DNA from: Mycolicibacterium porcinum
GTDB taxonomy: Bacteria > Actinomycetota > Actinomycetes > Mycobacteriales > Mycobacteriaceae
Length of the DNA stretch: 64,000 nucleotides
Assembly: GCA_002086835.1 (NCBI GenBank)
Contig: MVIG01000020.1
Span: 30,794-94,793 of the forward strand
Direction: 5' to 3'
This document shows positions 1 through 64,000 of this stretch, in pieces; the stretch's first letter is position 1, and each line of letters opens with the position of its first letter. Both the position numbers and the translations under genes were made by a program. The notes under the pieces are model-generated. The model was not told where the DNA came from. It did not search any database and saw only the letters and a program-made list of their open reading frames with translations.

Positions 1-799
1 CCGCGGTGCCGGCAGCCGCGAGCACACCGTCGGGCAGCCGGAGCCGGGTGCTCAACGTGACGAGACCGGCCAACAGCGGCTCGCGGCCGTGCCTGCGGCT
101 GGCCGCATCGTCGGCGCACATCTCCAGCAGTGCCGGCACAGATCGCGCCGCCGCCCGCATCAGGGGCAGCCTCGGCAACGCCGCCGCGAGGGTGCTCAGG
201 ATCGCGATCACATGGTGATGACGGCCACGCAGGTGCGCCCGCTCATGGGCCAGAACCGCGGCCAGCGCCTGCGGGTTCAACAACTCCAAGGCGGCGGTCG
301 TGACGACGATGGCGCGTTGCCGTCCGCCCGAGACACAGTAGGCCGTTGGTTGGTCGGCGGTGATGGCGACGACGCCGGCGTGGTCGGTGGGCCTGCCGAT
401 GATCCGGACCGCATCCACGTGTCGGCGATTGGCGCGCCGCGTCTTGTACAACGTGACGATCACCCGGCGGGTGGTGTTGGTCGCCACTGCAGCAGTGACT
501 GCGAGCAGCGCGACGACCAATACCGTGGCCACGGTGGGCGGTAGCGTCACCGCGCTGGCGATTCCCAGCGTTTCGACGCAGAAAGTCGGTGCGCTGCGAG
601 TGATCAGGCTGTGGGCGGCACCCACGATCAGGATCACCAACGCCGCCACCCAGGCGAAGGACGCGGTCGCGACCACCACCAGCCAGCTTGCCACCGAAAG
701 CCTGGGATGAATGCCTGCCGAGATCGGGCCGGTGAACAGCACCGGAGCCAACCAGCTCAATGCCATCGCGTAGCCGAGGAGAAAGGTGACCGCGTTCAT
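1..799 (-). CDS. M56 family (BlaR1-type) membrane metallopeptidase, C-terminus cut by window edge
   Basis: Integral-membrane zinc protease of the BlaR1/MecR1 family, expected to cleave or inactivate the neighbouring BlaI-type repressor. The visible 266 residues have hydrophobic segments at about 1-20, 35-65 and 80-108, then a cytoplasmic-type region with the metal-binding motif HERAH (about 185-189) and the downstream motif CADDAA that supplies a further metal ligand in M56 proteins. The ATG at 799 overlaps the stop of the BlaI gene (ATGA), so the two are translationally coupled. No penicillin-binding sensor domain is seen in the part present; mycobacterial homologues of about 310 residues also lack it. 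The last 40-50 residues lie beyond the window. Confidence 0.9.
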   Translation of the reverse strand, partial: MNAVTFLLGYAMALSWLAPVLFTGPISAGIHPRLSVASWLVVVATASFAWVAALVILIVGAAHSLITRSAPTFCVETLGIASAVTLPPTVATVLVVALLAVTAAVATNTTRRVIVTLYKTRRANRRHVDAVRIIGRPTDHAGVVAITADQPTAYCVSGGRQRAIVVTTAALELLNPQALAAVLAHERAHLRGRHHHVIAILSTLAAALPRLPLMRAAARSVPALLEMCADDAASRRHGREPLLAGLVTLSTRLRLPDGVLAAAGTA

Positions 800-1176
800 C
801 GTGACTGCCCCTCGGTGAACCGCTTGAGCGCCTGCCGCAGCTTTGTCGAGTCGTCGTCGACGATCTGCTCGAGGAAGAAGTTGAGGATCAGCTCGCTGTC
901 ACCGCCGGACTCGAACACCGTGCGCATGAGCTGTGCGGAGTGCTCCTCGCGGCTCATCACCGGCCGATAGCTGTAGGCCAGACCGACTTTCTCCCGCTGC
1001 AGCCAGCCCTTGCGAAACAGGTTGTCCATCGTCGACATGACCGTGGTGTAGGCGATCTGGCGCTTGGTGACGAGCTCGTCGTGCACGCTGCGTACCGTGG
1101 ACGGCTCGGTACGCGACCAGAGCACTTCCATCACCACAGCTTCGAGATCGCCAAATCCCGTTATTCCCATAACCAT
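796..1176 (-). CDS. BlaI/MecI/CopY family transcriptional repressor
   Basis: A 126-residue winged-helix repressor of the penicillinase-repressor family (usual length 120-140). The N-terminal half has the helix-turn-helix with the typical stretch TKRQIAYTTVMSTMDNL (about 37-53); the C-terminal half carries the dimerisation helices. It is inactivated by proteolysis when the partner M56 protease is triggered, which de-represses target promoters. The ATG at 1176 follows a GGCGGG stretch; an ATG two codons later is an alternative. It overlaps the M56 gene by 4 bp. The 79 bp upstream contain a GTAGC-rich site shared with the dsbA/ldt intergenic region, so autoregulation and control of that locus are likely. 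Confidence 0.93.
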   Translation of the reverse strand: MVMGITGFGDLEAVVMEVLWSRTEPSTVRSVHDELVTKRQIAYTTVMSTMDNLFRKGWLQREKVGLAYSYRPVMSREEHSAQLMRTVFESGGDSELILNFFLEQIVDDDSTKLRQALKRFTEGQSR

Positions 1177-1221
1177 TACCGCCCGCCAAGGTGTGCCTGC
1201 ACCGTTCTCCGGCCTCGCGCG

Positions 1222-1246
1222 TCAAACCTATGTAGCGCGATAGTAG
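1222..1246. promoter_or_regulatory. Candidate BlaI operator upstream of the BlaI-M56 operon
   Basis: TCAAACCTATGTAGC at 1222-1236 recurs with one mismatch (TCAAACCTACGTAGC) at 2913-2927 in front of the DsbA gene, in the same orientation relative to the downstream gene. A second GTAGCT follows at the same spacing in both sites. GTAG/CTAC half-sites are what I recall for mycobacterial BlaI binding. The site is about 46 bp upstream of the repressor start, so autorepression is the simplest reading. Confidence 0.6.
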
Positions 1247-1255
1247 CTGCTTCGC

Positions 1256-2152
1256 TCATTGCGTCGTGCTCCCGATCCCGGTGGCCCGGGAATCGACGTC
1301 CACGCCGTCAGACTCCGCAACGCCGGTTCGCGTACGGGTACGCCGCCGCCACAATCGAATTGACCGCCACAGGATGAGTGCCACCACCACGCCCAAGATC
1401 AGCCCGGGGTCGCCGACGCTGGACGACAGTCGGCCCAGCCACACTTGCAGGTCGTACTGCGCGTCGACGGAAAGCACGCCACCGAGATTCGCGGTGCCGT
1501 CGGTGAACAGGAACACCCCACCGAGCACGATGAACGCCGCCCCGGTGAGCAGGGAGGTGGTGTGCGTCTCCAGCGGGCCGAGACGCACCGGTCGCCCGCG
1601 TAACCAGGTCCGCTTCGACAGGTTGAAGCGATCCCACAACCACGCGAGCAGGAACAACGGCGCCGCCATCCCCAGTGCGTAGACGGCCATCAGCAGTGCC
1701 CCATAGGCCGGGTCCGCACCCATCGCCGACATCGTCAGGACCGCGCCGAGCAGTGGACCGGCGCAGAAGCCGGCCAGTCCGTAAACAGCTCCCAGCACGA
1801 ATACCGAGACGGAGCCGGAAATGTTGATCCGCCCCATCGTCCGTTGCACGAACGAGAGACCGAATCCCTTGCCCAGCAACGTCATCAACCCGAACACGAT
1901 CAGCACCAGCCCACCGATCACGGTCATTTCGCTCCGATAACGCGTGACCGCGCTGCCCAACAGCCCAACACCGGCACCCAGGGGCACCAACACCACACAG
2001 AGTCCCACCCAGAACACGAGCGTGCGGCGGATCAACAGGTGCGCCCGATCGAAGGCGTAGGCGAAGAACGACGGCAGGAGCAGGGCCGAACAGGGACTGA
2101 GCAGGGAAGCCAACCCGCCGAGGAAGGCTCCCAGTAGACCGATGCCGTTCAT
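1256..2152 (-). CDS. CcdA/DsbD-family membrane thiol-disulfide carrier
   Basis: A 298-residue polytopic membrane protein of the cytochrome c biogenesis CcdA/DsbD-beta family. It starts MNGIGLLGAFLGG and has the family signature SLLSPCSALLLPSFF near residues 16-30, with the conserved Cys-Pro region of helix 1, and a matching second half (AGFCAGPLLGAV, about 121-132) with the paired cysteine. About six to seven hydrophobic helices and a basic C-terminal tail are visible. CcdA proteins pass electrons from cytoplasmic thioredoxin to extracytoplasmic thiol proteins. The ATG overlaps the stop of the DsbA-like gene by 4 bp, so that protein is the likely partner. At about 300 residues it is longer than minimal CcdA (about 240). 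Confidence 0.85.
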   Translation of the reverse strand: MNGIGLLGAFLGGLASLLSPCSALLLPSFFAYAFDRAHLLIRRTLVFWVGLCVVLVPLGAGVGLLGSAVTRYRSEMTVIGGLVLIVFGLMTLLGKGFGLSFVQRTMGRINISGSVSVFVLGAVYGLAGFCAGPLLGAVLTMSAMGADPAYGALLMAVYALGMAAPLFLLAWLWDRFNLSKRTWLRGRPVRLGPLETHTTSLLTGAAFIVLGGVFLFTDGTANLGGVLSVDAQYDLQVWLGRLSSSVGDPGLILGVVVALILWRSIRLWRRRTRTRTGVAESDGVDVDSRATGIGSTTQ

Positions 2153-2892
2153 CGGGCGGCCAGGGCACCGTCGATGGCGCGGACGAAGTCTTCGGTGGGC
2201 TGCGCGCCGAGCATCGGCACATCGTTGATCAGAAATGCCGGAGTGCTGGGCACGCCGATGGCCGTGCCCCGAGCCAGATCGGCGTTGATGGCGGAGTCGA
2301 AGGAGTTTCCGCGCATCCCGGCGGCGAATCGGCCGATATCGGGAATGCCTGCCGCCCTGGCGAACTCGATCAGCGCCTGGTCTGTCAGGTCTGCCTTCGA
2401 CCGCTCTGGCGCGGCGGCGTAGACGGCCCGGTTGAACTCCCAGAACCTGCCTTGCTCGGCCGCCGCACGTCCGGCACGTGCTGCGGCCATCGACTGCGGG
2501 CCGAAGATCGGGAAGTCGCGCCACTCGATGCGGAGTCGGCCCGCATCGACGTAGCGCTTGACGAGCTCGGGCTCGATGTCGCGGCTGAACTTGGCGCAGA
2601 ACGGGCACCGATAGTCGGAGAACACCACCAACGCCACGGGTGCGTCGGGAGCGCCCAACGCAAGGGGGTCACCCACCTGGCGCCGCTCCACGGGAGGTCG
2701 GCCCCCGTCGACGCTTCCACCCGGCACTTCTGCATCGGACAGGGACGTCACCGACGGACCGGCGGTGGGCGCGGCGGAGACCGCGTCACTGTCCGGGCGG
2801 ATCACCAGGTAGGCGATCAGCGCAGCCGCGATGACAACCAGTCCGCCGATGAAGATGAGGTCCTTGTTGACATTCTCTCGCCATCCACCCAC
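2149..2892 (-). CDS. Membrane-anchored DsbA-like thioredoxin-fold protein
   Basis: A 247-residue protein with one N-terminal membrane anchor (about 11-31), a Pro/Ser/Gly-rich linker and a DsbA-type thioredoxin domain with active site CPFC (about 96-99) and a cis-proline loop GVPSTPAFLI near the C-terminus. It probably oxidises, reduces or isomerises disulfides outside the membrane. I chose the GTG at 2892 because GGAGG precedes it at good spacing; a TTG at 2916 also keeps frame but lies inside the operator-like sequence. It is the first gene of a dsbA-ccdA pair transcribed away from the L,D-transpeptidase. Homologues are common in mycobacteria under the name DsbA family or thioredoxin domain protein. 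Confidence 0.85.
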   Translation of the reverse strand: MGGWRENVNKDLIFIGGLVVIAAALIAYLVIRPDSDAVSAAPTAGPSVTSLSDAEVPGGSVDGGRPPVERRQVGDPLALGAPDAPVALVVFSDYRCPFCAKFSRDIEPELVKRYVDAGRLRIEWRDFPIFGPQSMAAARAGRAAAEQGRFWEFNRAVYAAAPERSKADLTDQALIEFARAAGIPDIGRFAAGMRGNSFDSAINADLARGTAIGVPSTPAFLINDVPMLGAQPTEDFVRAIDGALAAR

Positions 2893-2912
2893 TGCGCACC
2901 TCCATGCTAGCC

Positions 2913-2944
2913 TCAAACCTACGTAGCTACGCCGTAGCTACGTA
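2913..2944. promoter_or_regulatory. Palindromic operator between dsbA-like and L,D-transpeptidase genes
   Basis: A perfect inverted repeat with arms TACGTAGCTACG (2920-2931) and CGTAGCTACGTA (2933-2944) around a single central base. The flank TCAAACCTACGTAGC (2913-2927) matches 14 of 15 bases of the site upstream of the BlaI gene. It lies 28 bp upstream of the DsbA start and 55 bp upstream of the transpeptidase start, so a bound repressor could block both divergent promoters. Confidence 0.75.
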
Positions 2945-2999
2945 TTCCGTTCTAGCACACCGCGTCACCAGCGCACAGGAACAGATGGGAGACCCCGGG

Positions 3000-3938
3000 A
3001 TGTCGGTGCGTTCACCCCACAATCGGACAGCGTCGATCGCATCGGCGCTCGTCCTGATACTTCTCGCCACCTTCAGCGCGGGCTCCTGGCGCTCCGATAC
3101 CCGATCGGGCTACCGCGCCGCCTACGCACTGGCCACGTCGAGCGAGAAGGCTCAGGTCAGCTTCACCACGACGTCGGGCGCCACGCTGGTCGACGGCGGC
3201 ACGTACGGTGTCGGCACCGTCATCGTGGCCCGCTTCGATGAACCGGTTGCCGACCGAGCCGGCGCGCAGAGACAACTGTCGGTCAAGACCGTTCCACCCG
3301 TTGACGGATCCTGGTACTGGATGGACAACCAGCGCGCCCACTGGCGACCGCAGAGCTACTACAGCCCGGACACCGAGGTCGTCGCATCCGCGAACAGCCC
3401 AGGTGGGAATGACTCCGTTTCTTTCCGCATCGGAGAATCCCACGTATCCATCGCCGACGATACGACCAAGCAGATCCGCGTCTACCGCAACGACGAGCTG
3501 GTCCGCACCATTCCGACCTCCATGGGCATGGGAGGATCCGAAACCGTTGCAGGTAAAAAGATTTCGTTCTGGACCCAGCCCGGTGTCTACACGGTGATGG
3601 ACAAGTCCGGCACCGTCGTCATGGACTCCTCCACCTATGGGCTTCCTGTCGATTCACGACTCGGATACAAGGTGACCGTCAACAATGCGGTACGGCTCAC
3701 CAACAGCGGGATCTACGTCCACCAACTCGACAGCACGATCTGGGCGCAAGGCAAGACGAACACGTCGCACGGCTGCCTCAACGTCAACGCCGACAACAGC
3801 CGGTGGTTCTACGAATTCTCCCAACCCGGCGATGTCTTCGAAGTACGCAACACCGGCGGGGAGCCATTGCCGATCTGGCAGAACGGCGACTGGAGCGTCA
3901 CATGGGAAAAGTGGCTCGAGGGCAGCGCCCTGCGATGA
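3000..3938 (+). CDS. L,D-transpeptidase (YkuD domain) with N-terminal Ig-like domain
   Basis: Forms 3-3 peptidoglycan cross-links or attaches proteins to peptidoglycan; this enzyme class is poorly inhibited by penicillins. The 312-residue protein has a hydrophobic export segment (about 12-28), an Ig-like domain (about 50-145) and a YkuD catalytic domain whose signature is H-Q-L near residue 240 followed by SHGCLNV with nucleophile Cys about 259. The architecture is like mycobacterial Ldt proteins. The ATG at 3000 has GGGAG 8 bp upstream; an in-frame ATG at 2985 with AGGA is an alternative. It is divergent from dsbA-ccdA across a palindromic operator, which suggests control by the BlaI gene 2 kb away. 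Its catalytic cysteine is a plausible client of the redox pair. Confidence 0.9.
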   Translation: MSVRSPHNRTASIASALVLILLATFSAGSWRSDTRSGYRAAYALATSSEKAQVSFTTTSGATLVDGGTYGVGTVIVARFDEPVADRAGAQRQLSVKTVPPVDGSWYWMDNQRAHWRPQSYYSPDTEVVASANSPGGNDSVSFRIGESHVSIADDTTKQIRVYRNDELVRTIPTSMGMGGSETVAGKKISFWTQPGVYTVMDKSGTVVMDSSTYGLPVDSRLGYKVTVNNAVRLTNSGIYVHQLDSTIWAQGKTNTSHGCLNVNADNSRWFYEFSQPGDVFEVRNTGGEPLPIWQNGDWSVTWEKWLEGSALR

Positions 3939-3971
3939 CGCGTGGGCGCGAGACGGACGCACACGTGCTGC

Positions 3972-5162
3972 CTAACCCGTCGGGTCGTCCCCTGCCCGAT
4001 GTTGAATCCTGATCATCACAAACTCCGAGGGCCTCAGCGGCGCGAAAGCCACCGTGATGCGGACCAAGCCGTGGTCGATGTCGTCTTGCGTCATGGTGTC
4101 GCGGCCGCAGCTCACGAAGTAGGCGTCGCGGTCAGTGGGCCCCGGAAACGCGCCCTGCCGGTACAGGTCGTGCAGAAATGCGCCGACACTCAATCGGATC
4201 TGTGTCCACAGCGGTTCGTCGTTGGGCTCGAACACCACCCATTGGGTGCCGCGGTACACCGACTCTTCGAGGTAGAGAGCCAGCCGTCGCACCGGGACGA
4301 ACTTGAACTGGTCAACCACGGCGTCGGTGCCCGACAGCGTGCGGGCACCCCATACCACCGGGCCCGCACCGGGCAACGTCCGCAGGCAGTTGACCCCCGC
4401 GGCGTTGAGAGTGCCGTTCTGTACGTCGCTGAGTGTCACCGTCAATCCGGTGACCCCGGCCAGCGCGACATTGGCCGGCGCTTTCCAGACCCCTCGGTCG
4501 GCATCGGTCCGGGCGATCGCCCCAGCCACGGCGCCGCAGGCCGCGAAGTCCCCGACCGCGCCGTTGCGCAGTGGATCGGGCCGTCGAATCCGCGGGAAGT
4601 AGATCGCGCCGTTGTTCCCCGCGGCGCCCGTCAGTCCCCTCGCGGCCGGCCAGCCCGCGACCGTGCTCGCTGTCGCCGCGGCCGGAGGATCCACGAGCAG
4701 GAAAGCTCGGCGTCGAACGCAGTAGGTGAGCGCGGCCGCCCACACGTTCGCCGGCAGGTCACCGTCCGGGGTTGGCGGCGGTAAGCACAGCAGATTGAAG
4801 AGGTCAGCTTTCTCCAATGCGTAGATGCCCTTCGCGGCATCGTGAAATCCAGGCCCGACATAATCGGGCTCCGCGAGAGCGCTGCCGTCCAATCCACCCG
4901 CGACCAGGCGGACGACGATCGCGGATTCGCCGCCGTTGAAGAAGAAATCCCGCACCGCATATCCCAGTCCGCTGCGGTCGGACAGTCCCCCGAAAACGCC
5001 CTCGAACTCGGCAAACGACGTGACCCGCACCGGTTCTTCGACAGGGCCCTGCGGCGCGCTCCCCACGAATGCGCAGATCGATGTCGGCACCCCGGTGACC
5101 CCGCGAGCCCCACCACCGGTCTCCCCGATATCGGTACCGGGAGGTTGCTGCAACCCTGGCAT
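3972..5162 (-). CDS. Orphan contractile-tail sheath protein (phage/eCIS type)
   Basis: A 396-residue sheath-family protein. The N-terminus has the family pattern GVTGVPTSICAFVG, PVRVTSFAEFEGVFGG and YAVRDFFFNGG (residues about 20-80). The C-terminus has the sheath domain pattern RRLALYLEESVYRGTQWVVF, LWTQIRLSVGAFLHDLYRQG and VRITVAFAPLRPSEFV. Sheaths polymerise round a tube in contractile phages, R-type pyocins and extracellular contractile injection systems; the compact form without a large insertion is closest to the eCIS type. No tube, baseplate, spike, AAA+ ATPase or cap gene lies nearby: it ends 33 bp from the convergent transpeptidase gene and diverges from the GAPDH gene. It may be a repurposed sheath or the residue of a lost system. 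The ATG has no strong ribosome site. Confidence 0.85.
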   Translation of the reverse strand: MPGLQQPPGTDIGETGGGARGVTGVPTSICAFVGSAPQGPVEEPVRVTSFAEFEGVFGGLSDRSGLGYAVRDFFFNGGESAIVVRLVAGGLDGSALAEPDYVGPGFHDAAKGIYALEKADLFNLLCLPPPTPDGDLPANVWAAALTYCVRRRAFLLVDPPAAATASTVAGWPAARGLTGAAGNNGAIYFPRIRRPDPLRNGAVGDFAACGAVAGAIARTDADRGVWKAPANVALAGVTGLTVTLSDVQNGTLNAAGVNCLRTLPGAGPVVWGARTLSGTDAVVDQFKFVPVRRLALYLEESVYRGTQWVVFEPNDEPLWTQIRLSVGAFLHDLYRQGAFPGPTDRDAYFVSCGRDTMTQDDIDHGLVRITVAFAPLRPSEFVMIRIQHRAGDDPTG

Positions 5163-5230
5163 GAGAATCCCCTTCGGCCCCTCCGCACCCGATCATTCCA
5201 CCTGTGACCTGCGCCACTGCGGATCTCACG

Positions 5231-5248
5231 GCCCTACCAGGGCGTTTT
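5231..5248 (+). terminator. Short hairpin with T-run in the sheath/gap intergenic region
   Basis: GCCCT-acc-AGGGC followed by G and TTTT. It lies in the 163-bp divergent region between the sheath gene and the GAPDH gene, about 80 bp upstream of the latter's start. It could be a leader attenuator or chance. No promoter boxes could be assigned with confidence in this region. Confidence 0.25.
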
Positions 5249-5325
5249 GTGAAATCCGACAATCGTTAACATCGAAGCGCTACTCATCCGAGGGGCCAGC
5301 CCACACGACCCACAGGACGCTTGAT

Positions 5326-6795
5326 TTGAACTCGCCAGAACTCGCCCACTGGAATGCCCAAGAAGCACTCGCGGAGGCGATGATCCCGATCATCGGAACC
5401 CTGTACCGGGCGAAGGGCGTGACAGTCCTGCTGCACAGCCGCTCGCTGGTGAACAAGTCTGTCATCAGCATCCTGCGGACCCACCGGTTCGCCCGGCAGG
5501 TGGGCGGTGACGAACTGTCGGTCGAGGAGACCTTCCCCTTCCTGCAGGCGCTGGCAGACCTGGACCTGGGCCCGTCGAAGATCGACCTCGGCCTGCTGAT
5601 CATGGCCTACCGCGCCAGCGATGCGGGACTGTCGGTTCCCGAGTTCACCGCGCAGGTGCTCAGCGACGTGACCGGCGAACACAAGAGCGAACCCCAGGGT
5701 CCGCGGGACGTGGTGCTCTACGGCTTCGGCCGCATCGGCCGGCTCGTCGCGCGCCTGCTCATCGAGAAGGCCGGCTCCGGGAACGGGCTGAACCTGCGCG
5801 CCGTGGTGATCCGCAGCAACGGCGAAGGCGACCTGGCCAAGCGGGCGTCGCTGCTGCGCCGCGACTCGGTACACGGCCAGTTCAACGGCACGATCAAGGT
5901 CGATACCGAAACCAACAGCCTCATCGCCAACGGCAACGTCATCAAGTTCATCCACAGTGACGACCCGGCGAGCGTCGATTACACCGAGTACGGCATCGAC
6001 AACGCGATCCTGATCGACAACACCGGCAAGTGGCGCGACCGCGACGGCCTGTCCAAGCACCTTCGCCCCGGCATCGCGAAGGTGCTGCTGACCGCCCCGG
6101 GCAAGGGCGACGTGCCGAATATCGTGCACGGGGTCAATCACCGCACCCTCGATCTCGAACAGCAGATCTTCTCGTGTGCGTCCTGCACCACCAATGCGAT
6201 CGTTCCGCCGCTCAAGGCGATGGACGACGAGTACGGCATTGCCCGCTGCCACGTGGAGACCGTGCACTCGTTCACCAACGACCAGAACCTGCTGGACAAC
6301 TACCACAACGCCGACCGTCGCGGCCGGTCCGCGCCGTTCAACCTGGTCCTGACCGAAACCGGTGCGGCCTCCGCGGTCGCCAAGGCCATGCCGGACCTGA
6401 AGGCCAAGATCAGCGGCAGCTCGATCCGCGTGCCCACCCCGGACGTTTCGGTGGCGATCCTGAACATGCAGCTGCACCGCCCGACCACCAAGGAAGAGGC
6501 CCTGGAGTACCTGCGCCAGGCGTCGCTGTCGGGACCGTTGAGCCGGAACCTCGACTACACCGCAGCGACCGACGCCGTCTCGAGCGACTTCATCGGTTCC
6601 CGCGCGGCCAGCATCATCGATGCCAACGCGACGATCGTCGACGAAGACAACGTGATCCTCTACGTCTGGTACGACAACGAATTCGGCTACTCGTCCCAGG
6701 TGGTGCGCACGGTGCAGTACCTGTCGGGCATCGAGTACCCGACGTATCCGCAGATCCGGGCGGACGTGGATCAGACCGTCCTGGTCACTCCGTAG
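5326..6795 (+). CDS. Glyceraldehyde-3-phosphate dehydrogenase, long GapB-like form
   Basis: Interconverts glyceraldehyde 3-phosphate and 1,3-bisphosphoglycerate. The 489-residue protein has an N-terminal helical extension of about 125 residues before the Rossmann motif YGFGRIGRLVARLL (about 131-144). The catalytic Cys lies in SCASCTTNAIVPP (about 285-297), and the C-terminal motif YVWYDNEFGYSSQVVRT is standard. The extension and length match actinobacterial GapB (C. glutamicum type, gluconeogenic, NADP-preferring) rather than the 335-residue glycolytic enzyme. The open frame extends upstream, but the TTG at 5326 with AGGA 8 bp upstream gives the family's N-terminus. A 36-bp segment (6565-6600) is repeated at 14187-14222. 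Its 3' end overlaps a porin relic on the other strand. Confidence 0.9.
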   Translation: MNSPELAHWNAQEALAEAMIPIIGTLYRAKGVTVLLHSRSLVNKSVISILRTHRFARQVGGDELSVEETFPFLQALADLDLGPSKIDLGLLIMAYRASDAGLSVPEFTAQVLSDVTGEHKSEPQGPRDVVLYGFGRIGRLVARLLIEKAGSGNGLNLRAVVIRSNGEGDLAKRASLLRRDSVHGQFNGTIKVDTETNSLIANGNVIKFIHSDDPASVDYTEYGIDNAILIDNTGKWRDRDGLSKHLRPGIAKVLLTAPGKGDVPNIVHGVNHRTLDLEQQIFSCASCTTNAIVPPLKAMDDEYGIARCHVETVHSFTNDQNLLDNYHNADRRGRSAPFNLVLTETGAASAVAKAMPDLKAKISGSSIRVPTPDVSVAILNMQLHRPTTKEEALEYLRQASLSGPLSRNLDYTAATDAVSSDFIGSRAASIIDANATIVDEDNVILYVWYDNEFGYSSQVVRTVQYLSGIEYPTYPQIRADVDQTVLVTP

Positions 6796-6950
6796 TAGGC
6801 GACGACATCTTGGGACCCCGGGGCTGCGCTGGTCGGCTTTGCGTATGACCGCAGAAAAGACTGGCCGACGCAGCCATCGATCTTGATGTGCACGTCCTTG
6901 AGCGTGACCCGGGAATCCTTGCCTTTGAACTTCTCAACACGACGCAATCG
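6771..6950 (-). pseudogene. C-terminal relic of an MspA-family porin
   Basis: Translation of this strand gives about 60 codons ending in a stop inside the 3' end of the GAPDH gene. It contains DGCVGQSFLRSYA and DVVAYYGVT, which I recognise as the C-terminal signature of MspA-family outer-membrane porins of mycobacteria. An in-frame stop lies just upstream (6951-6953), so the roughly 150 N-terminal residues with signal peptide are gone. It fills most of the 218-bp gap between the GAPDH and PotD-like genes. The remaining DNA (6951-7013) shows no clear gene. Confidence 0.7.
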
Positions 6951-7013
6951 TCATGTCGCCTCAGCGGCATCGGCATGTCCATGGTGACCTGACCTCGCCT
7001 AGCGTCCAGTGCC

Positions 7014-8207
7014 ATGTTCAACGAACGCCGCCATGGGGTCGCGGCACCGGTTTCGTCCGACAGGCTCAATCGCCGACGGTTCCTCGGTGGCGGTGCAGCA
7101 GTGGCCGCGGTCGCTGTGGTGGGTCCGTCGCTGCTGGCGGCATGTGGTTCGGACGCGGGCCGCACCTCCACACCGGCCTCGGTCCCCGCAGACGACGGTC
7201 AGCCGGCCACCGGTGTCCTGCACGTCTCCAACTGGCCGCTCTACATCGCCGACGGGTTCGTCGCCGGATTCCAGAAGGCCTCGGGCCTGACGGTCGACTA
7301 CCGCGAGGACTACAACGACGACGAGGAGTGGTTCTCCAAGTTCCGGGAACCACTGTCGCGGCACCAGTCCATCGGCTGCGACCTGGTGATCCCCTCGGAA
7401 ACCATCGCCGCACGCCTGCACCGGTTGGGATGGCTCAACGACATCCGGGAATCGCGGTGGCCCAACAAGAAAAACCTCCAGCCCGGGCTTCTCGACGCGA
7501 GCATCGATCCCGGCCGGAAGTTCACTGCGCCATACATGTCGGGCATGGTCGGGATCGCCTACAACCGGGCCGCCACCGGACGTGACATCACCAAGATCGA
7601 TGACCTGTGGGACCCGGCGTTCAAGGGCAAGGTCAGCATGCTGTCCGATATCCAGGACGGGCTCGGAATGGTCATGCTGTCGCAGGGCAGCTCCCCCGAG
7701 AAACCCACCAGTGAATCCGTTCGGAAGGCCGCCGATGCGGTGCGCGAGCAGAAGGACAACGGCCAAATCCGTCGATTCACCGGCAACGACTATGCCAGTG
7801 ATCTCGCAGCAGGCAATATTGCTGTCGCACAAGCCTATTCGGGCGACATCGTGCAGCTGCAGAAAGACAATCCCGACTTGAAGTTCGTCATCCCCGATTC
7901 GGGCGGCACGCTGACACTGCAAAGCATGGTGATCCCGTATACGGCGGAGAACCAGAAGGCCGCCGAGGCCTGGATCGACTACGTCTACGACAGGCCGAAC
8001 TACGCCAAGCTCGTGGTCTTCACACGCTATATCCCGGTGCTCACGGACATGACCGACGAACTCAACAAGCTCGATCCGAGCGCCGCCGCCAACCCGCTGA
8101 TCAACCCGCCGCAGGCAACGCTCGACCGCGTGAAGCAGTGGCCCGCACTCAGCGACGAGCAGACCAAGGAGTTCACCGGCATCTACGCCGCGGTGACCGG
8201 CGGCTGA
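7014..8207 (+). CDS. Spermidine/putrescine-type ABC substrate-binding lipoprotein (PotD-like)
   Basis: A 397-residue extracytoplasmic solute-binding protein. The N-terminus has a Tat-like motif NRRRFLGG (about 19-26) and a lipobox LAAC (Cys about 44), so it is probably folded before export and lipid-anchored. The body follows the PotD/PotF fold: LHVSNWPLYIAD near the mature start, DLVIPSETI, and FTAPYMSGMVGIAYN. Likely ligands are polyamines or similar amines. No cognate permease or ATPase gene adjoins it, so it must work with components encoded elsewhere. It ends 3 bp from the convergent AraC-type regulator. Confidence 0.85.
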   Translation: MFNERRHGVAAPVSSDRLNRRRFLGGGAAVAAVAVVGPSLLAACGSDAGRTSTPASVPADDGQPATGVLHVSNWPLYIADGFVAGFQKASGLTVDYREDYNDDEEWFSKFREPLSRHQSIGCDLVIPSETIAARLHRLGWLNDIRESRWPNKKNLQPGLLDASIDPGRKFTAPYMSGMVGIAYNRAATGRDITKIDDLWDPAFKGKVSMLSDIQDGLGMVMLSQGSSPEKPTSESVRKAADAVREQKDNGQIRRFTGNDYASDLAAGNIAVAQAYSGDIVQLQKDNPDLKFVIPDSGGTLTLQSMVIPYTAENQKAAEAWIDYVYDRPNYAKLVVFTRYIPVLTDMTDELNKLDPSAAANPLINPPQATLDRVKQWPALSDEQTKEFTGIYAAVTGG

Positions 8208-8210
8208 GTT

Positions 8211-9590
8211 TCAGGGTACGAAGATCGCCTGAATCTGCAGGCCGTGCGCCGTCACCGCGTGGGCGACGACGTCGTCCACGCTGCCCCGATCGTGCATGGC
8301 GCCGTAGGTCAACCAGATCGGGACGTGGCCGGTGGCGGGCAACCGTTTCGCCAACGCATCGACCAGGGTCAGCGTGGCGGTCTTGGTGGTGAATCCCAAG
8401 ACCAAACATGCTGTGGCGTGGATCTGTTCGAAGGAGGGAAGGCCGTTGACCAGGTGGCCGTCCTCCAGGTCCGACATCTCGACTCGGATCGGCACCAGGT
8501 GAGGCCGAGCGCTCAGGTCCGCAGGCAGCGGACGTGTGGGGATCAGGTCCTGACGATGTGATCGGACGGCATCGAACAGGTCCCTCCGGGAGCCGATGTT
8601 CTTCAGCAGCAGCGGAGTGACGCTCAGCCGCGGAAGGTCCGCCGGGGAAGCCACGTGTCTCCTGTGGTCACGTACGAGCGCAGTCGTCTCGGCACCGGAG
8701 ACTTCGCCGATATCGCTGTCCCGCAGGATCTCTGGCGCACAGCGCTTCCGGTACTCCATCGGAGACTGGTGGAACCAGTCCACGAATGTCCGGGTGAAGT
8801 ATTTGACGTCCGAGAACCCGCAGGCCGCGGAGATCTCCAGCATGGTGCCGTCGGTGGTGAGCAGAAGCAGCTCGGCGCGTGACACCCGCAGAAATCCGAG
8901 CAGATCACTGAAGCTCACCGCAGCGACGTCCTTGACCAGATGCGACACATAGGATTTCGAGTAATGCAGATCCGCCGCCGTCGATTCCAGCACATCACGC
9001 CGGTCCAGGTGCTCTCGGACGAAGCCGAGGATGGTGAGAAACTTCTCGCGCTGGCCGGGCCGCGGAGCCGCCTCACGGTTGTAGTAGTTCTCCAGTGAGT
9101 AGCCCGTGCACAGCAAGCGCACCAGTTCCTCGCCCGCGCCGCGGTCCCTACCCGGCTCGGTGGCCCCGGGGTCGATGCCGCCTCCGATGAGGTCGAGCAA
9201 CATGCCCCGCATCAGCGACTCCTGACGGCGGTAACGCGGCAGGTCGAACGATTCGCAGGCGAAGATGATCTGCTGGACAAACGGATCCACCGTGCGGAAC
9301 TGGCCGAGATCGATGTGCACGATCGCGGTGACATTGTCGGCAGATCCACTCAGCAGGTGCGGATCGCCCGCGTTGATGACCGCGAAGTCGCCGGGCTCCA
9401 GCTCGAAGGTTTCGCAGCTGACCTGGACGTGCAGACCGCCCCGCAGTGTATAGGCGATTTCGACGACGTCAGGGTGCCGGTGCAGGTTGGTACGCCGGAT
9501 CGAGTGCACCCCGGTGCGCACCGCTGTGTCTGCAGCGAAGTTGACGACCGACTCGAACATCACCGTGCCGCCCGCGCGGGGCGCCTCCAT
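8211..9590 (-). CDS. AraC-family transcriptional regulator with cupin sensor and C-terminal extension
   Basis: About 459 residues. An N-terminal cupin-like ligand domain (HRHPDVVEIAYTLRGGLHV, ELEPGDFAVINAGDPH) is followed by a two-helix-turn-helix AraC domain in the middle (LHYSKSYVSHLVKDV; EISAACGFSDVKYFTRTFVDW) and about 150 further residues after the HTH. That C-terminal part resembles the beta-xylosidase-like (glycosyl hydrolase 39) extension of some AraC regulators. The frame is open further upstream; I take the ATG at 9590, with an ATG at 9560 as alternative. It lies 71 bp downstream of the amidohydrolase in the same direction, so it likely controls the permease-amidohydrolase run and perhaps the convergent PotD-like gene. 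Confidence 0.85.
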   Translation of the reverse strand: MEAPRAGGTVMFESVVNFAADTAVRTGVHSIRRTNLHRHPDVVEIAYTLRGGLHVQVSCETFELEPGDFAVINAGDPHLLSGSADNVTAIVHIDLGQFRTVDPFVQQIIFACESFDLPRYRRQESLMRGMLLDLIGGGIDPGATEPGRDRGAGEELVRLLCTGYSLENYYNREAAPRPGQREKFLTILGFVREHLDRRDVLESTAADLHYSKSYVSHLVKDVAAVSFSDLLGFLRVSRAELLLLTTDGTMLEISAACGFSDVKYFTRTFVDWFHQSPMEYRKRCAPEILRDSDIGEVSGAETTALVRDHRRHVASPADLPRLSVTPLLLKNIGSRRDLFDAVRSHRQDLIPTRPLPADLSARPHLVPIRVEMSDLEDGHLVNGLPSFEQIHATACLVLGFTTKTATLTLVDALAKRLPATGHVPIWLTYGAMHDRGSVDDVVAHAVTAHGLQIQAIFVP

Positions 9591-9661
9591 CGTCCCGGCC
9601 AGGTGCCGGGATTCTCCGGTCAGGACGACCGGAGCGCTCAGCGTAACGCCCGGACAAACCG

Positions 9662-10984
9662 CTACCAAACGAACTGACCGTTCTCCACCGTCAGCCTGCC
9701 GTCGCAAAACGTCAGGTAGATGTTCGAGGCGTCATAGATGACCATCGGATCCTCGGTCGGATCGCGCCGCAGTACCAGCAGGTCGGCGAGTTTGCCCGGC
9801 TCCACGGTGCCGAGCACATGCGACATTCCCACTGCTTCCGAACCCGTAAGCGTTGCCGCGGTGATGGCCTCGCTTGTGGTCAGCCCGTGCTGGACCAGGG
9901 CGCGGAATTCGAGCGCGCTGTATTCCCCGTACTTGGTGAGCGGCTCGTAGACGGTGTCGGATCCCAGTGCGATCTTGACCCCCGCGGCCTTGGCGGTCTG
10001 GAAGCTCTCGACCGCGCGCGTGCTGTACTCCTCGCCGAACGCCTCGTCGTGGTGGTGGTAGTGGTCGCGGTAGAGGAATGCATCGGGGCGGACCTTCGGC
10101 TGGGCAGCCTCGCCGACCGGGATGAAATCGCGGTACCAGTTGACGATCAGTTGCAGTGTGGGCACCAGAATGGTTCCTTGCCTGGCCATTTGGTGCGCGA
10201 GTTGTTCGTCGATGTCCTCGCCGTGTTCGATGGTGTCGCAGCCAGCGTCGACCGCCATCTGGATCGCCTCTCGGTTCTCGGCGTGACAGAGCACGATGGT
10301 GCCCTTCTGGCGGTGCGCCTCCTCCACCGCTGCCCGCATCTCTTCGAGCGAATAGTGCACATCGCCATTGCGGTCATGCGGCCAGTTGTCCCCACCGCTC
10401 GCCCAGATCTTGATCGCGTCGGCCCCCTCCCGGAGCAAGAAGCGCACCGCCTTGACGATCTCGTCCCGGCCGTCGGCGACCAGGCCCCACACGCCGTTCT
10501 CTCGCACGTACTCGGGGGTGAATTGGAACAGATCGGCGTGGCCGCCGGTACGGGTGAGGCCCGGCCCGCAGGCAATGACCTTGGGGCCCGGGATCTGCTG
10601 CTCGAAGAACAATCGCTTGAGGTACAGGCCGTTCCAGGAGATGTCACGGACGGTGGTGAACCCGCGCTTGAGCAGTTGCTGCGCCTCGTACACCGAGCGC
10701 ACCGCCCGCATCAGCTTCGGCTCGGCGATCACCCCCAGCTCTTGATCGTCGATCTGCGCGCGTCCGCCGGACAAGTGGACGTGGGCATCGATGAGACCCG
10801 GCATGACGTAGTGGCCGTCGAGGTCCAATTCGGTGATGTCGTCGCACCGCCGATACTGCGCCATCGGGACGACCGACTCGATGCGCCCGTCCCGGACCAC
10901 CACGGCCTGACCCGGAACCGGATCGCCGCCACGACCGTCGACGACGGTGACTGACAGTAGGGCGAAGTTGTTCTCGACGTTCAC
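9662..10984 (-). CDS. Imidazolonepropionase-like amidohydrolase (metal-dependent)
   Basis: A 440-residue cytoplasmic amidohydrolase-superfamily enzyme. Metal ligands are visible in order: DAHVHLSGG (HxH, about 66-74), the lysine stretch DAIKIWASGGDNW, LCHAEN, TIEHGEDI and LGSDTVYE. The family hydrolyses C-N bonds in cyclic imides, Xaa-Pro dipeptides or acylated amino acids. The substrate cannot be named, but the neighbours (two amino-acid/amine permeases and a PotD-like protein) suggest a modified amino acid or amine. Its GTG start overlaps the stop of the permease gene upstream (GTGA), so the two are coupled. Confidence 0.85.
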   Translation of the reverse strand: MNVENNFALLSVTVVDGRGGDPVPGQAVVVRDGRIESVVPMAQYRRCDDITELDLDGHYVMPGLIDAHVHLSGGRAQIDDQELGVIAEPKLMRAVRSVYEAQQLLKRGFTTVRDISWNGLYLKRLFFEQQIPGPKVIACGPGLTRTGGHADLFQFTPEYVRENGVWGLVADGRDEIVKAVRFLLREGADAIKIWASGGDNWPHDRNGDVHYSLEEMRAAVEEAHRQKGTIVLCHAENREAIQMAVDAGCDTIEHGEDIDEQLAHQMARQGTILVPTLQLIVNWYRDFIPVGEAAQPKVRPDAFLYRDHYHHHDEAFGEEYSTRAVESFQTAKAAGVKIALGSDTVYEPLTKYGEYSALEFRALVQHGLTTSEAITAATLTGSEAVGMSHVLGTVEPGKLADLLVLRRDPTEDPMVIYDASNIYLTFCDGRLTVENGQFVW

Positions 10985-12402
10985 GATGTACTGGCCTCCT
11001 GTAGCGGTGCGCGGTTGTGTTCAGGACCTTCACCGGTGGCGTCCTCAAGCCGCAGCGTGACCGGAGGGTTCCGGAATCCCTTGGTGGTGAAGGCGATATA
11101 GACGATGCCCAGGCCGAGCCAGCTCAGCCCCAGCAGTTTTGCCGACGCGTCGACGTTGAGCCAGAGCAGCAGGCTCACGACAACTCCGATGCCCGGCAGG
11201 ACCAGGAAGCGCAGCAGGTCTACGCCGTGGCGCCGCCGATGGCGGATGAAGTAGTGATTGATCACCGAGTAGTTGACGAGCACGAATCCGGTCAGTGCAC
11301 CGAAGCTCATCAAAGACGCAGCGCCCGCGAGGTTGTCGGCGTAGAGCACGGCGCTCAGCGCTATCAGTGAGGTCAGCACGATGTTGTTGACCGGCGTGCG
11401 GAAGCGCGGATTGAGTGTCCCGAAGAACCGCCGCGGGAGCGCGCCGTCCCGGCCCATTCCGTACAGGATGCGCGACGCGGCCGCCAGGCCGGCCATGGCG
11501 CAGATCAAGCTGGCCAGGTTGTCTGTTACCAGGAACACGGTGGACAACGCGTTTCCGCCGACCCTCGTGAGGAGCTCGAAGATACCGGCATCCGGATTGG
11601 ATATCTCGGAATAAGCGTTCGGCCAAGCGATCTGGGTGAAGTACGAGATGATCGCAAATCCGATACCCGCGGCGATCGGGACGATCATGATGGCTCGCGG
11701 CACCGTCTTGGCGGGCTCGACGGTCTCCTCAGCCATGGTGGAGACGGCGTCGAACCCGAGGAAAGACACCGCGAGGATGGAGGCCGCCAGCAGCACATTG
11801 CCCGATTCGAAGGTCTGCGGGTTGAGCAATGCGGTCGCTGAGAACAGCGTCCCGCTGCCACCGCCTCGCACCACATAGAAACCGATCAGACCGATCAACC
11901 CCACCGAGAACAGCACCTGAGCGGCGATGATCACGGTGTTTATCCGCCCGGTGACTTTGACCCCGACGATGTTCGTCCATGCGCCGAGCGCCGCAGCGGC
12001 GATCACCCATACCGCGACCGGCACGGCGGGCACGAACTCGTTCAGGTAGATGCCGACCAACAGGTAGCAGACCATCGGCAGCAGCAGATAGTCGACGAGC
12101 ATGACCCACCCGGTGAAGAACCCGAGCCATGGACTGACGGCTTTCTGTACATACGTGTACGCCGAACCGGCCACTGGAAACGCCTTGACCATATTGGCAT
12201 AGCTGTAGGCGGTGAAACACATGACGACAGTGGTGATTACGTACGCCAGGGCCATCATCCCGCCGGTGAGGCTGGTGATGATCCCGTAGTAGTTGAAGAC
12301 CACCGTCGGGGCCAGATACGCCAGCCCGAAGACCACCAGATACCGCAGGGTGAGTACCCGCTTGAGCGTTACGTCGTGCCCCCGCTGGTCTTCGTTCGCC
12401 AT
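10981..12402 (-). CDS. APC-superfamily amino acid/amine permease
   Basis: A 473-residue membrane protein with about 12 predicted helices, starting at an ATG with GGAGG 4 bp upstream. The first-helix signature FGLAYLAPTVVFNYYG and the later ILAVSFLGFDAVSTMAEE (helix 6 region, the GFE/D motif of APC carriers) place it in the amino acid-polyamine-organocation superfamily. It probably imports the amine or amino acid that the overlapping amidohydrolase processes. Expressed with the second permease upstream only if transcription passes the hairpin at 12539-12572. Confidence 0.88.
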   Translation of the reverse strand: MANEDQRGHDVTLKRVLTLRYLVVFGLAYLAPTVVFNYYGIITSLTGGMMALAYVITTVVMCFTAYSYANMVKAFPVAGSAYTYVQKAVSPWLGFFTGWVMLVDYLLLPMVCYLLVGIYLNEFVPAVPVAVWVIAAAALGAWTNIVGVKVTGRINTVIIAAQVLFSVGLIGLIGFYVVRGGGSGTLFSATALLNPQTFESGNVLLAASILAVSFLGFDAVSTMAEETVEPAKTVPRAIMIVPIAAGIGFAIISYFTQIAWPNAYSEISNPDAGIFELLTRVGGNALSTVFLVTDNLASLICAMAGLAAASRILYGMGRDGALPRRFFGTLNPRFRTPVNNIVLTSLIALSAVLYADNLAGAASLMSFGALTGFVLVNYSVINHYFIRHRRRHGVDLLRFLVLPGIGVVVSLLLWLNVDASAKLLGLSWLGLGIVYIAFTTKGFRNPPVTLRLEDATGEGPEHNRAPLQEASTS

Positions 12403-12538
12403 GTCACCTCCGCGTCGGCGTGCCTGATTTCCCGAGTTCAGGCTGGAAATCTATGGGACATCGACGCTGCCGCGACATGGCTACGGCGCTGGATCGACAT
12501 GACGATTGCGCTCGCTGCCTGCGCCCGACATCATGCGA

Positions 12539-12572
12539 ACGACGCCCCGGCGGTTGCCGGCCAGGGCGTCGT
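12539..12572 (-). terminator. Strong hairpin downstream of the second APC permease
   Basis: Stem ACGACGCCC (12539-12547) pairs with GGGCGTCGT (12564-12572), with an inner partial pairing of CGGC and GCCG. It lies 20-50 bp past the stop of the permease at 12592 and before the next permease start, with no T-run, as is usual for actinobacterial terminators. The rest of the 189-bp gap holds no gene. Confidence 0.6.
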
Positions 12573-12591
12573 CAGTCAACCTCCGGTCCGG

Positions 12592-14070
12592 TCAGGACTC
12601 CGCGTTGTCAGTGGCCTCGATCCGTTCGCCGACGGGCACGGTGATCCGATCCCGGCATTTCGTGTATACGACTGCCCCCAAGATGCCGAGGCTGACCAGT
12701 GAGATGACCATGCTCCAGTTGACGAACCACGGTTGCCCGGGCTGCGTGCGCGGCCACAGCACGTTGACGACCTCGAAGGCCAGCCAAGCGGCCGCCGCGT
12801 AGGTGACCGGTGCGCCCCAACGTCCCAGGGTGAAGGCGCCGGGAACCCAGCGCCCGGCCAGCCGGGTCAAAGCTGCGGCGAAGACGGGCACCGCGAACGC
12901 GATGTACGGACCCATCACCGAGAAGTTGACCAGAACGTTGTAGAGATCGGAGCCGGCGAACAGCAGGAACGCCGCGGCGACCACCGCCGTCAGACCGATC
13001 GCCCGGACCGGCATCCGCTCGGGACCGGCGAGCTTTGACAGCACCTCGGCACCTGGCAGGGCACGGTCGCGGGCCATCCCGTAGACGGCACGGGACACCG
13101 CCGACTGCACCGCCAGGCAGGCCGACATGAAGCCGATGACGAACATCAGCAGCAGCGGCTTGGCTATCGACGCCCCGAGCTGCGCGGTCAAGGTCGCGGA
13201 CACCGGGTCACCACTCTGCTCGGTGAGTACCGCCGACATGTCCGGGATGGCGAGGATGACCGCGGCCGCGGAGTACATCACGATGACGCCGACCAGCAGC
13301 AGCGCGAAGACGATCGCCTTGGGCACATTGCGCTCCGGGTTCTCCACTTCCTCGGCGATCGAACCGGCCGACTCGAAGCCCAGGAACGCCCAGCCCACGA
13401 AGGCCACCGCGACCAGCATCGTGCTCAACATGCTTCCGTGGCCGCCCGGGAGACCCTCGAAGAGCGTCGAGACCGGGTTGACGCGGTGGAAGAGCAACAG
13501 CACGGTGCCCAGCACGACAGAGCCGACGATCTCGCAGATGATGCTCGCGACGATCATGACCTTGAGGACCTGCCGGCCGATCATGTTGGCGGCCGTGGTG
13601 AAGCTGATGACGCCGATCGCCACCGCACTGAGCAACCACCGGTCGGGCGAGCTGACACCGAACACCTCGAGAATGAAACCCGCTGCGGCGTAGGCCATCG
13701 TGGACAGTGTCAGCGTCAGGCCCCAGATGTAGGCCCACGCCGCCGTCCAGCCCCAGGTTGTGCCTTTGGCGTGCCGTGCCCACTGGTAGACACTGCCGGC
13801 GTAGGGGAATCGGGACGCCAGCTCACCGAAGACCAACGCGACAAGCAACTGTCCGCACAGCACGATCGGGAAGGCCCAGAAGAATCGTGGCCCGGCTGCG
13901 AACAGGCCAAGCGCGAAGATCGCATACAGGGCGACGATCGGGGAGATGTCGGCGAAAGCCAGCGACAGAGCAGCCCGGAAGCTGAAGCCGCGATTGAGGA
14001 TGTCGTCGTTCTCCGCTCGGGGCGGAGCCCCCGCACCGTCGGCAATGCGCTCTGGGCTGCCAAGTACCAC
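12592..14070 (-). CDS. APC-superfamily amino acid/amine permease
   Basis: A 492-residue, 12-helix transporter of the same superfamily as its downstream neighbour but only distantly similar in sequence. Signatures are SLAFADISPIVALYAIFALG in helix 1 and FVGWAFLGFESAGSIAEEVE in helix 6. The start is a GTG with AGGAGG 6 bp upstream. Two unlike permeases next to one amidohydrolase suggest either two substrates or uptake/export exchange. Substrate unknown. Confidence 0.88.
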   Translation of the reverse strand: MVLGSPERIADGAGAPPRAENDDILNRGFSFRAALSLAFADISPIVALYAIFALGLFAAGPRFFWAFPIVLCGQLLVALVFGELASRFPYAGSVYQWARHAKGTTWGWTAAWAYIWGLTLTLSTMAYAAAGFILEVFGVSSPDRWLLSAVAIGVISFTTAANMIGRQVLKVMIVASIICEIVGSVVLGTVLLLFHRVNPVSTLFEGLPGGHGSMLSTMLVAVAFVGWAFLGFESAGSIAEEVENPERNVPKAIVFALLLVGVIVMYSAAAVILAIPDMSAVLTEQSGDPVSATLTAQLGASIAKPLLLMFVIGFMSACLAVQSAVSRAVYGMARDRALPGAEVLSKLAGPERMPVRAIGLTAVVAAAFLLFAGSDLYNVLVNFSVMGPYIAFAVPVFAAALTRLAGRWVPGAFTLGRWGAPVTYAAAAWLAFEVVNVLWPRTQPGQPWFVNWSMVISLVSLGILGAVVYTKCRDRITVPVGERIEATDNAES

Positions 14071-14300
14071 CGGTTCCTCCTTGCGGCTGAAGTTGACTCA
14101 TCCTGACGAGCGTCAAGACTCACCAACAGCCGCACTGAGGCACATCCTGCTTCGGTGATTTTGTGCGAATGTCTAACGTCGCACCGGCGACCGCCGCCGT
14201 CTCGAGCGACTTCATCGGTTCCAGGTGGGCATCCACCCGATGCCTGAAGGGGTGCTCGATCAGCGGGCGTGACCCGTGACAGATCACGCCGGTCTTTAAA
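14071..14300. other. Gene-poor stretch holding a 36-bp copy of the gap gene
   Basis: No credible gene is seen. The only recognisable content is 14187-14222, which matches 6565-6600 of the GAPDH gene at 35 of 36 positions; it would encode the conserved SSDFIG region. The match stops sharply on both sides. The rest, including the upstream region of the second permease, has no clear motif. Confidence 0.6.
14187..14222 (+). repeat. Orphan fragment of a gap gene
   Basis: GCGACCG-C-CGCCGTCTCGAGC onward equals GAPDH positions 6565-6600 with one A-to-C change. The identity covers the codons for AT-A-VSSDFIGS. It sits alone in non-coding DNA, so it is either a relic of a second gap gene or the scar of a recombination with the functional copy 7.6 kb away. 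Confidence 0.65.
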
Positions 14301-14438
14301 TCAACGCCAAGAGCTCAAGAGCTTGAGAGGGGCGGCAGCGATAAGGACCGCGAGGAGAGCCGAGAACGCCAACCCTAGGAACGCTGCCGTCATCGCTATG
14401 TACATGGCAGTCGCCAGCCGCTCGAAAACACCACTCAT
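14301..14438 (-). CDS. Small single-helix membrane protein
   Basis: A 45-residue frame starting MSGVFERLATAMYIAM with an AGAGG ribosome site 7 bp before the ATG. Residues about 12-40 form one long hydrophobic helix ending in a short basic tail (LLSSWR). I do not know its role. The good ribosome site and one clean transmembrane segment favour a real gene over chance. It is isolated in a 557-bp stretch otherwise free of genes; 14439-14627 shows nothing further. Confidence 0.5.
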   Translation of the reverse strand: MSGVFERLATAMYIAMTAAFLGLAFSALLAVLIAAAPLKLLSSWR

Positions 14439-14627
14439 GAAGCAACCTCTGCATACGAACTGACACATTCTTGCGGTGCGGTCCGTGATCGGTCCGCACA
14501 GCGCAGACTCTAGGTCGCTCGCCGGCCGGGCCCGGGTTACGCAATGTAACGAATCCGGTGAAATCGTTGACACTCTGCCATCGTGGCCGGCGCACCAACA
14601 CGTCCCGGGTGAAGGCGCCGTGCGTGG

Positions 14628-15167
14628 CTAGTTGAGGTCGATCTGTTCCGTAGTGCCCGCGGTGTCCTTCGTCGTGGTCACGTCGCGGCACTCACCGTAG
14701 AGCTCGATCGATCGATTCACGGTGCCCTTGGCTTGAGGATTGAAGACTGCAACCACATTGTTCTTGGCAAGGCTGCTGGCGTGCGTCTTGAAGTCCGTGT
14801 CCTCACCCCACCCGTTGGACTTCAACTGCTGCACCATCTGTTCGACCTCGCCGCCGGAGGCTTCGAAACTGGGCGCCAACGGGTATTTGATCCTGACCAC
14901 GCCCCGGAACGGCGCCTCATGTTGGTCATTGCAGGAGGATCGCCGGAACACCACCGCCGAGGCATCGAGTTTCAGGGTCTGCACGATCTCGCGAGCGGCG
15001 TCGACCACCTGGGCTTTGGACTGCTCGGGCGTGAGCGGGTCCGAAACCCCGTTGCTCTTGGAACTCACGGCATCACATCCTGAGGTGAGAGCGGCGACCG
15101 CCAGGCCGACCGCGATGAACAGATTCGCTCGCACGCTGACCTTTTCTCCGCGTTCATTGGCGCTCAT
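14628..15167 (-). CDS. Putative secreted lipoprotein
   Basis: About 179 residues with a signal peptide and a lipobox LTSGC (Cys about 31), so probably lipid-anchored outside the membrane. The mature part is hydrophilic with two further cysteines (SSCND and GECRD) that could form a disulfide. It overlaps the stop of the WXG/hydrolase gene by 4 bp (ATGA); a GTG 13 codons on with GGAGAAAAGG is the alternative start. Coupling to a type VII-type hydrolase suggests a partner or immunity-like role, but nothing in the sequence proves it. Confidence 0.75.
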   Translation of the reverse strand: MSANERGEKVSVRANLFIAVGLAVAALTSGCDAVSSKSNGVSDPLTPEQSKAQVVDAAREIVQTLKLDASAVVFRRSSCNDQHEAPFRGVVRIKYPLAPSFEASGGEVEQMVQQLKSNGWGEDTDFKTHASSLAKNNVVAVFNPQAKGTVNRSIELYGECRDVTTTKDTAGTTEQIDLN

Positions 15168-16915
15168 TGGTGACGGTGGCCGCCCGTCGGGATCCGCCAG
15201 GATTCCGGGTCGATCTCCACTCCGAGAACCTGCCTTCGATGACCGGCTGTCATCCCATCATGCTCCAACGCATCGCCGTGCCCCGAGGCGATATCGGCGA
15301 TACTGAACAGTGACTCGCTCCCCGGCACCAGATAGCCGCTGTGGTCTTTCCACGGCAAAGTCCAGCCTTCCACCTCGGCCTTGAACCGGGTCGACCCGAA
15401 GTCGTCGTCGGCCGGGTCGGTCCCCAGCCCGATGGTGACGCCGGTGCCGGGGATGTGCACCTGGTTGTTGTCTCCACCCAGATGGGTGATCGGGTCGGTG
15501 GAGGCTGCGCCCACATACACGTGGCCGTTCTCGGGCAGGTGGAAATCAGCGGCACTCTTGGCCAAATCGGTTCCAGGAGAACCGATGAGGACCACATCGT
15601 CGACGCGCATGCCGTAGCCGGCAGCGGCGTCGGCCACGGTGGTCGAACCGTAGGAATGACCGATGACCGTGACATGGGAGTCGCCGTGGTTCGTCACGGA
15701 GAGCGCGTTGACGTCCGAGGACAACAGCGCCCCGCCCTCCCGCGCATTGCCGACCTGTCCGACCTGCAGATCGGTCAGGCTGTCGGGGGCGTTGTAACCC
15801 ATCCAGGCCACCACGGCATTGCTCTTGCTCGGGTCGGCGCGCTGAGTTTCGTTGTACACGTTGATGGCATCGTCGCTGCTCAACCATCCCTCGGAAACGC
15901 TGTGGCTGGTTCCGGGCACGACCACCGCCGTATTGTCGGCGGTGTCGGGATCCCCGATCGAAATCGCCGCCCGGCCTTGGCCGTTGAAGGCCTCCGGTTC
16001 GTACACGTAGAGGTACGTGGGCGCATCGGTGTTGTCGGCGTTGTGGGCGAGCCCCTCACGCACTTTCAGCGCGTTGTAGTAACGGGTCATCTCCTGCTGA
16101 GACAGCGCCTCGGTGGCGTTCTCCACGCGGGCGATGTCTGCGTCCATCACTGCCTTGTTTGCGGTGCTGCGGTCGGCGACCGGGATGCCGTTGAGGTTGC
16201 CGAGCTTCTCCGGCTGCTCGCGCAGCAGCCGCTCGCGATCTTCCTTGCTCAGCCCGTCCCACCACTTCTTGACTTCCTTGGGGTCCTTGCCCTCTGGGAT
16301 CTGCGGGCCGGTGTCTTTGGGGTTCTCCGGTGCTGGAATTCCACCGGGACCGAAGGTTTGCATCGGCGAATCCAGGGCGCTGACGGCGCCGCGCAGATTC
16401 TGGCCGAGCTGGCGATCCGCGGTGTCGAAGTTGGCCAGCATGGTCTTCACGTTCGCCGCGTTACTCGCGGCCAACGCCTGCAACTGCGCGGCGTTGGCCG
16501 GGCTGATCTTTCCGTACTGCTCGAGCGTCGAGCCCGGGCGGACTGAGACGGAACCGTCGGGGCCGACCTGCCAGCCCTGCGCAGTCAGGCTTGTGACGGT
16601 CTGCATGAGGCTGGTGCGGGTCTGGGCGAGCTGGCCGCCGCCCTCTTGCATGATCGTCTGCGTCCGGGTGAGCGCTTCCTGCAGTTGTTGCATCCGCTGC
16701 ACAGTCGCCGTCGACTTCGCCTGCGCCGCCTCCGATGCGGATCCCTTCCACCCGGCGTGCAACGTCTGCAGACCCTTTTGGTGCTGCTCGATCTGGGTAC
16801 TGAGCGCCGCGGCTTTCTGCCCCATCTCCGCGCCTGCCTGCACCAGATTGCCAGGCTGGGACGCCTCGACCTGCGGAATGGTGACCGGCGCCCCCGCCGG
16901 CGCGGCGTCAGCCAC
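15164..16915 (-). CDS. WXG-type N-domain fused to alpha/beta hydrolase (DUF1023-like)
   Basis: A 583-residue protein. Residues about 15-110 form a helical WXG100-like hairpin with GWKGSA at about 55-60, typical of ESX/type VII clients. A linker rich in Pro and charged residues (about 190-240) leads to an alpha/beta hydrolase of the actinobacterial DUF1023 type, with nucleophile elbow IGHSYGSTT (about 420-428), then VVLIGSPGTD and a C-terminal His region. Such proteins are thought to be secreted or cell-surface esterases/lipases. Its start overlaps the EspC-like gene by 8 bp and its stop overlaps the lipoprotein start, making a tight three-gene operon. Confidence 0.85.
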   Translation of the reverse strand: MADAAPAGAPVTIPQVEASQPGNLVQAGAEMGQKAAALSTQIEQHQKGLQTLHAGWKGSASEAAQAKSTATVQRMQQLQEALTRTQTIMQEGGGQLAQTRTSLMQTVTSLTAQGWQVGPDGSVSVRPGSTLEQYGKISPANAAQLQALAASNAANVKTMLANFDTADRQLGQNLRGAVSALDSPMQTFGPGGIPAPENPKDTGPQIPEGKDPKEVKKWWDGLSKEDRERLLREQPEKLGNLNGIPVADRSTANKAVMDADIARVENATEALSQQEMTRYYNALKVREGLAHNADNTDAPTYLYVYEPEAFNGQGRAAISIGDPDTADNTAVVVPGTSHSVSEGWLSSDDAINVYNETQRADPSKSNAVVAWMGYNAPDSLTDLQVGQVGNAREGGALLSSDVNALSVTNHGDSHVTVIGHSYGSTTVADAAAGYGMRVDDVVLIGSPGTDLAKSAADFHLPENGHVYVGAASTDPITHLGGDNNQVHIPGTGVTIGLGTDPADDDFGSTRFKAEVEGWTLPWKDHSGYLVPGSESLFSIADIASGHGDALEHDGMTAGHRRQVLGVEIDPESWRIPTGGHRHQ

Positions 16916-17207
16916 CGATCCGCCGGATACGGCGGCCGAACTCCTCGTCGCCTTGTCGGTACCGCTCGGCCGCTGCCATCAATCTGTCTTTGTGCATGGT
17001 CAACTCGTCGTTCACCGTCGTGGTGGCCTTGTCGAGCGCCGAGGCGACAAAGTTGCAGGCAGCGCCGCTGGCCAGGTCGGAAACGCCGGTGCTTGCGCTT
17101 GCCATCGATTGCCCGGCACCCAGCGACGAGACCGCCGCAGCGACTTCAGCCTGCGCCGTCGCCGCTGCGGACAGCTGGGCGGGGGCCACTCGCAGGTTTG
17201 CCGACAT
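16908..17207 (-). CDS. EspC-like type VII secretion target
   Basis: A 99-residue, Ala-rich helical protein starting MSANLRVAPAQLSAAA, the typical opening of the ESX secretion-associated EspC/DUF2580 family (usual length 95-110). The helix-turn-helix hairpin and a C-terminal charged tail are visible. It probably dimerises with the WXG-like domain of the next gene to form a type VII export signal. The ATG at 17207 is chosen because earlier in-frame starts would run into the tRNA gene upstream. Confidence 0.8.
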   Translation of the reverse strand: MSANLRVAPAQLSAAATAQAEVAAAVSSLGAGQSMASASTGVSDLASGAACNFVASALDKATTTVNDELTMHKDRLMAAAERYRQGDEEFGRRIRRIGG

Positions 17208-17264
17208 GGATAGAGCGTAAGGCCACTCCAGAAGGGCACGATGCACTAATTCTGGGGCGCGTTG

Positions 17265-17338
17265 CACCCGCGGCTGGACTCGAACCAGCAACCTCCTGCT
17301 TCGTAAACAGGCGCTCTCTCCATTTGAGCTACGCGGGC
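17265..17338 (-). tRNA. tRNA-Arg (anticodon ACG)
   Basis: Folds as a 74-nt cloverleaf: acceptor GCCCGCG/CGCGGGT (first pair G-U), D stem GCTC/GAGC, anticodon arm CCTGT-TTACGAA-GCAGG and T arm GCTGG-TTCGAGT-CCAGC, with discriminator G. No CCA is encoded. The anticodon loop TTACGAA and the G-U first pair are slightly unusual for this isoacceptor. Confidence 0.85.
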
Positions 17339-17349
17339 ATCGCGGGCCG

Positions 17350-17423
17350 CGCCCCTGGACGGACTCGAACCGCCAACCTTCGCCGTCGGAGGACGATGCT
17401 CTGTCCGATTGAGCTACAGGGGC
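17350..17423 (-). tRNA. tRNA-Arg (anticodon CCG)
   Basis: A 74-nt cloverleaf: acceptor GCCCCTG/CAGGGGC, D stem GCTC/GAGC, anticodon arm TCGTC-CTCCGAC-GGCGA and T arm GGCGG-TTCGAGT-CCGTC, with discriminator G. It is only 11 nt from the preceding tRNA gene, so they are probably co-transcribed. Confidence 0.9.
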
Positions 17424-17489
17424 AAGGACATGATCACAAGTCTGGTGCTATCCCAATTCAGCTGACGGCGCCGCATGTAATACGTTCCG

Positions 17490-17573
17490 TGCGCTCGGCA
17501 GGGGTCGAACCTGCATGCCCGTGTGGGCACCTGGGTCTGAGCCAGGCGCGTCTTCCAGTTCCGCCACGAGCGC
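17490..17573 (-). tRNA. tRNA-Leu (anticodon CAG)
   Basis: An 84-nt class II tRNA: acceptor GCGCTCG/CGAGCGC, anticodon arm CCTGG-CTCAGAC-CCAGG, a long variable arm (TGCCC...GGGCA) and T arm GCAGG-TTCGACC-CCTGC, with discriminator A. It is the first of three tRNAs read in this direction. Confidence 0.92.
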
Positions 17574-17942
17574 GGATGTCACATCATTCAGTTTTCAATG
17601 TGCGGGCACGGCAGGTGATTTCACCTGCTGCGCCGCTGTGCTCACATCTATCGGTGTACGGTGCTGCAAACAGCATGCGATGCGGGCCATGCCGATGTCG
17701 AGCGTATTTTTCTTCGTAATCCGCTGCACACCAAAGACATTGGGCACGAGAAACTACAGCAACGTCAGACGACGTTCCTGTCAGCGACAACAGCGAAGTT
17801 GAGGGAGTTGTGAGCCCAGGCGTCGCAAACTCGCCGCGGATGCTTCGCGCATCCCGGCGAGCGGCTCACAGCCGTGGCAGTATCTGGTCACGCCGGCACA
17901 GTAGCACCGCGTTTCCACAGGTCCCAGCGATTTTCCAAGCAA
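17574..17942. other. Gene-free stretch with stable hairpins upstream of the tRNA genes
   Basis: No convincing protein gene. Two structures stand out. One is GCAGGTGA-tt-TCACCTGC at 17611-17628. The other is a nested structure at 17810-17869: GTGAGCC pairs with GGCTCAC, inside it CTCGCCG pairs with CGGCGAG, and inside that GGATGC pairs with GCATCC over a TTCGC loop. The nested element could be a terminator or a small structured RNA. Confidence 0.55.
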
Positions 17943-17974
17943 GGTGCCGCTGAGCCTGTCGGCTCAGCGGCACC
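17943..17974 (-). terminator. Perfect 14-bp-stem terminator hairpin
   Basis: GGTGCCGCTGAGCC (17943-17956), loop TGTC, and its exact complement (17961-17974). It lies 17 bp past the stop of the secreted protein gene at 17992, so it most likely ends that transcript. No T-run follows. Confidence 0.8.
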
Positions 17975-17991
17975 CGCAACGGTTGCTGTTG

Positions 17992-18516
17992 TCAGCCCGG
18001 CCGGCCAGTCCCCTCAGGAGGCAGCGCGGCGACAAGGAAATCGTGGCAAGCCGCCACCGCGGGGTTCAGCTCGGGAATGCTGCCGGCGCTCACGTCGCCA
18101 CGCATCTTCGAGGTGTCGATGAGCGGATCACGTGCAGACGCCGGGTCGGGGAAGTCCGGCACGCCGTGCTCGCGCACGCATTGCGCGAATTTGAGTGCCG
18201 CGCCCTGCTGTGCGGGAGTGCGCCCGGCGTCGGTCGACCAGTCGGCAGGCTCCAGGTTTGCACATGCTCCTACCGCGTTCTGCCACGTGGCCTTCGATAC
18301 AGAGACTCCTCCGTATCGAATTTGGCCTTCCGCGTTCGGGTTCGGGAAATCCGTTACACCGTTGGCCCGCATGCATTCGGAGTACTTCGTCGCCTGTTCC
18401 TGACTGGCCGGGTCTGCGGCAGCCTGGGCGGCGACGGCCAAACCGGCCGAGCCGATCAAGGCGGCGAAGGTGAGAGTGACGAGGGGGCGACGGGTGTGTG
18501 CTGAGTTGTTTGTCAT
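17992..18516 (-). CDS. Secreted protein with two CxRxxGVxDFPxP repeats
   Basis: A 174-residue protein with a Sec-type signal peptide (about 10-34, AAQAAADP end). The mature part has two similar units, YSECMRANGVTDFPNPN (about 45-61) and FAQCVREHGVPDFPDP (about 110-125), with other cysteines at CANLEP and CHDFL, so two disulfides are plausible. Proteins with this repeat are common in actinobacteria beside two-component systems and efflux genes; their function is unknown to me. It is divergent from the response regulator with an 88-bp shared promoter region and is the obvious target of that system. Confidence 0.75.
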   Translation of the reverse strand: MTNNSAHTRRPLVTLTFAALIGSAGLAVAAQAAADPASQEQATKYSECMRANGVTDFPNPNAEGQIRYGGVSVSKATWQNAVGACANLEPADWSTDAGRTPAQQGAALKFAQCVREHGVPDFPDPASARDPLIDTSKMRGDVSAGSIPELNPAVAACHDFLVAALPPEGTGRPG

Positions 18517-18550
18517 GGCCGCCAGTCAATGCCCGGCGGTGTTGTCGGCG

Positions 18551-18581
18551 CGTATGGGAATTTCGATATGCCGACGATATG
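18551..18581. promoter_or_regulatory. Tandem response-regulator boxes in a divergent promoter
   Basis: CGATATG at 18564-18570 and again at 18575-18581 gives an 11-bp period, the spacing typical of OmpR/PhoB-type regulator dimers. A weaker third copy, CGTATGG, lies at 18551-18557. The boxes sit between the secreted protein gene and the response regulator gene, so the regulator probably controls both. Confidence 0.5.
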
Positions 18582-18604
18582 TGTGGGCTCGTAGCTTGGA
18601 GAGC

Positions 18605-19300
18605 ATGCGTGTGTTGGTCGTTGAAGACGAGCCCTACATGGCAACGGCGATCCGCGACGGCCTGCGCTTGGAGGCGATCGCCGCCGACATCGCCGGCGAC
18701 GGGGATACCGCGTTGGAGTTGTTGAGCATCAACACCTACGACATCGCCATCCTCGACCGCGACATCCCCGGTCCTTCTGGCGACGAGATCGCCGAGCGCA
18801 TTGTCGCCTCAGGCAGCGGCACACCGATACTGATGCTGACCGCCGCGGATCGGCTCGATGACTTGGCCTCGGGCTTTGAACTCGGTGCGGACGACTATCT
18901 GACCAAGCCATTCGAACTGCGCGAACTCGTGTTGCGACTGCGAGCACTCGATCGCAGACGCGCCCAGAGCAGGCCGCCGGTGCGGGAGGTTGCGGGCCTG
19001 CGGCTCGACCCGTTCCGCCGCGAGGTCCACCGCGACGGCCGCTACGTCGCTCTCACCCGAAAACAGTTCGCGGTGCTCGAGGTCCTCGTCGCCGCCGAAG
19101 GCGGAGTCGTCAGCGCCGAGGAGCTTCTGGAGCGGGCCTGGGACGAGAATGCCGACCCCTTCACCAATGCTGTGCGCATCACAGTGTCAGCGTTGCGCAA
19201 ACGCCTCGGCGAACCCTGGATCATCACGACAGTGGCCGGCGTCGGCTACCGCATCGACACCACTGCCGAGGCCGAACCCGAGGAACCGAACAATGGATAG
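18605..19300 (+). CDS. OmpR/PhoB-family response regulator
   Basis: 231 residues. The receiver domain (about 1-118) has acidic pocket VVEDE, phospho-acceptor Asp 51 (AILDRDIPG), and LTAADR and YLTKPF (Lys about 101). The C-terminal winged helix (about 130-222) ends with the standard TVAGVGYRID. The ATG at 18605 has GGAGAG 4 bp upstream. The gene overlaps the histidine kinase by 8 bp. Confidence 0.92.
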   Translation: MRVLVVEDEPYMATAIRDGLRLEAIAADIAGDGDTALELLSINTYDIAILDRDIPGPSGDEIAERIVASGSGTPILMLTAADRLDDLASGFELGADDYLTKPFELRELVLRLRALDRRRAQSRPPVREVAGLRLDPFRREVHRDGRYVALTRKQFAVLEVLVAAEGGVVSAEELLERAWDENADPFTNAVRITVSALRKRLGEPWIITTVAGVGYRIDTTAEAEPEEPNNG

Positions 19301-20420
19301 AGCACCGGGGTTGAGTCTCCGGCTCAAACTCACCCTCAGCTACGCCGGGTTTCTGATGCTCGCCGGGGCGTTGCTCCTGGCGGCCGTGTGGGTATTTCTG
19401 CTGCGGTACGTTCCGGACCGGATGATGATCATCCCGGGCAGCACTGACATCGCCTTCCCCAATGACGTCTTTCCCATCCGGTCCAGGCTCCTGCACGTTT
19501 TCGCTCCCAGAGCGGCCGCCGTCATGGCGTTGCTGCTGGTGTTCGGCCTGGTGGGCGGGTGGCTGCTGTCCGGCCGGATGCTCGCGCCCCTCACTCGCAT
19601 CACGGCCGCCACCCGGCTGGCATCCAAAGGTTCACTGTCGCACCGAATCCGATTGTCGGGCCGGCGAGATGAGCTGCGAGAACTCGCCGACGCCTTCGAC
19701 ACCATGCTCGAACAGCTCGAAGCACATGTCGCCGAACAGCAGAGATTCGCCGCCAACGCCTCCCACGAACTGCGCACACCCTTGGCCATCACGCAGACGC
19801 TGCTCGACGTGGCCCGCCAAGACCGCGAGCGGGACACTGATGAGCTGCTCGATCGCCTGCATACGGTCAACGCCCGGGCAATCGAACTCACCGAAGCACT
19901 GCTCCTGCTCAGCCGGGCCGATCGGCGGTCATTCACCCAAGAACCCGTCGACCTGTCCCTCATCGCCGAAGAAGCCACAGAAACGCTGCTGCCGCTGGCG
20001 GAGAAACATGGCGTCGTCGTCGAGACCTCCGGCGACGTGGCGTCCACCACCGGCTCTGCCGCGCTGTTGCTGCAGATGACCACGAACCTGGTGCACAACG
20101 CGATCGTGCACAACCAACCGCCACACGGCACCGTGTGGGTGACGACGAGCGTTCAGGCCGACAACGTGGTTCTCCGCGTCGAGAACACCGGTGAGAAGCT
20201 GCCTCCGCCAATGGTTTCGACGCTTGTCGAGCCGTTCCAACGCGGCAGTGAACGCGCACGTACCTCTCACGACGGTGTCGGCCTCGGCCTGGCCATCGTC
20301 AACAGCATCATCCAAGCCCACCACGGGACTCTCACCCTCACTCCGCGCCCCGCCGGCGGACTGTGCGTCACGGCGCGGCTGCCGGTCGACAACCGGCCGG
20401 CTGTGCACACCAGACAGTGA
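19293..20420 (+). CDS. Membrane sensor histidine kinase
   Basis: 375 residues: transmembrane helices at about 15-37 and 72-93 flank a short outside loop of about 35 residues. Then come HAMP, the H box FAANASHELRTP with His 158, an N-box region TTNLVHNAIVHNQP and the G boxes (VSTLVEPFQRGSER; HDGVGLGLAIVNSI). The small sensor loop suggests membrane or envelope sensing. It overlaps the response regulator gene, its cognate partner. Confidence 0.92.
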   Translation: MDRAPGLSLRLKLTLSYAGFLMLAGALLLAAVWVFLLRYVPDRMMIIPGSTDIAFPNDVFPIRSRLLHVFAPRAAAVMALLLVFGLVGGWLLSGRMLAPLTRITAATRLASKGSLSHRIRLSGRRDELRELADAFDTMLEQLEAHVAEQQRFAANASHELRTPLAITQTLLDVARQDRERDTDELLDRLHTVNARAIELTEALLLLSRADRRSFTQEPVDLSLIAEEATETLLPLAEKHGVVVETSGDVASTTGSAALLLQMTTNLVHNAIVHNQPPHGTVWVTTSVQADNVVLRVENTGEKLPPPMVSTLVEPFQRGSERARTSHDGVGLGLAIVNSIIQAHHGTLTLTPRPAGGLCVTARLPVDNRPAVHTRQ

Positions 20421-20476
20421 ACCAACAGCTCATTGGAGGTGGCTCACGGCGTGTGAACGCGTATGACCCCAACAAG

Positions 20477-20869
20477 TCAGGAATCGACCGCTTGGAGTTG
20501 GGCAAGATCGATGGGTTCGCCGAGGATGCGTTCCGCTGCCCGATGTCCGGAGAGCAACGCCCCGTTCACGGTCGCCGGGTCCGTGCTCCAGGTTGCCTCC
20601 CCAGCGAGGTGCACCGTCCCACCGGCCGGCGTCGCCATGGCGTCGTGGTCCTCATGGGAAGCACCCACCGCCACATAGGAATACGAACCCATCGAATACG
20701 GATCGCCACCCCACCGGGTGATCCAGTAGTCCACCGGGTCGGGAACATCCTCGCCATAGATCTGTCTCAGGGACGCCAGCGCTACCCGCTGCCCGGCACC
20801 TCTCAACAAGTTCGCGGCCGTGATACCCGCTATCCCAGCACCGACAACGACCGTATCGAAGGTATTCAT
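20477..20869 (-). pseudogene. Flavin monoamine oxidase with large in-frame internal deletion
   Basis: A 130-codon frame that joins the first 28 residues of an amine oxidase (dinucleotide-binding VVVGAGIAGITAANLL) directly to its last 100 residues (LRQIYGEDVPDP, GSYSYVAVGAS, LAGEATWSTDPATVNGALLS). Family members have about 430-450 residues, so roughly 300 including most of the substrate and FAD domain are missing without a frameshift. It cannot fold as a normal oxidase. Its ATG overlaps the stop of the fusion aminotransferase gene, which suggests that an intact operon once oxidised the same amine. Confidence 0.8.
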
Positions 20870-23799
20870 CGAGTTCCTTTTTCAGCTGAGGGTACGACGC
20901 CGGCCCCGGCATCGAGTTCGGTCAGCGCGACGTCGACAGCGTTGACGAAGGCGTCCGCCTCGTCGACCGTGAGTGTGAGCGGTGGCTTCACCTTGAGCAC
21001 ATTCTGCCGTTCGGAGGTTGCCTGCATGATGACACCGAGATCGAGGAGTCGTTCACAGAGCCAAGCGGTTTCGGCCGTGGCCGGCGTCAGCGACTCGCGA
21101 TCGCGGACCAGCTCCACTCCGAGGTACAGGCCCGAGCCATGAATGGCACCGATGATCGGATGCTTGTCGCTCAGCGTGGAGAGTCGCTGGTGTAGGTGGG
21201 CTCCGACCCGGGCTGCGTTGGCTTGCAGCCCTTCCTCTCTGATCACGTCCAGGACTACCGACCCGGCAATCGCGCCGGCTGGGGCGCCGGCGGCGGACGA
21301 GAAGAACGTCCCTTCGTGGCGCAGAGCGTCGACAATCTCACGACGGGTGATGACCGCACCAAGCGGATAGGCGTTGCCCGCGGCCTTGGCGACAGCAATG
21401 ATGTCCGGCAGGACTCCCTGGGCCTGGGAACCCCAGAACGCGGTGCCCAGTCGCCCGTACCCGACCTGCACCTCGTCGGCAATGGCCAGGCCGCCGTGCC
21501 GGCGCACGGCGGCATATGCCTCAGCCAGATAACCCTCAGGCGGAATCACCCCGCCGGCGTTGCCCAGCACGGGCTCGCAGATAAATGCCGCCGGGGCACG
21601 GTGTTCCGACACCAGCGCAGCGGCAAGGTCGAAAACTTGAGCCGCATACCGGGGTCCGGCGTCCGGCCCGCGGAAGGGGCCGCGGTAAGCGTTGGGGGCA
21701 TCGACCAGATGCACCCACTCGGGCCGTGAGGAAAGCGCGTTCGGGTTGTCGAACGCGGAGGTACTCACCGCGTCGGCCGCCATCGTCCAACCGTGGTAGC
21801 CCTCGCGAGTCGCGATCACATCGCGCCTTCCGGTGGCCACTCGGGCGAGCCGAATCGCGAGATCAATCGCCTCAGAACCACTGTTCACCGGGATCACGGT
21901 GTCCAGTGACGGATCGGGACTGTAGGCGAGCAGTTTCTCGGTGAAGTCGGCATAGGCTTGATACAGGAACCGCGAGTTCGTGTTGAGCAGGTTCAGCTGC
22001 CGTCCCACCGCGTCAGCCAGCCGCGGATGCGAATGCCCGATCGCGGTCACGTTGTTGACCATGTCCAGGTACGCCCGGCCTTGAGTATCAATCAGCCTTG
22101 CACCCCAGCCACGTTCGATCTGCGGTGGGTCAATGTAGTAACGCTCTGCGGCGCCGCCCATGGCGCGATCACGACGAATGCGTACCGCACGCAACTCCAC
22201 GAGCGGGTCAGGTGCCGACGGCACCCCAAGGATGTACGACGGATCCGCGGCACCGTCGGTCTCGTACTCGTCATCCGGGCCGGCAAAGACCGCGTCATCG
22301 CAGGCGTCGAGCACACGGCGGGTAACCACAAGCCTGCCAAGGCCTTCCGGATCTGCGGCGACCTGCCCGATGGGCGCACCCGCCTCGACGTCACCATTCA
22401 TGGCAGCAGGCGATAACCCTTCAAAGCGCAGCACCACGCCCTGGTCAGCCAGTTCCAGCCCGGCTCCATCCTGAACGGCGGAACCTGAAAACGGCGCGCG
22501 CACAACAGTTCCTGGTCGGGCCCAGAACTCAACACATCGCGAGCGGGTCGCCGCCTGCCGCCCCACCTCCGGCGATACCCGGGTGAGTCGGGCCTCACCG
22601 AACCGCATCACCGCGACGGGACGGTGTTCGAGCACGTCGCGCGCAAGCGCACGCTCGGCGCCGGGCGCAAGCCACCGACCGCGGTCGAGCGCTTCGCTGC
22701 GAACGCCGAGATCGATCACCCGCGCTTCTCCGCTCCCGGGCAGAATCTCGCAGTAGTGGCGTCCAGCGACATGGACTCGGCCGGCAGCCAGGCGCAGGTG
22801 CGAAGTCGCCTGGGCCGGTTCGTAATTCAGGGTTCGCTCGAACACCTGCCATTCATGTTCAATCCGCTCCTGAGCGTATGCGTTGTCCGGGTCGATCCGG
22901 AGCTGACTCCACCCGCTGACCACCAAGACCGCGCCGCGGAGCACCATCAAAGGCCATAGCGCGGCCAACTCCTCATCGGTCAGCTCAACCTCCGCGGCGA
23001 AACCTCGAACGGCTCGGCCGACCATGGTCATGCTGCCGGTGCGCCCGAGGATGTCGGCGGCGAGCACCGCGAGTTCCGCGACGCGCCACGAGGACGACAC
23101 GTCCCCGAGGTCGACGATCCACAGCCCGCCGTGCGCATCCATCAGCACGTTGTCGGTGGTCAGGTCGCCGTGGACGATCTGCCGAGGGAGCGCCGGGGCG
23201 ACGACCGCCAGCTGCGCGGCTGCCTCGCGGGCCGCGTTGAGGCATTTCTCGCGAAGATGCGCTGCCAGGTCATCCTGCAGAGCCTCGACGACGTCGAGGG
23301 CTTGGCTCAGCTCCCATTGGATCTTTCGGTCTGCAGCCGGGTGCTCAAAGCCGGCCAGCGCCCGGGAAGTGCGCCCGGCAAGAGTGCCCAGCTCCTGCGC
23401 CAGTACGCCGGTGAGCGGAGCGAGTTCGGCGACCGGGGCACCCGAAAGGAGTTCGAAGGCGCAAGCCCGCGCGGCGGCCCCGTCAGGCGCGGCGATGGCG
23501 ATCGACCGCTGCCCGCTCACCGTGGCGAGGACCGCCGGCGTCGCGATGCCGTATGCGCGCAGGCGATCCGACGCCCCGGCCTGCAATTCCACCACCTCGG
23601 GTGGAACCGACGGATGGTTCACCTTGAAGAGCAGGCCGGCACCCGATTCGGGGTCGACACGAAAATTGCGGTCCTGCTGACTTCCGAGCTCCGAGATTCG
23701 ACCTTCGACACCGAAGTGCTCGGCAACGATCCGCGCAGCCGCCTCGGCTTCGACGGCTGGTCGGGCGAGGCGCCACCGCTGATCGGCGATGTTGTCCAC
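20866..23799 (-). CDS. Fusion: APH-type kinase, M23-like domain and class III aminotransferase
   Basis: About 977 residues in three parts. Residues about 30-330 form an aminoglycoside-phosphotransferase-like kinase (catalytic IVHGDLTTDNVLMD, metal IVDLGDVS). Residues about 400-530 hold an M23/lipoyl-like beta domain (GTVVRAPFSGSAVQ). Residues about 555-970 form a class III PLP aminotransferase or lyase (VNNVTAIGHSHP, AIADEVQVGYGR, PLP Lys in IAVAKAAGNAYPLGA, about residue 805). The kinase/PLP pairing recalls hydroxylysine kinase with phospho-lyases AGXT2L1/2, so phosphorylation then elimination of an amino alcohol is plausible. The GTG at 23799 is preferred; a TTG 15 bp earlier is possible. 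Upstream lie palindromes and an Lrp regulator. Confidence 0.85.
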   Translation of the reverse strand: MDNIADQRWRLARPAVEAEAAARIVAEHFGVEGRISELGSQQDRNFRVDPESGAGLLFKVNHPSVPPEVVELQAGASDRLRAYGIATPAVLATVSGQRSIAIAAPDGAAARACAFELLSGAPVAELAPLTGVLAQELGTLAGRTSRALAGFEHPAADRKIQWELSQALDVVEALQDDLAAHLREKCLNAAREAAAQLAVVAPALPRQIVHGDLTTDNVLMDAHGGLWIVDLGDVSSSWRVAELAVLAADILGRTGSMTMVGRAVRGFAAEVELTDEELAALWPLMVLRGAVLVVSGWSQLRIDPDNAYAQERIEHEWQVFERTLNYEPAQATSHLRLAAGRVHVAGRHYCEILPGSGEARVIDLGVRSEALDRGRWLAPGAERALARDVLEHRPVAVMRFGEARLTRVSPEVGRQAATRSRCVEFWARPGTVVRAPFSGSAVQDGAGLELADQGVVLRFEGLSPAAMNGDVEAGAPIGQVAADPEGLGRLVVTRRVLDACDDAVFAGPDDEYETDGAADPSYILGVPSAPDPLVELRAVRIRRDRAMGGAAERYYIDPPQIERGWGARLIDTQGRAYLDMVNNVTAIGHSHPRLADAVGRQLNLLNTNSRFLYQAYADFTEKLLAYSPDPSLDTVIPVNSGSEAIDLAIRLARVATGRRDVIATREGYHGWTMAADAVSTSAFDNPNALSSRPEWVHLVDAPNAYRGPFRGPDAGPRYAAQVFDLAAALVSEHRAPAAFICEPVLGNAGGVIPPEGYLAEAYAAVRRHGGLAIADEVQVGYGRLGTAFWGSQAQGVLPDIIAVAKAAGNAYPLGAVITRREIVDALRHEGTFFSSAAGAPAGAIAGSVVLDVIREEGLQANAARVGAHLHQRLSTLSDKHPIIGAIHGSGLYLGVELVRDRESLTPATAETAWLCERLLDLGVIMQATSERQNVLKVKPPLTLTVDEADAFVNAVDVALTELDAGAGVVPSAEKGTR

Positions 23800-23820
23800 T
23801 ACTACCCCAATCAAGCTCTA

Positions 23821-23872
23821 TATCGTGACCCATTGCGGATAGTTGGTGATGTTACATCACTTGATCACGATA
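23821..23872. promoter_or_regulatory. Inverted repeats upstream of the kinase-aminotransferase gene
   Basis: GTGATGT-T-ACATCAC (23846-23860) is a perfect 15-bp palindrome. A wider pair, TATCGTGA (23821-23828) and TCACGATA (23865-23872), flanks it. They lie just before the fusion gene and behind the Lrp-type regulator gene, so Lrp-type binding is the likely use. Confidence 0.6.
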
Positions 23873-23965
23873 CAGAGTAATAATTCTTCACTCCAGAGAC
23901 GCAGTCGGAGCAGACACGGAACGACGAGGCGCCATGGGTAATGCGACGCACGCTCCGTCGGAAAG

Positions 23966-24439
23966 TTAGCGGACGCCCCACTCAAAGCGGTGGGTGCGGA
24001 TCCCGTAGTACGGGAACGTCTCAGCCCGAGCCACTCCCGGAATCGGTCGGATCTTTCGATTGACCACTTCGAGCATGGACGCTTGATCAGTGGCGATGAC
24101 CTCGACCAGGAGGTCGTAGCGCCCCGCCGCCAGCACAACGTAGATGACATCCTCGATGTCGTTGAGAGCCTCAGCGATCGCCTCGACATCGCCGTGGGCG
24201 ACGATTCCCACCATCGCCATGCTGCGATAGCCGAGCCGCAGCGGGTCCGTGACACCGACGATCTGCAGAATTCCACGGTCCTGCAGGCGCTTGAACCGCT
24301 TGCGGGCACCGCCGGCGGTGAGGCCGACCAGCTCGCCCAGCTCGGCATACCCGATCCGACCGTCCTTCTGCAGCGCGGTCAGCAGGACGCGATCGATTTC
24401 GTCGAGGTCATCCCTGGACTCAGCGGAGGGTGAGGTCAT
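23966..24439 (-). CDS. Lrp/AsnC-family transcriptional regulator
   Basis: 157 residues: N-terminal HTH (IDRVLLTALQKDGRIGYAEL, LTAGGARKRFKRLQDRGIL) and C-terminal RAM ligand/oligomer domain (about 75-150, GRYDLLVEVIAT). These regulators sense amino acids. It is transcribed toward the fusion gene with about 165 bp between, and is its likely regulator. Confidence 0.9.
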   Translation of the reverse strand: MTSPSAESRDDLDEIDRVLLTALQKDGRIGYAELGELVGLTAGGARKRFKRLQDRGILQIVGVTDPLRLGYRSMAMVGIVAHGDVEAIAEALNDIEDVIYVVLAAGRYDLLVEVIATDQASMLEVVNRKIRPIPGVARAETFPYYGIRTHRFEWGVR

Positions 24440-24484
24440 GCATCCCTCCGCCAGTGCGGAATGTGGACTTTTTGGGCTCCATTA

Positions 24485-24499
24485 GTTACGCATCGTAAC
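24485..24499. promoter_or_regulatory. Palindrome upstream of the Lrp-type regulator
   Basis: GTTACG-cat-CGTAAC, perfect 6-bp arms, 46 bp before the regulator start. It is a candidate autoregulatory operator and differs from the GTGATGT palindrome downstream. The remaining sequence 24500-24625 shows no gene. Confidence 0.45.
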
Positions 24500-24625
24500 G
24501 GGCACGACGCTGGGTAGCGGGGACCGCGAAGCCGCGCCTCGCTACTGTGGGCCACGCTTCAGGTCAGCAGCCGCAGGTTCCTTGAGCCGCGGGGCCCACG
24601 ACACCCGGAAGGCCAACGTCTCGCA

Positions 24626-24757
24626 ATGGATTGGGCACTGCTGTGCAGAGCCGCAGGCATGTTCGCTGTCACCAACATCGATGACGTCGTGGTTCTGGCG
24701 CTGTTCTTCGGCCAGGCCGGACCGTCGCGCTCCGCTGCGGCCAGAGTTGTCATCGGC
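24626..24757 (+). pseudogene. N-terminal relic of a CadD-family cadmium/cation transporter
   Basis: The frame begins with about 43 residues typical of CadD proteins, including FAVTNIDDVVVLALFFGQA (first helix) and ARVVIG. It then passes into the 3' end of the opposing TetR gene and loses all similarity. Family members have about 200 residues, so only the first fifth remains. The TetR gene probably inserted or recombined here. Confidence 0.6.
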
Positions 24758-25319
24758 CCTTGGTCAGACGCAGGATCAGGGCAACCGCGTCCTCCGAATG
24801 GACCCCTGGAGTCAGGACTTCTTGCAAGAGCAGGCCACGAATCGCGGCAACGGCGACGGTGGCCATGCTCAGCGCTTCCTCGGCGTCGAGCCCTTCGTGT
24901 TCCGCGCGCGAGGCCAGCATCATGGTCAGGTCGTCGAGCGAGTCGATGAACTCACGAAAGTCCCCCGGGCTGTATGCGGCAAGTCCTACGACGTGAAAAA
25001 AGCCGCGGATACGCGACAGCCGCTCTGGACGGGTATAGGCCCGCCAGATCGCCACGACAAGTTCGTCAAAGGTGCCTTGCTGCGCGGTCTTGAAAAACAC
25101 CTCGTTGTCATGAGATCGCTGCACCTTGAGCATGGCCGCCAAAACGCCCGAGAGCGACCCGAAGTGGTACCGCAGCAGGGCGTGGCTGGTCTCGGCCCGG
25201 GCGGCGACCTCACGCAGCGACATGTCCGGGGAGGGAAGGGACTCCCCGAAGGCAGTGAGAAGCCGAGCAAGTAGACGCTCGCGTGCGTCGCCTTTGCGTT
25301 CCGCACTTGACAAGGCCAT
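24750..25319 (-). CDS. TetR-family transcriptional regulator
   Basis: 189 residues from the ATG at 25319 (a GTG two codons earlier is possible). The N-terminal HTH is unusual but clear (MSLREVAARAETSHALLRYHFGS, about 33-56). The all-helical C-terminal ligand domain follows. It is divergent from the esterase gene across a double palindrome, so it probably represses that gene and itself. Confidence 0.85.
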   Translation of the reverse strand: MALSSAERKGDARERLLARLLTAFGESLPSPDMSLREVAARAETSHALLRYHFGSLSGVLAAMLKVQRSHDNEVFFKTAQQGTFDELVVAIWRAYTRPERLSRIRGFFHVVGLAAYSPGDFREFIDSLDDLTMMLASRAEHEGLDAEEALSMATVAVAAIRGLLLQEVLTPGVHSEDAVALILRLTKGR

Positions 25320-25327
25320 TTGCACAG

Positions 25328-25362
25328 TTTATCCATTGGATAAGATTTATCCAATGGATAAA
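25328..25362. promoter_or_regulatory. Double palindromic TetR operator
   Basis: Two 15-bp palindromes, TTATCCATTGGATAA (25329-25343) and TTATCCAATGGATAA (25347-25361), are separated by GAT. Together with flanking T and A they form one larger 35-bp inverted repeat. The block starts 8 bp before the TetR ATG and ends 50 bp before the esterase ATG. Binding of two TetR dimers is expected. Confidence 0.85.
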
Positions 25363-25412
25363 CAGCTGCGGGCGCCGCGCTGCAAGGCCGGCCGTATTGT
25401 GAAGGAACTTCG

Positions 25413-26267
25413 ATGAGCCCCATGTGGCACGGCTGTCTCGCCGACACCGACTATTTCGAGATGCGCTCCAGCGCTGGGCATGACTACGGCATCTGGGTTA
25501 CCACGCCACCGGGCTACCACCACGCCCAGACGCAGGCGCCCGTCGTGTATGTGCTCGACGGCAACTTTGCCGTGGGCCTGACGGCTCCGCTCATCGTCAC
25601 CCAGTTGGACCCCATGCAACGGATCCAGCCCTACATCCAAGTCAGCGTCGGTTACGCGGGCGAGGAAGCACAGGACTGGGATCGACTGCGCAACAGAGAC
25701 TTCGTGCCGCCCGGCGAGCCCATCGCCAAGGAACTCATCGATGCCGTGGAGATGGGAGTGGAATTGGGCGCGAGGACACGCGAGGAGGCCGACGCTTACC
25801 TCGCCGAACTGCGCGACACCCACGCCGATATCTTCTTGAACTTCCTCACCGCCGAGCTACATCCGCGGATCGCACACGACTATGGCACTGCCGCAAGCGG
25901 TCACGGGCTTTTCGGCTACTCCTACGGCGGTCTTTTCACTCTCTACGCCTGGCTCACCGACAGCACGCTCTTCGAGAGCATCGGAGCCGGCAGTCCCGGC
26001 GTCATCGCCGAAGACAGTCAGATCTTCGCCCAGCTCCACGAGATGGGTGACAGCCGGCGTGCCGCGAAGCTCCACGTGACCTTCAACGACCGCGAGCTTC
26101 TCGGAGACCTCGCCGTCTACCAGAGCCTCGCGAAGAACACCGCCACCGTCCTCCACCGCCTCACCTCACGCGATGAAGCGGTCACCGGCGAGATCCTGCA
26201 CGAAACCCACGTGACTGGACTGCAGGCGTCATTCCTCAGTTACCTCAGAACCTGCCGCGCCTTGTAA
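25413..26267 (+). CDS. Alpha/beta-hydrolase esterase (esterase D / IroE-like)
   Basis: A 284-residue cytoplasmic hydrolase of the putative-esterase family. VVYVLDGNFAV (about 45-55) is the conserved strand/loop of siderophore-type esterases, and the nucleophile elbow is LFGYSYGGLFT (about 166-176). A C-terminal His (HETHVTG, about 266-272) completes the triad. The ATG has AAGGAA upstream. Substrate unknown: the family includes enterobactin esterases and acyl-peptide esterases. Probably induced when the neighbouring TetR protein releases the operator. Confidence 0.8.
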   Translation: MSPMWHGCLADTDYFEMRSSAGHDYGIWVTTPPGYHHAQTQAPVVYVLDGNFAVGLTAPLIVTQLDPMQRIQPYIQVSVGYAGEEAQDWDRLRNRDFVPPGEPIAKELIDAVEMGVELGARTREEADAYLAELRDTHADIFLNFLTAELHPRIAHDYGTAASGHGLFGYSYGGLFTLYAWLTDSTLFESIGAGSPGVIAEDSQIFAQLHEMGDSRRAAKLHVTFNDRELLGDLAVYQSLAKNTATVLHRLTSRDEAVTGEILHETHVTGLQASFLSYLRTCRAL

Positions 26268-26352
26268 GCGCAAGCGCATCGGCTCTTCGTCGGACGCAAA
26301 ACCGCTGCCACGAAATGCAACTGAGCACCTCGCCCGAAGCGAGGTAACGCGG

Positions 26353-26838
26353 TCATTTCGCTTCCTCGACCAGCTTCTCCAGAAGCGGAGTCAGCCTGAA
26401 GTCAACGAGCTTGCGCATGACCAGCGAGGTGTTGGTCTGCTCGACACCGTCGATATCGAGTATCCGGCCGGCCACCCGGTAGAGATCATCTGCCTCACGG
26501 GCGACCACGTGAATCAACAGATCGGTAGCACCGCCGAGCCCCTGCACTTCGACGACTTCGGGAACCTGCTCCAGCGCTCGGGCGATGGCAGCGAGCTTGC
26601 GCTGCGTGACACGCGTCAGGATGAACGCCGTCAACGGGTAACCCAGTGTGGCGGGGTCGATGCGTCGCTCGAACGAGCGGAGGACACCTAGTCGTTCCAA
26701 CTTGGTGACGCGTGCCTGGACAGTGTTGCGCGAGAGCCGCGTCTTGTCGGCCAATGCGATCACGGTGGCGCGAGGATCATCGTTGAGAGCCTTGAGGATC
26801 CGAGCGTCCAAGGCGTCGACTCTGGTTTGCGTGGTCAA
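26353..26838 (-). CDS. Lrp/AsnC-family transcriptional regulator
   Basis: About 161 residues from a TTG with GGAGG 8 bp upstream. HTH DARILKALNDDPRATVIALA / LSRNTVQARVTKLERLGVL, then a RAM domain (GLGGATDLLIHVVARE). It is divergent from the 2-oxoacid dehydrogenase genes and probably activates or represses them in response to an amino acid. The arrangement recalls MdeR beside mdeB in Pseudomonas putida. Confidence 0.9.
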   Translation of the reverse strand: MTTQTRVDALDARILKALNDDPRATVIALADKTRLSRNTVQARVTKLERLGVLRSFERRIDPATLGYPLTAFILTRVTQRKLAAIARALEQVPEVVEVQGLGGATDLLIHVVAREADDLYRVAGRILDIDGVEQTNTSLVMRKLVDFRLTPLLEKLVEEAK

Positions 26839-26900
26839 AATGACAACCTCCAACTGAATGCCTGAACGTCGACCTCAGCAAAATGCTCAGCCGATCCACT

Positions 26901-26924
26901 CGAACTTGTCCAAAGTGTAGTTCG
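26901..26924. promoter_or_regulatory. Candidate Lrp operator in the divergent E1 promoter region
   Basis: CGAACT (26901-26906) and AGTTCG (26919-26924) form an inverted repeat with a 12-bp spacer. It lies in the 271-bp region between the Lrp-type regulator and the E1 gene. The rest of that region shows no small gene. Confidence 0.35.
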
Positions 26925-27109
26925 ATGGTCGACTCGACAGCGAGTTCTGCACCCCTACGGAGCTCCGACGACCGCGTCACCGCGGTCGGCAGCGTCTGCG
27001 CTCTCACCCGAGCCCGCTTGCTGCGACGCGCCGTCGCCGTGTTCACGACCTGAGCACGGCGAAGGCCGGTCACCCCGCAATCTGGAACTCGCATGCAAGG
27101 AAACCACCG

Positions 27110-29461
27110 ATGGACCGCTCGCAATCAGTCGATGCACGGCCTCGTGTCGCCGACACGTCAGCAGACGCCGCCCTCCGCGAAATCGAGGACCGCGTGCTGT
27201 GGCTATCGACGTCGATCATCCACCACGCCAACCGTGTTCGGCCCAACTCGACCGGCCTGAAGGTGGGAGGCCATCAGGCGTCGTGCGCCTCCATGACCTC
27301 GATCATGACGTCGCTGTGGTTCGAACAGCTTCAACCAGGCGATCGGGTGTCGGTGAAGCCGCATGCCTCGCCCGTGCTGCACAGCATCAATTATCTGCTC
27401 GGTGAACTCGACCAGAAGTACTTGACCACTTTGCGTGAGTTCGGTGGCCTGCAGTCCTACCCAAGCCGATCGAAAGACCCTGATCCCGTTGATTATTCGA
27501 CAGGATCGGTGGGGATTGGGGCCACTGCGCCAATATGGGGCACGATCGCCCGCCGCTACGTCGATGCGCAGATCGGCGCCGCAGGAAAAGGTCGCCAGTA
27601 CTCGCTGGTGGGCGACGCCGAACTCGACGAGGGGGCGGTCTGGGAAGCCATCCTGGACAACTCTGTCGCTGAGCTCGGCGAGATTGTCTGGATCATCGAC
27701 CTCAACCGCCAATCACTCGACCGCGTCGTGCCGAACATCGCGGCCGGACGGCTGGAGGCAATGTTCTCGGCCGCCGGATGGCAAGTGATCAATGTGAAGT
27801 TCGGCGCCCAGCTTGAGTCATTGTTCGACCGCAGTGGTGGGGACGCGCTGCGCACCCGAATACTCGAGATGCCCAACCCCGAGTACCAGCGTCTGCTGCG
27901 CTGCTCAGCCGAAGAGCTACGGGACAGGCTGCCCGGCAACGGAATAGGTGCCGACCAGATCTCGGCCCTGATCCGCGACCTGGATGAGCGCACGTTGCTG
28001 GCCGCGATCCGCAACCTGGGCGGCCACGACCTCGGCGCACTGCGCGCCGCCTACACCCAGATCGATGACACCCGTCCGACGGTGATCATCGCCTACACCA
28101 TCAAGGGTCACCGACTGCCCACCCAGGGCCATCCCCAGAATCATTCGTCACTGCTCACCGTCGAGCAGTACGAGCAGTTCGCCACGGAACTCGGTATGGA
28201 CCCGGCCAGTCCTTGGCAGCGTTTCGCCACCGATAGTGCGCCCGGAGCACTCTGCGCCGCGACTGCCGAGAGGCTGCAGCGCGAGCCGGTGACACTGTCG
28301 ACCCCGCCCGTCGTGCCCGTTGACACTGGTCGCACCCCCTCGGGCACATCGTCTACCCAGGCGGCCCTGGGCCGGGTCCTGCTCGACCTGAGCCGTCAGG
28401 CTCCGGACGCGGCCAAGCGGGTGGTCACCGTGAGTCCCGACGTCAGCTCGACGACCAACCTGGCCGGCTGGCTCAACAAGGTTGGCGTGTGGTCGCCGAA
28501 TGAACGTCGAAACTGGTTCGACGACGACCCCGAGACGATCATGCACTGGCGGGAGAGACCGACCGGGCAGCACATGGAACTCGGTATCGCCGAGACCAAT
28601 CTTGTCGGACTGATCGGTGAGCTCGGCGCGACGTGGAGCCGGTGGGGCGAACCCCTCTTTCCGATCGGTGTGGTCTACGACCCATTCGTGGAACGCGCCT
28701 TGGAGCCGTGGTCCTACGGCATTTATGCAGGCGGACAGTCGATTCTGGTCGGGACCCCCTCCGGTGTATCACTCGCAGCCGAAGGCGGCGCACATCAGTC
28801 CATCAAGACACCGTCGATCGGCCTTGAACAACCCGGTTGCATCAGTTACGAGCCGGCATTTGCCATCGATGTCGAGTGGACGTTGCTGTCATGCATCGGC
28901 CAGTTGGGCCGGCCGGACGGCTCGTCGTCGTATGTGCGACTTTCCACGCGGCCGGTGGACCAGACTTTGGCATCAGTTCCCGACGACGCCGCCGCGCGGG
29001 AACGCCGCAGAAGACAAGTGGTCGCCGGTGCGTACATACTGCGGCGAGCCGGTGGTATACCGCAGGTCGCTGTGGTCGCAATGGGAGCGATGATCACCGA
29101 ATCCCTGCGAGCGGCCGATCGGCTCGCCGAGCAGGGCATCGATACCGACGTCATCTGCGTGACGAGCCCCGGCCTGCTGTTCGACGCATTACAAGCGCGC
29201 CGCGGGCTTTCCGAGAACCCCAGCTGGATCCTCGACCAGGTCTTCCCGGCCGATCGAGCCGCCCCTATGGTGACCGTCCTCGACGGGCACCCACATACGT
29301 TGGCGTTTCTCACCGGTATCAACAATGTGGCGGGAGCCGCTCTGGGCGTGAGCCGATTCGGACAGGTCGGCTCGCTCGACGATGTCTACCGGTATCACGG
29401 CATCGACACCGACAGCATCGTCAGCGCAGCACTCGACCTGGCCGAACGGAGCGTGAAATGA
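27110..29461 (+). CDS. Homodimeric-type 2-oxoacid dehydrogenase E1 (AceE/MdeB-like)
   Basis: A 783-residue thiamine-diphosphate enzyme that decarboxylates a 2-oxo acid. Signatures are GLKVGGHQASCASMTSIMTS near residue 50, the TPP-binding region SLVGDAELDEGAVWEAILDN...IIDLNRQ (about 164-205), and the pyrimidine domain HMELGIAETNLVGLIGELG (about 487-505). AceE proteins have about 890-930 residues; this shorter form resembles MdeB (2-oxobutyrate dehydrogenase E1). The ATG has AAGGAA upstream; the stop overlaps the E2 start (ATGA). No methionine gamma-lyase adjoins, so the substrate is open. Confidence 0.85.
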   Translation: MDRSQSVDARPRVADTSADAALREIEDRVLWLSTSIIHHANRVRPNSTGLKVGGHQASCASMTSIMTSLWFEQLQPGDRVSVKPHASPVLHSINYLLGELDQKYLTTLREFGGLQSYPSRSKDPDPVDYSTGSVGIGATAPIWGTIARRYVDAQIGAAGKGRQYSLVGDAELDEGAVWEAILDNSVAELGEIVWIIDLNRQSLDRVVPNIAAGRLEAMFSAAGWQVINVKFGAQLESLFDRSGGDALRTRILEMPNPEYQRLLRCSAEELRDRLPGNGIGADQISALIRDLDERTLLAAIRNLGGHDLGALRAAYTQIDDTRPTVIIAYTIKGHRLPTQGHPQNHSSLLTVEQYEQFATELGMDPASPWQRFATDSAPGALCAATAERLQREPVTLSTPPVVPVDTGRTPSGTSSTQAALGRVLLDLSRQAPDAAKRVVTVSPDVSSTTNLAGWLNKVGVWSPNERRNWFDDDPETIMHWRERPTGQHMELGIAETNLVGLIGELGATWSRWGEPLFPIGVVYDPFVERALEPWSYGIYAGGQSILVGTPSGVSLAAEGGAHQSIKTPSIGLEQPGCISYEPAFAIDVEWTLLSCIGQLGRPDGSSSYVRLSTRPVDQTLASVPDDAAARERRRRQVVAGAYILRRAGGIPQVAVVAMGAMITESLRAADRLAEQGIDTDVICVTSPGLLFDALQARRGLSENPSWILDQVFPADRAAPMVTVLDGHPHTLAFLTGINNVAGAALGVSRFGQVGSLDDVYRYHGIDTDSIVSAALDLAERSVK

Positions 29462-30525
29462 CTTCCACCACAAGCACTACCAACGTGGAACTGCCCGCCC
29501 TCGGCGAGGCGGTCACCGAGGCCACCATCACCCGGTGGCTCAAATCCGTAGGTGATGAAGTCCAGCATGACGAACCCTTGCTCGAGGTCGCCACCGACAA
29601 GGTCGATACCGAAGTCTGCTCACCCGCAGCCGGAATCCTGACTCAGATCATCGAGCCGGAGGACTCCATGGTCGAGATCGGTGCGGTCATCGCGGTGATC
29701 AGCGCTTCCGATGCAGCGCCCAACGACGACACGGCCCATGAGCCAGAGAGGGTTCCAGAGGTCGCCGAGCCGGAGCCTGACCCTGAACCTGAGCCGGTTG
29801 AATCAGCAACGGAGCGCGTCGAGAAGCTCTCGCGGATCCGGCGCACGATTGCTCAGCGCATGCTGACATCGCTGCAGACATCGGCACAGTTGACGACAGT
29901 TGTCGAAGTCGATCTGACCAATGTCGCGCTGGTGCGCAGCCGCAATAAAGCCGAATTTGAGGCCCGAACCGGCCAGAAGCTGTCCTACCTGCCGTTTGTC
30001 GTCAGCGCTGCCGTGGAAGGCCTTGCGGCACACCCGGTGATCAACTCTTCCCTGAACGCCGACTGCACCGAGGTCACCTATCACAGTGCCGTCCATCTAG
30101 GTGTTGCGGTAGATAGTGACAAGGGTCTGATGGTGCCGGTGATCCGCAACGTCGAGTCAATGACGCTGGCCGGCTTGGCAGCGGCCATCGCGGCATCAGC
30201 CCTGGCGGTGCGGTCTGGGACTGTACGGCCCGACGATTTGTCGGGAGGAACTTTCACGATCACCAACACCGGAAGCCGCGGTGCGCTGTTCGACACCCCG
30301 ATCATCAATCAACCCCAATCGGCCATCCTGGGTGTCGGAACAGTGGTCGAACGACTGGTCCCTGGACGCGACGAGCTCGGCAACCTCGTGGTGAAGACCA
30401 GTTCAATGGCCTACCTGTCGCTGTCCTATGACCATCGGATCATCGACGGCGCCGACGCCGCACGCTATCTCGGCACCGTGCGCCATCGCTTGGAGCGCGG
30501 TTTCGACGATGCGGACCTTCGATGA
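29458..30525 (+). CDS. 2-oxoacid dehydrogenase E2 acyltransferase without a clear subunit-binding domain
   Basis: 355 residues: one lipoyl domain (about 8-82, lipoyl Lys in EVATDKVDTEV), an acidic Glu/Pro linker (about 95-120) and the catalytic acyltransferase domain (about 125-355, active site LSYDHRIIDGADAARYL). The peripheral subunit-binding domain (about 35 residues) usual between lipoyl and catalytic domains is not recognisable; the linker runs straight into the catalytic domain (LSRIRRTIAQRML). No E3 gene follows, so a shared dihydrolipoyl dehydrogenase must serve. Confidence 0.88.
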   Translation: MTSTTSTTNVELPALGEAVTEATITRWLKSVGDEVQHDEPLLEVATDKVDTEVCSPAAGILTQIIEPEDSMVEIGAVIAVISASDAAPNDDTAHEPERVPEVAEPEPDPEPEPVESATERVEKLSRIRRTIAQRMLTSLQTSAQLTTVVEVDLTNVALVRSRNKAEFEARTGQKLSYLPFVVSAAVEGLAAHPVINSSLNADCTEVTYHSAVHLGVAVDSDKGLMVPVIRNVESMTLAGLAAAIAASALAVRSGTVRPDDLSGGTFTITNTGSRGALFDTPIINQPQSAILGVGTVVERLVPGRDELGNLVVKTSSMAYLSLSYDHRIIDGADAARYLGTVRHRLERGFDDADLR

Positions 30526-30833
30526 TAAAAGAACCGCGAAAAACGGGACGACCTACAAACATCAACTCGCACAAGCTTACTGAAACTGGCCGCATGCTCT
30601 CGTTTGTGGCTCGATGGGCGCCATTCGATCACGGCGACGAGTACATCTTGCCGGAGTTCGGCATCGCACCGTCGACCTTCTATCGTCGAGTGCTGGCGCT
30701 CGTTCAGGAGGCACCACCCCAGGCAATGCGCGAATCCGATCGAGAACGGGTGATCGGAATCTGTTCGGCGAAACTCGCCGCTCTCGGCGTTTCCGAGCGA
30801 ACTCATGCGGCCAATCACCCGCAGAGCTCTTGA
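30522..30833 (+). CDS. Small HTH-like protein of unknown function
   Basis: 103 residues; the ATG overlaps the E2 stop (ATGA), so it belongs to the E1-E2 operon. The N-terminus is basic (KTGRPTNI). The middle has a helix-turn-helix-like stretch EFGIAPSTFYRRVLALV (about 45-61). I do not recognise a family. It may be a small DNA-binding co-regulator of the operon. Confidence 0.65.
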   Translation: MIKEPRKTGRPTNINSHKLTETGRMLSFVARWAPFDHGDEYILPEFGIAPSTFYRRVLALVQEAPPQAMRESDRERVIGICSAKLAALGVSERTHAANHPQSS

Positions 30834-30873
30834 CCATCGAGGCCGAATGCCCTCTCGTACGTAGGGCCGCATC

Positions 30874-31617
30874 GTGCTGAACACGATCGACCGCACCGGG
30901 AAGGTGCTCGATCTCTTCACGGCTGAGACACCAGAGTGGGGTGTGACGGCGGTGTCCGCGAGGCTGCAACTGCCGAAGTCGACGACCTTCGACATCATGT
31001 CAAGCCTTGCGGCAATTGGCCTGTTGCAACAGACTTCAGGCGACCGCTATCGACTCGGCTGGCGCGTTCTGCTCATCAGTCGTCGGCTCATGAGTTCCAG
31101 CTGTTTCGACGCCAATACAAATCGCCGGGTGGCAGCGCTCGCCCACCAGCTCTCAGCTGTGGTGACCGTAGGCGCGTGGGATGGTCGAGGCGTTGTCTGC
31201 ATCGCCAATGCATCCGCAGATCGGACGGACCCGATAGTTACTCGCGGAGTTCATATTTCCGGTCACACTTCGGCACTCGGGAAGCTGCTCATGGCACACC
31301 TACCGTGGTCTACGGTTGAAGAACTCATCGACCGCAACGGATTGCCGAGGCTCACAGAGAACTCGGTGGTTGAGGTGAACATGTTGCGTGCGCAGCTCAT
31401 CTCCGCGCGACGCGACGACATCGCGATAGAGCACGGTGAAACCATCCAGGACCAGTCATGCATTGCCGTAGGCATCCATCAACGTGACCACCGGGCGGTT
31501 GCGGCATTGTCGATCAGCGCACCGACGGAACGCCTTCTGAACCGTAGAGAAGAGTACTGTCGCATTGCCCGCCGGACTGCGCGTAGCCTCGTCGAGAACG
31601 CAGTTCCGCCGCACTGA
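30874..31617 (+). CDS. IclR-family transcriptional regulator
   Basis: 247 residues from a GTG. N-terminal winged helix (VTAVSARLQLPKSTTFDIMSSLAAIGLL, about 24-51) and the IclR effector domain with GHTSALGKLLMAHLP (about 130-144) and a cysteine-containing DQSCIAVGI motif. The DNA-binding domain is complete. It follows the E1-E2 operon by 40 bp and may regulate it with the Lrp protein or act on genes elsewhere. Confidence 0.88.
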   Translation: MLNTIDRTGKVLDLFTAETPEWGVTAVSARLQLPKSTTFDIMSSLAAIGLLQQTSGDRYRLGWRVLLISRRLMSSSCFDANTNRRVAALAHQLSAVVTVGAWDGRGVVCIANASADRTDPIVTRGVHISGHTSALGKLLMAHLPWSTVEELIDRNGLPRLTENSVVEVNMLRAQLISARRDDIAIEHGETIQDQSCIAVGIHQRDHRAVAALSISAPTERLLNRREEYCRIARRTARSLVENAVPPH

Positions 31618-31668
31618 ACCGTCAAGGCCCACAACTGAGTACGACACATCGAGCCGCGAGCCCGCATG

Positions 31669-31917
31669 TCAGCAAGGCAAGGTGGCTCTCGCCGCACACG
31701 GTTGAGCCGTGTGGGTCGGCCGGGCGAACGGGGTTGCCAGCTCCTTCGGTGCCGTTGACCGCGTCACCGTGGCCGACGGCAGATCGTCGGTACGCGCCAA
31801 GCTGATCCCCGTGACGTCACTTCCATGGCTGAAACACATCGCACCCATCGTTACCGCTGCGGCTACACCCATCACCGCTGACAGCATCTTGACTCGTCCA
31901 ATAGTGCTGGCTCCCAT
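31669..31917 (-). CDS. Small exported protein
   Basis: 82 residues with a signal-peptide-like hydrophobic stretch (MLSAVMGVAAAVTMGAM, about 11-27) and a Thr/Pro/Ala-rich mature part (about 45-82). Small mycobacterial secreted proteins with this opening are common; function unknown. Upstream, 31943-31958 holds a hairpin CCGGCG-gata-CGCCGG. The rest of 31918-32189 shows no other gene. Confidence 0.5.
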   Translation of the reverse strand: MGASTIGRVKMLSAVMGVAAAVTMGAMCFSHGSDVTGISLARTDDLPSATVTRSTAPKELATPFARPTHTAQPCAARATLPC

Positions 31918-32189
31918 GGTGTTCTCCCATCGAACGTGACGGCCGGCGGATACGCCGGAAGGCCGATTTCAGTGATGGGAGCCACATTGCCAACGAAACG
32001 TGATGTACGTCATTATCCGTCCGACTATTTCGGATGAGCTTCTTCTCCGCGTATCCGGGGAACGGCTGGCCGGATTCTTCTGCACCCCAATATGTCTGAC
32101 CACCAGCGTCCGCCCGGTCCGATGCCGGCACAACAGCGAGATCCCCGTTGGGTCTGCTGGAGTGACTGGTGTAGAGCCCTTCTCTGTCG

Positions 32190-33011
32190 CTAACCGTCAC
32201 TCGGTGCTGCGGCACCGTCGCTCAGGGACCGCTGCAGGCGACGCATTCTCGCAATCCACCCGTCATAGTCCGCGCCCTTGCCACGGAACATACCCAGGAC
32301 CTCCGGGTGGGGTAGAACCATGAAGCGCTCCGCGCGTACAGCGCGGACCGTCTCCGCCGCGACGTCCGCTGCGCTGATGACGCTGCCGGACTTGATGATC
32401 GACTGTGCGCCGATCCGGCGTGACAGGCCTGAGGAGGAGCGCATTGCGGCGAGAAGGGGCGTGTCGACTCCGAGCGGACACACACAGCTCACTCCTATTC
32501 CCTCCTCGCCGTGGGCGATTGCAAGCCATTCAGCGAATCCGATCGCGGCGTGTTTGGTGACCGCGTACCCCGCCGCGCCCAGTTGCGTCAGCAGGCCGGC
32601 CGCGGATGCGACCGACACGAAGTAACCGCTGCCGCGGCTGCGCCATCCCGGTAACAGCAGCCGGGCGGCATTGACATGAGCGCGCAGGTTGATCGCAAGG
32701 ACCTTGTCCCAGTCGGCGGATTCACCGAGGCCCGCAGCTCCCACGATGCCGGCATTGGCGACGAAGATGTCAACGGGCCCGAAGTGTCGTTCGGCCTCAG
32801 CGATCAAGCTGGTCACGCCGTCAACGGTCGATGCATCCGCCGGGATGCTCGTCGCCGCGTCACCGATGCTCCTGGCCGCTTCGGCAGCGTCATGCTCGTC
32901 GAGGTCGCCGATGACGACCTGTGCTCCATTTCCTGCGAGTTCGACGGCCAGTGCCCGGCCGATTCCTGATCCACCGCCGGTGACGACAGCAACCTTGTTC
33001 TCGATCTGCAT
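32190..33011 (-). CDS. Short-chain dehydrogenase/reductase (SDR)
   Basis: 273 residues: NAD(P) motif VTGGGSGIGRA (about 10-20), DADNAG-type VANAGIVGA, catalytic Ser in SVASAAG and YAVTKHA (Tyr-x3-Lys, about 153-159). Last gene of the 14-gene catabolic run; it may oxidise a 3-hydroxyacyl-CoA or alcohol intermediate. Ribosome site GGGA 5 bp before the ATG. An SDR (Rv1941) also ends the related M. tuberculosis cluster, as I recall. Confidence 0.88.
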   Translation of the reverse strand: MQIENKVAVVTGGGSGIGRALAVELAGNGAQVVIGDLDEHDAAEAARSIGDAATSIPADASTVDGVTSLIAEAERHFGPVDIFVANAGIVGAAGLGESADWDKVLAINLRAHVNAARLLLPGWRSRGSGYFVSVASAAGLLTQLGAAGYAVTKHAAIGFAEWLAIAHGEEGIGVSCVCPLGVDTPLLAAMRSSSGLSRRIGAQSIIKSGSVISAADVAAETVRAVRAERFMVLPHPEVLGMFRGKGADYDGWIARMRRLQRSLSDGAAAPSDG

Positions 33012-33060
33012 TCTGATCCCATCCCCGTCGGTTTGAGGTGACCGCAGTGGCGATGTCGAT

Positions 33061-34728
33061 TCAGCGGGGCAGCACGGTGACGGGAATCTCGCCGGAGTGG
33101 TATCGCTGCCGCATCAGCTTCTTGTCGTATTTGCCGACGCCGGTGCGGGCGATAGAGCCGACCACGGCCCACCGCTCGGGCAGCCACCATCGCTGTACGC
33201 GCTCCTCAAGCCAAGCCTTCAGATCTTCGGCCCGCGCGGCAGAGCCGGGGCGCAAGGTCACCAATGCGAGTGGTCGCTCATCCCAACGGGTGTCAGGTAC
33301 GCCGATCACGGCAGCTTCGACCACATCGGGATGACCGGCCAGAGTGGTTTCAAGGTGCACGGAGCTGATCCATTCGCCGCCGGACTTGATCACGTCTTTG
33401 GCTCGGTCGGTGAGCGTCAGGTACCCGTCTGCACTGATGTGTCCGATGTCGCCGGTGTGGAGCCAGAGTTGTCCGTCCGAGTCGGTGGAGAAGCTCTCGG
33501 CGTCGATGCCGCCGTGGTAGCCGCCAGTGATCCAGGGGCCACGCACCTGCACTTCGCCAACCGATCGGCCGTCGCGGGGCAGAACAGCGCCCGTCTCGTC
33601 GACGACGCGTCCTTTGGCGCCGAACAGGAATCGACCCGTGCTGTTGAGCTTTCGCTGCTGATCGGTCGTGATCGCGTTGTCTGGAACGTCGGCGATGGTA
33701 ACGATGGGACTGGTTTCGGTCATGCCCCACGCTTGGACCAGCGGAACCGCGAATTCATCGCGATACGCGGCGACAAGGGACGCCGGCACCGCGGCGCCGC
33801 CACACAGCACCCGACGCAACGAGTCGATTCGTTGGCCGGGATTGTCGCGCAGCCACAACAGCATGTCGTTGAAAACCGTAGGGACGCCGCCAGACAACGT
33901 GGCGCCGTGTTTGGCGATCATGTCGACGAGCGTGTCGGGCTTGAGGTGGCGGTCCGGCAGTATCAGTGTTGCGCCGGCCATCAGCGACGCATACGGAATG
34001 CCCCACGCGTTGACGTGAAACATCGGGACTATGGGAAGCACCCGGTCACGGGAGGAGATTCCCGCAACGTTGGCCGTACAGACGGCAAGGGCGTGCAGAT
34101 AGACCGACCGATGACTGTAGACCACGCCTTTTGGATCCCCGGTGGTTCCGCTGGTGTAGCACATCGCCGCTGCGCTGTGTTCGTCGAGCACTGGCCACGC
34201 GAACGTGGTCGGCTGGCTGTTCACGAGTTGCTCATAGGCGATCACGTTGGGCACCAGAGGTGATACCTCGGCCAGCTGGGCGTCGGTCGGGTCACCGGCG
34301 ATTACCAGTGCCGCCAGCTCCGGCATCAGCGGCAACGCTGGGAGCAACGTGTCGAGCAAACTGGCATCGGCGACGATGATCTTGTCCCCGGCATGGCAGG
34401 CGATATAGCCGAGTTGCTCAGGCGTGAGCCGAATGTTGAGGGTGTGCAGGATCGCGCCAGAACATGGAACGGCGAGGTATGCCTCGAGGTGCCGCTGGTT
34501 GTTCCACATGAAGGTCGCAACCCGGTCACCGGCTTCGATTCCGAGGCCGGCCAATCCGCTGGCCAGTTGAGCTGCGCGCGTGGCAATCTCAGAGAATGTG
34601 GCGGCTTGTACGGCGGTGTTGGCACCTGCATAGGTGAGGACCCCTGAATCACCGAAGGTGCCGTGGATTCCGTCTAGGATCGCGGTGAGCGTCAGCGGTA
34701 CGTTCTGCATGGTGGCATGGATATCCAT
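33061..34728 (-). CDS. Acyl-CoA synthetase (AMP-binding, FadD-like)
   Basis: 555 residues. Adenylation motifs: CYTSGTTGDPKGVVYSHRS (about 191-209), AWGMTETSP, GELW-type QLWLHTGDIG (about 413-422), and the C-terminal DRAKDVIKSGGEWIS with catalytic-Lys region TGVGKYDKK. It activates a carboxylic acid as a CoA thioester. It is closest in style to medium-chain or aryl acid ligases. Part of the catabolic run, 49 bp before the SDR gene. Confidence 0.9.
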   Translation of the reverse strand: MDIHATMQNVPLTLTAILDGIHGTFGDSGVLTYAGANTAVQAATFSEIATRAAQLASGLAGLGIEAGDRVATFMWNNQRHLEAYLAVPCSGAILHTLNIRLTPEQLGYIACHAGDKIIVADASLLDTLLPALPLMPELAALVIAGDPTDAQLAEVSPLVPNVIAYEQLVNSQPTTFAWPVLDEHSAAAMCYTSGTTGDPKGVVYSHRSVYLHALAVCTANVAGISSRDRVLPIVPMFHVNAWGIPYASLMAGATLILPDRHLKPDTLVDMIAKHGATLSGGVPTVFNDMLLWLRDNPGQRIDSLRRVLCGGAAVPASLVAAYRDEFAVPLVQAWGMTETSPIVTIADVPDNAITTDQQRKLNSTGRFLFGAKGRVVDETGAVLPRDGRSVGEVQVRGPWITGGYHGGIDAESFSTDSDGQLWLHTGDIGHISADGYLTLTDRAKDVIKSGGEWISSVHLETTLAGHPDVVEAAVIGVPDTRWDERPLALVTLRPGSAARAEDLKAWLEERVQRWWLPERWAVVGSIARTGVGKYDKKLMRQRYHSGEIPVTVLPR

Positions 34729-34775
34729 GGATGCGGTCTCTCCGATTGTCTATAGCGCTCAAGAAGTGTGAGGTG

Positions 34776-35891
34776 TCACGGGGCAGCGGCGGAGAGCCTG
34801 CACGGCTCCGAGGTCGCGGCAGGCCCGGAGACGACCAGCTCGCACGCGGACTTCAGCTGTGCATGTTGCACGTAGTCGGCCAAAGTCACTGTCGTGAAAC
34901 CAAGCTCGATCAGCATCGCGGTGATGCAACCTGCGACCAACTCCGGCTGCGGCACCGAGAACCTCGGCGCTGAGGTGATAGGTGGCCGCAGGTACACGAT
35001 GACTCCGCCGTGTGCGGCGATACGCTCGTGACACCTCTCAAATTCGACTCTGCATTCGCAGCCAGAGGCGAGAAGTGGGTCACCATGGACACATTCCGTG
35101 ATGACATACACGGGTGGATCGATATCAGGCACGGAGGTGCCGATGAACACCGTATGCCGAGCGCCCGTCAGGTGGTCTTCGAAGTCGACTGCTCTGAGCG
35201 CCCGGCCTGCCAGTAGGTCCAGTCGGTTCTGAACCAGCGTGACCCGCTGGCGACGTCCATCACCGTGGAAAAGGCGGTGGTGCACGACGCTGTCGATGTG
35301 CACCACCGGCAAGCGATGGTTCTGAGCGAACACACTGACCGCGGGTTCCCGCAGTAGTTCGCCGTCCTCCCCTAGGAGGGCAGCGGTCAGTCCTACAGGT
35401 GGAAGCCCCGCTATGTCACAAAGATCCACCGTCGCCTCGGCGCTCCCCCGGCGCTTGAGCACCCCACAGCCCGCAACCCTCACTGGGAGAACATGACCGG
35501 GCCTCACCAGATCACTTGGCCGGGAGCTGTCGCTTGCCAGAACGCGCGCAGTGCGGGCGCGGTCGGTCGCGCTGATGCCGGTACCGATACCGGATGCGGC
35601 GTCCACCGCCACCGCAAACGTGGGAGCTTCCACATTTGAGTCATCGTCACGGGCCATGGTCGGTAGATCCAGTTCCTCTGCTCGACGTGCCGGCAGCGCC
35701 GCACAAATCAGACCAGAGGTGAACCTCACCAGCCATGCCGTCCAATGCGGCGTGGCATGAGCGGCCGCGATCACTACGTCGGCGACGACCTGGTCATCGG
35801 TGCCGTCGACAACCAGAACCGGAGTCCCAGCACGCAGAGCCGCACCGGCGCGCTCGATCGCCAGCCGAGACACACAGCTGTGCGTCGTCAT
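34776..35891 (-). CDS. RibA1-like protein: RibB/GTP cyclohydrolase II fold with eroded active sites
   Basis: 371 residues aligned along the RibBA plan. The DHBP-synthase half keeps the scaffold (FAVAVDAASGIGTGISATDRA, LVRPGHVLPVRV, AEATVDLCDIAGL). It has lost the metal-binding DRENEGD loop (here DQVVAD) and the GHTEA histidine (here GSAEA). The cyclohydrolase half keeps the three zinc cysteines (ECVHGD...GCEC) but lacks the RGxEGRG catalytic segment. It is therefore unlikely to make riboflavin precursors. It overlaps the flavin reductase stop (ATGA). M. tuberculosis Rv1940 (RibA1) has a similar context, as I recall. Possible roles: ligand binding, or a new reaction on a pathway intermediate. 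Confidence 0.75.
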   Translation of the reverse strand: MTTHSCVSRLAIERAGAALRAGTPVLVVDGTDDQVVADVVIAAAHATPHWTAWLVRFTSGLICAALPARRAEELDLPTMARDDDSNVEAPTFAVAVDAASGIGTGISATDRARTARVLASDSSRPSDLVRPGHVLPVRVAGCGVLKRRGSAEATVDLCDIAGLPPVGLTAALLGEDGELLREPAVSVFAQNHRLPVVHIDSVVHHRLFHGDGRRQRVTLVQNRLDLLAGRALRAVDFEDHLTGARHTVFIGTSVPDIDPPVYVITECVHGDPLLASGCECRVEFERCHERIAAHGGVIVYLRPPITSAPRFSVPQPELVAGCITAMLIELGFTTVTLADYVQHAQLKSACELVVSGPAATSEPCRLSAAAP

Positions 35892-36409
35892 GAGTCATGT
35901 CCGACCGCGAGCGTTCGAAATCGGCTGTCGTGAAACAGAAGCGGCGATGCGTCGAGGTCGGCCGCAGCGGCCTTGACTGCGAGGATGACCACATCATGGT
36001 CACCGGCGGAAACGGTCGTAGAGATCTCGCAGTCGAGTTGAGCAACCGCATCCGACAGCAGCACCGCGTCGGATTCGGTGGCGAACCAGGACACTCCGGC
36101 AAATCGATCCACATTCTTCGCCGCAATCTGCCGGCACGCGGCCTCTTGCCGCGATTCCAGGACGGAGACGCCGAGATGGCGTCCGTCAGCCAGATGCGGC
36201 CAGGTCGTCGACGTGTGCTGCACGCAGATCGACACCAACGCCGGATCGATGGATACCGGGGTGAACGAGGTGGCAACAATCCCGACCGGTTTTCCATCAC
36301 GCAGTGCGCACACGGCCGCGACGCCAGTTGGATAACGACCGTAAAGCCTGCGCAGTTGCGCCATATCCCGGTCAGAGTTCCCGGTGGAAACGGGATCGAG
36401 GGTAGTCAT
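35888..36409 (-). CDS. Flavin reductase (FMN-binding split-barrel family)
   Basis: 173 residues, with signatures YPTGVAAVCALRDGKPVGIVA (first strands), SFTPVSIDPALVSICV and FHDSRF at the end, as in HpaC/NtaB-type reductases that give reduced flavin to two-component monooxygenases. The partner is probably the LLM monooxygenase at the head of the operon. The ATG at 36409 has GGAG 8 bp upstream. Its stop overlaps the RibA1-like start. Confidence 0.88.
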   Translation of the reverse strand: MTTLDPVSTGNSDRDMAQLRRLYGRYPTGVAAVCALRDGKPVGIVATSFTPVSIDPALVSICVQHTSTTWPHLADGRHLGVSVLESRQEAACRQIAAKNVDRFAGVSWFATESDAVLLSDAVAQLDCEISTTVSAGDHDVVILAVKAAAADLDASPLLFHDSRFRTLAVGHDS

Positions 36410-36434
36410 CGCTTGCACTCCGTTCTCGTGGATG

Positions 36435-37190
36435 TCACGCGCCCCTGGCGCGGGCGTAGTCGGCAATAAGGGAGGTGACCGCGTCGAGGCACGCCCCCCC
36501 GAGCCGTTCCGAGGCGCCTTCTGGGTCACCCAGAACCCCGTTGGCGGAGACTGCTCCGATTCCGTCTTGAAATGCCCGATCGAGTAGCCGCTGGTCGACC
36601 TTGCCGGTGTAGCCCCGGACGAACCGGTCGGTGCGGACCTTCTGTGGGTGAAGGGCCAGCATCACCGACGTCTCTGCGATGTCAGCGTGCCCTCCCACGT
36701 TGGCACCCAAAGATGCCACGCTGTCCGCCGCCCCTCGCCATGCGTTCAAGATGGCCTCGGTATCGGAGAAGACGATGACTGTCAGCGGCGCGAGTGCCGC
36801 AGTGAGTCGCACCTCGAAATCACGCATCACGGGATGGTTGCCGATATGCCCGGAGAACATGACGATTCGTTCGAAGCCATCCTTGGCGAGGTGCCGACAG
36901 TAGTCTTCGCACACCGATTCCAGAGTGGACGCGCGAAGTGACAGGGTGCCGGTGAATCCGAGGTGGTGCGGTGAGTACCCCACCCGCACGGTCGGCAGAA
37001 CCAGCGCGCCGCCGAGATGACGCGCGATCCGCACCGCGAGCTCGTCGGCATGATCGGCATCCATCGACAGCGGTAGGTGGCCACCATGCTGTTCGACCGC
37101 TCCCAGCGGGAGAACTGCTGTGCGTGCTCCTTCCGAGATCGCCGCGCTGACCTCGGCGCTTGTCATGAACTCGATCCGGACCTCGTTCAT
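36435..37190 (-). CDS. Creatininase-family metal-dependent amidohydrolase
   Basis: 251 residues. Metal ligands sit in LPLGAVEQHGGHLPLSMDADH (Glu, His and Asp about 28-46), then FSGHIGNH and later GGHADIAETS (about 165-174). The family hydrolyses amide bonds in creatinine, formamides (ArfB) and the mycofactocin peptide (MftE). Here it may open a cyclic amide or remove a formyl group from a catabolite. Starts are tight to the FadD gene (8 bp gap). Confidence 0.85.
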   Translation of the reverse strand: MNEVRIEFMTSAEVSAAISEGARTAVLPLGAVEQHGGHLPLSMDADHADELAVRIARHLGGALVLPTVRVGYSPHHLGFTGTLSLRASTLESVCEDYCRHLAKDGFERIVMFSGHIGNHPVMRDFEVRLTAALAPLTVIVFSDTEAILNAWRGAADSVASLGANVGGHADIAETSVMLALHPQKVRTDRFVRGYTGKVDQRLLDRAFQDGIGAVSANGVLGDPEGASERLGGACLDAVTSLIADYARARGA

Positions 37191-37198
37191 CGATTCAC

Positions 37199-39106
37199 CT
37201 ACTTCAGATCGCCGCCGGCGAACCGCGCCTGGCGGGCAATCTCCCCCTGCTCACCGGCGTCGTACATCTCATCGACAAGGTCGCGGAAAGACGCGAGGAT
37301 CGCCGAGCGCCGTATGGTGCCCTTGAGAGTCAACTCGCCGTCCGCGGCCGAGAGCAGCCGTGGCAAGACGCGGAACTTCTTCAATTGCAGCGGCCTTGAA
37401 AGCTCAGAATTGACTTCGTCGATCCATGTGGCAAGCGCGGCATCTCGGTCAGCCGCGGGCATCGCCCGCGCCTCCGCACTCACGCCGACCAGTACGGTCA
37501 GATACTTGCGTCCTTCACCGACGACAATCGCCTCATCAATGAGCGGACTGGCCTTGAGTCGGAGCTCGATCGGCTGAGGGCTGACGGTTTTTCCGCCGCT
37601 GGTCTTGAGGACATCTTTGATTCTGCCGATGATCCGCACTTCCCCGTCGCGGTCCATCTCTACCAGATCGCCTGTGCGATACCAGCCGTGGTCCATCGCA
37701 GCAGCCGTCGCCTCAGGGGCGTCGAGGTAACCGCTGAAGAGGCAGGGGCTGCGCAGCTGCAGCTCCCCCTCTCCAGATACGCGCGCCTTCCACCGTGGGT
37801 CGGGCATGGCCTTCCCGATTGTTCCGGGCGGCGGGAATGCGCGATCCCACTGGGCAAGAACCGATCCGCAGGTCTCTGTCGTACCGAAGAGCTCACGCAG
37901 GTCGAGTCCCCACATCTGCCACAACGCCGTTACCTCGGGGGACATGCTGCCCGAAGCAGTCCAGGCGACCCTGATGCGGTCCATGCCAACCTTTGCGCGT
38001 AGGGGAAGGAACACCCGACGGAGGCACACGTTGTACAGATAGTTGAAATACCACGGGACGTCCTGATCTCTCCAGCGCATCTCGCTTACTTTGCGAGCAA
38101 TCCGCATCGCTATCGCATACCGCAGTCGGAAGGCGGCGCCAGACTCCGAAAGCTGCTGTAACACCTCGCCGGCCAACTTCTCGTGCATTCGCGGTGGCCA
38201 CAGGACCGCTGTCGGTCGCACGCTGACGAGCGCGTCCAGACGTTGATCCATGGTGCAGTAAGTAATGACGAGGCGAGTCATGATCGGGGTGAATACGCCG
38301 ATCAATGCGGGCGCAACATGCGAGAGGCCGAGAAACGCAACGAGGTCGTGCCTGATCCTGCCGACCTCTGGGTACGACATGGCGAAGGCGAGCACCGAGT
38401 ACTGCAAGGTTCGGTGCGTGTGGATCACACCTTTCGGCGCACCGGTAGATCCCGACGTGTAGAACAGGGCCGCGGGCTGGTCGATATCGCCCGCCTCAAC
38501 CAGCGTCGCGAACAACTCGGGTTCGGTCGCCCCGCGGGATCGACCGCAATGGCGGAGTTCTCCCCAGTGCACCGCCCGCACAGAATCCGAAAAGCCCTGC
38601 GGTTTGGTGTCGAACCCGATCGTCGCACGCAGTCGTGGCAGCTCGGCCGAAACGGCGGAAACTTTCGCGACATCTGCCGCGTTCTCTGCGAAAACGACTG
38701 TGGCCTCGGAACTCTCCAGCGCCTGTTTGACTTCGGCGACCGAGCTCGTGGGGTACACGCCCACGGGGACACCGCCAAGACTGAGTATCGCCAGGGCGGC
38801 CACGACCCACTCGTGGCGAGTAGACGACACGATGGCCACCCGGTCGCCTGGCACGGCACCCAGATCATGCAAACCGAGCGCAACCTCCCGCACCTGCTCG
38901 AGATATTCGCTCCACGTGGTCGGGTGGGCTGCCCCGTTCCCCCAGCTGCAATACGCGATCACGTCGGGTTCACGCTCGGCGCGGTCGCAGAGCATCTGAG
39001 CGAAAGTTCGATTCACGGCATCGAACTCCGTCAAGGTGTCCAACACCGGCACCTCCGTACATCCCGTCGACGACGCGGTCGCTGCGGGTGTGTTCTGCCT
39101 CTTCAT
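37199..39106 (-). CDS. Long-chain-type acyl-CoA synthetase (FadD15-like)
   Basis: 635 residues; motifs FYTSGSTGAPKGVIHTHRT (P-loop, about 211-229), LFGTTETCG, YRTGDLVEMD and GRIKDVLKTSGGKTVSP (about 512-528). The length and the GGK motif fit the AMP-forming long-chain group. Close to the Liv-type importer, it probably activates the imported acid or a side-chain product; the second ligase downstream suggests two activation steps. Confidence 0.9.
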   Translation of the reverse strand: MKRQNTPAATASSTGCTEVPVLDTLTEFDAVNRTFAQMLCDRAEREPDVIAYCSWGNGAAHPTTWSEYLEQVREVALGLHDLGAVPGDRVAIVSSTRHEWVVAALAILSLGGVPVGVYPTSSVAEVKQALESSEATVVFAENAADVAKVSAVSAELPRLRATIGFDTKPQGFSDSVRAVHWGELRHCGRSRGATEPELFATLVEAGDIDQPAALFYTSGSTGAPKGVIHTHRTLQYSVLAFAMSYPEVGRIRHDLVAFLGLSHVAPALIGVFTPIMTRLVITYCTMDQRLDALVSVRPTAVLWPPRMHEKLAGEVLQQLSESGAAFRLRYAIAMRIARKVSEMRWRDQDVPWYFNYLYNVCLRRVFLPLRAKVGMDRIRVAWTASGSMSPEVTALWQMWGLDLRELFGTTETCGSVLAQWDRAFPPPGTIGKAMPDPRWKARVSGEGELQLRSPCLFSGYLDAPEATAAAMDHGWYRTGDLVEMDRDGEVRIIGRIKDVLKTSGGKTVSPQPIELRLKASPLIDEAIVVGEGRKYLTVLVGVSAEARAMPAADRDAALATWIDEVNSELSRPLQLKKFRVLPRLLSAADGELTLKGTIRRSAILASFRDLVDEMYDAGEQGEIARQARFAGGDLK

Positions 39107-39108
39107 GG

Positions 39109-40368
39109 TCAGTCCAGTTCCTCAGCCAAGTCGTAGAGTTCGGTCCCCGCGTAACGCTGCGTGACCTTCCACTTGCCATCGACCACCTGGAATACGCCGT
39201 AGTCAGGCGTCGCTGTGTTCGTCGGCGTGTAGTCGACGGGACCGGATGCTCCCTGGTAATCGATTTTCTCACCTCTGGTCAATAGCTCCAGTCCTTCATC
39301 GATCGTGTAGACCGGCTTTCCACCAGGATCTGTTACCTTGTGCAAGTTTTCGGCGATCGCGACTCCTGTCGCTTGTCCCCCCGCTGCCATCGCCAGAACG
39401 CCCGAGACGATCGCGTCGTAGGTCAGGCCCGCGGTGGGCTGTTCAGCAATCTCATTGCCTTTCTGCTCTCCGTACGCCTCGGTCAGAAGCTTGCGCATGC
39501 CCGCGATGGCCGGAGAATCAGCGGACATGGCGGACTGACCGAATGCGCCTTCGAGGTACTGAGCGCCAACCTCCTTGAGCAAGACCGGGTAAGACAGCTC
39601 GGCAATGAGGGACCATTTGCCGGGCAGACCCAATCGCGCCCACTCGCGCAAGATCGGCACAGCCGGCTCAACAGAGCCTGCGAGGAAAACGATGTCGGGC
39701 TCGGGTTCGAAGGCGCTGCGGACCTCGGGGAGATAAGAAGTTTGACCGCCGTTGAACGCGACCTTCGCCACGACCTTGCCGCCGAGCTTTGTGTAGAAGC
39801 TGTCGACCCAGTTGGACGTGCTGCGCGCGGAGTCCACGTTCTCGTACAGGATGGACACGGTCTTGAATCCTCGGTCCCACAGGTTCTTCGCCACCGTCAA
39901 ACCGTCGAAAGTGTCTGGCCCGACGGTGCGGAAGGTGTAGGGATTGGATCGGGCGTCGAATTCCACCATGCCCGCGTACGGCGATGCAATCACCACCTCG
40001 TTGCGCTCGGCCTGGTTGAGCGTCGCCATGAAGGTCGCCGATGTCGGACCGACGATAAACTGTGCGTTGTCGCTGTTGATGAGCTTGGTCACCGCACGGA
40101 CTCCGTCCTCGGCGTTGAACTTCTCATCCTCGCTCACCACTTTGAGCTTGGTTCCGTTGATGCCGCCAAGCTTGTTGACGTGCTCCACAACCGCGCGGGT
40201 CATCGAATCGACCGGGCCACCCCATACCGCGGCTTCTCCGGACAACGGTGCGGCAACACCGATGACTGCCGCCCCGTCGCCGTCGCCACAGCCCATCAGG
40301 GCTGCCCCGGAAGCAACGACGACGGCCATCACCGATAGCTTGCGCGCCGTAATCCCGACTGTGTCCAT
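39109..40368 (-). CDS. Liv-type ABC transporter substrate-binding lipoprotein
   Basis: 419 residues: signal peptide with lipobox LMGC (Cys about 27), then a type I periplasmic-binding fold beginning IGVAAPLSGEAAVWG. The ligand is unknown; Liv-type binding proteins near acyl-CoA ligases often bind aromatic or branched acids or amides. It follows LivF by 28 bp in the run. Confidence 0.9.
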   Translation of the reverse strand: MDTVGITARKLSVMAVVVASGAALMGCGDGDGAAVIGVAAPLSGEAAVWGGPVDSMTRAVVEHVNKLGGINGTKLKVVSEDEKFNAEDGVRAVTKLINSDNAQFIVGPTSATFMATLNQAERNEVVIASPYAGMVEFDARSNPYTFRTVGPDTFDGLTVAKNLWDRGFKTVSILYENVDSARSTSNWVDSFYTKLGGKVVAKVAFNGGQTSYLPEVRSAFEPEPDIVFLAGSVEPAVPILREWARLGLPGKWSLIAELSYPVLLKEVGAQYLEGAFGQSAMSADSPAIAGMRKLLTEAYGEQKGNEIAEQPTAGLTYDAIVSGVLAMAAGGQATGVAIAENLHKVTDPGGKPVYTIDEGLELLTRGEKIDYQGASGPVDYTPTNTATPDYGVFQVVDGKWKVTQRYAGTELYDLAEELD

Positions 40369-40396
40369 ATCTCAAATCTCCTGTACCAGAACCAAT

Positions 40397-41116
40397 TCAG
40401 GCGGTCGGAATCCGGGCGCCCAAGAATATTTCGGTGAAGTTCGGGTCGGCCAGCAGCTCCGGCCCGCTCGCCTCGTGTCGGATCTGACCCGAGTCCATCA
40501 GAAACACTCGCTCGCACAAGGGGAGAATCTGCTTCGGGTGCTCCTCGATAACCCAGAGCACGCCGGTCCCCCCGCGTTCGACGCGGCAGATCTGTTCGAT
40601 GAGCGAATCGACGATCTGGGGAGCGAGACCCGTCGTGGGCTCGTCGAGGATCAACAGCTTTGGTCTCATCAGCAAGGACGAGGCAATCGCGAGCTGCTGG
40701 CGCTGACCACCCGAAAGGGTTCCCGCTCGCTGCTTGCGTCGCTCGGCAAGGATCGGAAAAGTATCGAAGGCCTCGTCGAGGCGTTCGCGCGGCAGTCCCA
40801 TCGCGCGGGTGACGACATCGAGGTTGTCTTCTACTGACAAAGCCCCAAAGACGTTGCGCAACTGCGGTGTATAGCCCAGTCCGCGGCGTGCCCGGTCACG
40901 CGCCGGCAGCTGATCGAACCTCTCCCCGTCAAGTTTGACCGTCCCACCACGTGCATCGACTACGCCGGCGATGGTCTGGACGAGTGTCGTCTTACCCGCC
41001 CCGTTCGGGCCGATGATGGCGGTGATGGACCCGTGCCCGGCAGTGAGGGTGACGCCTCGGATGATGTTGTTGCGACCATAGCCACTGGTCACATTGTCCA
41101 CCTCAAGCAGTGGCAT
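40397..41116 (-). CDS. Liv-type ABC transporter ATPase (LivF-like)
   Basis: 239 residues: Walker A GPNGAGKTT, signature LSGGQRQQLAIASSL, Walker B LLILDEPTTGL, and H-loop VIEEHP. The start at 41116 (MPLLEVDN) overlaps the LivG stop by 14 bp. It powers the importer with the LivG-like ATPase. Confidence 0.92.
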   Translation of the reverse strand: MPLLEVDNVTSGYGRNNIIRGVTLTAGHGSITAIIGPNGAGKTTLVQTIAGVVDARGGTVKLDGERFDQLPARDRARRGLGYTPQLRNVFGALSVEDNLDVVTRAMGLPRERLDEAFDTFPILAERRKQRAGTLSGGQRQQLAIASSLLMRPKLLILDEPTTGLAPQIVDSLIEQICRVERGGTGVLWVIEEHPKQILPLCERVFLMDSGQIRHEASGPELLADPNFTEIFLGARIPTA

Positions 41117-41888
41117 GGTGCGCCCCCAGATAGGTTTCGACAACGACAGGATTGCTGATGACCTGGGCCGGTGGGCCCTTCGCGATGACTCGGCCGTCGT
41201 ACATGACATACAGTGCATCGGAGATCGCGTTGATGAACGACATGTTGTGCTCGATCACCAGGACGGTCATGTTGTCTGTGGTGCACAGATCCCGCACCGT
41301 CAACGACAGCCGATGCTGATCCTCAGGGTTGAGCCCGGACGACGGCTCATCCAGCATCAGCAATGATGGCGGCTCCATGAGCAGACGTGCGATCTGGAGC
41401 AAACGTCCTTGCCCGATAGACAGATCTGCTGCGCGGGTATTCGCCAGCTCAGTCAGCGCCATGCGATCCAGCAACTCCCAGGCGCGGTCGATAAGCCCAC
41501 GTTCCCCGACTGCCACGTCGCGTGGTGACGTGAAAAGACGCCAGAGGCGCTCACCGGGCACCGAGCGGGCCGACGTCAGCAGATTCTGCAGAACTGACAT
41601 GTCGGTGAAATCGGCGGTGTTCTGGAAGGTCCGCTTGAGTCCCATCCGCGCGAGCCGATGCGTCGGCATCCCCGTGATGTCACGTCCGTGGAACATCACC
41701 GCCCCTGTGTCAGGTCGGAGGAACCCGGAGATCGCGTTGAACAACGTCGTTTTCCCGGAGCCGTTTGGTCCGATCAGGCCGGTAACCGCGCTGGGGCTGA
41801 TCTTCATCGCGACACTGTCGAGGGCCCGTAGCTGGCCGAAAGCCTTTACCAGCCCGACGACTTCGAGCGCAGAATGCGTGGCCATCAT
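41103..41888 (-). CDS. Liv-type ABC transporter ATPase (LivG-like)
   Basis: 261 residues: Walker A GPNGSGKTT, signature LSIGQGRLLQIARLL (an SIGQG variant usual in LivG), Walker B LLMLDEPSSGLNPED and H-loop VIEHNMSFI. The C-terminal tail LGAHHA is typical of LivG. ATGA overlap with LivM. Confidence 0.92.
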   Translation of the reverse strand: MMATHSALEVVGLVKAFGQLRALDSVAMKISPSAVTGLIGPNGSGKTTLFNAISGFLRPDTGAVMFHGRDITGMPTHRLARMGLKRTFQNTADFTDMSVLQNLLTSARSVPGERLWRLFTSPRDVAVGERGLIDRAWELLDRMALTELANTRAADLSIGQGRLLQIARLLMEPPSLLMLDEPSSGLNPEDQHRLSLTVRDLCTTDNMTVLVIEHNMSFINAISDALYVMYDGRVIAKGPPAQVISNPVVVETYLGAHHATA

Positions 41889-42874
41889 CGGTCTCCTGCC
41901 GTGACCGTAGCCAGCGCAGGATGGGAGATGTTTGCCGTGTCGGGTCTCGGATAGCTGGCCAATCGCGGCCGGAACAGACCCCCGGGCCAGAACAGCAGGA
42001 TCACGATCAAGACGAGGCCCTGCAGGGCATCCTGCAGGCTGGCCATCACTTCAGAGGTGAGAAAGTCCGCCTCGATATAGGTGAGCCCTTCCCGTAGGCC
42101 GAGAAGCACCACCGCACCGAGCACCGCACCCGTATTGCTGCCGATCCCCCCGATGATCAACGCGATGAAGACGGTGAAGGTGATGTTCACGTTGAAGAAG
42201 GACGGCGTCAATATCGACAGATACCAGACGTACATGACCCCAGCCAGGCCCATGAAGAACGACGCGAACACAAAGGCTTTGAGTTTGACTGTGTAGACAT
42301 TGATCCCCAGCGAGCGAGCAACCGCCTCGTTCTGGTTCACCGCAAGCAGGCTTCGGCCGTACGCCGACTGCGTCACGCGGCGGAAGACCAGGATGCTAAT
42401 TCCCAATACCGCCAACACAAGTGCCGCGACATACAGCGACTGAGCTCGTCCCGGGATGCTGTCAAGATCGGGCACCGGCGCGTCCAGGAGACCGCGCGCG
42501 CCATTGGCGATCGCCGGCTGGTTGATGAAGAGCTGACGTATCACCTCGGCCAATGCCAGGGCCACCACCGCCAGGTACTCCCCGCTGACCCTCAGCAGGC
42601 CGCATCCCACTACGAGAGCGAGAAGTGCCGCGGTCAGGCCGCCGATGACGGTGCCGGCCCACCACGGCAGGCCCAGCCCGAGAATGTAGGTGTACGAGCC
42701 GGACTGGGCCGGCATCACAGCGAGCGCGTAGGAGTACGCTCCGATTCCGAAAAACGCTGCGACACCGAAATTGACCATGCCGCCAACACCGAACTGCAGG
42801 TTCAACGCCAGGGCCGCGACGGCGTAGATGCCCATCAGGATGACCAGTCCGCCGGCAATCAGCAGAGTGCTCAC
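41885..42874 (-). CDS. Liv-type ABC transporter permease (LivM-like)
   Basis: 329 residues, about 8-10 membrane helices. The LivM signature NLQFGVGGMVNFGVAAFFGIGAY lies at about 25-47 and FVALIIGGIGS-type ALIIGGIGSNTGAVLGA near 240-256. It overlaps LivH and LivG by 4 bp on either side. Confidence 0.9.
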   Translation of the reverse strand: MSTLLIAGGLVILMGIYAVAALALNLQFGVGGMVNFGVAAFFGIGAYSYALAVMPAQSGSYTYILGLGLPWWAGTVIGGLTAALLALVVGCGLLRVSGEYLAVVALALAEVIRQLFINQPAIANGARGLLDAPVPDLDSIPGRAQSLYVAALVLAVLGISILVFRRVTQSAYGRSLLAVNQNEAVARSLGINVYTVKLKAFVFASFFMGLAGVMYVWYLSILTPSFFNVNITFTVFIALIIGGIGSNTGAVLGAVVLLGLREGLTYIEADFLTSEVMASLQDALQGLVLIVILLFWPGGLFRPRLASYPRPDTANISHPALATVTAGDR

Positions 42875-43737
42875 GCCACACGCTCCTTCGGTCCGCTGAA
42901 GAGACCCTCAGGGCGGACAAAGACGACCAGGGCGATGACGGCGAAAACCACCATCTGGGTGTATTCGGAAGGAATCGCCAAGGTGGCCAGGCTCGATGTG
43001 AGCCCGACAACGACCGCCGCGACCATCACACCGTAAATACTCCCGAGCCCACCGATGATTGCAGCGGCGGAGATGACCAGCACTTGATCCCAGCCGAGCT
43101 CGGGATAAATCCGCGCCGTGAGCGCGATCAGGGTTCCCGCCAGCGCCGCCAGCGCGCTGGCCACCGCCCAGGTGAGGTACTGCAGGTGCGAAGTGTTGAT
43201 TCCCCGAATCTGGGCAAGCGCCGGGTTGTTCGACATCGCTCGCAACGCCCTGCCGCTGTACGACCTGGCGAGCCAAAAGTGCAATGCCACGACGACCAAG
43301 GCAGCAGTGCCGATGACGGCGATCTGGTCGGCGCCTGCAACCGCGACCCCGCCGATGCTGATGGTCTTCTGCAACGGCACATTCAGCGTCTTCACACCGA
43401 ACCCGGTGAAGAGCTCGATCATCGCGTGCAGGAAGAAGGCGAGTCCCACGGACGCGATCATCGGGATGTAATGCGGGCGCTGGCGCATCGGCCAGAAGAT
43501 CATTCTCGCGCTCACCAGTCCGACCATCGTCGTGACAACGATGGCCAGGACACACGACACGATCCAGTGCAATCCGACCAACACGTTGAACCCGTATGCG
43601 CTGAACCCGCTGAGCACGATGAGCTGTGGATGCGCGATGTTGAGGAAACCCTCGACGCGGCGTAGGAGTTCGAAGCCCACCGTCGCGAGCAGCAGAACAG
43701 CGCCGCTGACCAATCCGGCGACAACGACGGTCAACAC
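42871..43737 (-). CDS. Liv-type ABC transporter permease (LivH-like)
   Basis: About 288 residues from a GTG at 43737 (an ATG at 43776 inside the upstream gene is the alternative). Signatures are LVSGAVLLLATVGFELLRRVEGFLNIAH near the N-terminus and AAAIIGGLGSIYGVMVAAVVV later. The start overlaps the end of the enoyl-CoA hydratase gene. Confidence 0.9.
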   Translation of the reverse strand: MLTVVVAGLVSGAVLLLATVGFELLRRVEGFLNIAHPQLIVLSGFSAYGFNVLVGLHWIVSCVLAIVVTTMVGLVSARMIFWPMRQRPHYIPMIASVGLAFFLHAMIELFTGFGVKTLNVPLQKTISIGGVAVAGADQIAVIGTAALVVVALHFWLARSYSGRALRAMSNNPALAQIRGINTSHLQYLTWAVASALAALAGTLIALTARIYPELGWDQVLVISAAAIIGGLGSIYGVMVAAVVVGLTSSLATLAIPSEYTQMVVFAVIALVVFVRPEGLFSGPKERVA

Positions 43738-44537
43738 GACTGTGCCTTGGCCGCGGGAGCCTTCCTGCCACTCCACCGTTGCCGCAACTCTCGTGCGGCC
43801 GGGTCGTCGAAATAATCGGCAGCGGCCTTCAGCGTGCGTTGCAGGGACGCCTCATCGCGCGCGTCGTCCGCAGCGTTGACGCTGCCCTTCAAGGCGCCAT
43901 AGAGTACCGGAGCCTTCGAGCCGGCAGCGCGCGCCGTTGCGACAGCCGCGGAGATCAGCTCCCCGGGACAGGAGACGAGTTCGTCGATGACGCCGATGTC
44001 GAGAGCGTGCTGCGCGTCGAAAAGCTCACCCGACAGGATGATCCGCCGGGTAACGCGTACACCGAGCACCCGGTTGGCTCGTTGGATCCCCTTGTCCGCC
44101 GGTAGCAGTCCATGATTGATCTCCGGAAACCCGAACCGCGCCGAGTTGACGGCCAACACGCTGTCCGAAAAGAGTGCGACCTCCATACCGCCGCCAACAC
44201 AGTGCCCATTGATCGCGCTGACCACCGGACGCGGGTAGCGATCCATCGCCACGAGTAGTGCGTGGAATTCCCGCATGCGGATCTGTATCTCGCCGGCGAG
44301 CGCACCCTCCAGCTCCTTGATGTCGCCTCCGCCGCTGAAGAACCGCTCTCCCTTGCCGGTGAGGACGATCGGTGGTGCGTCCGGCGTGGCGCGGAGCTGC
44401 TCGAACAGGCTGGCAAGATCGTGGATGAGCTGGCGGTTCATCGCATTTGCCGGTGGCCTGTCCAACGCGACCACCAGAACGCCATCGTGGTCAGCAGTAT
44501 CGAGTGTGGCGGACTGGCCGGTCGCGAGTGCGCTCAT
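43731..44537 (-). CDS. Enoyl-CoA hydratase/isomerase family protein
   Basis: 268 residues, crotonase fold. The first oxyanion segment is GERFFSGGGDIKELEG (about 63-78) and the second is NGHCVGGGMEVALFSD (about 108-123), followed by FGFPEINHGLLP. It may hydrate an enoyl-CoA or open a ring. Gene tight to the second crotonase (3 bp). Confidence 0.9.
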   Translation of the reverse strand: MSALATGQSATLDTADHDGVLVVALDRPPANAMNRQLIHDLASLFEQLRATPDAPPIVLTGKGERFFSGGGDIKELEGALAGEIQIRMREFHALLVAMDRYPRPVVSAINGHCVGGGMEVALFSDSVLAVNSARFGFPEINHGLLPADKGIQRANRVLGVRVTRRIILSGELFDAQHALDIGVIDELVSCPGELISAAVATARAAGSKAPVLYGALKGSVNAADDARDEASLQRTLKAAADYFDDPAARELRQRWSGRKAPAAKAQSC

Positions 44538-44540
44538 AGG

Positions 44541-45404
44541 TCACCTGGCTACGTTCGCAGGTTGCGGTCCCAGGACAGAGTGCCCTTCGCCGCGTGCGGA
44601 CGGGTACTCCGGCGGACGGCCTTCGCGGAAGGCCTGCCGGGCCTCGAAGTAGTCTGCACTCGCGAAGCCGATGACCTCCAGCGCCGCCGAAAGTTCGTGC
44701 TGTGGAAGGGCATTGGTGAGCCATCCGGTGTTCAGGGACCGCTTTGTCCAGCGAATCGCCTGTTGCGAGCCCTGCGCAAGTTCGTCGGCGATTTCGAGGG
44801 CGCGATCCAGCACATTCTCCCTCGGTGCGGTGAGACTCACCAAGCCGATGCGTTCGGCTTCGATGCCGGTCATACTCGCCGAAGTCAACTGGTAATACTT
44901 CGTCTTGGCCATCCCCACGAGCAACGGCCAGATGAGCGAGGAGTGGTCACCGGCAACCACACCGACACGGGTGTGACCGTCTCGAAGCAGTGCATCTTCG
45001 GCAGCGACGCTGATGTCAGCCAGAAGCGCCATCGACAATCCCCAGCCAACCGCGGGACCGTTGATCGCCGAGATGAGTGGCTTGTCCATGTTGAGGATGG
45101 CCGTGATCCGCTTGCGCTCGCCCTCCATGAGCGCCACCGCTTCGTCCAGCGTCGGCTCTGGCTGGCGTACGTCCATGCCCGTGCAGAAGCCACGGCCCGC
45201 ACCGGTGATGACGGCAACCCGCGTTTCCGGGTCTCGGTCGACGTCCACCCAGATCTCCGAAAGATGATCGAACATCGGCATCGTCAAGGCATTGAGCCGG
45301 TCGGGTCTGTTGATCGTGATGAGCAGAACACCATTGGGTCTGCGTTCGATCAGGATCTCCTCGGGGTAGCGGCTGAAGATGTCATCAGCGGCCAATTTGC
45401 TCAT
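44541..45404 (-). CDS. Enoyl-CoA hydratase/isomerase family protein
   Basis: 287 residues, crotonase fold with GAGRGFCTGMDVRQ (about 67-80) and NGPAVGWGLSMALLADI (about 114-130), then ALLRDGHTRVGVVAGD. Only distantly like its neighbour, so a different step is likely. The start overlaps the LLM stop (ATGA). Confidence 0.9.
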   Translation of the reverse strand: MSKLAADDIFSRYPEEILIERRPNGVLLITINRPDRLNALTMPMFDHLSEIWVDVDRDPETRVAVITGAGRGFCTGMDVRQPEPTLDEAVALMEGERKRITAILNMDKPLISAINGPAVGWGLSMALLADISVAAEDALLRDGHTRVGVVAGDHSSLIWPLLVGMAKTKYYQLTSASMTGIEAERIGLVSLTAPRENVLDRALEIADELAQGSQQAIRWTKRSLNTGWLTNALPQHELSAALEVIGFASADYFEARQAFREGRPPEYPSARGEGHSVLGPQPANVAR

Positions 45405-46600
45405 CGTGTCTCTCCTACCTTGACAGCACTCTTATGGGAATTCGACTGGGATTTGGACTCTTCGAACGCTTCGAGCTCCGCATAATGAGCGGGCCGGGCC
45501 GTGCGGATGTCGGCCAGAATCGCGTCAGCGGGGCGGACCACGGCCCGTGGGTTCTTGAACCTGGGGATGACGTACTTGCCGAAGAGCTCGATCGACTTCA
45601 TCAGCTCTCTGTGTGGGAGTCCATCGATTCTCATCACGATGGCGTCTGCGCCGAGGTCGGCGAATCGCTGCACTTGTGCCGCACAGTCATCCGGATCGCC
45701 CACGATGAATCCGGACGATTCCTCGAACATGTATCGCTCGTCGTTGAAGTCGACGTTCCGCACCGCACCCATGTACTGATAGTCGGCCGACAACTTGGAC
45801 AGGCGCTCATACGCGTCAGTCGAAAGAGCCACCGTCTCTTTCAGATTCCGCGCCCATGTGAGGGCTTCCTGACGGGTCTCGGCACAGTGCATTCCGCCTC
45901 CGACCGCGACGAGCTTCTGCGCTTGCAGCGGATAGGTATGCGTGGCTCCGTCGAGGGCATCGTCGTAGATGCGCAACATGCTCTCGACAAACTCGAAGCC
46001 CAGGTAGAAGCCACCGACGATAGCCCCGATGCCGAGTTCGGCGGCCTTGCGCACCGACTCGGGGCTGCCGGCTGCCATCGAGATGGGGGGATAGGGCCGT
46101 TGAATTGCCTTGGGCACCAAGCTTCGCGGCGGAATCTTGTAGTGCTCGCCAACATAGGAGAACACGTCATTGTGCAGGGCCCGGCGAATCACCTCCAGGC
46201 CTTCTATGAGCTGAGCCTTGTTCTCGCTTGGTTCAACTTCGAAAGCGCGCAGCGCAAGTGTCGTGTTCCCCCGCCCCACTCCGAGTTCCACTCGGCCGCT
46301 GGACAGGATGTCCTCGGTTGCCAGCCGTTCGGCAACGCGAAGGGCATGGTTGATGCGCGTGGGCAGGAGGGTAACCAAGTGCATGAATCGGATGCGCTTG
46401 GTCAGCGCCATCAGGTAGGGATAGATGACCTCAGGTGCGGAGGTTGTCGCCGTGCCGATCGCGACGTGCTGCTCGGACGTTCCGAACGCGTCGAACCCCA
46501 CCTCCTCCGCAAGTAGGACCTCGTCCACGAGCTCGCGGTAGCGGTGCTCATGGGTATGTCCCGGGACCGTCTCGCCTTCGCTCATGAAAATGAACCGCAT
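45401..46600 (-). CDS. LLM-class flavin-dependent monooxygenase
   Basis: 399 residues, bacterial luciferase-like TIM barrel, with signatures FDAFGTSEQH, ILSSGRVELGVGRGNT and SMAAGSPESVRKAAELGIG. It uses reduced flavin, here probably supplied by the split-barrel reductase of the same run. The ATG at 46600 (MRFIFMSEGE) is chosen by family start; the frame extends 21 codons upstream. First gene of the catabolic run, divergent from a TetR regulator. The M. tuberculosis Rv1936 cluster also starts with an LLM enzyme, as I recall. Confidence 0.9.
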   Translation of the reverse strand: MRFIFMSEGETVPGHTHEHRYRELVDEVLLAEEVGFDAFGTSEQHVAIGTATTSAPEVIYPYLMALTKRIRFMHLVTLLPTRINHALRVAERLATEDILSSGRVELGVGRGNTTLALRAFEVEPSENKAQLIEGLEVIRRALHNDVFSYVGEHYKIPPRSLVPKAIQRPYPPISMAAGSPESVRKAAELGIGAIVGGFYLGFEFVESMLRIYDDALDGATHTYPLQAQKLVAVGGGMHCAETRQEALTWARNLKETVALSTDAYERLSKLSADYQYMGAVRNVDFNDERYMFEESSGFIVGDPDDCAAQVQRFADLGADAIVMRIDGLPHRELMKSIELFGKYVIPRFKNPRAVVRPADAILADIRTARPAHYAELEAFEESKSQSNSHKSAVKVGETR

Positions 46601-46930
46601 ATTCACACCACTTTCCACTAGGTGAACGATCCTTAACGTAAGGCGCGACGCCGTGGTTGTCAACGCGCAACTTCGGTCGAGTTTGAGCGCTCCCCGCCCG
46701 GCCGACTAAACCCTTTTTAACAGGTGATATGCGTCGCTTAGGCGGTGCAGCCACGGTCCCGCCGGCCCATAGCGCTCAGTCCGCGCTGGTTACGAGATAT
46801 TAATATTCATTAATGTCGCACTGCTCAGCCGTCCGGCCAGCGGAGGTTCAGCGTGGCCGTAACCTCGTGCCCACCCCTCGACCGCTCCCGGACTCGGGGG
46901 CGCCTGGCCCCGTGGCTATCGTTGTTTGCC
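46601..46930. promoter_or_regulatory. Divergent control region of the catabolic run with two palindromes
   Basis: A 330-bp region without a gene. At 46796-46817, GATATTAAT and ATTAATGTC form a TetR-type inverted repeat (9-bp arms, one mismatch, 4-bp spacer). It is strikingly AT-rich for this genome. At 46631-46643, CCTTA-acg-TAAGG is a second palindrome just upstream of the LLM gene. The first is probably the operator of the TetR gene, the second a site for the same or another regulator. Confidence 0.65.
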
Positions 46931-47530
46931 ATGACCACTGACGCTGCCGCGCCCGAGCCGTCCGCCGGCACTTCACGCCGGGATGTCTTACTCAAGGTGG
47001 CCGCCGACCTGTTCCTGCGAAACTCCTACGACGGAGTGACTGTGGACATGATCTGCACAGCGGCCGGAATTTCCGGGCCGGGCCTCTACAACCACTTCGA
47101 GAACAAGCAGGCCCTCCTGATCGCCGTCGTGGAAAGTCCCTTGGCGGCCCTGCACCGGTTCGCCAGAGAAACGGCGGAGGCGGAGCCCGATCCGCGGGCG
47201 GCACTGGAGATCTTGGTCGACTTCCATATCAGGAGCGTGGTGACCTCAGCTCCGACGACCCTCGTCTTCATGAAGAACGAACATGCCTTACCGGAGAAGG
47301 ACCGGCGGCGAATCCGGCGCGAGATGAATCTCTATGCCGAGGAATGGATTTCCATCGTCGCAGCATTGCGTCCTGACCTGTCCGAGCCAGAGGTTCGGCT
47401 ACTCACCCATACGGTGTTCTCAATGCTCAATTCAGTGGCGACTCTCAACAAGGGCCTGGACCACGAGTCGATCGTCAAGACGATGTCGACCGCAGCGATC
47501 AAGGCACTCACCTCGCCCGGCGACGAATGA
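46931..47530 (+). CDS. TetR-family transcriptional regulator of the catabolic run
   Basis: 199 residues from the ATG at 46931 (the frame is open earlier). HTH LFLRNSYDGVTVDMICTAAG ... GPGLYNHFENKQALL (about 30-65) and a helical ligand domain. The style resembles KstR2/FadR-type acyl-CoA-sensing regulators. It is divergent from the 14-gene run across the AT-rich palindrome, so it is the likely repressor, induced by a CoA thioester. Confidence 0.88.
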   Translation: MTTDAAAPEPSAGTSRRDVLLKVAADLFLRNSYDGVTVDMICTAAGISGPGLYNHFENKQALLIAVVESPLAALHRFARETAEAEPDPRAALEILVDFHIRSVVTSAPTTLVFMKNEHALPEKDRRRIRREMNLYAEEWISIVAALRPDLSEPEVRLLTHTVFSMLNSVATLNKGLDHESIVKTMSTAAIKALTSPGDE

Positions 47531-47567
47531 CATGTCGGCCGGCAAGGCACTCATGTAGAGGTCCTAC

Positions 47568-47800
47568 TCACCGGGAAATGCCCGCCGCATCGGCGATCTC
47601 ACGGGTTTTGTCGACGATCGAGTCGATCCGCGCCACGGTGGGCGCGCCCGCGGCTGCCTTGTTCTCCGGCTAGTCCATGGCCCGGCGCATGACGCCCTCG
47701 GCGATGATCGCCAGCTTCCACAATCCGAGCACATGCCAGTACTGCAGGGCCGCCGGATCGCGCCCGGTCTCGGCGGACTTTCGGCTGAGTGACGTCCGCC
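47568..47800 (-). pseudogene. C-terminal relic of an APH-type phosphotransferase (FadE36-like)
   Basis: One frame encodes ETGRDPAALQYWHVLGLWK, LAIIAEGVMRRAMD, a stop (TAG, 47670-47672), then about 33 more codons to a second stop. The sequence matches the end of mycobacterial phosphotransferase/FadE36-type proteins, in which the aligned position is usually Glu or Asn. The N-terminal 300 residues are missing and the frame is interrupted, so it is dead. Confidence 0.6.
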
Positions 47801-47825
47801 GCAAAACACCTTTGAGCTAGACGTT

Positions 47826-49136
47826 TCAGAAGGCGCGAAGGTTGTCCTTGAACAGCTGATGCTCGTATTCGGTGCGGGTGAGCCCGCGCCGTTGCAGTTC
47901 GGGTACCAGGCCGTCGACGATTTCGATGACGTATTTCCGGGTCAGTCTCATGCCTGGCGCCGTGATGAGGAAGCCGTCGCCGCCGACCTCGGCCATCAAC
48001 GCCTCAAGACGATCGGCCACGGTCTCGGGCGTGCCCACCAGCGCATCTTCCGTGGACAGGTACGCGGTGGTCAGTTCCCGTAGCGTCTTGCCGCTGCCAC
48101 GTTGCAGGAAGGCCTCAAGGGAGCCGCGCTCCCCGTTGGTATGCAGGTCATCAGGCAGGGGTTCGTCGAAATCGAACTTCGTGAAATCGATCTCGACGAT
48201 CGCCGAGAGGTGAGCGAGCGTCTTGTCGATGTAGTAGTCGCTGCTGACGATTCTGTCGAGCTTGGCGCGTGCCTCCTCATCGGTGTCAGCGACATGAGGT
48301 GTGATCAGGAACAGCACCTTGATGTCATCGGGGTTTCGTCCGTATTGGATGGCGCGGTTTCGGATGTCGTCGCGGTAGGCGATCATTCCGGCCGGATCGG
48401 TCGCGGTGCCGACGACGGTGTCGGCGTACTTGGCAGCGAAATCCTTGCCCTGCGGAGACCCTCCGGCCTGTGCCAGCACAGGGTGCAGCTGGGGTGACGG
48501 GACGGTGTTCAGTGGCCCTCGGCTGCGGTAGTACTGGCCTTCGAAATCTATGGTGTGCACCTTGGTGTGATCCACGAAGGTGCCGGTGTCACGGTCCCTG
48601 ACCACGGCGTCGGGCTCCCACGAATCCCACAGTTGCCGAACCAGTTCGACGTATTCATGGGCGCGTGCGTAGCGCTCATCGTGTCGGGGCAGCTCGTCGA
48701 GTCCGAAGTTCTGCGCTGCTCGATCCTCGGCTGAGGTGACCATGTTCCAGCCGAGTCGTCCGCCGGTGAGGTGGTCAAGTGTGCTGCACAGTCTGGCCAG
48801 CAGGTACGGCGGGTAGAAGGTGGACGACAGGGTGACGACCAGCCCGAGGTGGTTGGTCACGTGCCCCAACAGCGGAATGAGCGGTGCCGGATCGTGTTTG
48901 GGTGAGTGCAGGGCGTGTTTGAGCTCGTGTTCATAGGTCCCGCCGTAGGCGTCTGACACCATGAGTTTGTCTTCGAGCAGCAGATAGTCGAACTTTGCTC
49001 GTTCGAGATGCTGCGCCAACTCGATGTAGAAGCTGCCCGTCCAGTCCTGGCCGCCCGTTGATCCCCATCGGTCATTCCACGCATCGGTGCAGAAGTTGGC
49101 AAACCAGCCCAGGTGAAACTTGTTGGCGTTACTCAC
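47826..49136 (-). CDS. NtaA/SnaA/DszA-type flavin-dependent monooxygenase
   Basis: 436 residues of the LLM superfamily group that includes nitrilotriacetate and dibenzothiophene-sulfone monooxygenases. Typical stretches are FDYLLLEDKLMVSD, LSSTFYPPYLLARLCSTLDHL, GRLGWNMVTS and HPVLAQAGGSPQGKDFAAK. It needs reduced FMN from a separate reductase. It starts at a GTG. The upstream, same-strand NCS1 permease probably imports its substrate; a nucleobase-like N-heterocycle is one guess. Confidence 0.88.
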   Translation of the reverse strand: MSNANKFHLGWFANFCTDAWNDRWGSTGGQDWTGSFYIELAQHLERAKFDYLLLEDKLMVSDAYGGTYEHELKHALHSPKHDPAPLIPLLGHVTNHLGLVVTLSSTFYPPYLLARLCSTLDHLTGGRLGWNMVTSAEDRAAQNFGLDELPRHDERYARAHEYVELVRQLWDSWEPDAVVRDRDTGTFVDHTKVHTIDFEGQYYRSRGPLNTVPSPQLHPVLAQAGGSPQGKDFAAKYADTVVGTATDPAGMIAYRDDIRNRAIQYGRNPDDIKVLFLITPHVADTDEEARAKLDRIVSSDYYIDKTLAHLSAIVEIDFTKFDFDEPLPDDLHTNGERGSLEAFLQRGSGKTLRELTTAYLSTEDALVGTPETVADRLEALMAEVGGDGFLITAPGMRLTRKYVIEIVDGLVPELQRRGLTRTEYEHQLFKDNLRAF

Positions 49137-49240
49137 TTTTTAATCTCTCTTGATGATGTCCACGCACGCGGCGGTGCAACGAGCCGCTACATGGGAGTGT
49201 CAAATGCGCATCGAAGCGCACATGGACAGTGGGTCGCCGA

Positions 49241-50776
49241 TCAATCGCGCCCGTCGAGCAGTCCGAACTCCAGTGCAGATTGATGGCCCGGTGCGAGCAC
49301 AACATCTTCGGCGTCCCGCAGTACGGTCTCACTGTTGGCCACCGCGCCCAGTTCGGCGCTTCGGTCCTGGCCGCGACTGAACACAAAGTAGAGCAACGCC
49401 GAGGCGGCCAAGCCCGCCAGCCACGAAATGTCGATTCCGCCGAGCCAGGCCCCGATCGGACCGGTGTAGAACGGCAACACCGCGAAGGGAATCATCGTGG
49501 CGAATCCTAGGAAGTAGGCGGCGATTCCACGCCATGCCCACCGGCCATACACTCCGCGCGGGCTGAACAGATCAGTAATGGCGTACTGCCCCCGTCGGAC
49601 GAAGAAGAAGTCGGTGAGGTTGACCGCAGTCCAGGGCACCAACAGAAACAGCATGAGAGTCAACGCGTTGCTGGCGATGTTGATCACGTGATCGCCGAAT
49701 GGCAGCGCAACGACGACGTACACCCCGATGACCCCTGCGGTGATCGCGACGCGCAGTCCCCGTGACGGGGTGATCCGCTTGACCAGATCGACCCCGGTCA
49801 GGAACTGCAGCGTGACGCTGTAGGCGGCGGTCGCGATGCAGACGATGAGAGTGGCCGCCGAGGCCAATGCCAGAACCGCTCCGAATCCCGGGAACACCGC
49901 GTTGCCGGCGCCGTGCAGCGCAGCCAACGCGTCTTCGGCGTGATAATGCGCAGATAACCAGGCACCCACTGAAATCAGCCAGAACGCCGAAACTCCCGAA
50001 CCGACGTAGACCGATGCGATCAATGATCGAGCCGGCGTCCGCGCCGGCAGGTACCGCGTGTAGTCCGATACCACTGGGGCCAAGGCCATGTTGTAGGCCG
50101 CAGAGATCGCGAACACCGTGAAGAACGCGGATGCGACGTACCCCGTTGTGCCCGGCTCCGGCGAGGTTCCTCCCGCCCGGCCCAGCACGATGGCCGCGGT
50201 GAACACGAACACCAGCGGGACAGTGATGTAGAAGACGATCTGGGATATGCGATGCAGGTGATCGTGGCCGGCGACGGCGAATACGCCGCCCACGATGTTG
50301 ACGATCAAGCCGACGATGACCGGGGACCAACCGAAGATCTGGGCCAGGCCCTGCGCAGTCAGGATCGTGTACACCACACCGAACGCGAGATAGCAGGTGA
50401 CCGACATCGCGACCACCACGATCACGCCGTAGAACCCGAACTGCGCCCGCGACTGCAGGATCTGAGGCAGGCCGAGGCGCGGCCCCTGCGTGGCATGGAA
50501 AGCGGTAAAGAATGTCCCTACCAGTAGTCCCAAGGCGGACGCGGTGATCGACCACCCCACACTGAGGCCCAACGCCGGGCCGGTGAACCCCAAAGCGATG
50601 GTGAAGAAGCTCCAGTTGGCAATGAAGAACAGCGGGCTCACTCGCCACGCGGTCCCATGACGTTCGGCCGGTGTAACCCAGTCGATGGAGCGACTCTCGA
50701 TTCTGTTGTGACGTGCGGCTCCCCCTGCCGCAGTTAGCTCAGAATCCTCTCTGGGCGTTGATATCTCGGTGGACAT
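49241..50776 (-). CDS. NCS1-family nucleobase/N-heterocycle permease
   Basis: 511 residues, about 12 membrane helices. The NCS1 signatures are visible: FFIANWSFFTIALGFTGPALGLSVG near the N-terminus, GPRLGLPQILQSRAQFGFYG (about 95-114) and VPWTAVNLTDFFFVRRGQY near residue 380. NCS1 carriers take up cytosine, purines, allantoin, hydantoins or thiamine. It is followed by the NtaA-type enzyme (104 bp gap). The 114-bp gap to the MerR gene shows only AT-rich promoter-like DNA. Confidence 0.9.
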   Translation of the reverse strand: MSTEISTPREDSELTAAGGAARHNRIESRSIDWVTPAERHGTAWRVSPLFFIANWSFFTIALGFTGPALGLSVGWSITASALGLLVGTFFTAFHATQGPRLGLPQILQSRAQFGFYGVIVVVAMSVTCYLAFGVVYTILTAQGLAQIFGWSPVIVGLIVNIVGGVFAVAGHDHLHRISQIVFYITVPLVFVFTAAIVLGRAGGTSPEPGTTGYVASAFFTVFAISAAYNMALAPVVSDYTRYLPARTPARSLIASVYVGSGVSAFWLISVGAWLSAHYHAEDALAALHGAGNAVFPGFGAVLALASAATLIVCIATAAYSVTLQFLTGVDLVKRITPSRGLRVAITAGVIGVYVVVALPFGDHVINIASNALTLMLFLLVPWTAVNLTDFFFVRRGQYAITDLFSPRGVYGRWAWRGIAAYFLGFATMIPFAVLPFYTGPIGAWLGGIDISWLAGLAASALLYFVFSRGQDRSAELGAVANSETVLRDAEDVVLAPGHQSALEFGLLDGRD

Positions 50777-50891
50777 GAGGAGCCATCATGTAGCTAACGG
50801 GGCACCAGACCTAGGGATAGAATCCACCAGATTGAATCGGGATCTATGCCCTGCCGTCAGCAACCGGCTCTCGCCGCTGCCGCTGCCGTAC

Positions 50892-51623
50892 CTAGGTGGC
50901 CAGCCGCCGCACGATCTGACCGGCCCGGCGCAGCACGTCGATCTGCGCCGGGTTGTACAGATCGGCCATCGCGTCATCAATGGCCTTCTCGGCGTAATGC
51001 GCACCGCGCGGGGCGTCGACGCGGGCCTCGGTGAGCCCGGGATGGGCCTGCCGGACCGACCAGATGTAGGGCGCCAGCCGCTCGGCAAGGTCCTGGCGGG
51101 TCGCCTCATCGGCGTCGGCGGCCAGCGTGTCCAGCTCCGCTGCGGCCGGATCTTCGCGAGTGTCCCTGATCAGGTCGGCATAGACCTGTCGGCCGCGTGG
51201 GCCCAGCACCCGGCTCAGGACCACCACCAGTTTGCGATCCGCGTCGGTCATCTTGGCAACGGCGTCCCCGGGCCCGAATTCAGGCGGCAGATCTGTGGGC
51301 GCAGAGTTCTCCAGCAGCTCGCCGAGCTCCTCGCGGGCCCGTTGCAACCGGTCGATGGTCGCCGCCAACTCGGCGTCCAGTTCCCGCAACGCCTGCTCGG
51401 GATGCTCGTCGGTGTCACCCATCGCCGCGATCTGCGGGAGCGAGAACCCCAGGTCGACGAGCCGTTTGATGCGAACGAGCCGGACCAGGTGCGCCACGCC
51501 GTACCGCTTGTACCCATTTGACCGGCGTTCGGGCTCCGGGAGCAGGCCGACCTGGTGGTAATGGCGGACGGCTCGCAGACTGGTGCCGGCCAGTTCGGCG
51601 ATCTCCCGAGTGCTCCACGCCAC
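50892..51623 (-). CDS. MerR-family transcriptional regulator
   Basis: About 243 residues from a GTG (MAWSTREIAELAG). The N-terminal MerR HTH (TSLRAVRHYHQVGLLPEPERR; VRLVRIKRLVDLGFSLPQI) is followed by a coiled-coil region and a long C-terminal domain rich in Ala, Asp and Glu with no recognised ligand family. It may control the NCS1/NtaA genes downstream on the same strand or the divergent DUF3159 gene. Confidence 0.85.
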   Translation of the reverse strand: MAWSTREIAELAGTSLRAVRHYHQVGLLPEPERRSNGYKRYGVAHLVRLVRIKRLVDLGFSLPQIAAMGDTDEHPEQALRELDAELAATIDRLQRAREELGELLENSAPTDLPPEFGPGDAVAKMTDADRKLVVVLSRVLGPRGRQVYADLIRDTREDPAAAELDTLAADADEATRQDLAERLAPYIWSVRQAHPGLTEARVDAPRGAHYAEKAIDDAMADLYNPAQIDVLRRAGQIVRRLAT

Positions 51624-51686
51624 CTGTCCATCATGCCCATGCCCAGGACTTGACTGTGCCGCTACGTCCGAGTGTGCGATGGAGGC

Positions 51687-52391
51687 ATGCCGCCACCTGA
51701 GGTGCTCTCCGTCGACAATCTGGAGCAAGAACATTCACCGACATTGCTCGAACGCATGGGCGGGGTGTCCGGGCTGGTGCACGCCGGCCTGCCCACGTTT
51801 GCCTACGTCGTTGCGAACGCGATAGCGGGCCTGAACGCAGCGGTCGTGACATCCGTCGGCGTCAGCATCGGTCTGATCGTGCTCCGGCTGTTGCGCAAGC
51901 AGCCCATCCAGCCGGCGGCATCGGGACTGCTCGGGGTCGCCGTCGCCGCGCTGATCGCCTACTACACCGGGTCGGCCGAAGCCTACTTCCTGCCGGGAAT
52001 CTGGCTCAGTCTGACGATGGCTGCCGTGTTCGCCGTATCCCTCTTGCTGCGGCGCCCGTTGGTCGGAGTGATATGGAACCTGCTGCGTAGCGCCGGACCC
52101 GATCGGTCATGGCGCTCCGACACCGTGACGCTGCACGCGTTCGACGTCGCCACGCTCGCCTTCGTGGCGTTGTTCTCCGCGCGATTCGTTGTGCAGCAAT
52201 GGCTTTACGACGGTGGCTTCAGCGGCTGGCTGGCGTTTGCCCGGATCGCCATGGGCTATCCACTGCTCGGCGCGGTGTCCGTGGTCGTGTACTGGGCGGT
52301 GCACCGTGCGAACCGACGCATAAACCCAGATATCCACCGGGACAGCACTGGGACCGACGCGAGCGACTCTCCCGAGCCCGCCGCTCGCTGA
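51687..52391 (+). CDS. DUF3159 family membrane protein
   Basis: About 234 residues, five to six membrane helices, with family stretches GGVSGLVHAGLPTFAYVVAN (about 25-44) and RPLVGVIWNLL. The family is widespread in actinobacteria and of unknown function. The ATG at 51687 is preferred; a GTG 5 codons upstream is possible. A hydrophilic tail (NPDIHRDSTG) ends it. Confidence 0.85.
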   Translation: MPPPEVLSVDNLEQEHSPTLLERMGGVSGLVHAGLPTFAYVVANAIAGLNAAVVTSVGVSIGLIVLRLLRKQPIQPAASGLLGVAVAALIAYYTGSAEAYFLPGIWLSLTMAAVFAVSLLLRRPLVGVIWNLLRSAGPDRSWRSDTVTLHAFDVATLAFVALFSARFVVQQWLYDGGFSGWLAFARIAMGYPLLGAVSVVVYWAVHRANRRINPDIHRDSTGTDASDSPEPAAR

Positions 52392-52487
52392 TTCCACAAG
52401 GGGCAGTTCCTGGACAGGATTCGAACAGCGGTGTCGGTCCAGACGTGGTAGCGAGAGTTGTTCGCTACCAGGGACTTCTGCGTCGTT

Positions 52488-53501
52488 TCAGTAGGTGATG
52501 ACCGCTCGGAAGCGGACGTCGCCCGCGGTGACCTTCTCGACGGCCTCGACGATCCGCTCCTTGGGGAACGTTTCGATCATCGGCTTGACCTTGCCCGACG
52601 CTGCCAGGTCGAGGGCCTCGGTGAGGTAGTTCAGGCCGTTGTGCGTTGCGCCGATGAACTTCTGCCGCTGGGCGAAGAAAGGTTGCGGTTCGGTGGGGAT
52701 GGTGAAGTCGGCGAACGGGTCGAGGCCGAGCAGCACCGCGCGCCCGTTGTGCCGCAGCCCCTTGAACGCAGCTCGTCCAGCCTCATAGGAGTTGGAGCAC
52801 AACAGAAGTACGTCCGCGCCGCCGGCGGCCTGCAGTTCAGCACCATCCGCAACGACGAGATCCGCTCCGAGATTGCGTGCCAGCTCATGCTTATCCGGAG
52901 AGTGGGTGATGGCAATGGTCTCGTAGCCGCAGGCCTTGGAGAACTGAAGGGCCAGGTGGCCAAGGCCTCCGATGCCGAGCACGGCGATTCTCTCGTGCGG
53001 CTGCGGCTCGGCAGCACGCAGACCACTCCAGGTGGTGTACCCAGCGCAGAACATGGGGGCCGCCTCTTCGTAGGACAGCCCGTCCGGGAGCAGGACAGTG
53101 CCGGTGGCGGTGACCGCGATGTATTCGGCGTGGCCGCCCTGGGTCGTGAAACCGGTCAGGCGAGCATCGGGGCAGTTAACGGCGGCCTGTCCGGACAGCG
53201 GAAGGTTCTCCCGGCAGTACGAGCAGTGTCCGCAGGTCGACTGCACCCACGTGGTGCCGACGCGGTCACCGACCTTGCGTCCGATGACTCCTTCACCTAC
53301 TTCGACGATCTCGCCGACAACCTCGTGACCGGGGGTGTTGGGGAACAGATCGCCCGCGGCGCCGCGGGTCGTCCAGATGTCGGTGAAACAGATGCCGGTG
53401 GCGTGGACCTTGATGAGCACCTGACCGGCTTCAACTTTCGGGGTGGGGATGTCTCGTAGTTCCCAGGTGCTGTTGAGGGCCGGGATGACGGCGGCTTTCA
53501 T
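52488..53501 (-). CDS. Zinc-dependent alcohol dehydrogenase
   Basis: 337 residues of the MDR family: catalytic zinc in GICFTDIW (Cys) and TPGHEVVGEI, structural zinc in CGHCSYCRENL...NCP (about 91-112), and the cofactor motif VLGIGGLGHLALQ (about 171-183). It oxidises a primary alcohol or reduces an aldehyde. It faces the AraC regulator across a 15-bp inverted repeat. Confidence 0.9.
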   Translation of the reverse strand: MKAAVIPALNSTWELRDIPTPKVEAGQVLIKVHATGICFTDIWTTRGAAGDLFPNTPGHEVVGEIVEVGEGVIGRKVGDRVGTTWVQSTCGHCSYCRENLPLSGQAAVNCPDARLTGFTTQGGHAEYIAVTATGTVLLPDGLSYEEAAPMFCAGYTTWSGLRAAEPQPHERIAVLGIGGLGHLALQFSKACGYETIAITHSPDKHELARNLGADLVVADGAELQAAGGADVLLLCSNSYEAGRAAFKGLRHNGRAVLLGLDPFADFTIPTEPQPFFAQRQKFIGATHNGLNYLTEALDLAASGKVKPMIETFPKERIVEAVEKVTAGDVRFRAVITY

Positions 53502-53591
53502 GGAGAGTCCTCTCGCCAGTAGGGGTGAATTCGATGGGCCCGACGCTACGGACGGAATCCGCTGATGCCACTAGCAACAGACGCCGATCTA

Positions 53592-53631
53592 CTTGCAGTT
53601 CGCGCCAGCAGCGTCAGGCGTGAACTGCAAG
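53592..53631. promoter_or_regulatory. Inverted-repeat operator between alcohol dehydrogenase and AraC regulator
   Basis: CTTGCAGTTCGCGCC (53592-53606) and GGCGTGAACTGCAAG (53617-53631) match at 14 of 15 positions as an inverted repeat with a 10-bp spacer. It lies 91 bp before the dehydrogenase start and 55 bp before the AraC start. The long arms and spacer fit an AraC-type dimer site. Confidence 0.8.
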
Positions 53632-53686
53632 CGAGATGGCGGCTGATGCATGTATCCGAAGCGGCTGACTTGGCTAGGCTCGCGTC

Positions 53687-54685
53687 ATGGCGGGTCAAAG
53701 TTTCGACCTCGATCCGAGCATCAAGGTCCTCGTGCATGATCTCGGCGTCTCCCCGGCGCAGGTGCTCCGGCGTGCGGCATTACCGCGCGACCTGTTCGCC
53801 CGCCGGCCGCCCGAGTTGTCGGTCGCGGAGTACTACAGGTTTTGGGACGCGATCGCGGCCGAGGCCGACGATGCCGATCGTGACGACTTCGCAGTCACCA
53901 TGTGCGAAGCGATTTCCGTCGAGCACTTCTCCCCGCCGATCTTCGCCGCGCTCTGCAGCCCGGACCTGCGTACGGCGGCACAACGACTTGCCGTCTACAA
54001 GCCGCTGATCGGGCCTATCCAGCTGGATATCGACACCGCCGCAGGGGTGACGATCACCTACCGGTGGCCCTCCGGCCCGCCACCGCCGTTGCTCCTGGCG
54101 ACCGTCGAGCTCATGTTCTGGGTGGCGCTGGCTCGCATCACCACCCGCGAGCAGGTTCGGCCCACGCGCGTGACGATGCCCGCACCGCCCCAGGACCGCG
54201 GGTCGCTTGAGCACTACCTCGGCTGCCGGGTCCGCAAAGGCCTCGACTACTCCGTCGCCTTTGCCGCTGCCGACGCGACGCGCCCCTTCCTGACCGAAAA
54301 CGACCAGATGTGGCAGGTTTTCGCGCCGGGTCTACGTCGTCGACTCGCCGATCTCAATGCCACGGCCACGACAGCCGAGCGGGTCCGGGCCGCTCTCATC
54401 GAAACCCTTCCCGCTGGCGATCCGTCGATGACTGCGGTCACCGGCCAGCTCGCCACCAGTGCACGCACACTCCAGCGGCAACTCAGCCAGGAAGGCACAT
54501 CGTTCCAAGCCGTGCTCGCCAGCACACGGGAAGGCCTCGCCCGGCACTACCTGACGCGCGACGACCTACGGACCTCGGAGATCGCGTTTCTGCTCGGGTA
54601 CAACGACACCAACTCGTTCTATCGGGCCTTCAAGACCTGGACTGGTGTAACTCCCGAGATGGCGCGGGCGAACGGGCGTAGCTGA
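53687..54685 (+). CDS. AraC-family transcriptional regulator (arabinose-binding-domain type)
   Basis: 332 residues. The N-terminal half is the OruR/AraC ligand-binding type (LSVAEYYRFWDAIAAEA, AVTMCEAISVEHFSPPIFAALCSPDLRTAAQRLAVYK); the C-terminal part has the paired HTH (ARTLQRQLSQEGTSFQ; IAFLLGYNDTNSFYRAFKTW). Probably activates the divergent alcohol dehydrogenase gene. Confidence 0.9.
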   Translation: MAGQSFDLDPSIKVLVHDLGVSPAQVLRRAALPRDLFARRPPELSVAEYYRFWDAIAAEADDADRDDFAVTMCEAISVEHFSPPIFAALCSPDLRTAAQRLAVYKPLIGPIQLDIDTAAGVTITYRWPSGPPPPLLLATVELMFWVALARITTREQVRPTRVTMPAPPQDRGSLEHYLGCRVRKGLDYSVAFAAADATRPFLTENDQMWQVFAPGLRRRLADLNATATTAERVRAALIETLPAGDPSMTAVTGQLATSARTLQRQLSQEGTSFQAVLASTREGLARHYLTRDDLRTSEIAFLLGYNDTNSFYRAFKTWTGVTPEMARANGRS

Positions 54686-54693
54686 TCTCGTAC

Positions 54694-54725
54694 TTGACCT
54701 TGCCCCATGGGGCAAGGTTTAGCGT
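54694..54725 (+). promoter_or_regulatory. MerR-type promoter/operator with long spacer
   Basis: A 22-bp perfect palindrome with arm ACCTTGCCCCA (54697-54707) lies between a -35 TTGACC (54694-54699) and a -10 near TAGCGT (54720-54725). The spacing is 18-20 bp. A palindrome in an overlong spacer is the hallmark of MerR-activated promoters. It drives the MerR-peroxiredoxin gene 8 bp on. Confidence 0.85.
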
Positions 54726-54732
54726 TGCCGTC

Positions 54733-55686
54733 ATGAGTGGAATGACGATCGGCGACCTCGCGCGGCGCACCAGCGTGACCACCAAGGCTGTTCGCTACTA
54801 CGAATCGTTGGGCCTGCTCACGCCTGAGCGATTGCCCAACGGTTACCGCGTCTACGACCTCGACGACGTGCGTCTGGTCGAAGAAATCAAGTCCTTGCGC
54901 CGACTGGGGATTCCTGTTGAGCGAACCCGGCCGTTCCTTGAGTGTTTGGCCTCAGGGAGTCTGCACTCCGACGAGTGCCCGTCGTCCTTGGCGAGCTATC
55001 GCGACGTCATCGAAGACCTCACCGAACGCATCGAAGAACTGTCCTCGAAGCGATCGACACTGATCCAAGCGCTAAACGTAGCGGCATCGAGGGGAAGCCA
55101 ATACTCCAGCGCTGTCGCCGAATCCGACTATCTGTCGTTGCCCGATGATCTGGCGGTACCCAGCGACGACCAGGCGGCCGACCATCTGATCGGAACCGCC
55201 ATGCCGCACGTCGCGCTGGTAAGCACCTCCGGCAAGACGATCCGACTCGACATGCTGGGAGATCGCCGCACGGTGATCTACATCTATCCCCTCACCGGCC
55301 GGCCAGGAACTGACGTGCCGCGGGGTTGGGATTCGATACCAGGGGCACGGGGATGCACTCCCGAATCATGTGGGTTCCGGGACCACTTCCGCGATCTGCT
55401 GGAAGCGGGCGCGGGACGAGTCTTTGGATTGTCGAGTCAGAACACTGACTACCAGGGTGAAGTCGTTGAGCGGCTCGCCCTGCCCTTCGACATGCTCTCG
55501 GATCCCCAGTTCCTGATGGCGGACACGCTGCGACTGCCCACGTTTGAAGCCGGCGGCACACGCCTGTTCAAACGGCTGACCATGATGGTACGTGCCGGCC
55601 TGATCGCGCACGTCTTTTACCCGATCTTTCCCCCGAATGCACACGCCCAACAGGTGCTGAACTGGCTGCGCAGCCACCCGCAGTAG
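54733..55686 (+). CDS. MerR regulator fused to a peroxiredoxin-like domain
   Basis: 317 residues from ATG 54733. Residues about 1-70 are a MerR HTH (IGDLARRTSVTTKAVRYYESLGLL), about 70-130 a coiled-coil/linker with Cys about 70 (FLECLASG) and Cys about 80 (HSDECPSS). Residues about 155-310 form an AhpC/TSA-like redoxin (IYPLTGRPG, GARGCTPESCGFRDHF, LPFDMLSDPQFLMAD). The paired Cys of CTPESC are the likely peroxidatic site. The fusion suggests that one protein both senses oxidants and controls its own gene through the palindromic promoter. Confidence 0.85.
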   Translation: MSGMTIGDLARRTSVTTKAVRYYESLGLLTPERLPNGYRVYDLDDVRLVEEIKSLRRLGIPVERTRPFLECLASGSLHSDECPSSLASYRDVIEDLTERIEELSSKRSTLIQALNVAASRGSQYSSAVAESDYLSLPDDLAVPSDDQAADHLIGTAMPHVALVSTSGKTIRLDMLGDRRTVIYIYPLTGRPGTDVPRGWDSIPGARGCTPESCGFRDHFRDLLEAGAGRVFGLSSQNTDYQGEVVERLALPFDMLSDPQFLMADTLRLPTFEAGGTRLFKRLTMMVRAGLIAHVFYPIFPPNAHAQQVLNWLRSHPQ

Positions 55687-55762
55687 CGCCGCCCATTCGC
55701 ACCCCGCACGCCACCAGTGCTGCAGCACAAATACTTTCACTCAGTCCACAGGGAGTCGACCG

Positions 55763-56407
55763 ATGTACATTCCCCGGCCATTCGTCGCTGACGCCAATGC
55801 CGTCCAGGAGTTGTTAGCCAACCAAGGGGCCGCCGATTTCATCACGATGACCCCGGGCGGGTTGATCGCGACGTCGCTGCCCTTCGAATATGACGCGACG
55901 GCGGGACACCATGGTGCGCTGATCGGACACATGGCGCGGGCCAACCCGCAATGGAGCAGCACCGTCGTCGGCGAGGCGATGGCTATCGTGCACGGACCAG
56001 ACGCCTACATCACACCGTCGTGGTACGCCACGAAAGCCGAGCATCACCGCGTCGTCCCCACGTGGAACTACATCGTTGCCCACGTCTACGGTGAACTTGT
56101 TGTTCACGACGACCCGCACTGGACTCGGCAGCAGATCCGCCGGCTCACCGACCGTCACGAAGCAGATCGCTCCGATCCCTGGAGCATGGACCAGGCACCG
56201 GCAGAGTTCATCGAGAGCCAACTGCGTGGTGTCGTCGGTGTCGAACTGATCATCAGCCGCATCGAAGCGAAGCTAAAGCTCAGCCAGAACCAACCCGCCG
56301 AAAACGTGGACGGAGTGGTGATCGGCCTGCAGGCGCGGGGTCGTGGCGGTGACGAAGCCGTCGCGGCTGCGGTACGCGCCCACAACCGCGCCCGCACACA
56401 GCTCTAG
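55763..56407 (+). CDS. PaiB-like FMN-binding negative transcriptional regulator
   Basis: 214 residues starting MYIPRPFVADANAVQELLA, the PaiB family opening, with GLIATSLPFEYD, HGPDAYITPSWYATK and VPTWNYIVAHVYGEL as further signatures. It is an FMN-binding split-barrel protein; PaiB proteins affect transcription or detoxify. It follows the MerR-redoxin gene by 76 bp and may be its partner. 56408-56532 is empty of genes. Confidence 0.88.
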   Translation: MYIPRPFVADANAVQELLANQGAADFITMTPGGLIATSLPFEYDATAGHHGALIGHMARANPQWSSTVVGEAMAIVHGPDAYITPSWYATKAEHHRVVPTWNYIVAHVYGELVVHDDPHWTRQQIRRLTDRHEADRSDPWSMDQAPAEFIESQLRGVVGVELIISRIEAKLKLSQNQPAENVDGVVIGLQARGRGGDEAVAAAVRAHNRARTQL

Positions 56408-56532
56408 TGCCATTCGGCGACACTGCGGGGCACTATCAGACGAGACCTGGCCCCTTACCAACGCAGCGCGTTCGCTAGACGAGGGCGATGCCGGCGGCAC
56501 TCGACGTGTGCGTTCTCAAGCACATGCGTCGC

Positions 56533-57387
56533 CTACCGCGACTCTGCCACCCGGACTGGCGCACCGAACGCCGGGATGACTTGTCCTTCCGGGTAGGTCT
56601 CGGTGATGAATTGCTTCACCTCATCGGAGTTGTACAGCTCGAAAACCTTCTTGTATTCGGGCTTGTCGACATCGGCGGTACGGGCCACCACACCAATCGC
56701 CCACAACGGATTGTCGGCGGGCTCCTGAGCCAGCGCGTCCTCCAGTTTCAGGCCGGCCGCCGTCGCCACGGTACCGAGAATCACCGCGGCATCCACGTCT
56801 GGCAGGGTCCGGGGCGTAGCCTCCAAATCGACCTGCACCCACTGCAAGTTCTTGGGGTTGGCAGTCACGTCGTCGAGGGTCACCGTGCTCAGATCATTGC
56901 CCGGTGTCAGTTCGACCAGTCCGGCGCTCTGCAAAAAGCCCAACGAGCGCGCCTGATTCGGCACATCCTTACTGATGGCGATCCTGGCGCCGTCGGGCAG
57001 CTGATCGAGGCCATCGAACTTGTCGGAGTACAACCCGGTAGGGGTCAGGAAGACGGTCTCGACGAACGTCTGCTTGAAATGATTGGTCGCGACCTGGTCG
57101 TTGAACCACGGAACGTGTGAGTTGAAGTCGATGTCGACGTCACCGTCTTCGAGCAGTTGGTGATCGTTGACCGAGTTCGTGGTGGTCACCAGTTCGAGCT
57201 TGATGCCCTGTGAGGCGGCCAAGTCGATGACCTTTTTGGTGATGTCCCCCTTGGGATCTGGCGCGGCAGCGATCTTGAGCGTGCCGGTCTGCCCGGCGCT
57301 GTCCTGGGCTCCGCAGGCGCTCATGGCCAGCACGGAGAACAGGATCACGACGGCAGCGGCGAGTTTTCGGGTACGACGAGGAAACAT
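56533..57387 (-). CDS. metQ: Methionine-type ABC substrate-binding lipoprotein (MetQ/NLPA)
   Basis: 284 residues: signal peptide with lipobox MSACG (Cys about 26) and an NLPA fold: LKIAAAPDPKGDITKKVIDLA, LVTTTNSVNDHQLLEDGDVDIDFNSH and FQTVFLTPTGLYS-type stretches. Binds methionine or an analogue outside the membrane. It is the last gene of the seven-gene run, 39 bp after MetI. Confidence 0.85.
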   Translation of the reverse strand: MFPRRTRKLAAAVVILFSVLAMSACGAQDSAGQTGTLKIAAAPDPKGDITKKVIDLAASQGIKLELVTTTNSVNDHQLLEDGDVDIDFNSHVPWFNDQVATNHFKQTFVETVFLTPTGLYSDKFDGLDQLPDGARIAISKDVPNQARSLGFLQSAGLVELTPGNDLSTVTLDDVTANPKNLQWVQVDLEATPRTLPDVDAAVILGTVATAAGLKLEDALAQEPADNPLWAIGVVARTADVDKPEYKKVFELYNSDEVKQFITETYPEGQVIPAFGAPVRVAESR

Positions 57388-57426
57388 GTGTGACGCCTTT
57401 CGGATGAACGGTGAGACAAACAGCAG

Positions 57427-58119
57427 TCAGCGGTGTGCCGACGCGATGCGGACGGCCAGGTCACCACAGACCTGGACGACCTGAACGATGACGATCAGCA
57501 AGATCACGGTTGCGAACGTCACCGTGTTGTCGAAGCGCAGGTAGCCGTACGCAATGGCAAGGTCACCGAGGCCACCGGCGCCCACCGCTCCTGCCATCGC
57601 AGAAAACGCCAGCGTGCCGACCGCCAGCACGGTCGCCGCCGACAGCAGCCCTGGGAGTGCCTCCGGGAGAAGCACTTTGCGCGCGGTCTGCCACAGCGTC
57701 GATCCAGACGCCAGCGCGACGTCGACCACATCACGCGGTACCTCGCGGATGGCGGCCTCGGCCAGCCGAGCGAAATAGGCGGCACCACCCACCGTCAGCG
57801 GCACCAGTGCGCCGGCGACGCCTATCGCGGTCCCCACGAGCATTCGGGTGACGGGGATCAACGCGATGAGCAGGATGATGAATGGCAGTGAGCGGCCGAC
57901 GTTGACCACCCAACCCAGAGCGGCGTAGATGAGACGCGACGGCCGCAGTCCATCAGGCGCGGACACCACGAGAATCAGGGCCAATGGGATGCCGATGAGC
58001 ACGGACAGAACGAACGACACACCGGTCATCACCACGGAGTCCACCAGCGCCGGCCACAGCACTTTGGGGAGTTCGCCGACCGGAGTTGAGCCGAGGGCGA
58101 CGAGTGACACCGAACTCAT
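57427..58119 (-). CDS. metI: Methionine-type ABC transporter permease (MetI)
   Basis: 230 residues from the ATG at 58119, which has GGAGG 7 bp upstream and overlaps the MetN stop (ATGA). About five helices, with the D-methionine-permease pattern VDSVVMTGVSFVLSVLIGIPLALIL and the coupling helix EVPRDVVDVALASGSTLWQ. Confidence 0.9.
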   Translation of the reverse strand: MSSVSLVALGSTPVGELPKVLWPALVDSVVMTGVSFVLSVLIGIPLALILVVSAPDGLRPSRLIYAALGWVVNVGRSLPFIILLIALIPVTRMLVGTAIGVAGALVPLTVGGAAYFARLAEAAIREVPRDVVDVALASGSTLWQTARKVLLPEALPGLLSAATVLAVGTLAFSAMAGAVGAGGLGDLAIAYGYLRFDNTVTFATVILLIVIVQVVQVCGDLAVRIASAHR

Positions 58120-59096
58120 GCGTCGGCCTCCTGAATGTGTATTCCGTTGGCCGTGAGCCATTTCCGGCAGTCACGTTCCCATTCTGCGGACACCACGATC
58201 GTGGCCAGACCCACCGTGCGGCAGTCCACTGCCTCAATGGATGCCGAGGTCAACCGGGGATGGATACCGGTCGCCACCGTAAGGTCGGCAAGCCAACTCT
58301 CCGTCGCCTCACCGAGTCTGAGCGCCAGCGAGACCTCATCGTCGCCCGGTGGATTCGCCGCCGGGGTGCTGAACAGCTGTCGGCCCAGTTCGGAGTCCGG
58401 ATCCGCGGCAAGTTCGGCCACTACGCCGTGATCGACCACTCGGCCGTCGCGTAGCAGCGTGGCCCGGTCGCAGTAGCGGCGCACCACGTCCATCTCATGG
58501 GTGATCAGCAGGATCGTCAAGTCGAGGTCATCGTGTAACTGGCGCATGAGATTCAGTACTGAGACCGTCGTGTCGGGGTCCAGTCCCGAGGTCGCCTCGT
58601 CGGCCAGCAGGATCTTCGGATTCAGCGCCAGCGCGCGGGCGATTCCGACACGTTGGCGCTGGCCGCCGGACAGTTCACTCGGATACGAGCGGGCGTGCGG
58701 CGACAGCCCCACTCGAGCCAGCAGGTCCGCGACCCGCGCCTGCCGTTCCCGCCCTCCGACCCCGTGCACCTCCAAGGGGTAGGCGACATTGCCCTCTGCG
58801 GTCCGGTGCGCCATCAGACTCGATTGCTGAAAGACCATGCCCGCCTTGCGCCGCAAGGCCACCACTTCCCGGCCCGACATCGGTGCGGTGACCTCCGTCC
58901 CGTCGACGACGATGGTCCCGCTGTCGGGCGTCTCAAGCCGATTCACACAGCGCAACAGCGTGGTTTTACCGGCCCCGCTCGGGCCGATCACCCCCGTGAT
59001 CGAACCGCGGGGAACATGCACTGATACCGCGTCGAGCACAGTGCTCCGCTTGGACCCAAGCGCGAATGTCTTGCTGAGATCGTGAATGTCGATCAC
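58116..59096 (-). CDS. metN: Methionine-type ABC transporter ATPase (MetN)
   Basis: 326 residues from a GTG: Walker A GPSGAGKTT (about 38-46), signature LSGGQRQRVGIARAL, Walker B ILLADEATSGLDP, and a C-terminal NIL (ACT-like) regulatory domain (about 255-326) as in MetN. The GTG overlaps the LLM stop (GTGA). Confidence 0.92.
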   Translation of the reverse strand: MIDIHDLSKTFALGSKRSTVLDAVSVHVPRGSITGVIGPSGAGKTTLLRCVNRLETPDSGTIVVDGTEVTAPMSGREVVALRRKAGMVFQQSSLMAHRTAEGNVAYPLEVHGVGGRERQARVADLLARVGLSPHARSYPSELSGGQRQRVGIARALALNPKILLADEATSGLDPDTTVSVLNLMRQLHDDLDLTILLITHEMDVVRRYCDRATLLRDGRVVDHGVVAELAADPDSELGRQLFSTPAANPPGDDEVSLALRLGEATESWLADLTVATGIHPRLTSASIEAVDCRTVGLATIVVSAEWERDCRKWLTANGIHIQEADA

Positions 59097-60073
59097 GGCA
59101 GGCCACCAGGCAGGGCCGCCACCGCTTCTGCGATCTGCCCGAGAGCGGCCACCGCGTCGGACAGCGACAGGTGCGTGGGCTGGACCTGCACCAACAGATC
59201 GGTGGCTAGTTGCACGGTCGGATCTGACTGCAGGGCTTCTGTGATCTGCGTGCCGGTGCCGTGAATGACGCCATGCCGCTCCAATACCGCCTTGTCGTCG
59301 CCGGCATTGAGCTCGGCAGGCAGTCCCTCCCCCAGGGCCCAGGCCCGGGCATCGGCGACCGCCCGACTCAACACCGCAGCGTCGGTGGTGGGCAGGATCG
59401 TCCGGCTGACGCCGACCCGCGGGATGTGTCGGTTGACGCGGGCCACCTGGCGGTACTCCGCGGCGATGGGACGCTGGAAGTGCCCCACCGGTACCGCCTC
59501 CAGCGGCCATGAACGCGCCAGCAAGATGCCCTGGCCGAGATGCGCTGCGGCGGCCGCGGCCTTGCGACTGGTGGTCGCGCGCCAAAGACGTTGTGCCAGT
59601 GACGGTGCGGGCGGTGTCAGCACAGCACCACCCGGTAGGGTATCGCCGGCGAGCACGGAAGCCAGCACACCGGCGTTGACGCTGCTGTCGTCGGCCCGCC
59701 GGCTGAAGTCCCGCGACATGGCGGTGAAGGTGGGTGGGTGCGCTCCCGAGCCCAGCCCCAGTTCGACCCGGCCGCCGCTGATCAAATCCACCAGGGCGGC
59801 GTCCTCTGCGGCCCGGATGGGATCCTCGAGCGCCATGGTGATGACCGCGGTGCCCAGTCGGACCCGTTCAGTGCGCGCCGCCACTGCCGCCAACAGCACC
59901 AGCGGTGCCGGCACCACGCCGCCCTCTGCTCCGAAGTGGTGCTGCGCCAACCACACCGAGTGGTAGCCGATCCGCTCCGCTTCTACACACAACGTGATGG
60001 TGTCCTCGATGATCTGACGGTCGCTGGAACCCGACGCAGCGTGGGTGAGAAATCCGAGTCGAGGCGCGGTCAC
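59093..60073 (-). CDS. LLM-class flavin-dependent oxidoreductase
   Basis: 326 residues from a GTG (MTAPRLGFLTH). Luciferase-like fold: GYHSVWLAQHHFG, VDLISGGRVELGLGSGAHPPTF. It overlaps its neighbour LLM gene by GTGA. Near a methionine importer and OsmC it probably oxidises an organosulfur compound. It is about 45% like the next gene by eye, so the pair may act as a heterodimer like luciferase. Confidence 0.88.
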   Translation of the reverse strand: MTAPRLGFLTHAASGSSDRQIIEDTITLCVEAERIGYHSVWLAQHHFGAEGGVVPAPLVLLAAVAARTERVRLGTAVITMALEDPIRAAEDAALVDLISGGRVELGLGSGAHPPTFTAMSRDFSRRADDSSVNAGVLASVLAGDTLPGGAVLTPPAPSLAQRLWRATTSRKAAAAAAHLGQGILLARSWPLEAVPVGHFQRPIAAEYRQVARVNRHIPRVGVSRTILPTTDAAVLSRAVADARAWALGEGLPAELNAGDDKAVLERHGVIHGTGTQITEALQSDPTVQLATDLLVQVQPTHLSLSDAVAALGQIAEAVAALPGGLP

Positions 60074-61080
60074 GGTGCGTCCACCAGAGTGGTGGCCTCG
60101 ACCAGGCGTTCCCGCAATGCCGGGGCGACCTGTCGTGCGATCAGCTCCAAGGCGGAGACTGTCTTGTCTGGGTCGACGGTCCCTGGTGCGGTCTGACAAA
60201 TCAACTCGGTGGCATATCCGGTGATCCGGTCGGCCAGCAGGCTTTCCACGACCTGATCCGGGTGACCGTGATGCAGGTATGAGCGCTCGAAGTAGTCGGC
60301 GGCGCTGCGCCCTTCCGGGAAGTGGCCCTCGTGGACCATCTGCGCGGCATAGCGGCTCACCCCGTCGGCCAGATCTGCCGTCGACGTACGCCGGTCGGTC
60401 GCGGGGTACACCGTGCGGGAGACGCCGATACGCTGCGCCGCCCGCGGCGCCGAGGCCAGGTAGTCCGCCACTACCGGAAGCTGATGTTCGTCTGTGGGGG
60501 TGTCAGAGAAGTACACGCTGCGTGCCAGCAGCAGCCCGTTCGCATTGCGACCGATCCGCTGCGCCCCCTCCCTGCTGGTAGTCGATTCCCACAGCCGGCC
60601 GGTTACCGCCTGCCCGCTCGGACTCAGGGTCTCGGTGGTGCCGTTGATGGCCGCACCCTGCAGCGCAGACGTCAATGTTTCCAACCTTTCTACGAAATCC
60701 TGTCGCCGACGGGTGATGTCGGCACCAACTGCGGCGAAGGTCGGCGAATGCCCCCCGGTGCCAACGCCGAGTTGTAGGCGACCACCGGACAGCGCGTCCA
60801 CCACTGCCGCCTGTTCGGCCAGCGCCACCGGATCCTCGGTGGGGAGCACCACGACAGCCGTGCCCAGGTCGATGCGGCGGGTGGCCGCTGCCGCCGCAGC
60901 CAGCAACACCAGCGGTGTCGGCAGCGAGCCGTCGGTGTCGCCGAAGCGGTGCTGCGCCACCCACCCCGTGTCGAAACCGAGTTCATCGGCGGCCTGGAAC
61001 AGGTCGATCGCGATGCGCAACGAGTCCGCCGGGGTGCGTCCCGAGGTGACGTGCGTGAGGAAGCCCAGCCGCAATGTCAC
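60070..61080 (-). CDS. LLM-class flavin-dependent oxidoreductase
   Basis: 336 residues from a GTG (MTLRLGFLTHV) overlapping the OsmC stop. Same fold as its neighbour: GFDTGWVAQHRFGDTDGSLPTPLVLLAAA, VDALSGGRLQLGVGTGGHSPTFAAVG. The two genes are clearly duplicates with diverged C-terminal halves. Confidence 0.88.
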   Translation of the reverse strand: MTLRLGFLTHVTSGRTPADSLRIAIDLFQAADELGFDTGWVAQHRFGDTDGSLPTPLVLLAAAAAATRRIDLGTAVVVLPTEDPVALAEQAAVVDALSGGRLQLGVGTGGHSPTFAAVGADITRRRQDFVERLETLTSALQGAAINGTTETLSPSGQAVTGRLWESTTSREGAQRIGRNANGLLLARSVYFSDTPTDEHQLPVVADYLASAPRAAQRIGVSRTVYPATDRRTSTADLADGVSRYAAQMVHEGHFPEGRSAADYFERSYLHHGHPDQVVESLLADRITGYATELICQTAPGTVDPDKTVSALELIARQVAPALRERLVEATTLVDAP

Positions 61081-61607
61081 GACAGAACCTCGAGGGCACC
61101 GGTGACAGCGACGGGTGTGCGCAGCAGCGTCAGTACCGGGCACACCGCATCGACATGCGCGACCAGACGCTCGATGGTGGCGGGTGCTTCCGGCGATGTG
61201 ACGCGTAGGGCATAGCGCACGTCGGTGGGTTGCTTGGGGGCATCGTCGAATCCCTCGACACCACCACGCGGATCGAGCTGCGCCGAGACCGTCACCTCAA
61301 TCGCGTCCAGGACGACATTGCTTGCGGCAGCGTGGATGAGCAGGGTGTGTGCGAGACAGCTGCCAAGTACTCCGAGTTGGAGTTCCGGCGAGGTGGGACC
61401 GAGATCAAATCCTGCGTAGTCGACGGAGCTGTCGCTGATCACCGTGTGCTCTCGGATACGGATCTGTCGGATGCCGCTGGCGCCGGCCACCTCGACGGTC
61501 GCGGAGACCGGGAGCGGTGCAGTATCACCGCCGCGGACACGTTCGACCAGACGTGCTCGGGCGGCGCGCTTGGCCGGCAGGTAGTCACGGATAGTGTTGT
61601 GCGACAA
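61077..61607 (-). CDS. OsmC family protein
   Basis: 176 residues from a TTG with GAGG upstream. The OsmC/Ohr fold has the conserved cysteine region QLGVLGSCLAHTLLIHAAA (about 97-115) and a second Cys in AVCPVLTLLRTP. Family members reduce organic peroxides or act on sulfur compounds. Located 10 bp after the MocR gene and overlapping the first LLM gene. Confidence 0.88.
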   Translation of the reverse strand: MSHNTIRDYLPAKRAARARLVERVRGGDTAPLPVSATVEVAGASGIRQIRIREHTVISDSSVDYAGFDLGPTSPELQLGVLGSCLAHTLLIHAAASNVVLDAIEVTVSAQLDPRGGVEGFDDAPKQPTDVRYALRVTSPEAPATIERLVAHVDAVCPVLTLLRTPVAVTGALEVLS

Positions 61608-61617
61608 CGTTCCTCTT

Positions 61618-62973
61618 TCAGATGACGGTGGACAGGTCGGATCGTTCAGGTTGTGCGGCGTCTGCGATTAGCCGGGCCAGCTCATCGATCGGCTCGGGTT
61701 GATCCGGTAACGCCGCGGTGCCGATCCAGATGTGGTCGGCGGCGCCGTCGATCTGGCAGTCGGATCCCGAACCGACCGTCACCCCATCGCGTGCCAGCGC
61801 CTGCTGAGCATGAGATTCGTTGTCGACCGGGATCCACAGCGTCAGTCCGTCCCCTTCGCTGGACACCGCGATGCCATGCCCGCGCAGTGCTGCCGCGAGC
61901 TCACGGCGACGGTCGCGGTGCCTTCGTCGCGCGATACGCAGTTGCGCCTCGGTGGCCGGGTCGGCCAGCAGATGGGCCAGAGCCATCTGCAGCAGCCGGC
62001 TGGTGGCGAGCATGCCCAACGTCCGGATTCGGTCGATACGTGCCACCACATCCGTCGGGCCAGAGATCACGCAGGTTCGGATGTCAATACCGAAGGCCTT
62101 GCAGTACGACCGGATCAGCACGTGCCGGTCGGGGCGCAGCGCACCAAGTGATCGAGCGGGCAGCGAGCTGGCCGGACCGATGTTGTCGTCCTCGATCACC
62201 GTCACCGGCGCCGGCGCGTGACGGAGTACCTCGTCCAGCTCGGCAAGACGGCGCAGCGATATCGTCGAGCCAGTGGGGACCTGGGACCGGGGTTGATACA
62301 GGAACACGTCTGGACGACGAAACAGGGCCTGCTGCAAAGATTCCGGCAGAGGACCTTCGTTGTCGCCGCGCACAGGGATTGGCACCGCACGGATGGCGCG
62401 CAGGGTCTCGAGGATGCGCGGGGCGGTGGGCTGCTCGACCGCGACGGCGCCACCGGGCTGCACTGTCGCACGCAAGGCGAGCAGCGCTCCCTCGTATCCG
62501 CCATTGGCCACCGTGAATGTCTCGGGCCGATACGGCCAGTTCATCGTCACCACCTCGAGCAACGTCGGCTCGACCGCGTCGATGTCGTGATCGGCCCGCC
62601 GGCCGACTGCCGCTGCAGTGAACGCCGCGCCGAGCGGAGGCAACAGCTGTGGATCGGGCAGGTGCTCGCCAAGCGGAAAGTGCGACCACGGCCGGCGCTT
62701 GGTGCGCGGCGACAACGCCACCACTGTCCCCCGCCGACGGTCGGTGCTAAGCCACCCGGCTCGCCGCAGATCGGTCCACGCCGACGACACTGTCGAGGGG
62801 CTCACGTCCAGCGTCTTCGCGATGCGGCGCACGGTCGCCAACCGCAGGCCCTGAGGCAACGCACCGCCTTTGATGAGCCCTTCGACCGCGGCGGCAATCC
62901 CCCGCGAACTCGGTTCGGTGACGGCAGCCATGATCTCGGACAGGCCGTCGCCGCCGCTGGCATTACTGGACAT
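61618..62973 (-). CDS. MocR-family regulator (GntR HTH + aminotransferase domain)
   Basis: 451 residues from the ATG at 62973 with GGGAGG upstream. The N-terminal GntR HTH (LRLATVRRIAKTLDVSPSTVSSAWTDL, about 42-68) joins a fold-type I aminotransferase-like domain. The PLP-binding Lys lies in IRSYCKAFGID (about 285-295) and NGGYEGALLALRAT is also recognisable. MocR proteins respond to amino acids or PLP compounds. It is the first gene of the run MocR-OsmC-LLM-LLM-MetN-MetI-MetQ and probably regulates it. Confidence 0.88.
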   Translation of the reverse strand: MSSNASGGDGLSEIMAAVTEPSSRGIAAAVEGLIKGGALPQGLRLATVRRIAKTLDVSPSTVSSAWTDLRRAGWLSTDRRRGTVVALSPRTKRRPWSHFPLGEHLPDPQLLPPLGAAFTAAAVGRRADHDIDAVEPTLLEVVTMNWPYRPETFTVANGGYEGALLALRATVQPGGAVAVEQPTAPRILETLRAIRAVPIPVRGDNEGPLPESLQQALFRRPDVFLYQPRSQVPTGSTISLRRLAELDEVLRHAPAPVTVIEDDNIGPASSLPARSLGALRPDRHVLIRSYCKAFGIDIRTCVISGPTDVVARIDRIRTLGMLATSRLLQMALAHLLADPATEAQLRIARRRHRDRRRELAAALRGHGIAVSSEGDGLTLWIPVDNESHAQQALARDGVTVGSGSDCQIDGAADHIWIGTAALPDQPEPIDELARLIADAAQPERSDLSTVI

Positions 62974-63300
62974 CGTGACCTCCCGCCGACCAATCGATCC
63001 GCTCGAAACTAACAACGCCACGACCTCGTGGAAGGTGTTAAATGCAGCGTGCGCTTATGTTCTGAAAATGCGTGCTGACCATAAGTTTTAGTCACGATCA
63101 TCGCGGCCTGCGGGGTACCGGCAGCGCTGCACAAAACGCGGTTTTACCGGCTCACCACGCCGGACATACGCAACTCCCGCTCGAACAGGTCGGCGGTGTG
63201 AAGCGGCGTCGCATCGTCACCCTCGGGCGCAGAGCGCAGCGCCCCGGCTCCGGGCCGGCAACGCCACCCGGGACGTGCGCTGAGCCGTAGAGTTTCATGA
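62974..63300. promoter_or_regulatory. Intergenic region between the MocR gene and the VOC gene
   Basis: No gene seen. An inverted repeat CTTATG (63054-63059) / CATAAG (63080-63085) with a 20-bp spacer lies about 80-110 bp upstream of the MocR start and is a candidate MocR site or divergent promoter element. The rest (63100-63290) is GC-rich without recognisable motif. Confidence 0.35.
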
Positions 63301-63876
63301 ATGACCGAGTTGCCACAGGTGGTCAGCGCCACCGAGTTGTCGAACAGTTTCCTGGGCAAGCTGATCGAGATCTGCTTCGTCACGGCCGATCACCGGCGCA
63401 CGATGGAGGGCCTGGTGCGCCTCGGCATCGGACCCTGGCGGGTGTACACCTTCGACTCGACAACAGTCACCGACCGCATCTATCGTGAGCAGCCCGCCGA
63501 CTTCGCAATCAAAGTGTGCTTCGCCGATATTGGCGACCTGGCCGTGGAGATCATGCAACCGCTATATGGACCGTCGATCTTTCAGGAGTTCCTCGACACA
63601 CACGGCGAGGGCATTCAGCACATAGCCTTCGACTGCGACGAGAAACCCTGGGATAAGCGATTGGGTGAGTTCACCGGGCGGGGCTTTCCGCTGACGCAGT
63701 CGGGGAAGTTCATGGACGCCAATGCGTTCGCGTTCTTCGACACCGAGCGGGCTGCGGGTACCGTTTTCGAAACCTATTCCATTCCAGCAGGATTCGTGTG
63801 GCCGGAACCCGAGGAGTGGTACCCGGCTCCCCCACCGGCAGGTCAGGCGCCGCCGGTGCGGGAACAACGAGCCTAG
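63301..63876 (+). CDS. VOC-superfamily (glyoxalase-like) protein
   Basis: 191 residues. The vicinal-oxygen-chelate fold is visible in GKLIEICFVTADHRRTMEGLVRLGIGPWRVYTF, then AVEIMQPLYGPSIFQEFLDTHGEGIQHIAFD (about 80-110) with the metal-type Glu/His, and FFDTERAAGTVFETYSIP near the C-terminus. Family roles include ring cleavage, epimerisation (methylmalonyl-CoA epimerase-like) and resistance; the exact reaction is unknown. A hydrophilic Pro-rich tail follows. Confidence 0.85.
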   Translation: MTELPQVVSATELSNSFLGKLIEICFVTADHRRTMEGLVRLGIGPWRVYTFDSTTVTDRIYREQPADFAIKVCFADIGDLAVEIMQPLYGPSIFQEFLDTHGEGIQHIAFDCDEKPWDKRLGEFTGRGFPLTQSGKFMDANAFAFFDTERAAGTVFETYSIPAGFVWPEPEEWYPAPPPAGQAPPVREQRA

Positions 63877-63918
63877 AAGAAGCAACAGCGGCGCCCATGA
63901 CGCCAAGCGCGATGCGGG

Positions 63919-64000
63919 TCAGTTCGATTCCCCGGTGGTGTCGGTTTTGGTCGGCGAGCCGACCACCACGAGCAGGTCGCCGCCTTCGACCTGGGCGGTG
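63919..64000 (-). CDS. C-terminal end of a possible TrkA-C/RCK-C domain protein, cut by window edge
   Basis: About 27 codons ending in a stop at 63919-63921 read AQVEGGDLLVVVGSPTK and a short hydrophilic tail. The GDxLVVVG pattern is typical for the end of TrkA-C domains of cation channels and antiporters. Too short for certainty. Confidence 0.4.
   Translation of the reverse strand, partial: TAQVEGGDLLVVVGSPTKTDTTGESN

What the first reader, a model, noticed from the sequence alone, without database searches (positions are those of the whole stretch)
32190..46600. A 14-gene catabolic run with importer, two-component monooxygenase, CoA ligases and a RibA1-like protein
Seen: 14 genes on one strand over 14.4 kb with gaps under 50 bp and many 4-bp overlaps. 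They include an LLM monooxygenase, a flavin reductase, two crotonases, two acyl-CoA ligases, a creatininase-family hydrolase, an SDR and a full Liv importer. Known (from memory): Rv1933c-Rv1941 of M. tuberculosis shares an LLM enzyme, EchA, flavin reductase, RibA1 and SDR in one place with no known pathway. Inference: uptake, oxidation, amide hydrolysis, CoA activation and beta-oxidation-like degradation of an N-containing acid. This is the best candidate for an undescribed system in the window.
Basis: partly seen in the sequence, partly recalled or inferred. Interest (0 to 1): 0.85.

Follow-up and report, generated by a model that had tools for sequence, protein, structure and literature searches.

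The report
Operon predicted to degrade N-ring compounds
A soil-type mycobacterium carries a set of genes, shared by scattered unrelated bacteria, that probably takes in and breaks down a ring-shaped nitrogen compound with a luciferase-like oxygenase; one gene looks like a vitamin B2 enzyme but lacks the parts that do that job.

Summary
The 14-gene run is real. A six-gene core (luciferase-like monooxygenase LLM1, non-hydratase crotonase EchA, hydratase EchB, FadD11-like ligase, creatininase, flavin reductase) was found in 14 of 14 named loci retrieved with LLM1; related clusters lie on plasmids of Rhodococcus, Streptomyces, Azospirillum, Burkholderia, Paraburkholderia and Bradyrhizobium. Liv importer, FadD_b and SDR are optional. 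An operator-like site overlaps a conserved promoter. LLM1 resembles tetramethylpyrazine- and pyridine-plasmid LLMs (33-40%) more than mel2 MelF (about 25%; 99). Best reading: oxidative opening of an N-heterocyclic acid, amide hydrolysis, CoA-linked degradation, perhaps feeding a linked 2-oxoacid dehydrogenase. The substrate is unknown. The Rv1933c-Rv1941 parallel holds only for flavin reductase, RibA1 and SDR (42). RibA1 lacks residues of both riboflavin active sites. Degenerate RibA1 paralogues have a same-strand LLM within 4.2 kb in 22 of 22 loci examined; true RibA2, 1 of 19, on the other strand. In 6 of 15 LLM1-positive mycobacteria a PrpD-family gene takes RibA1's slot.

The parts
45401..46597 (-). 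LLM1, two-component-type luciferase-like monooxygenase; core
   Evidence: PF00296; ATG at 46597 chosen because the listed TTG start (46663) falls inside the conserved promoter; dN/dS 0.02-0.07
44541..45404 (-). EchA, crotonase lacking both hydratase-type glutamates, with H144/D153; core
   Evidence: PF00378, NF005595 above cut-off, residue check
43731..44537 (-). EchB, enoyl-CoA hydratase with both glutamates; core
42871..43776 (-). LivH-type permease; accessory
   Evidence: PF02653; absent from the distant mycobacterial and nocardial loci
41885..42874 (-). LivM-type permease; accessory
   Evidence: PF02653
41103..41888 (-). LivG-type ATPase; accessory
   Evidence: PF00005, BCA_ABC_TP_C
40397..41218 (-). 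LivF-type ATPase; accessory (true start probably near 41116)
   Evidence: PF00005; start inferred from the translation
39109..40368 (-). Branched-chain-amino-acid-type binding protein; accessory
   Evidence: PF13458; PDB hits to amino-acid/amide binding proteins
37199..39106 (-). FadD11-like AMP-forming acyl-CoA ligase; core
   Evidence: PF00501; 240 bits against a FadD11 cut-off of 950
36435..37190 (-). Creatininase-family hydrolase; core
   Evidence: PF02633; motifs conserved to Azospirillum and Burkholderia
35888..36529 (-). Flavin reductase (true start probably 36409); core
   Evidence: PF01613
34776..35891 (-). RibA1-like degenerate RibBA: residues of the DHBP-synthase and GTP cyclohydrolase II active sites lost, three zinc-type cysteines kept
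   Evidence: fold model
33061..34728 (-). FadD_b, second AMP-forming ligase; accessory
32190..33011 (-). SDR; accessory
46853..47530 (+). TetR-family regulator, divergent
   Evidence: PF00440; beside LLM1 in most relatives
46622..46637 (-). Operator-like site GTTAAGGATCGTTCAC over the -10 of the LLM1 promoter
46635..46663 (-). Promoter TTGACA-N17-TACGTT for the 14-gene run
   Evidence: TTGACA identical in 15 of 15 aligned upstream regions; not listed by the consensus scan
46799..46814 (.). Second operator-like palindrome ATTAATATTCATTAAT on the TetR side
27110..29461 (+). E1 of a 2-oxoacid dehydrogenase (type not assigned), linked to the LLM1 core
28837..30525 (+). ORF holding E2 (lipoyl plus acyltransferase; real start probably near 29458)
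26353..26853 (-). Lrp/AsnC-type regulator, linked in many relatives
30874..31617 (+). IclR-family regulator, convergent at the far end

Best explanation
A catabolic operon, probably repressed by the adjacent TetR protein, for an N-heterocyclic (pyridine/pyrazine/pyrrole-like) carboxylic acid or its precursor. Shown: conserved gene set, conserved promoter with an operator-like site, exchangeable transporters, conserved creatininase motifs, two different crotonases, degenerate RibA1. Inferred: the compound enters by the Liv importer (MFS carriers stand there elsewhere); the flavin reductase supplies reduced FMN to LLM1, which opens the ring oxidatively; the creatininase-family enzyme hydrolyses the resulting amide; the FadD11-like ligase makes the CoA ester; EchA cleaves a C-C bond or isomerises, EchB hydrates, the SDR oxidises; a 2-oxoacid product is passed to the linked E1/E2 dehydrogenase. 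The order of ligase and oxygenase is not known. RibA1 is an accessory of the flavin monooxygenase, not a riboflavin-biosynthesis enzyme.
For: Six-gene core in 14 of 14 loci found with LLM1; LLM, two crotonases, FadD11-like ligase and creatininase again together in Streptomyces, Azospirillum, Burkholderia, Paraburkholderia and Bradyrhizobium, with a flavin reductase by annotation. Amidase plus Rid protein stand in Arthrobacter sulfonylureivorans and Pseudonocardia clusters that lack creatininase. LLM1 is 40% identical to the LLM beside TpdB (named tetramethylpyrazine oxygenase subunit) and an amidase in R. opacus 1CP, and 33-38% to LLMs in R. pyridinivorans and on Arthrobacter 68b p2MP, against about 25% to MelF. 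Liv-type importers also in the R. opacus VOC-14 and Bradyrhizobium versions, MFS carriers in others. Promoter and operator-like site conserved. E1 in 15 of 15 LLM1-positive versus 32 of 233 negative genomes.
Against: 33-40% identity in the LLM superfamily does not fix a substrate: the genome has 93 LLM matches, and LLM1 is just as similar (34-35%) to the LLMs of Aminobacter MSH1 and pYKAM101, for which I have no link to an N-heterocycle. That p2MP is a pyridine plasmid is recalled. The amidase clusters differ in more than the hydrolase: they lack EchA, and their ligase is nearer FadD_b than FadD11, so they may serve another substrate. Flavin reductases of the Streptomyces, Azospirillum and B. 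cepacia clusters are only 21-30% identical to this one. No close characterised creatininase-family enzyme was found (best PDB E 1.5e-18). EchA's His/Asp pair recalls 6-oxocamphor hydrolase, which fits a cyclic diketone. 32 genomes have the E1 without LLM1, and the association is not corrected for relatedness. No expression or biochemistry.
Confidence: 0.47

Rival explanations
1. Type II Baeyer-Villiger pathway for an alicyclic or terpenoid ketone acid: LLM1 inserts oxygen into a ring ketone, the creatininase-family enzyme opens the lactone, EchA is a retro-Claisen hydrolase, then CoA-linked degradation.
For: Diketocamphane monooxygenases are two-component luciferase-family enzymes (listing and abstract start of PMC4631483 and PMC6352141). 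EchA lacks both hydratase glutamates and has H144/D153; phmmer aligns EchA 10-229 to 6-oxocamphor hydrolase 11-229, so these would be about His145/Asp154 of that enzyme (their catalytic role is recalled, not read).
Against: LLM1's nearest named neighbour gene is a pyrazine oxygenase subunit; amidase plus Rid protein, not a lactonase, stand in related clusters.
Confidence: 0.2
2. mel2-like (luxA/luxG/luxH-like) redox-defence locus rather than a nutrient pathway.
For: Shares flavin reductase, RibA1 and SDR with mel2-type clusters; [quoted passage not shown]
Against: Oxygenase and crotonase are not close; importer, ligases and creatininase not seen in the mel2-type runs; patchy occurrence, 15 of 248 genomes, fits catabolism.
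Confidence: 0.07
3. RibA1 still feeds riboflavin synthesis to the flavin-dependent oxygenase (luxH-like supply).
For: In Azospirillum, Paraburkholderia, Bradyrhizobium and pYKAM101 a gene in or near the LLM cluster keeps RENEGD/REGEGD and GHTEA motifs, so a DHBP synthase that may be active is a companion there; p2MP has a riboflavin kinase nearby. Three of 12 operon-type sequences still align a Glu at the first motif glutamate.
Against: Of the canonical residues R40, E43, G44, H156 and T157 the 12 operon-type sequences keep none (0 of 12 each), and E41 in 3 of 12; cyclohydrolase E315, R317, I319 in 0 of 12. PrpD takes the slot in six mycobacteria. Mycobacterial RibA1 could not replace RibA2 (PMC11302143 passages) and a review says only rv1415 is functional (PMC12855090 passage); both concern other mycobacteria.
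Confidence: 0.07
4. Biosynthetic or detoxifying cluster (product made or drug modified) rather than catabolic.
For: LLMs, ligases and creatininase-family enzymes also occur in biosynthesis (recalled).
Against: Importers recur at the locus; no carrier protein or synthase gene in the run; linked 2-oxoacid dehydrogenase.
Confidence: 0.06

Closest known systems
Tetramethylpyrazine (tpd) and pyridine catabolic clusters with an LLM oxygenase
   Same: LLM1 33-40% identical over about 365 residues; amide hydrolase and flavin reductase nearby in R. opacus 1CP and p2MP, RidA in p2MP
   Different: The stretches read list no AMP ligase, crotonase or creatininase-family gene; PLSDB gene tables are incomplete
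mel2 locus (Rv1936-Rv1941; melF-melK)
   Same: Flavin reductase (51-54%), degenerate RibA1 (37-40%) and SDR (35-38%) in one run with an LLM
   Different: LLM 24-25%, crotonase 26-27%; mel2-type runs carry an 845-aa Fer2/FAD/NAD oxidoreductase and an alpha/beta hydrolase; no importer, ligase or creatininase in the run
Rut pyrimidine and trigonelline (Tgn) pathways (recalled)
   Same: LLM plus flavin reductase opens an N-heterocycle, then amide hydrolysis
   Different: No CoA ligase/crotonase core; relation recalled, not tested here
Paa/Box CoA-dependent aerobic aromatic pathways (recalled)
   Same: Ligase, oxygenase, unusual crotonase, hydratase, dehydrogenase logic
   Different: Oxygenase is an LLM, plus an amide-hydrolase-type gene
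RibBX (A. baumannii, PDB 6mnz) and RibA2 (PDB 4i14)
   Same: Same two-domain fold by model (4i14 E 2e-23, 6mnz E 8e-20; rmsd 7-8 A over the whole chain)
   Different: Operon RibA1 lacks DHBP-synthase as well as cyclohydrolase residues

Membership tests
N-heteroaromatic ring-cleaving LLM cluster (tpd/pyridine type) | LLM oxygenase closer to tpd/pyridine LLMs than to other LLM groups | tested here: inconclusive
   33-40% versus about 25% to MelF and no full-length match to LLM2-type; but 34-35% to two LLMs of unknown substrate, and the deep branching order is unresolved
N-heteroaromatic ring-cleaving LLM cluster (tpd/pyridine type) | Flavin reductase and amide-hydrolase-type gene in the same cluster | tested here: met
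   (creatininase family and flavin reductase in 14 of 14 loci); that it hydrolyses an amide is inferred
N-heteroaromatic ring-cleaving LLM cluster (tpd/pyridine type) | Cleaves an N-heteroaromatic ring | not testable with these tools
   Needs an enzyme assay
mel2 locus | Orthologous MelF oxygenase | tested here: not met
   about 25% identity, separate group
mel2 locus | MelG-type oxidoreductase and MelH-type alpha/beta hydrolase between LLM and flavin reductase | tested here: not met
mel2 locus | Flavin reductase followed by RibA1 | tested here: met
Bifunctional RibBA (riboflavin biosynthesis) | DHBP-synthase motifs (RENEGD, GHTEA) | tested here: not met
Bifunctional RibBA (riboflavin biosynthesis) | Complete GTP cyclohydrolase II domain (three Cys plus EGRGI and downstream residues) | tested here: not met
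   Cys kept in 12, 11 and 11 of 12 operon-type sequences; EGRGI residues in 0-1 of 12
Creatininase family | Family profile and metal-site motifs | tested here: met
   PF02633 E 4e-61; EQHG, H.GN and HAD.AET motifs conserved in the nine mycobacterial orthologues, slightly varied in the plasmid ones; ligand assignment recalled
Enoyl-CoA hydratase (EchA) | Two catalytic glutamates (positions recalled) | tested here: not met
   the two positions hold S and H in EchA; EchB has Glu at both

The most novel reading that the evidence does not exclude
Mycobacteria and relatives have a family of RibBA-derived proteins that no longer make riboflavin precursors (including the mel2 type) and are dedicated partners of luciferase-like monooxygenases, for example binding the ribityl-phosphate of FMN to hand reduced flavin from the reductase to the oxygenase, or having acquired a new catalytic step that a PrpD-family enzyme can replace.
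Probability: 0.3. Interest if true: 0.82.

Novelty: new variant of a known kind. Interest (0 to 1): 0.6.

Why it matters
It defines a catabolic module found in two phyla (LLM oxygenase, two unlike crotonases, CoA ligase, creatininase-family hydrolase, flavin reductase) for which my searches (open-licence papers only) listed no description, with a predicted promoter and operator to test. It also bears on an open question in print: what RibA1 does in mycobacteria (PMC11302143 asks whether and when it contributes to riboflavin). The answer suggested here is that RibA1-type proteins belong to LLM monooxygenase systems, which also bears on the unexplained mel2 locus.

Tried and rejected
Rejected: mel2 orthology of the whole run; RibA1 as a luxH-like flavin-supply enzyme in this operon, my own first idea; a wider TetR regulon in this genome (the two other pattern sites, C9:127234 and C70:100627, overlap a called gene start and a called gene end). 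The LLM tree has long branches; the tree leaves Pyr_68b, pYKAM101, MSH1 and MelF unresolved. Searches listed no paper on this cluster, and search 105 none that gives the 6-oxocamphor hydrolase residues; the library holds open-licence papers only.
Full report
OBSERVATION. The window lies in an unnamed 6.96-Mb genome (contig 16) of a genus whose named members at this locus are Mycobacterium and Mycolicibacterium; nearest there are Mycobacterium sp. URHD0025 and Mycolicibacterium peregrinum (LLM1 98-99%). The 14 ORFs are present, intact and on one strand. All gaps are 49 bp or less and four of 13 junctions overlap by 4 bp. The run stops at a divergent TetR gene and a convergent IclR gene. LLM1 most likely starts at 46597: the longer TTG start lies inside a conserved promoter.

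CONSERVATION. Orthologues were found with RibA1 in 248 genomes of the genus and with an LLM1 alignment in the named genome collection (14 loci: 11 mycobacteria, two Nocardia, one Rhodococcoides; that search used two peptide patterns, so it is a lower bound). All 14 loci hold LLM1, EchA, EchB, FadD11-like ligase, creatininase and flavin reductase; RibA1 is in 12 of 14. In L082 the ligase lies on the other strand at the far end. Importer, FadD_b and SDR vary: the importer is missing from G087, G009, G186 and G177 and from the loci L074, L075 and L078-L085; MFS carriers stand nearby in several. With LLM1 as query, 15 of 248 genomes of the genus have an orthologue of at least 82% identity; a sixteenth match, G020 (37%, two stops), was not counted. 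In a sample of 401 genomes of the family 9 match at E 1e-100.

OTHER PHYLA. A protein search of 72,556 plasmids found 24 records at E 1e-40; I read 13 regions, one without annotation. R. opacus VOC-14 has the mycobacterial order with importer and RibA1 (own gene calls). Streptomyces SAT1 has TetR, creatininase, LLM, two crotonases, flavin reductase, ligase. Azospirillum, B. cepacia, Paraburkholderia and Bradyrhizobium have crotonase, creatininase, LLM, crotonase, ligase in that order (LLM 41-44%, creatininase 46-52%, crotonases 37-44%, ligase 32-35%) with a flavin reductase by annotation. The flavin reductases I compared (Streptomyces, Azospirillum, B. cepacia) are only 21-30% identical to the window's. 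The Bradyrhizobium locus has its own Liv-type importer. Arthrobacter sulfonylureivorans and Pseudonocardia have LLM (53-56%), an EchB-like crotonase, a ligase nearer FadD_b, amidase, a Rid protein and flavin reductase, but no creatininase, EchA or FadD11-like gene listed. I take the amidase as a hint, not proof, that the creatininase-family enzyme acts on an amide.

OXYGENASE. LLM1 is 40% identical to an R. opacus 1CP LLM whose neighbour is annotated TpdB, tetramethylpyrazine oxygenase subunit, with an amidase next, 38% to one in R. pyridinivorans beside an amidase, and 33% to one on Arthrobacter 68b p2MP beside flavin reductase and amidohydrolase. That p2MP is a pyridine plasmid is recalled. 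Two LLMs of unknown substrate (pYKAM101 35%, Aminobacter MSH1 34%) are equally near. MelF-type LLMs are at about 25%. The tree supports the group of LLM1 with the Streptomyces, Arthrobacter and Pseudonocardia proteins (96/98) but not the deeper order. LLM1 and EchA have the lowest dN/dS of the nine genes measured (0.02-0.07; synonymous sites are near saturation for the two most distant genomes).

CROTONASES. EchB keeps a Glu at both hydratase positions (recalled). EchA has S and H there; the H is H144, nine residues before D153, and the H and D are conserved in the Azospirillum, Burkholderia and Streptomyces counterparts. phmmer places EchA 10-229 on 6-oxocamphor hydrolase 11-229, so the pair would fall near residues 145/154, which I recall as catalytic there; I found no paper in the library to confirm it. 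EchA is therefore probably a C-C hydrolase or isomerase.

REGULATION. In an alignment of 15 upstream regions (window plus 14) TTGACA is identical in all, followed in the window after 17 nt by TACGTT and by an operator-like GTTAAGGATCGTTCAC over the -10, whose TTAA core is identical in all 15. A second copy, ATTAATATTCATTAAT, lies on the TetR side. The pattern RTTAANNNNNRTTMAY has only four places in the whole genome, two of them here; the others overlap called gene ends and look accidental. The tighter pattern TTAATNNNNATTMA has one place in the window, read on both strands, against 0.01 expected. That TetR binds there is inferred.

LINKED GENES. A 2-oxoacid dehydrogenase E1 (27110-29461), its E2 and an Lrp-type regulator lie just beyond the IclR gene. 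E1 occurs in 15 of 15 LLM1-positive genomes and 32 of 233 others (Fisher p 2e-12, which ignores relatedness). By the coordinates, 13 of 15 have it within about 25 kb, on either side of the operon; G077 and G084 do not, though L122 from G077 holds two further E1 matches near the operon. The E1 beside the Bradyrhizobium cluster is only 26% identical and of another type. I infer that the pathway yields a 2-oxoacid.

RIBA1. The operon RibA1 keeps the RibBA fold (model pLDDT 72, pTM 0.74; Foldseek best match RibA2 4i14). In the window RENEGD reads DQVVAD, GHTEA reads GSAEA, and the cyclohydrolase EGRGI region is gone. I compared 12 operon-type, 11 mel2-type and 11 third-type sequences with 19 canonical ones (plus two more, L055 and L060). 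Kept in the three families in turn: R40 0/12, 1/11, 0/11; E41 3/12, 0/11, 0/11; E43 0/12, 1/11, 0/11; H156 0/12, 0/11, 11/11; cyclohydrolase G318 1/12, 0/11, 1/11 and I319 none. So the third type still has its GHTEA histidine. By contrast 41 of 261 canonical-invariant sites, including GIS, D116, R117 and three zinc-type cysteines, are kept in at least 90% of each family; one operon-type sequence, L079, lacks the second cysteine pair. dN/dS of 0.19-0.28 shows constraint. Loss of activity is a prediction.

RIBA1 AND LLM. In 22 of 22 degenerate paralogue loci a same-strand LLM lies within 4.2 kb (11 of them within 12 bp), against one of 19 canonical RibA2 loci, on the other strand; a broader LLM profile at E 1e-3 leaves the control at one of 19. 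Limits: the 24 paralogue loci were picked from the list by rank and match range, skipping matches that looked like RibA2, without looking at neighbours; the controls are mostly one syntenic locus, so not 19 independent draws, and two of them (L102, L105) are short on one side. Two of the 24 (L055, L060) proved canonical and also have an LLM within 2.7 kb, which is against a clean split. In the proteobacterial clusters and pYKAM101 a ribB or RibBA gene in or near the cluster keeps the DHBP-synthase motifs (B. cepacia lists none), so possibly active companions exist. Of the 15 LLM1-positive mycobacteria nine have RibA1 at the locus and six have an MmgE/PrpD-family gene in the slot after flavin reductase (family call made on L082 and L084, the rest by 55-76% identity, L124 being the same contig as L082). 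No stretch read holds both. On the tree the one PrpD-type sequence included sits inside RibA1-type ones, so this may be a single exchange.

PRINTED KNOWLEDGE. I read passages, not whole papers: PMC1793995 (mel2 is lux-like, MelJ compared with LuxH), PMC11302143 (RibA1 could not substitute for RibA2; its role is left open), PMC12855090 (only rv1415 functional), PMC8844931 (RibA1 still drawn in the pathway), PMC11036813 (MelH is an epoxide hydrolase, natural substrate unknown). Searches for the cluster itself listed nothing that describes it.

CONCLUSION. The run is a real, scattered catabolic module whose chemistry is most likely LLM-driven opening of an N-heterocyclic acid (0.47), with a Baeyer-Villiger alternative (0.2). 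It is not an orthologue of Rv1933c-Rv1941. Its most unusual part is RibA1: a RibBA-derived protein, predicted inactive in riboflavin synthesis, that keeps company with LLM monooxygenases.

Noticed in passing
window 47826-50776: LLM2 (NtaA/DmoA type, 47826-49136) with a cytosine/purine-type permease (49241-50776) beyond TetR; LLM2 is 59-61% identical to LLMs directly before the third type of degenerate RibA1 in the loci printed. Both genes are also beside the operon in G021 (M. peregrinum, L034) but were not matched there in the other genomes.
   Followed up: partly
L048-L054, L057, L059, L063, L071: Third kind of degenerate RibA1 0-12 bp from an NtaA/DmoA-type LLM; in L050 MFS, GntR/UTRA and ABC permease genes are near; no pathway assigned.
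   Followed up: partly
L055 and L060: Canonical-looking RibBA genes near LLM genes (and a flavin reductase in L060): possible active forerunners of the degenerate partners.
   Followed up: no
L117:7989-13689 (pYKAM101): LLM, flavin reductase, EthD-like, aldehyde dehydrogenase and, on the other strand, a RibBA with intact DHBP-synthase motifs on a mobilizable plasmid.
   Followed up: partly
L121-L124 and L126 (also L082, L084): In PrpD-type loci a FadD11-like gene with a TetR gene lies divergent beyond PrpD; in L121-L124 and L082 no FadD11-like match remains at its usual place, while L126 and L084 have both copies.
   Followed up: no
window 59093-61143: Two adjacent further LLM genes (59093-60199, 60070-61143), 41% identical to each other over the tree columns.
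   Followed up: no
window 17264-17573: tRNA cluster Arg(acg), Arg(ccg), Leu(cag) on the minus strand.
   Followed up: no
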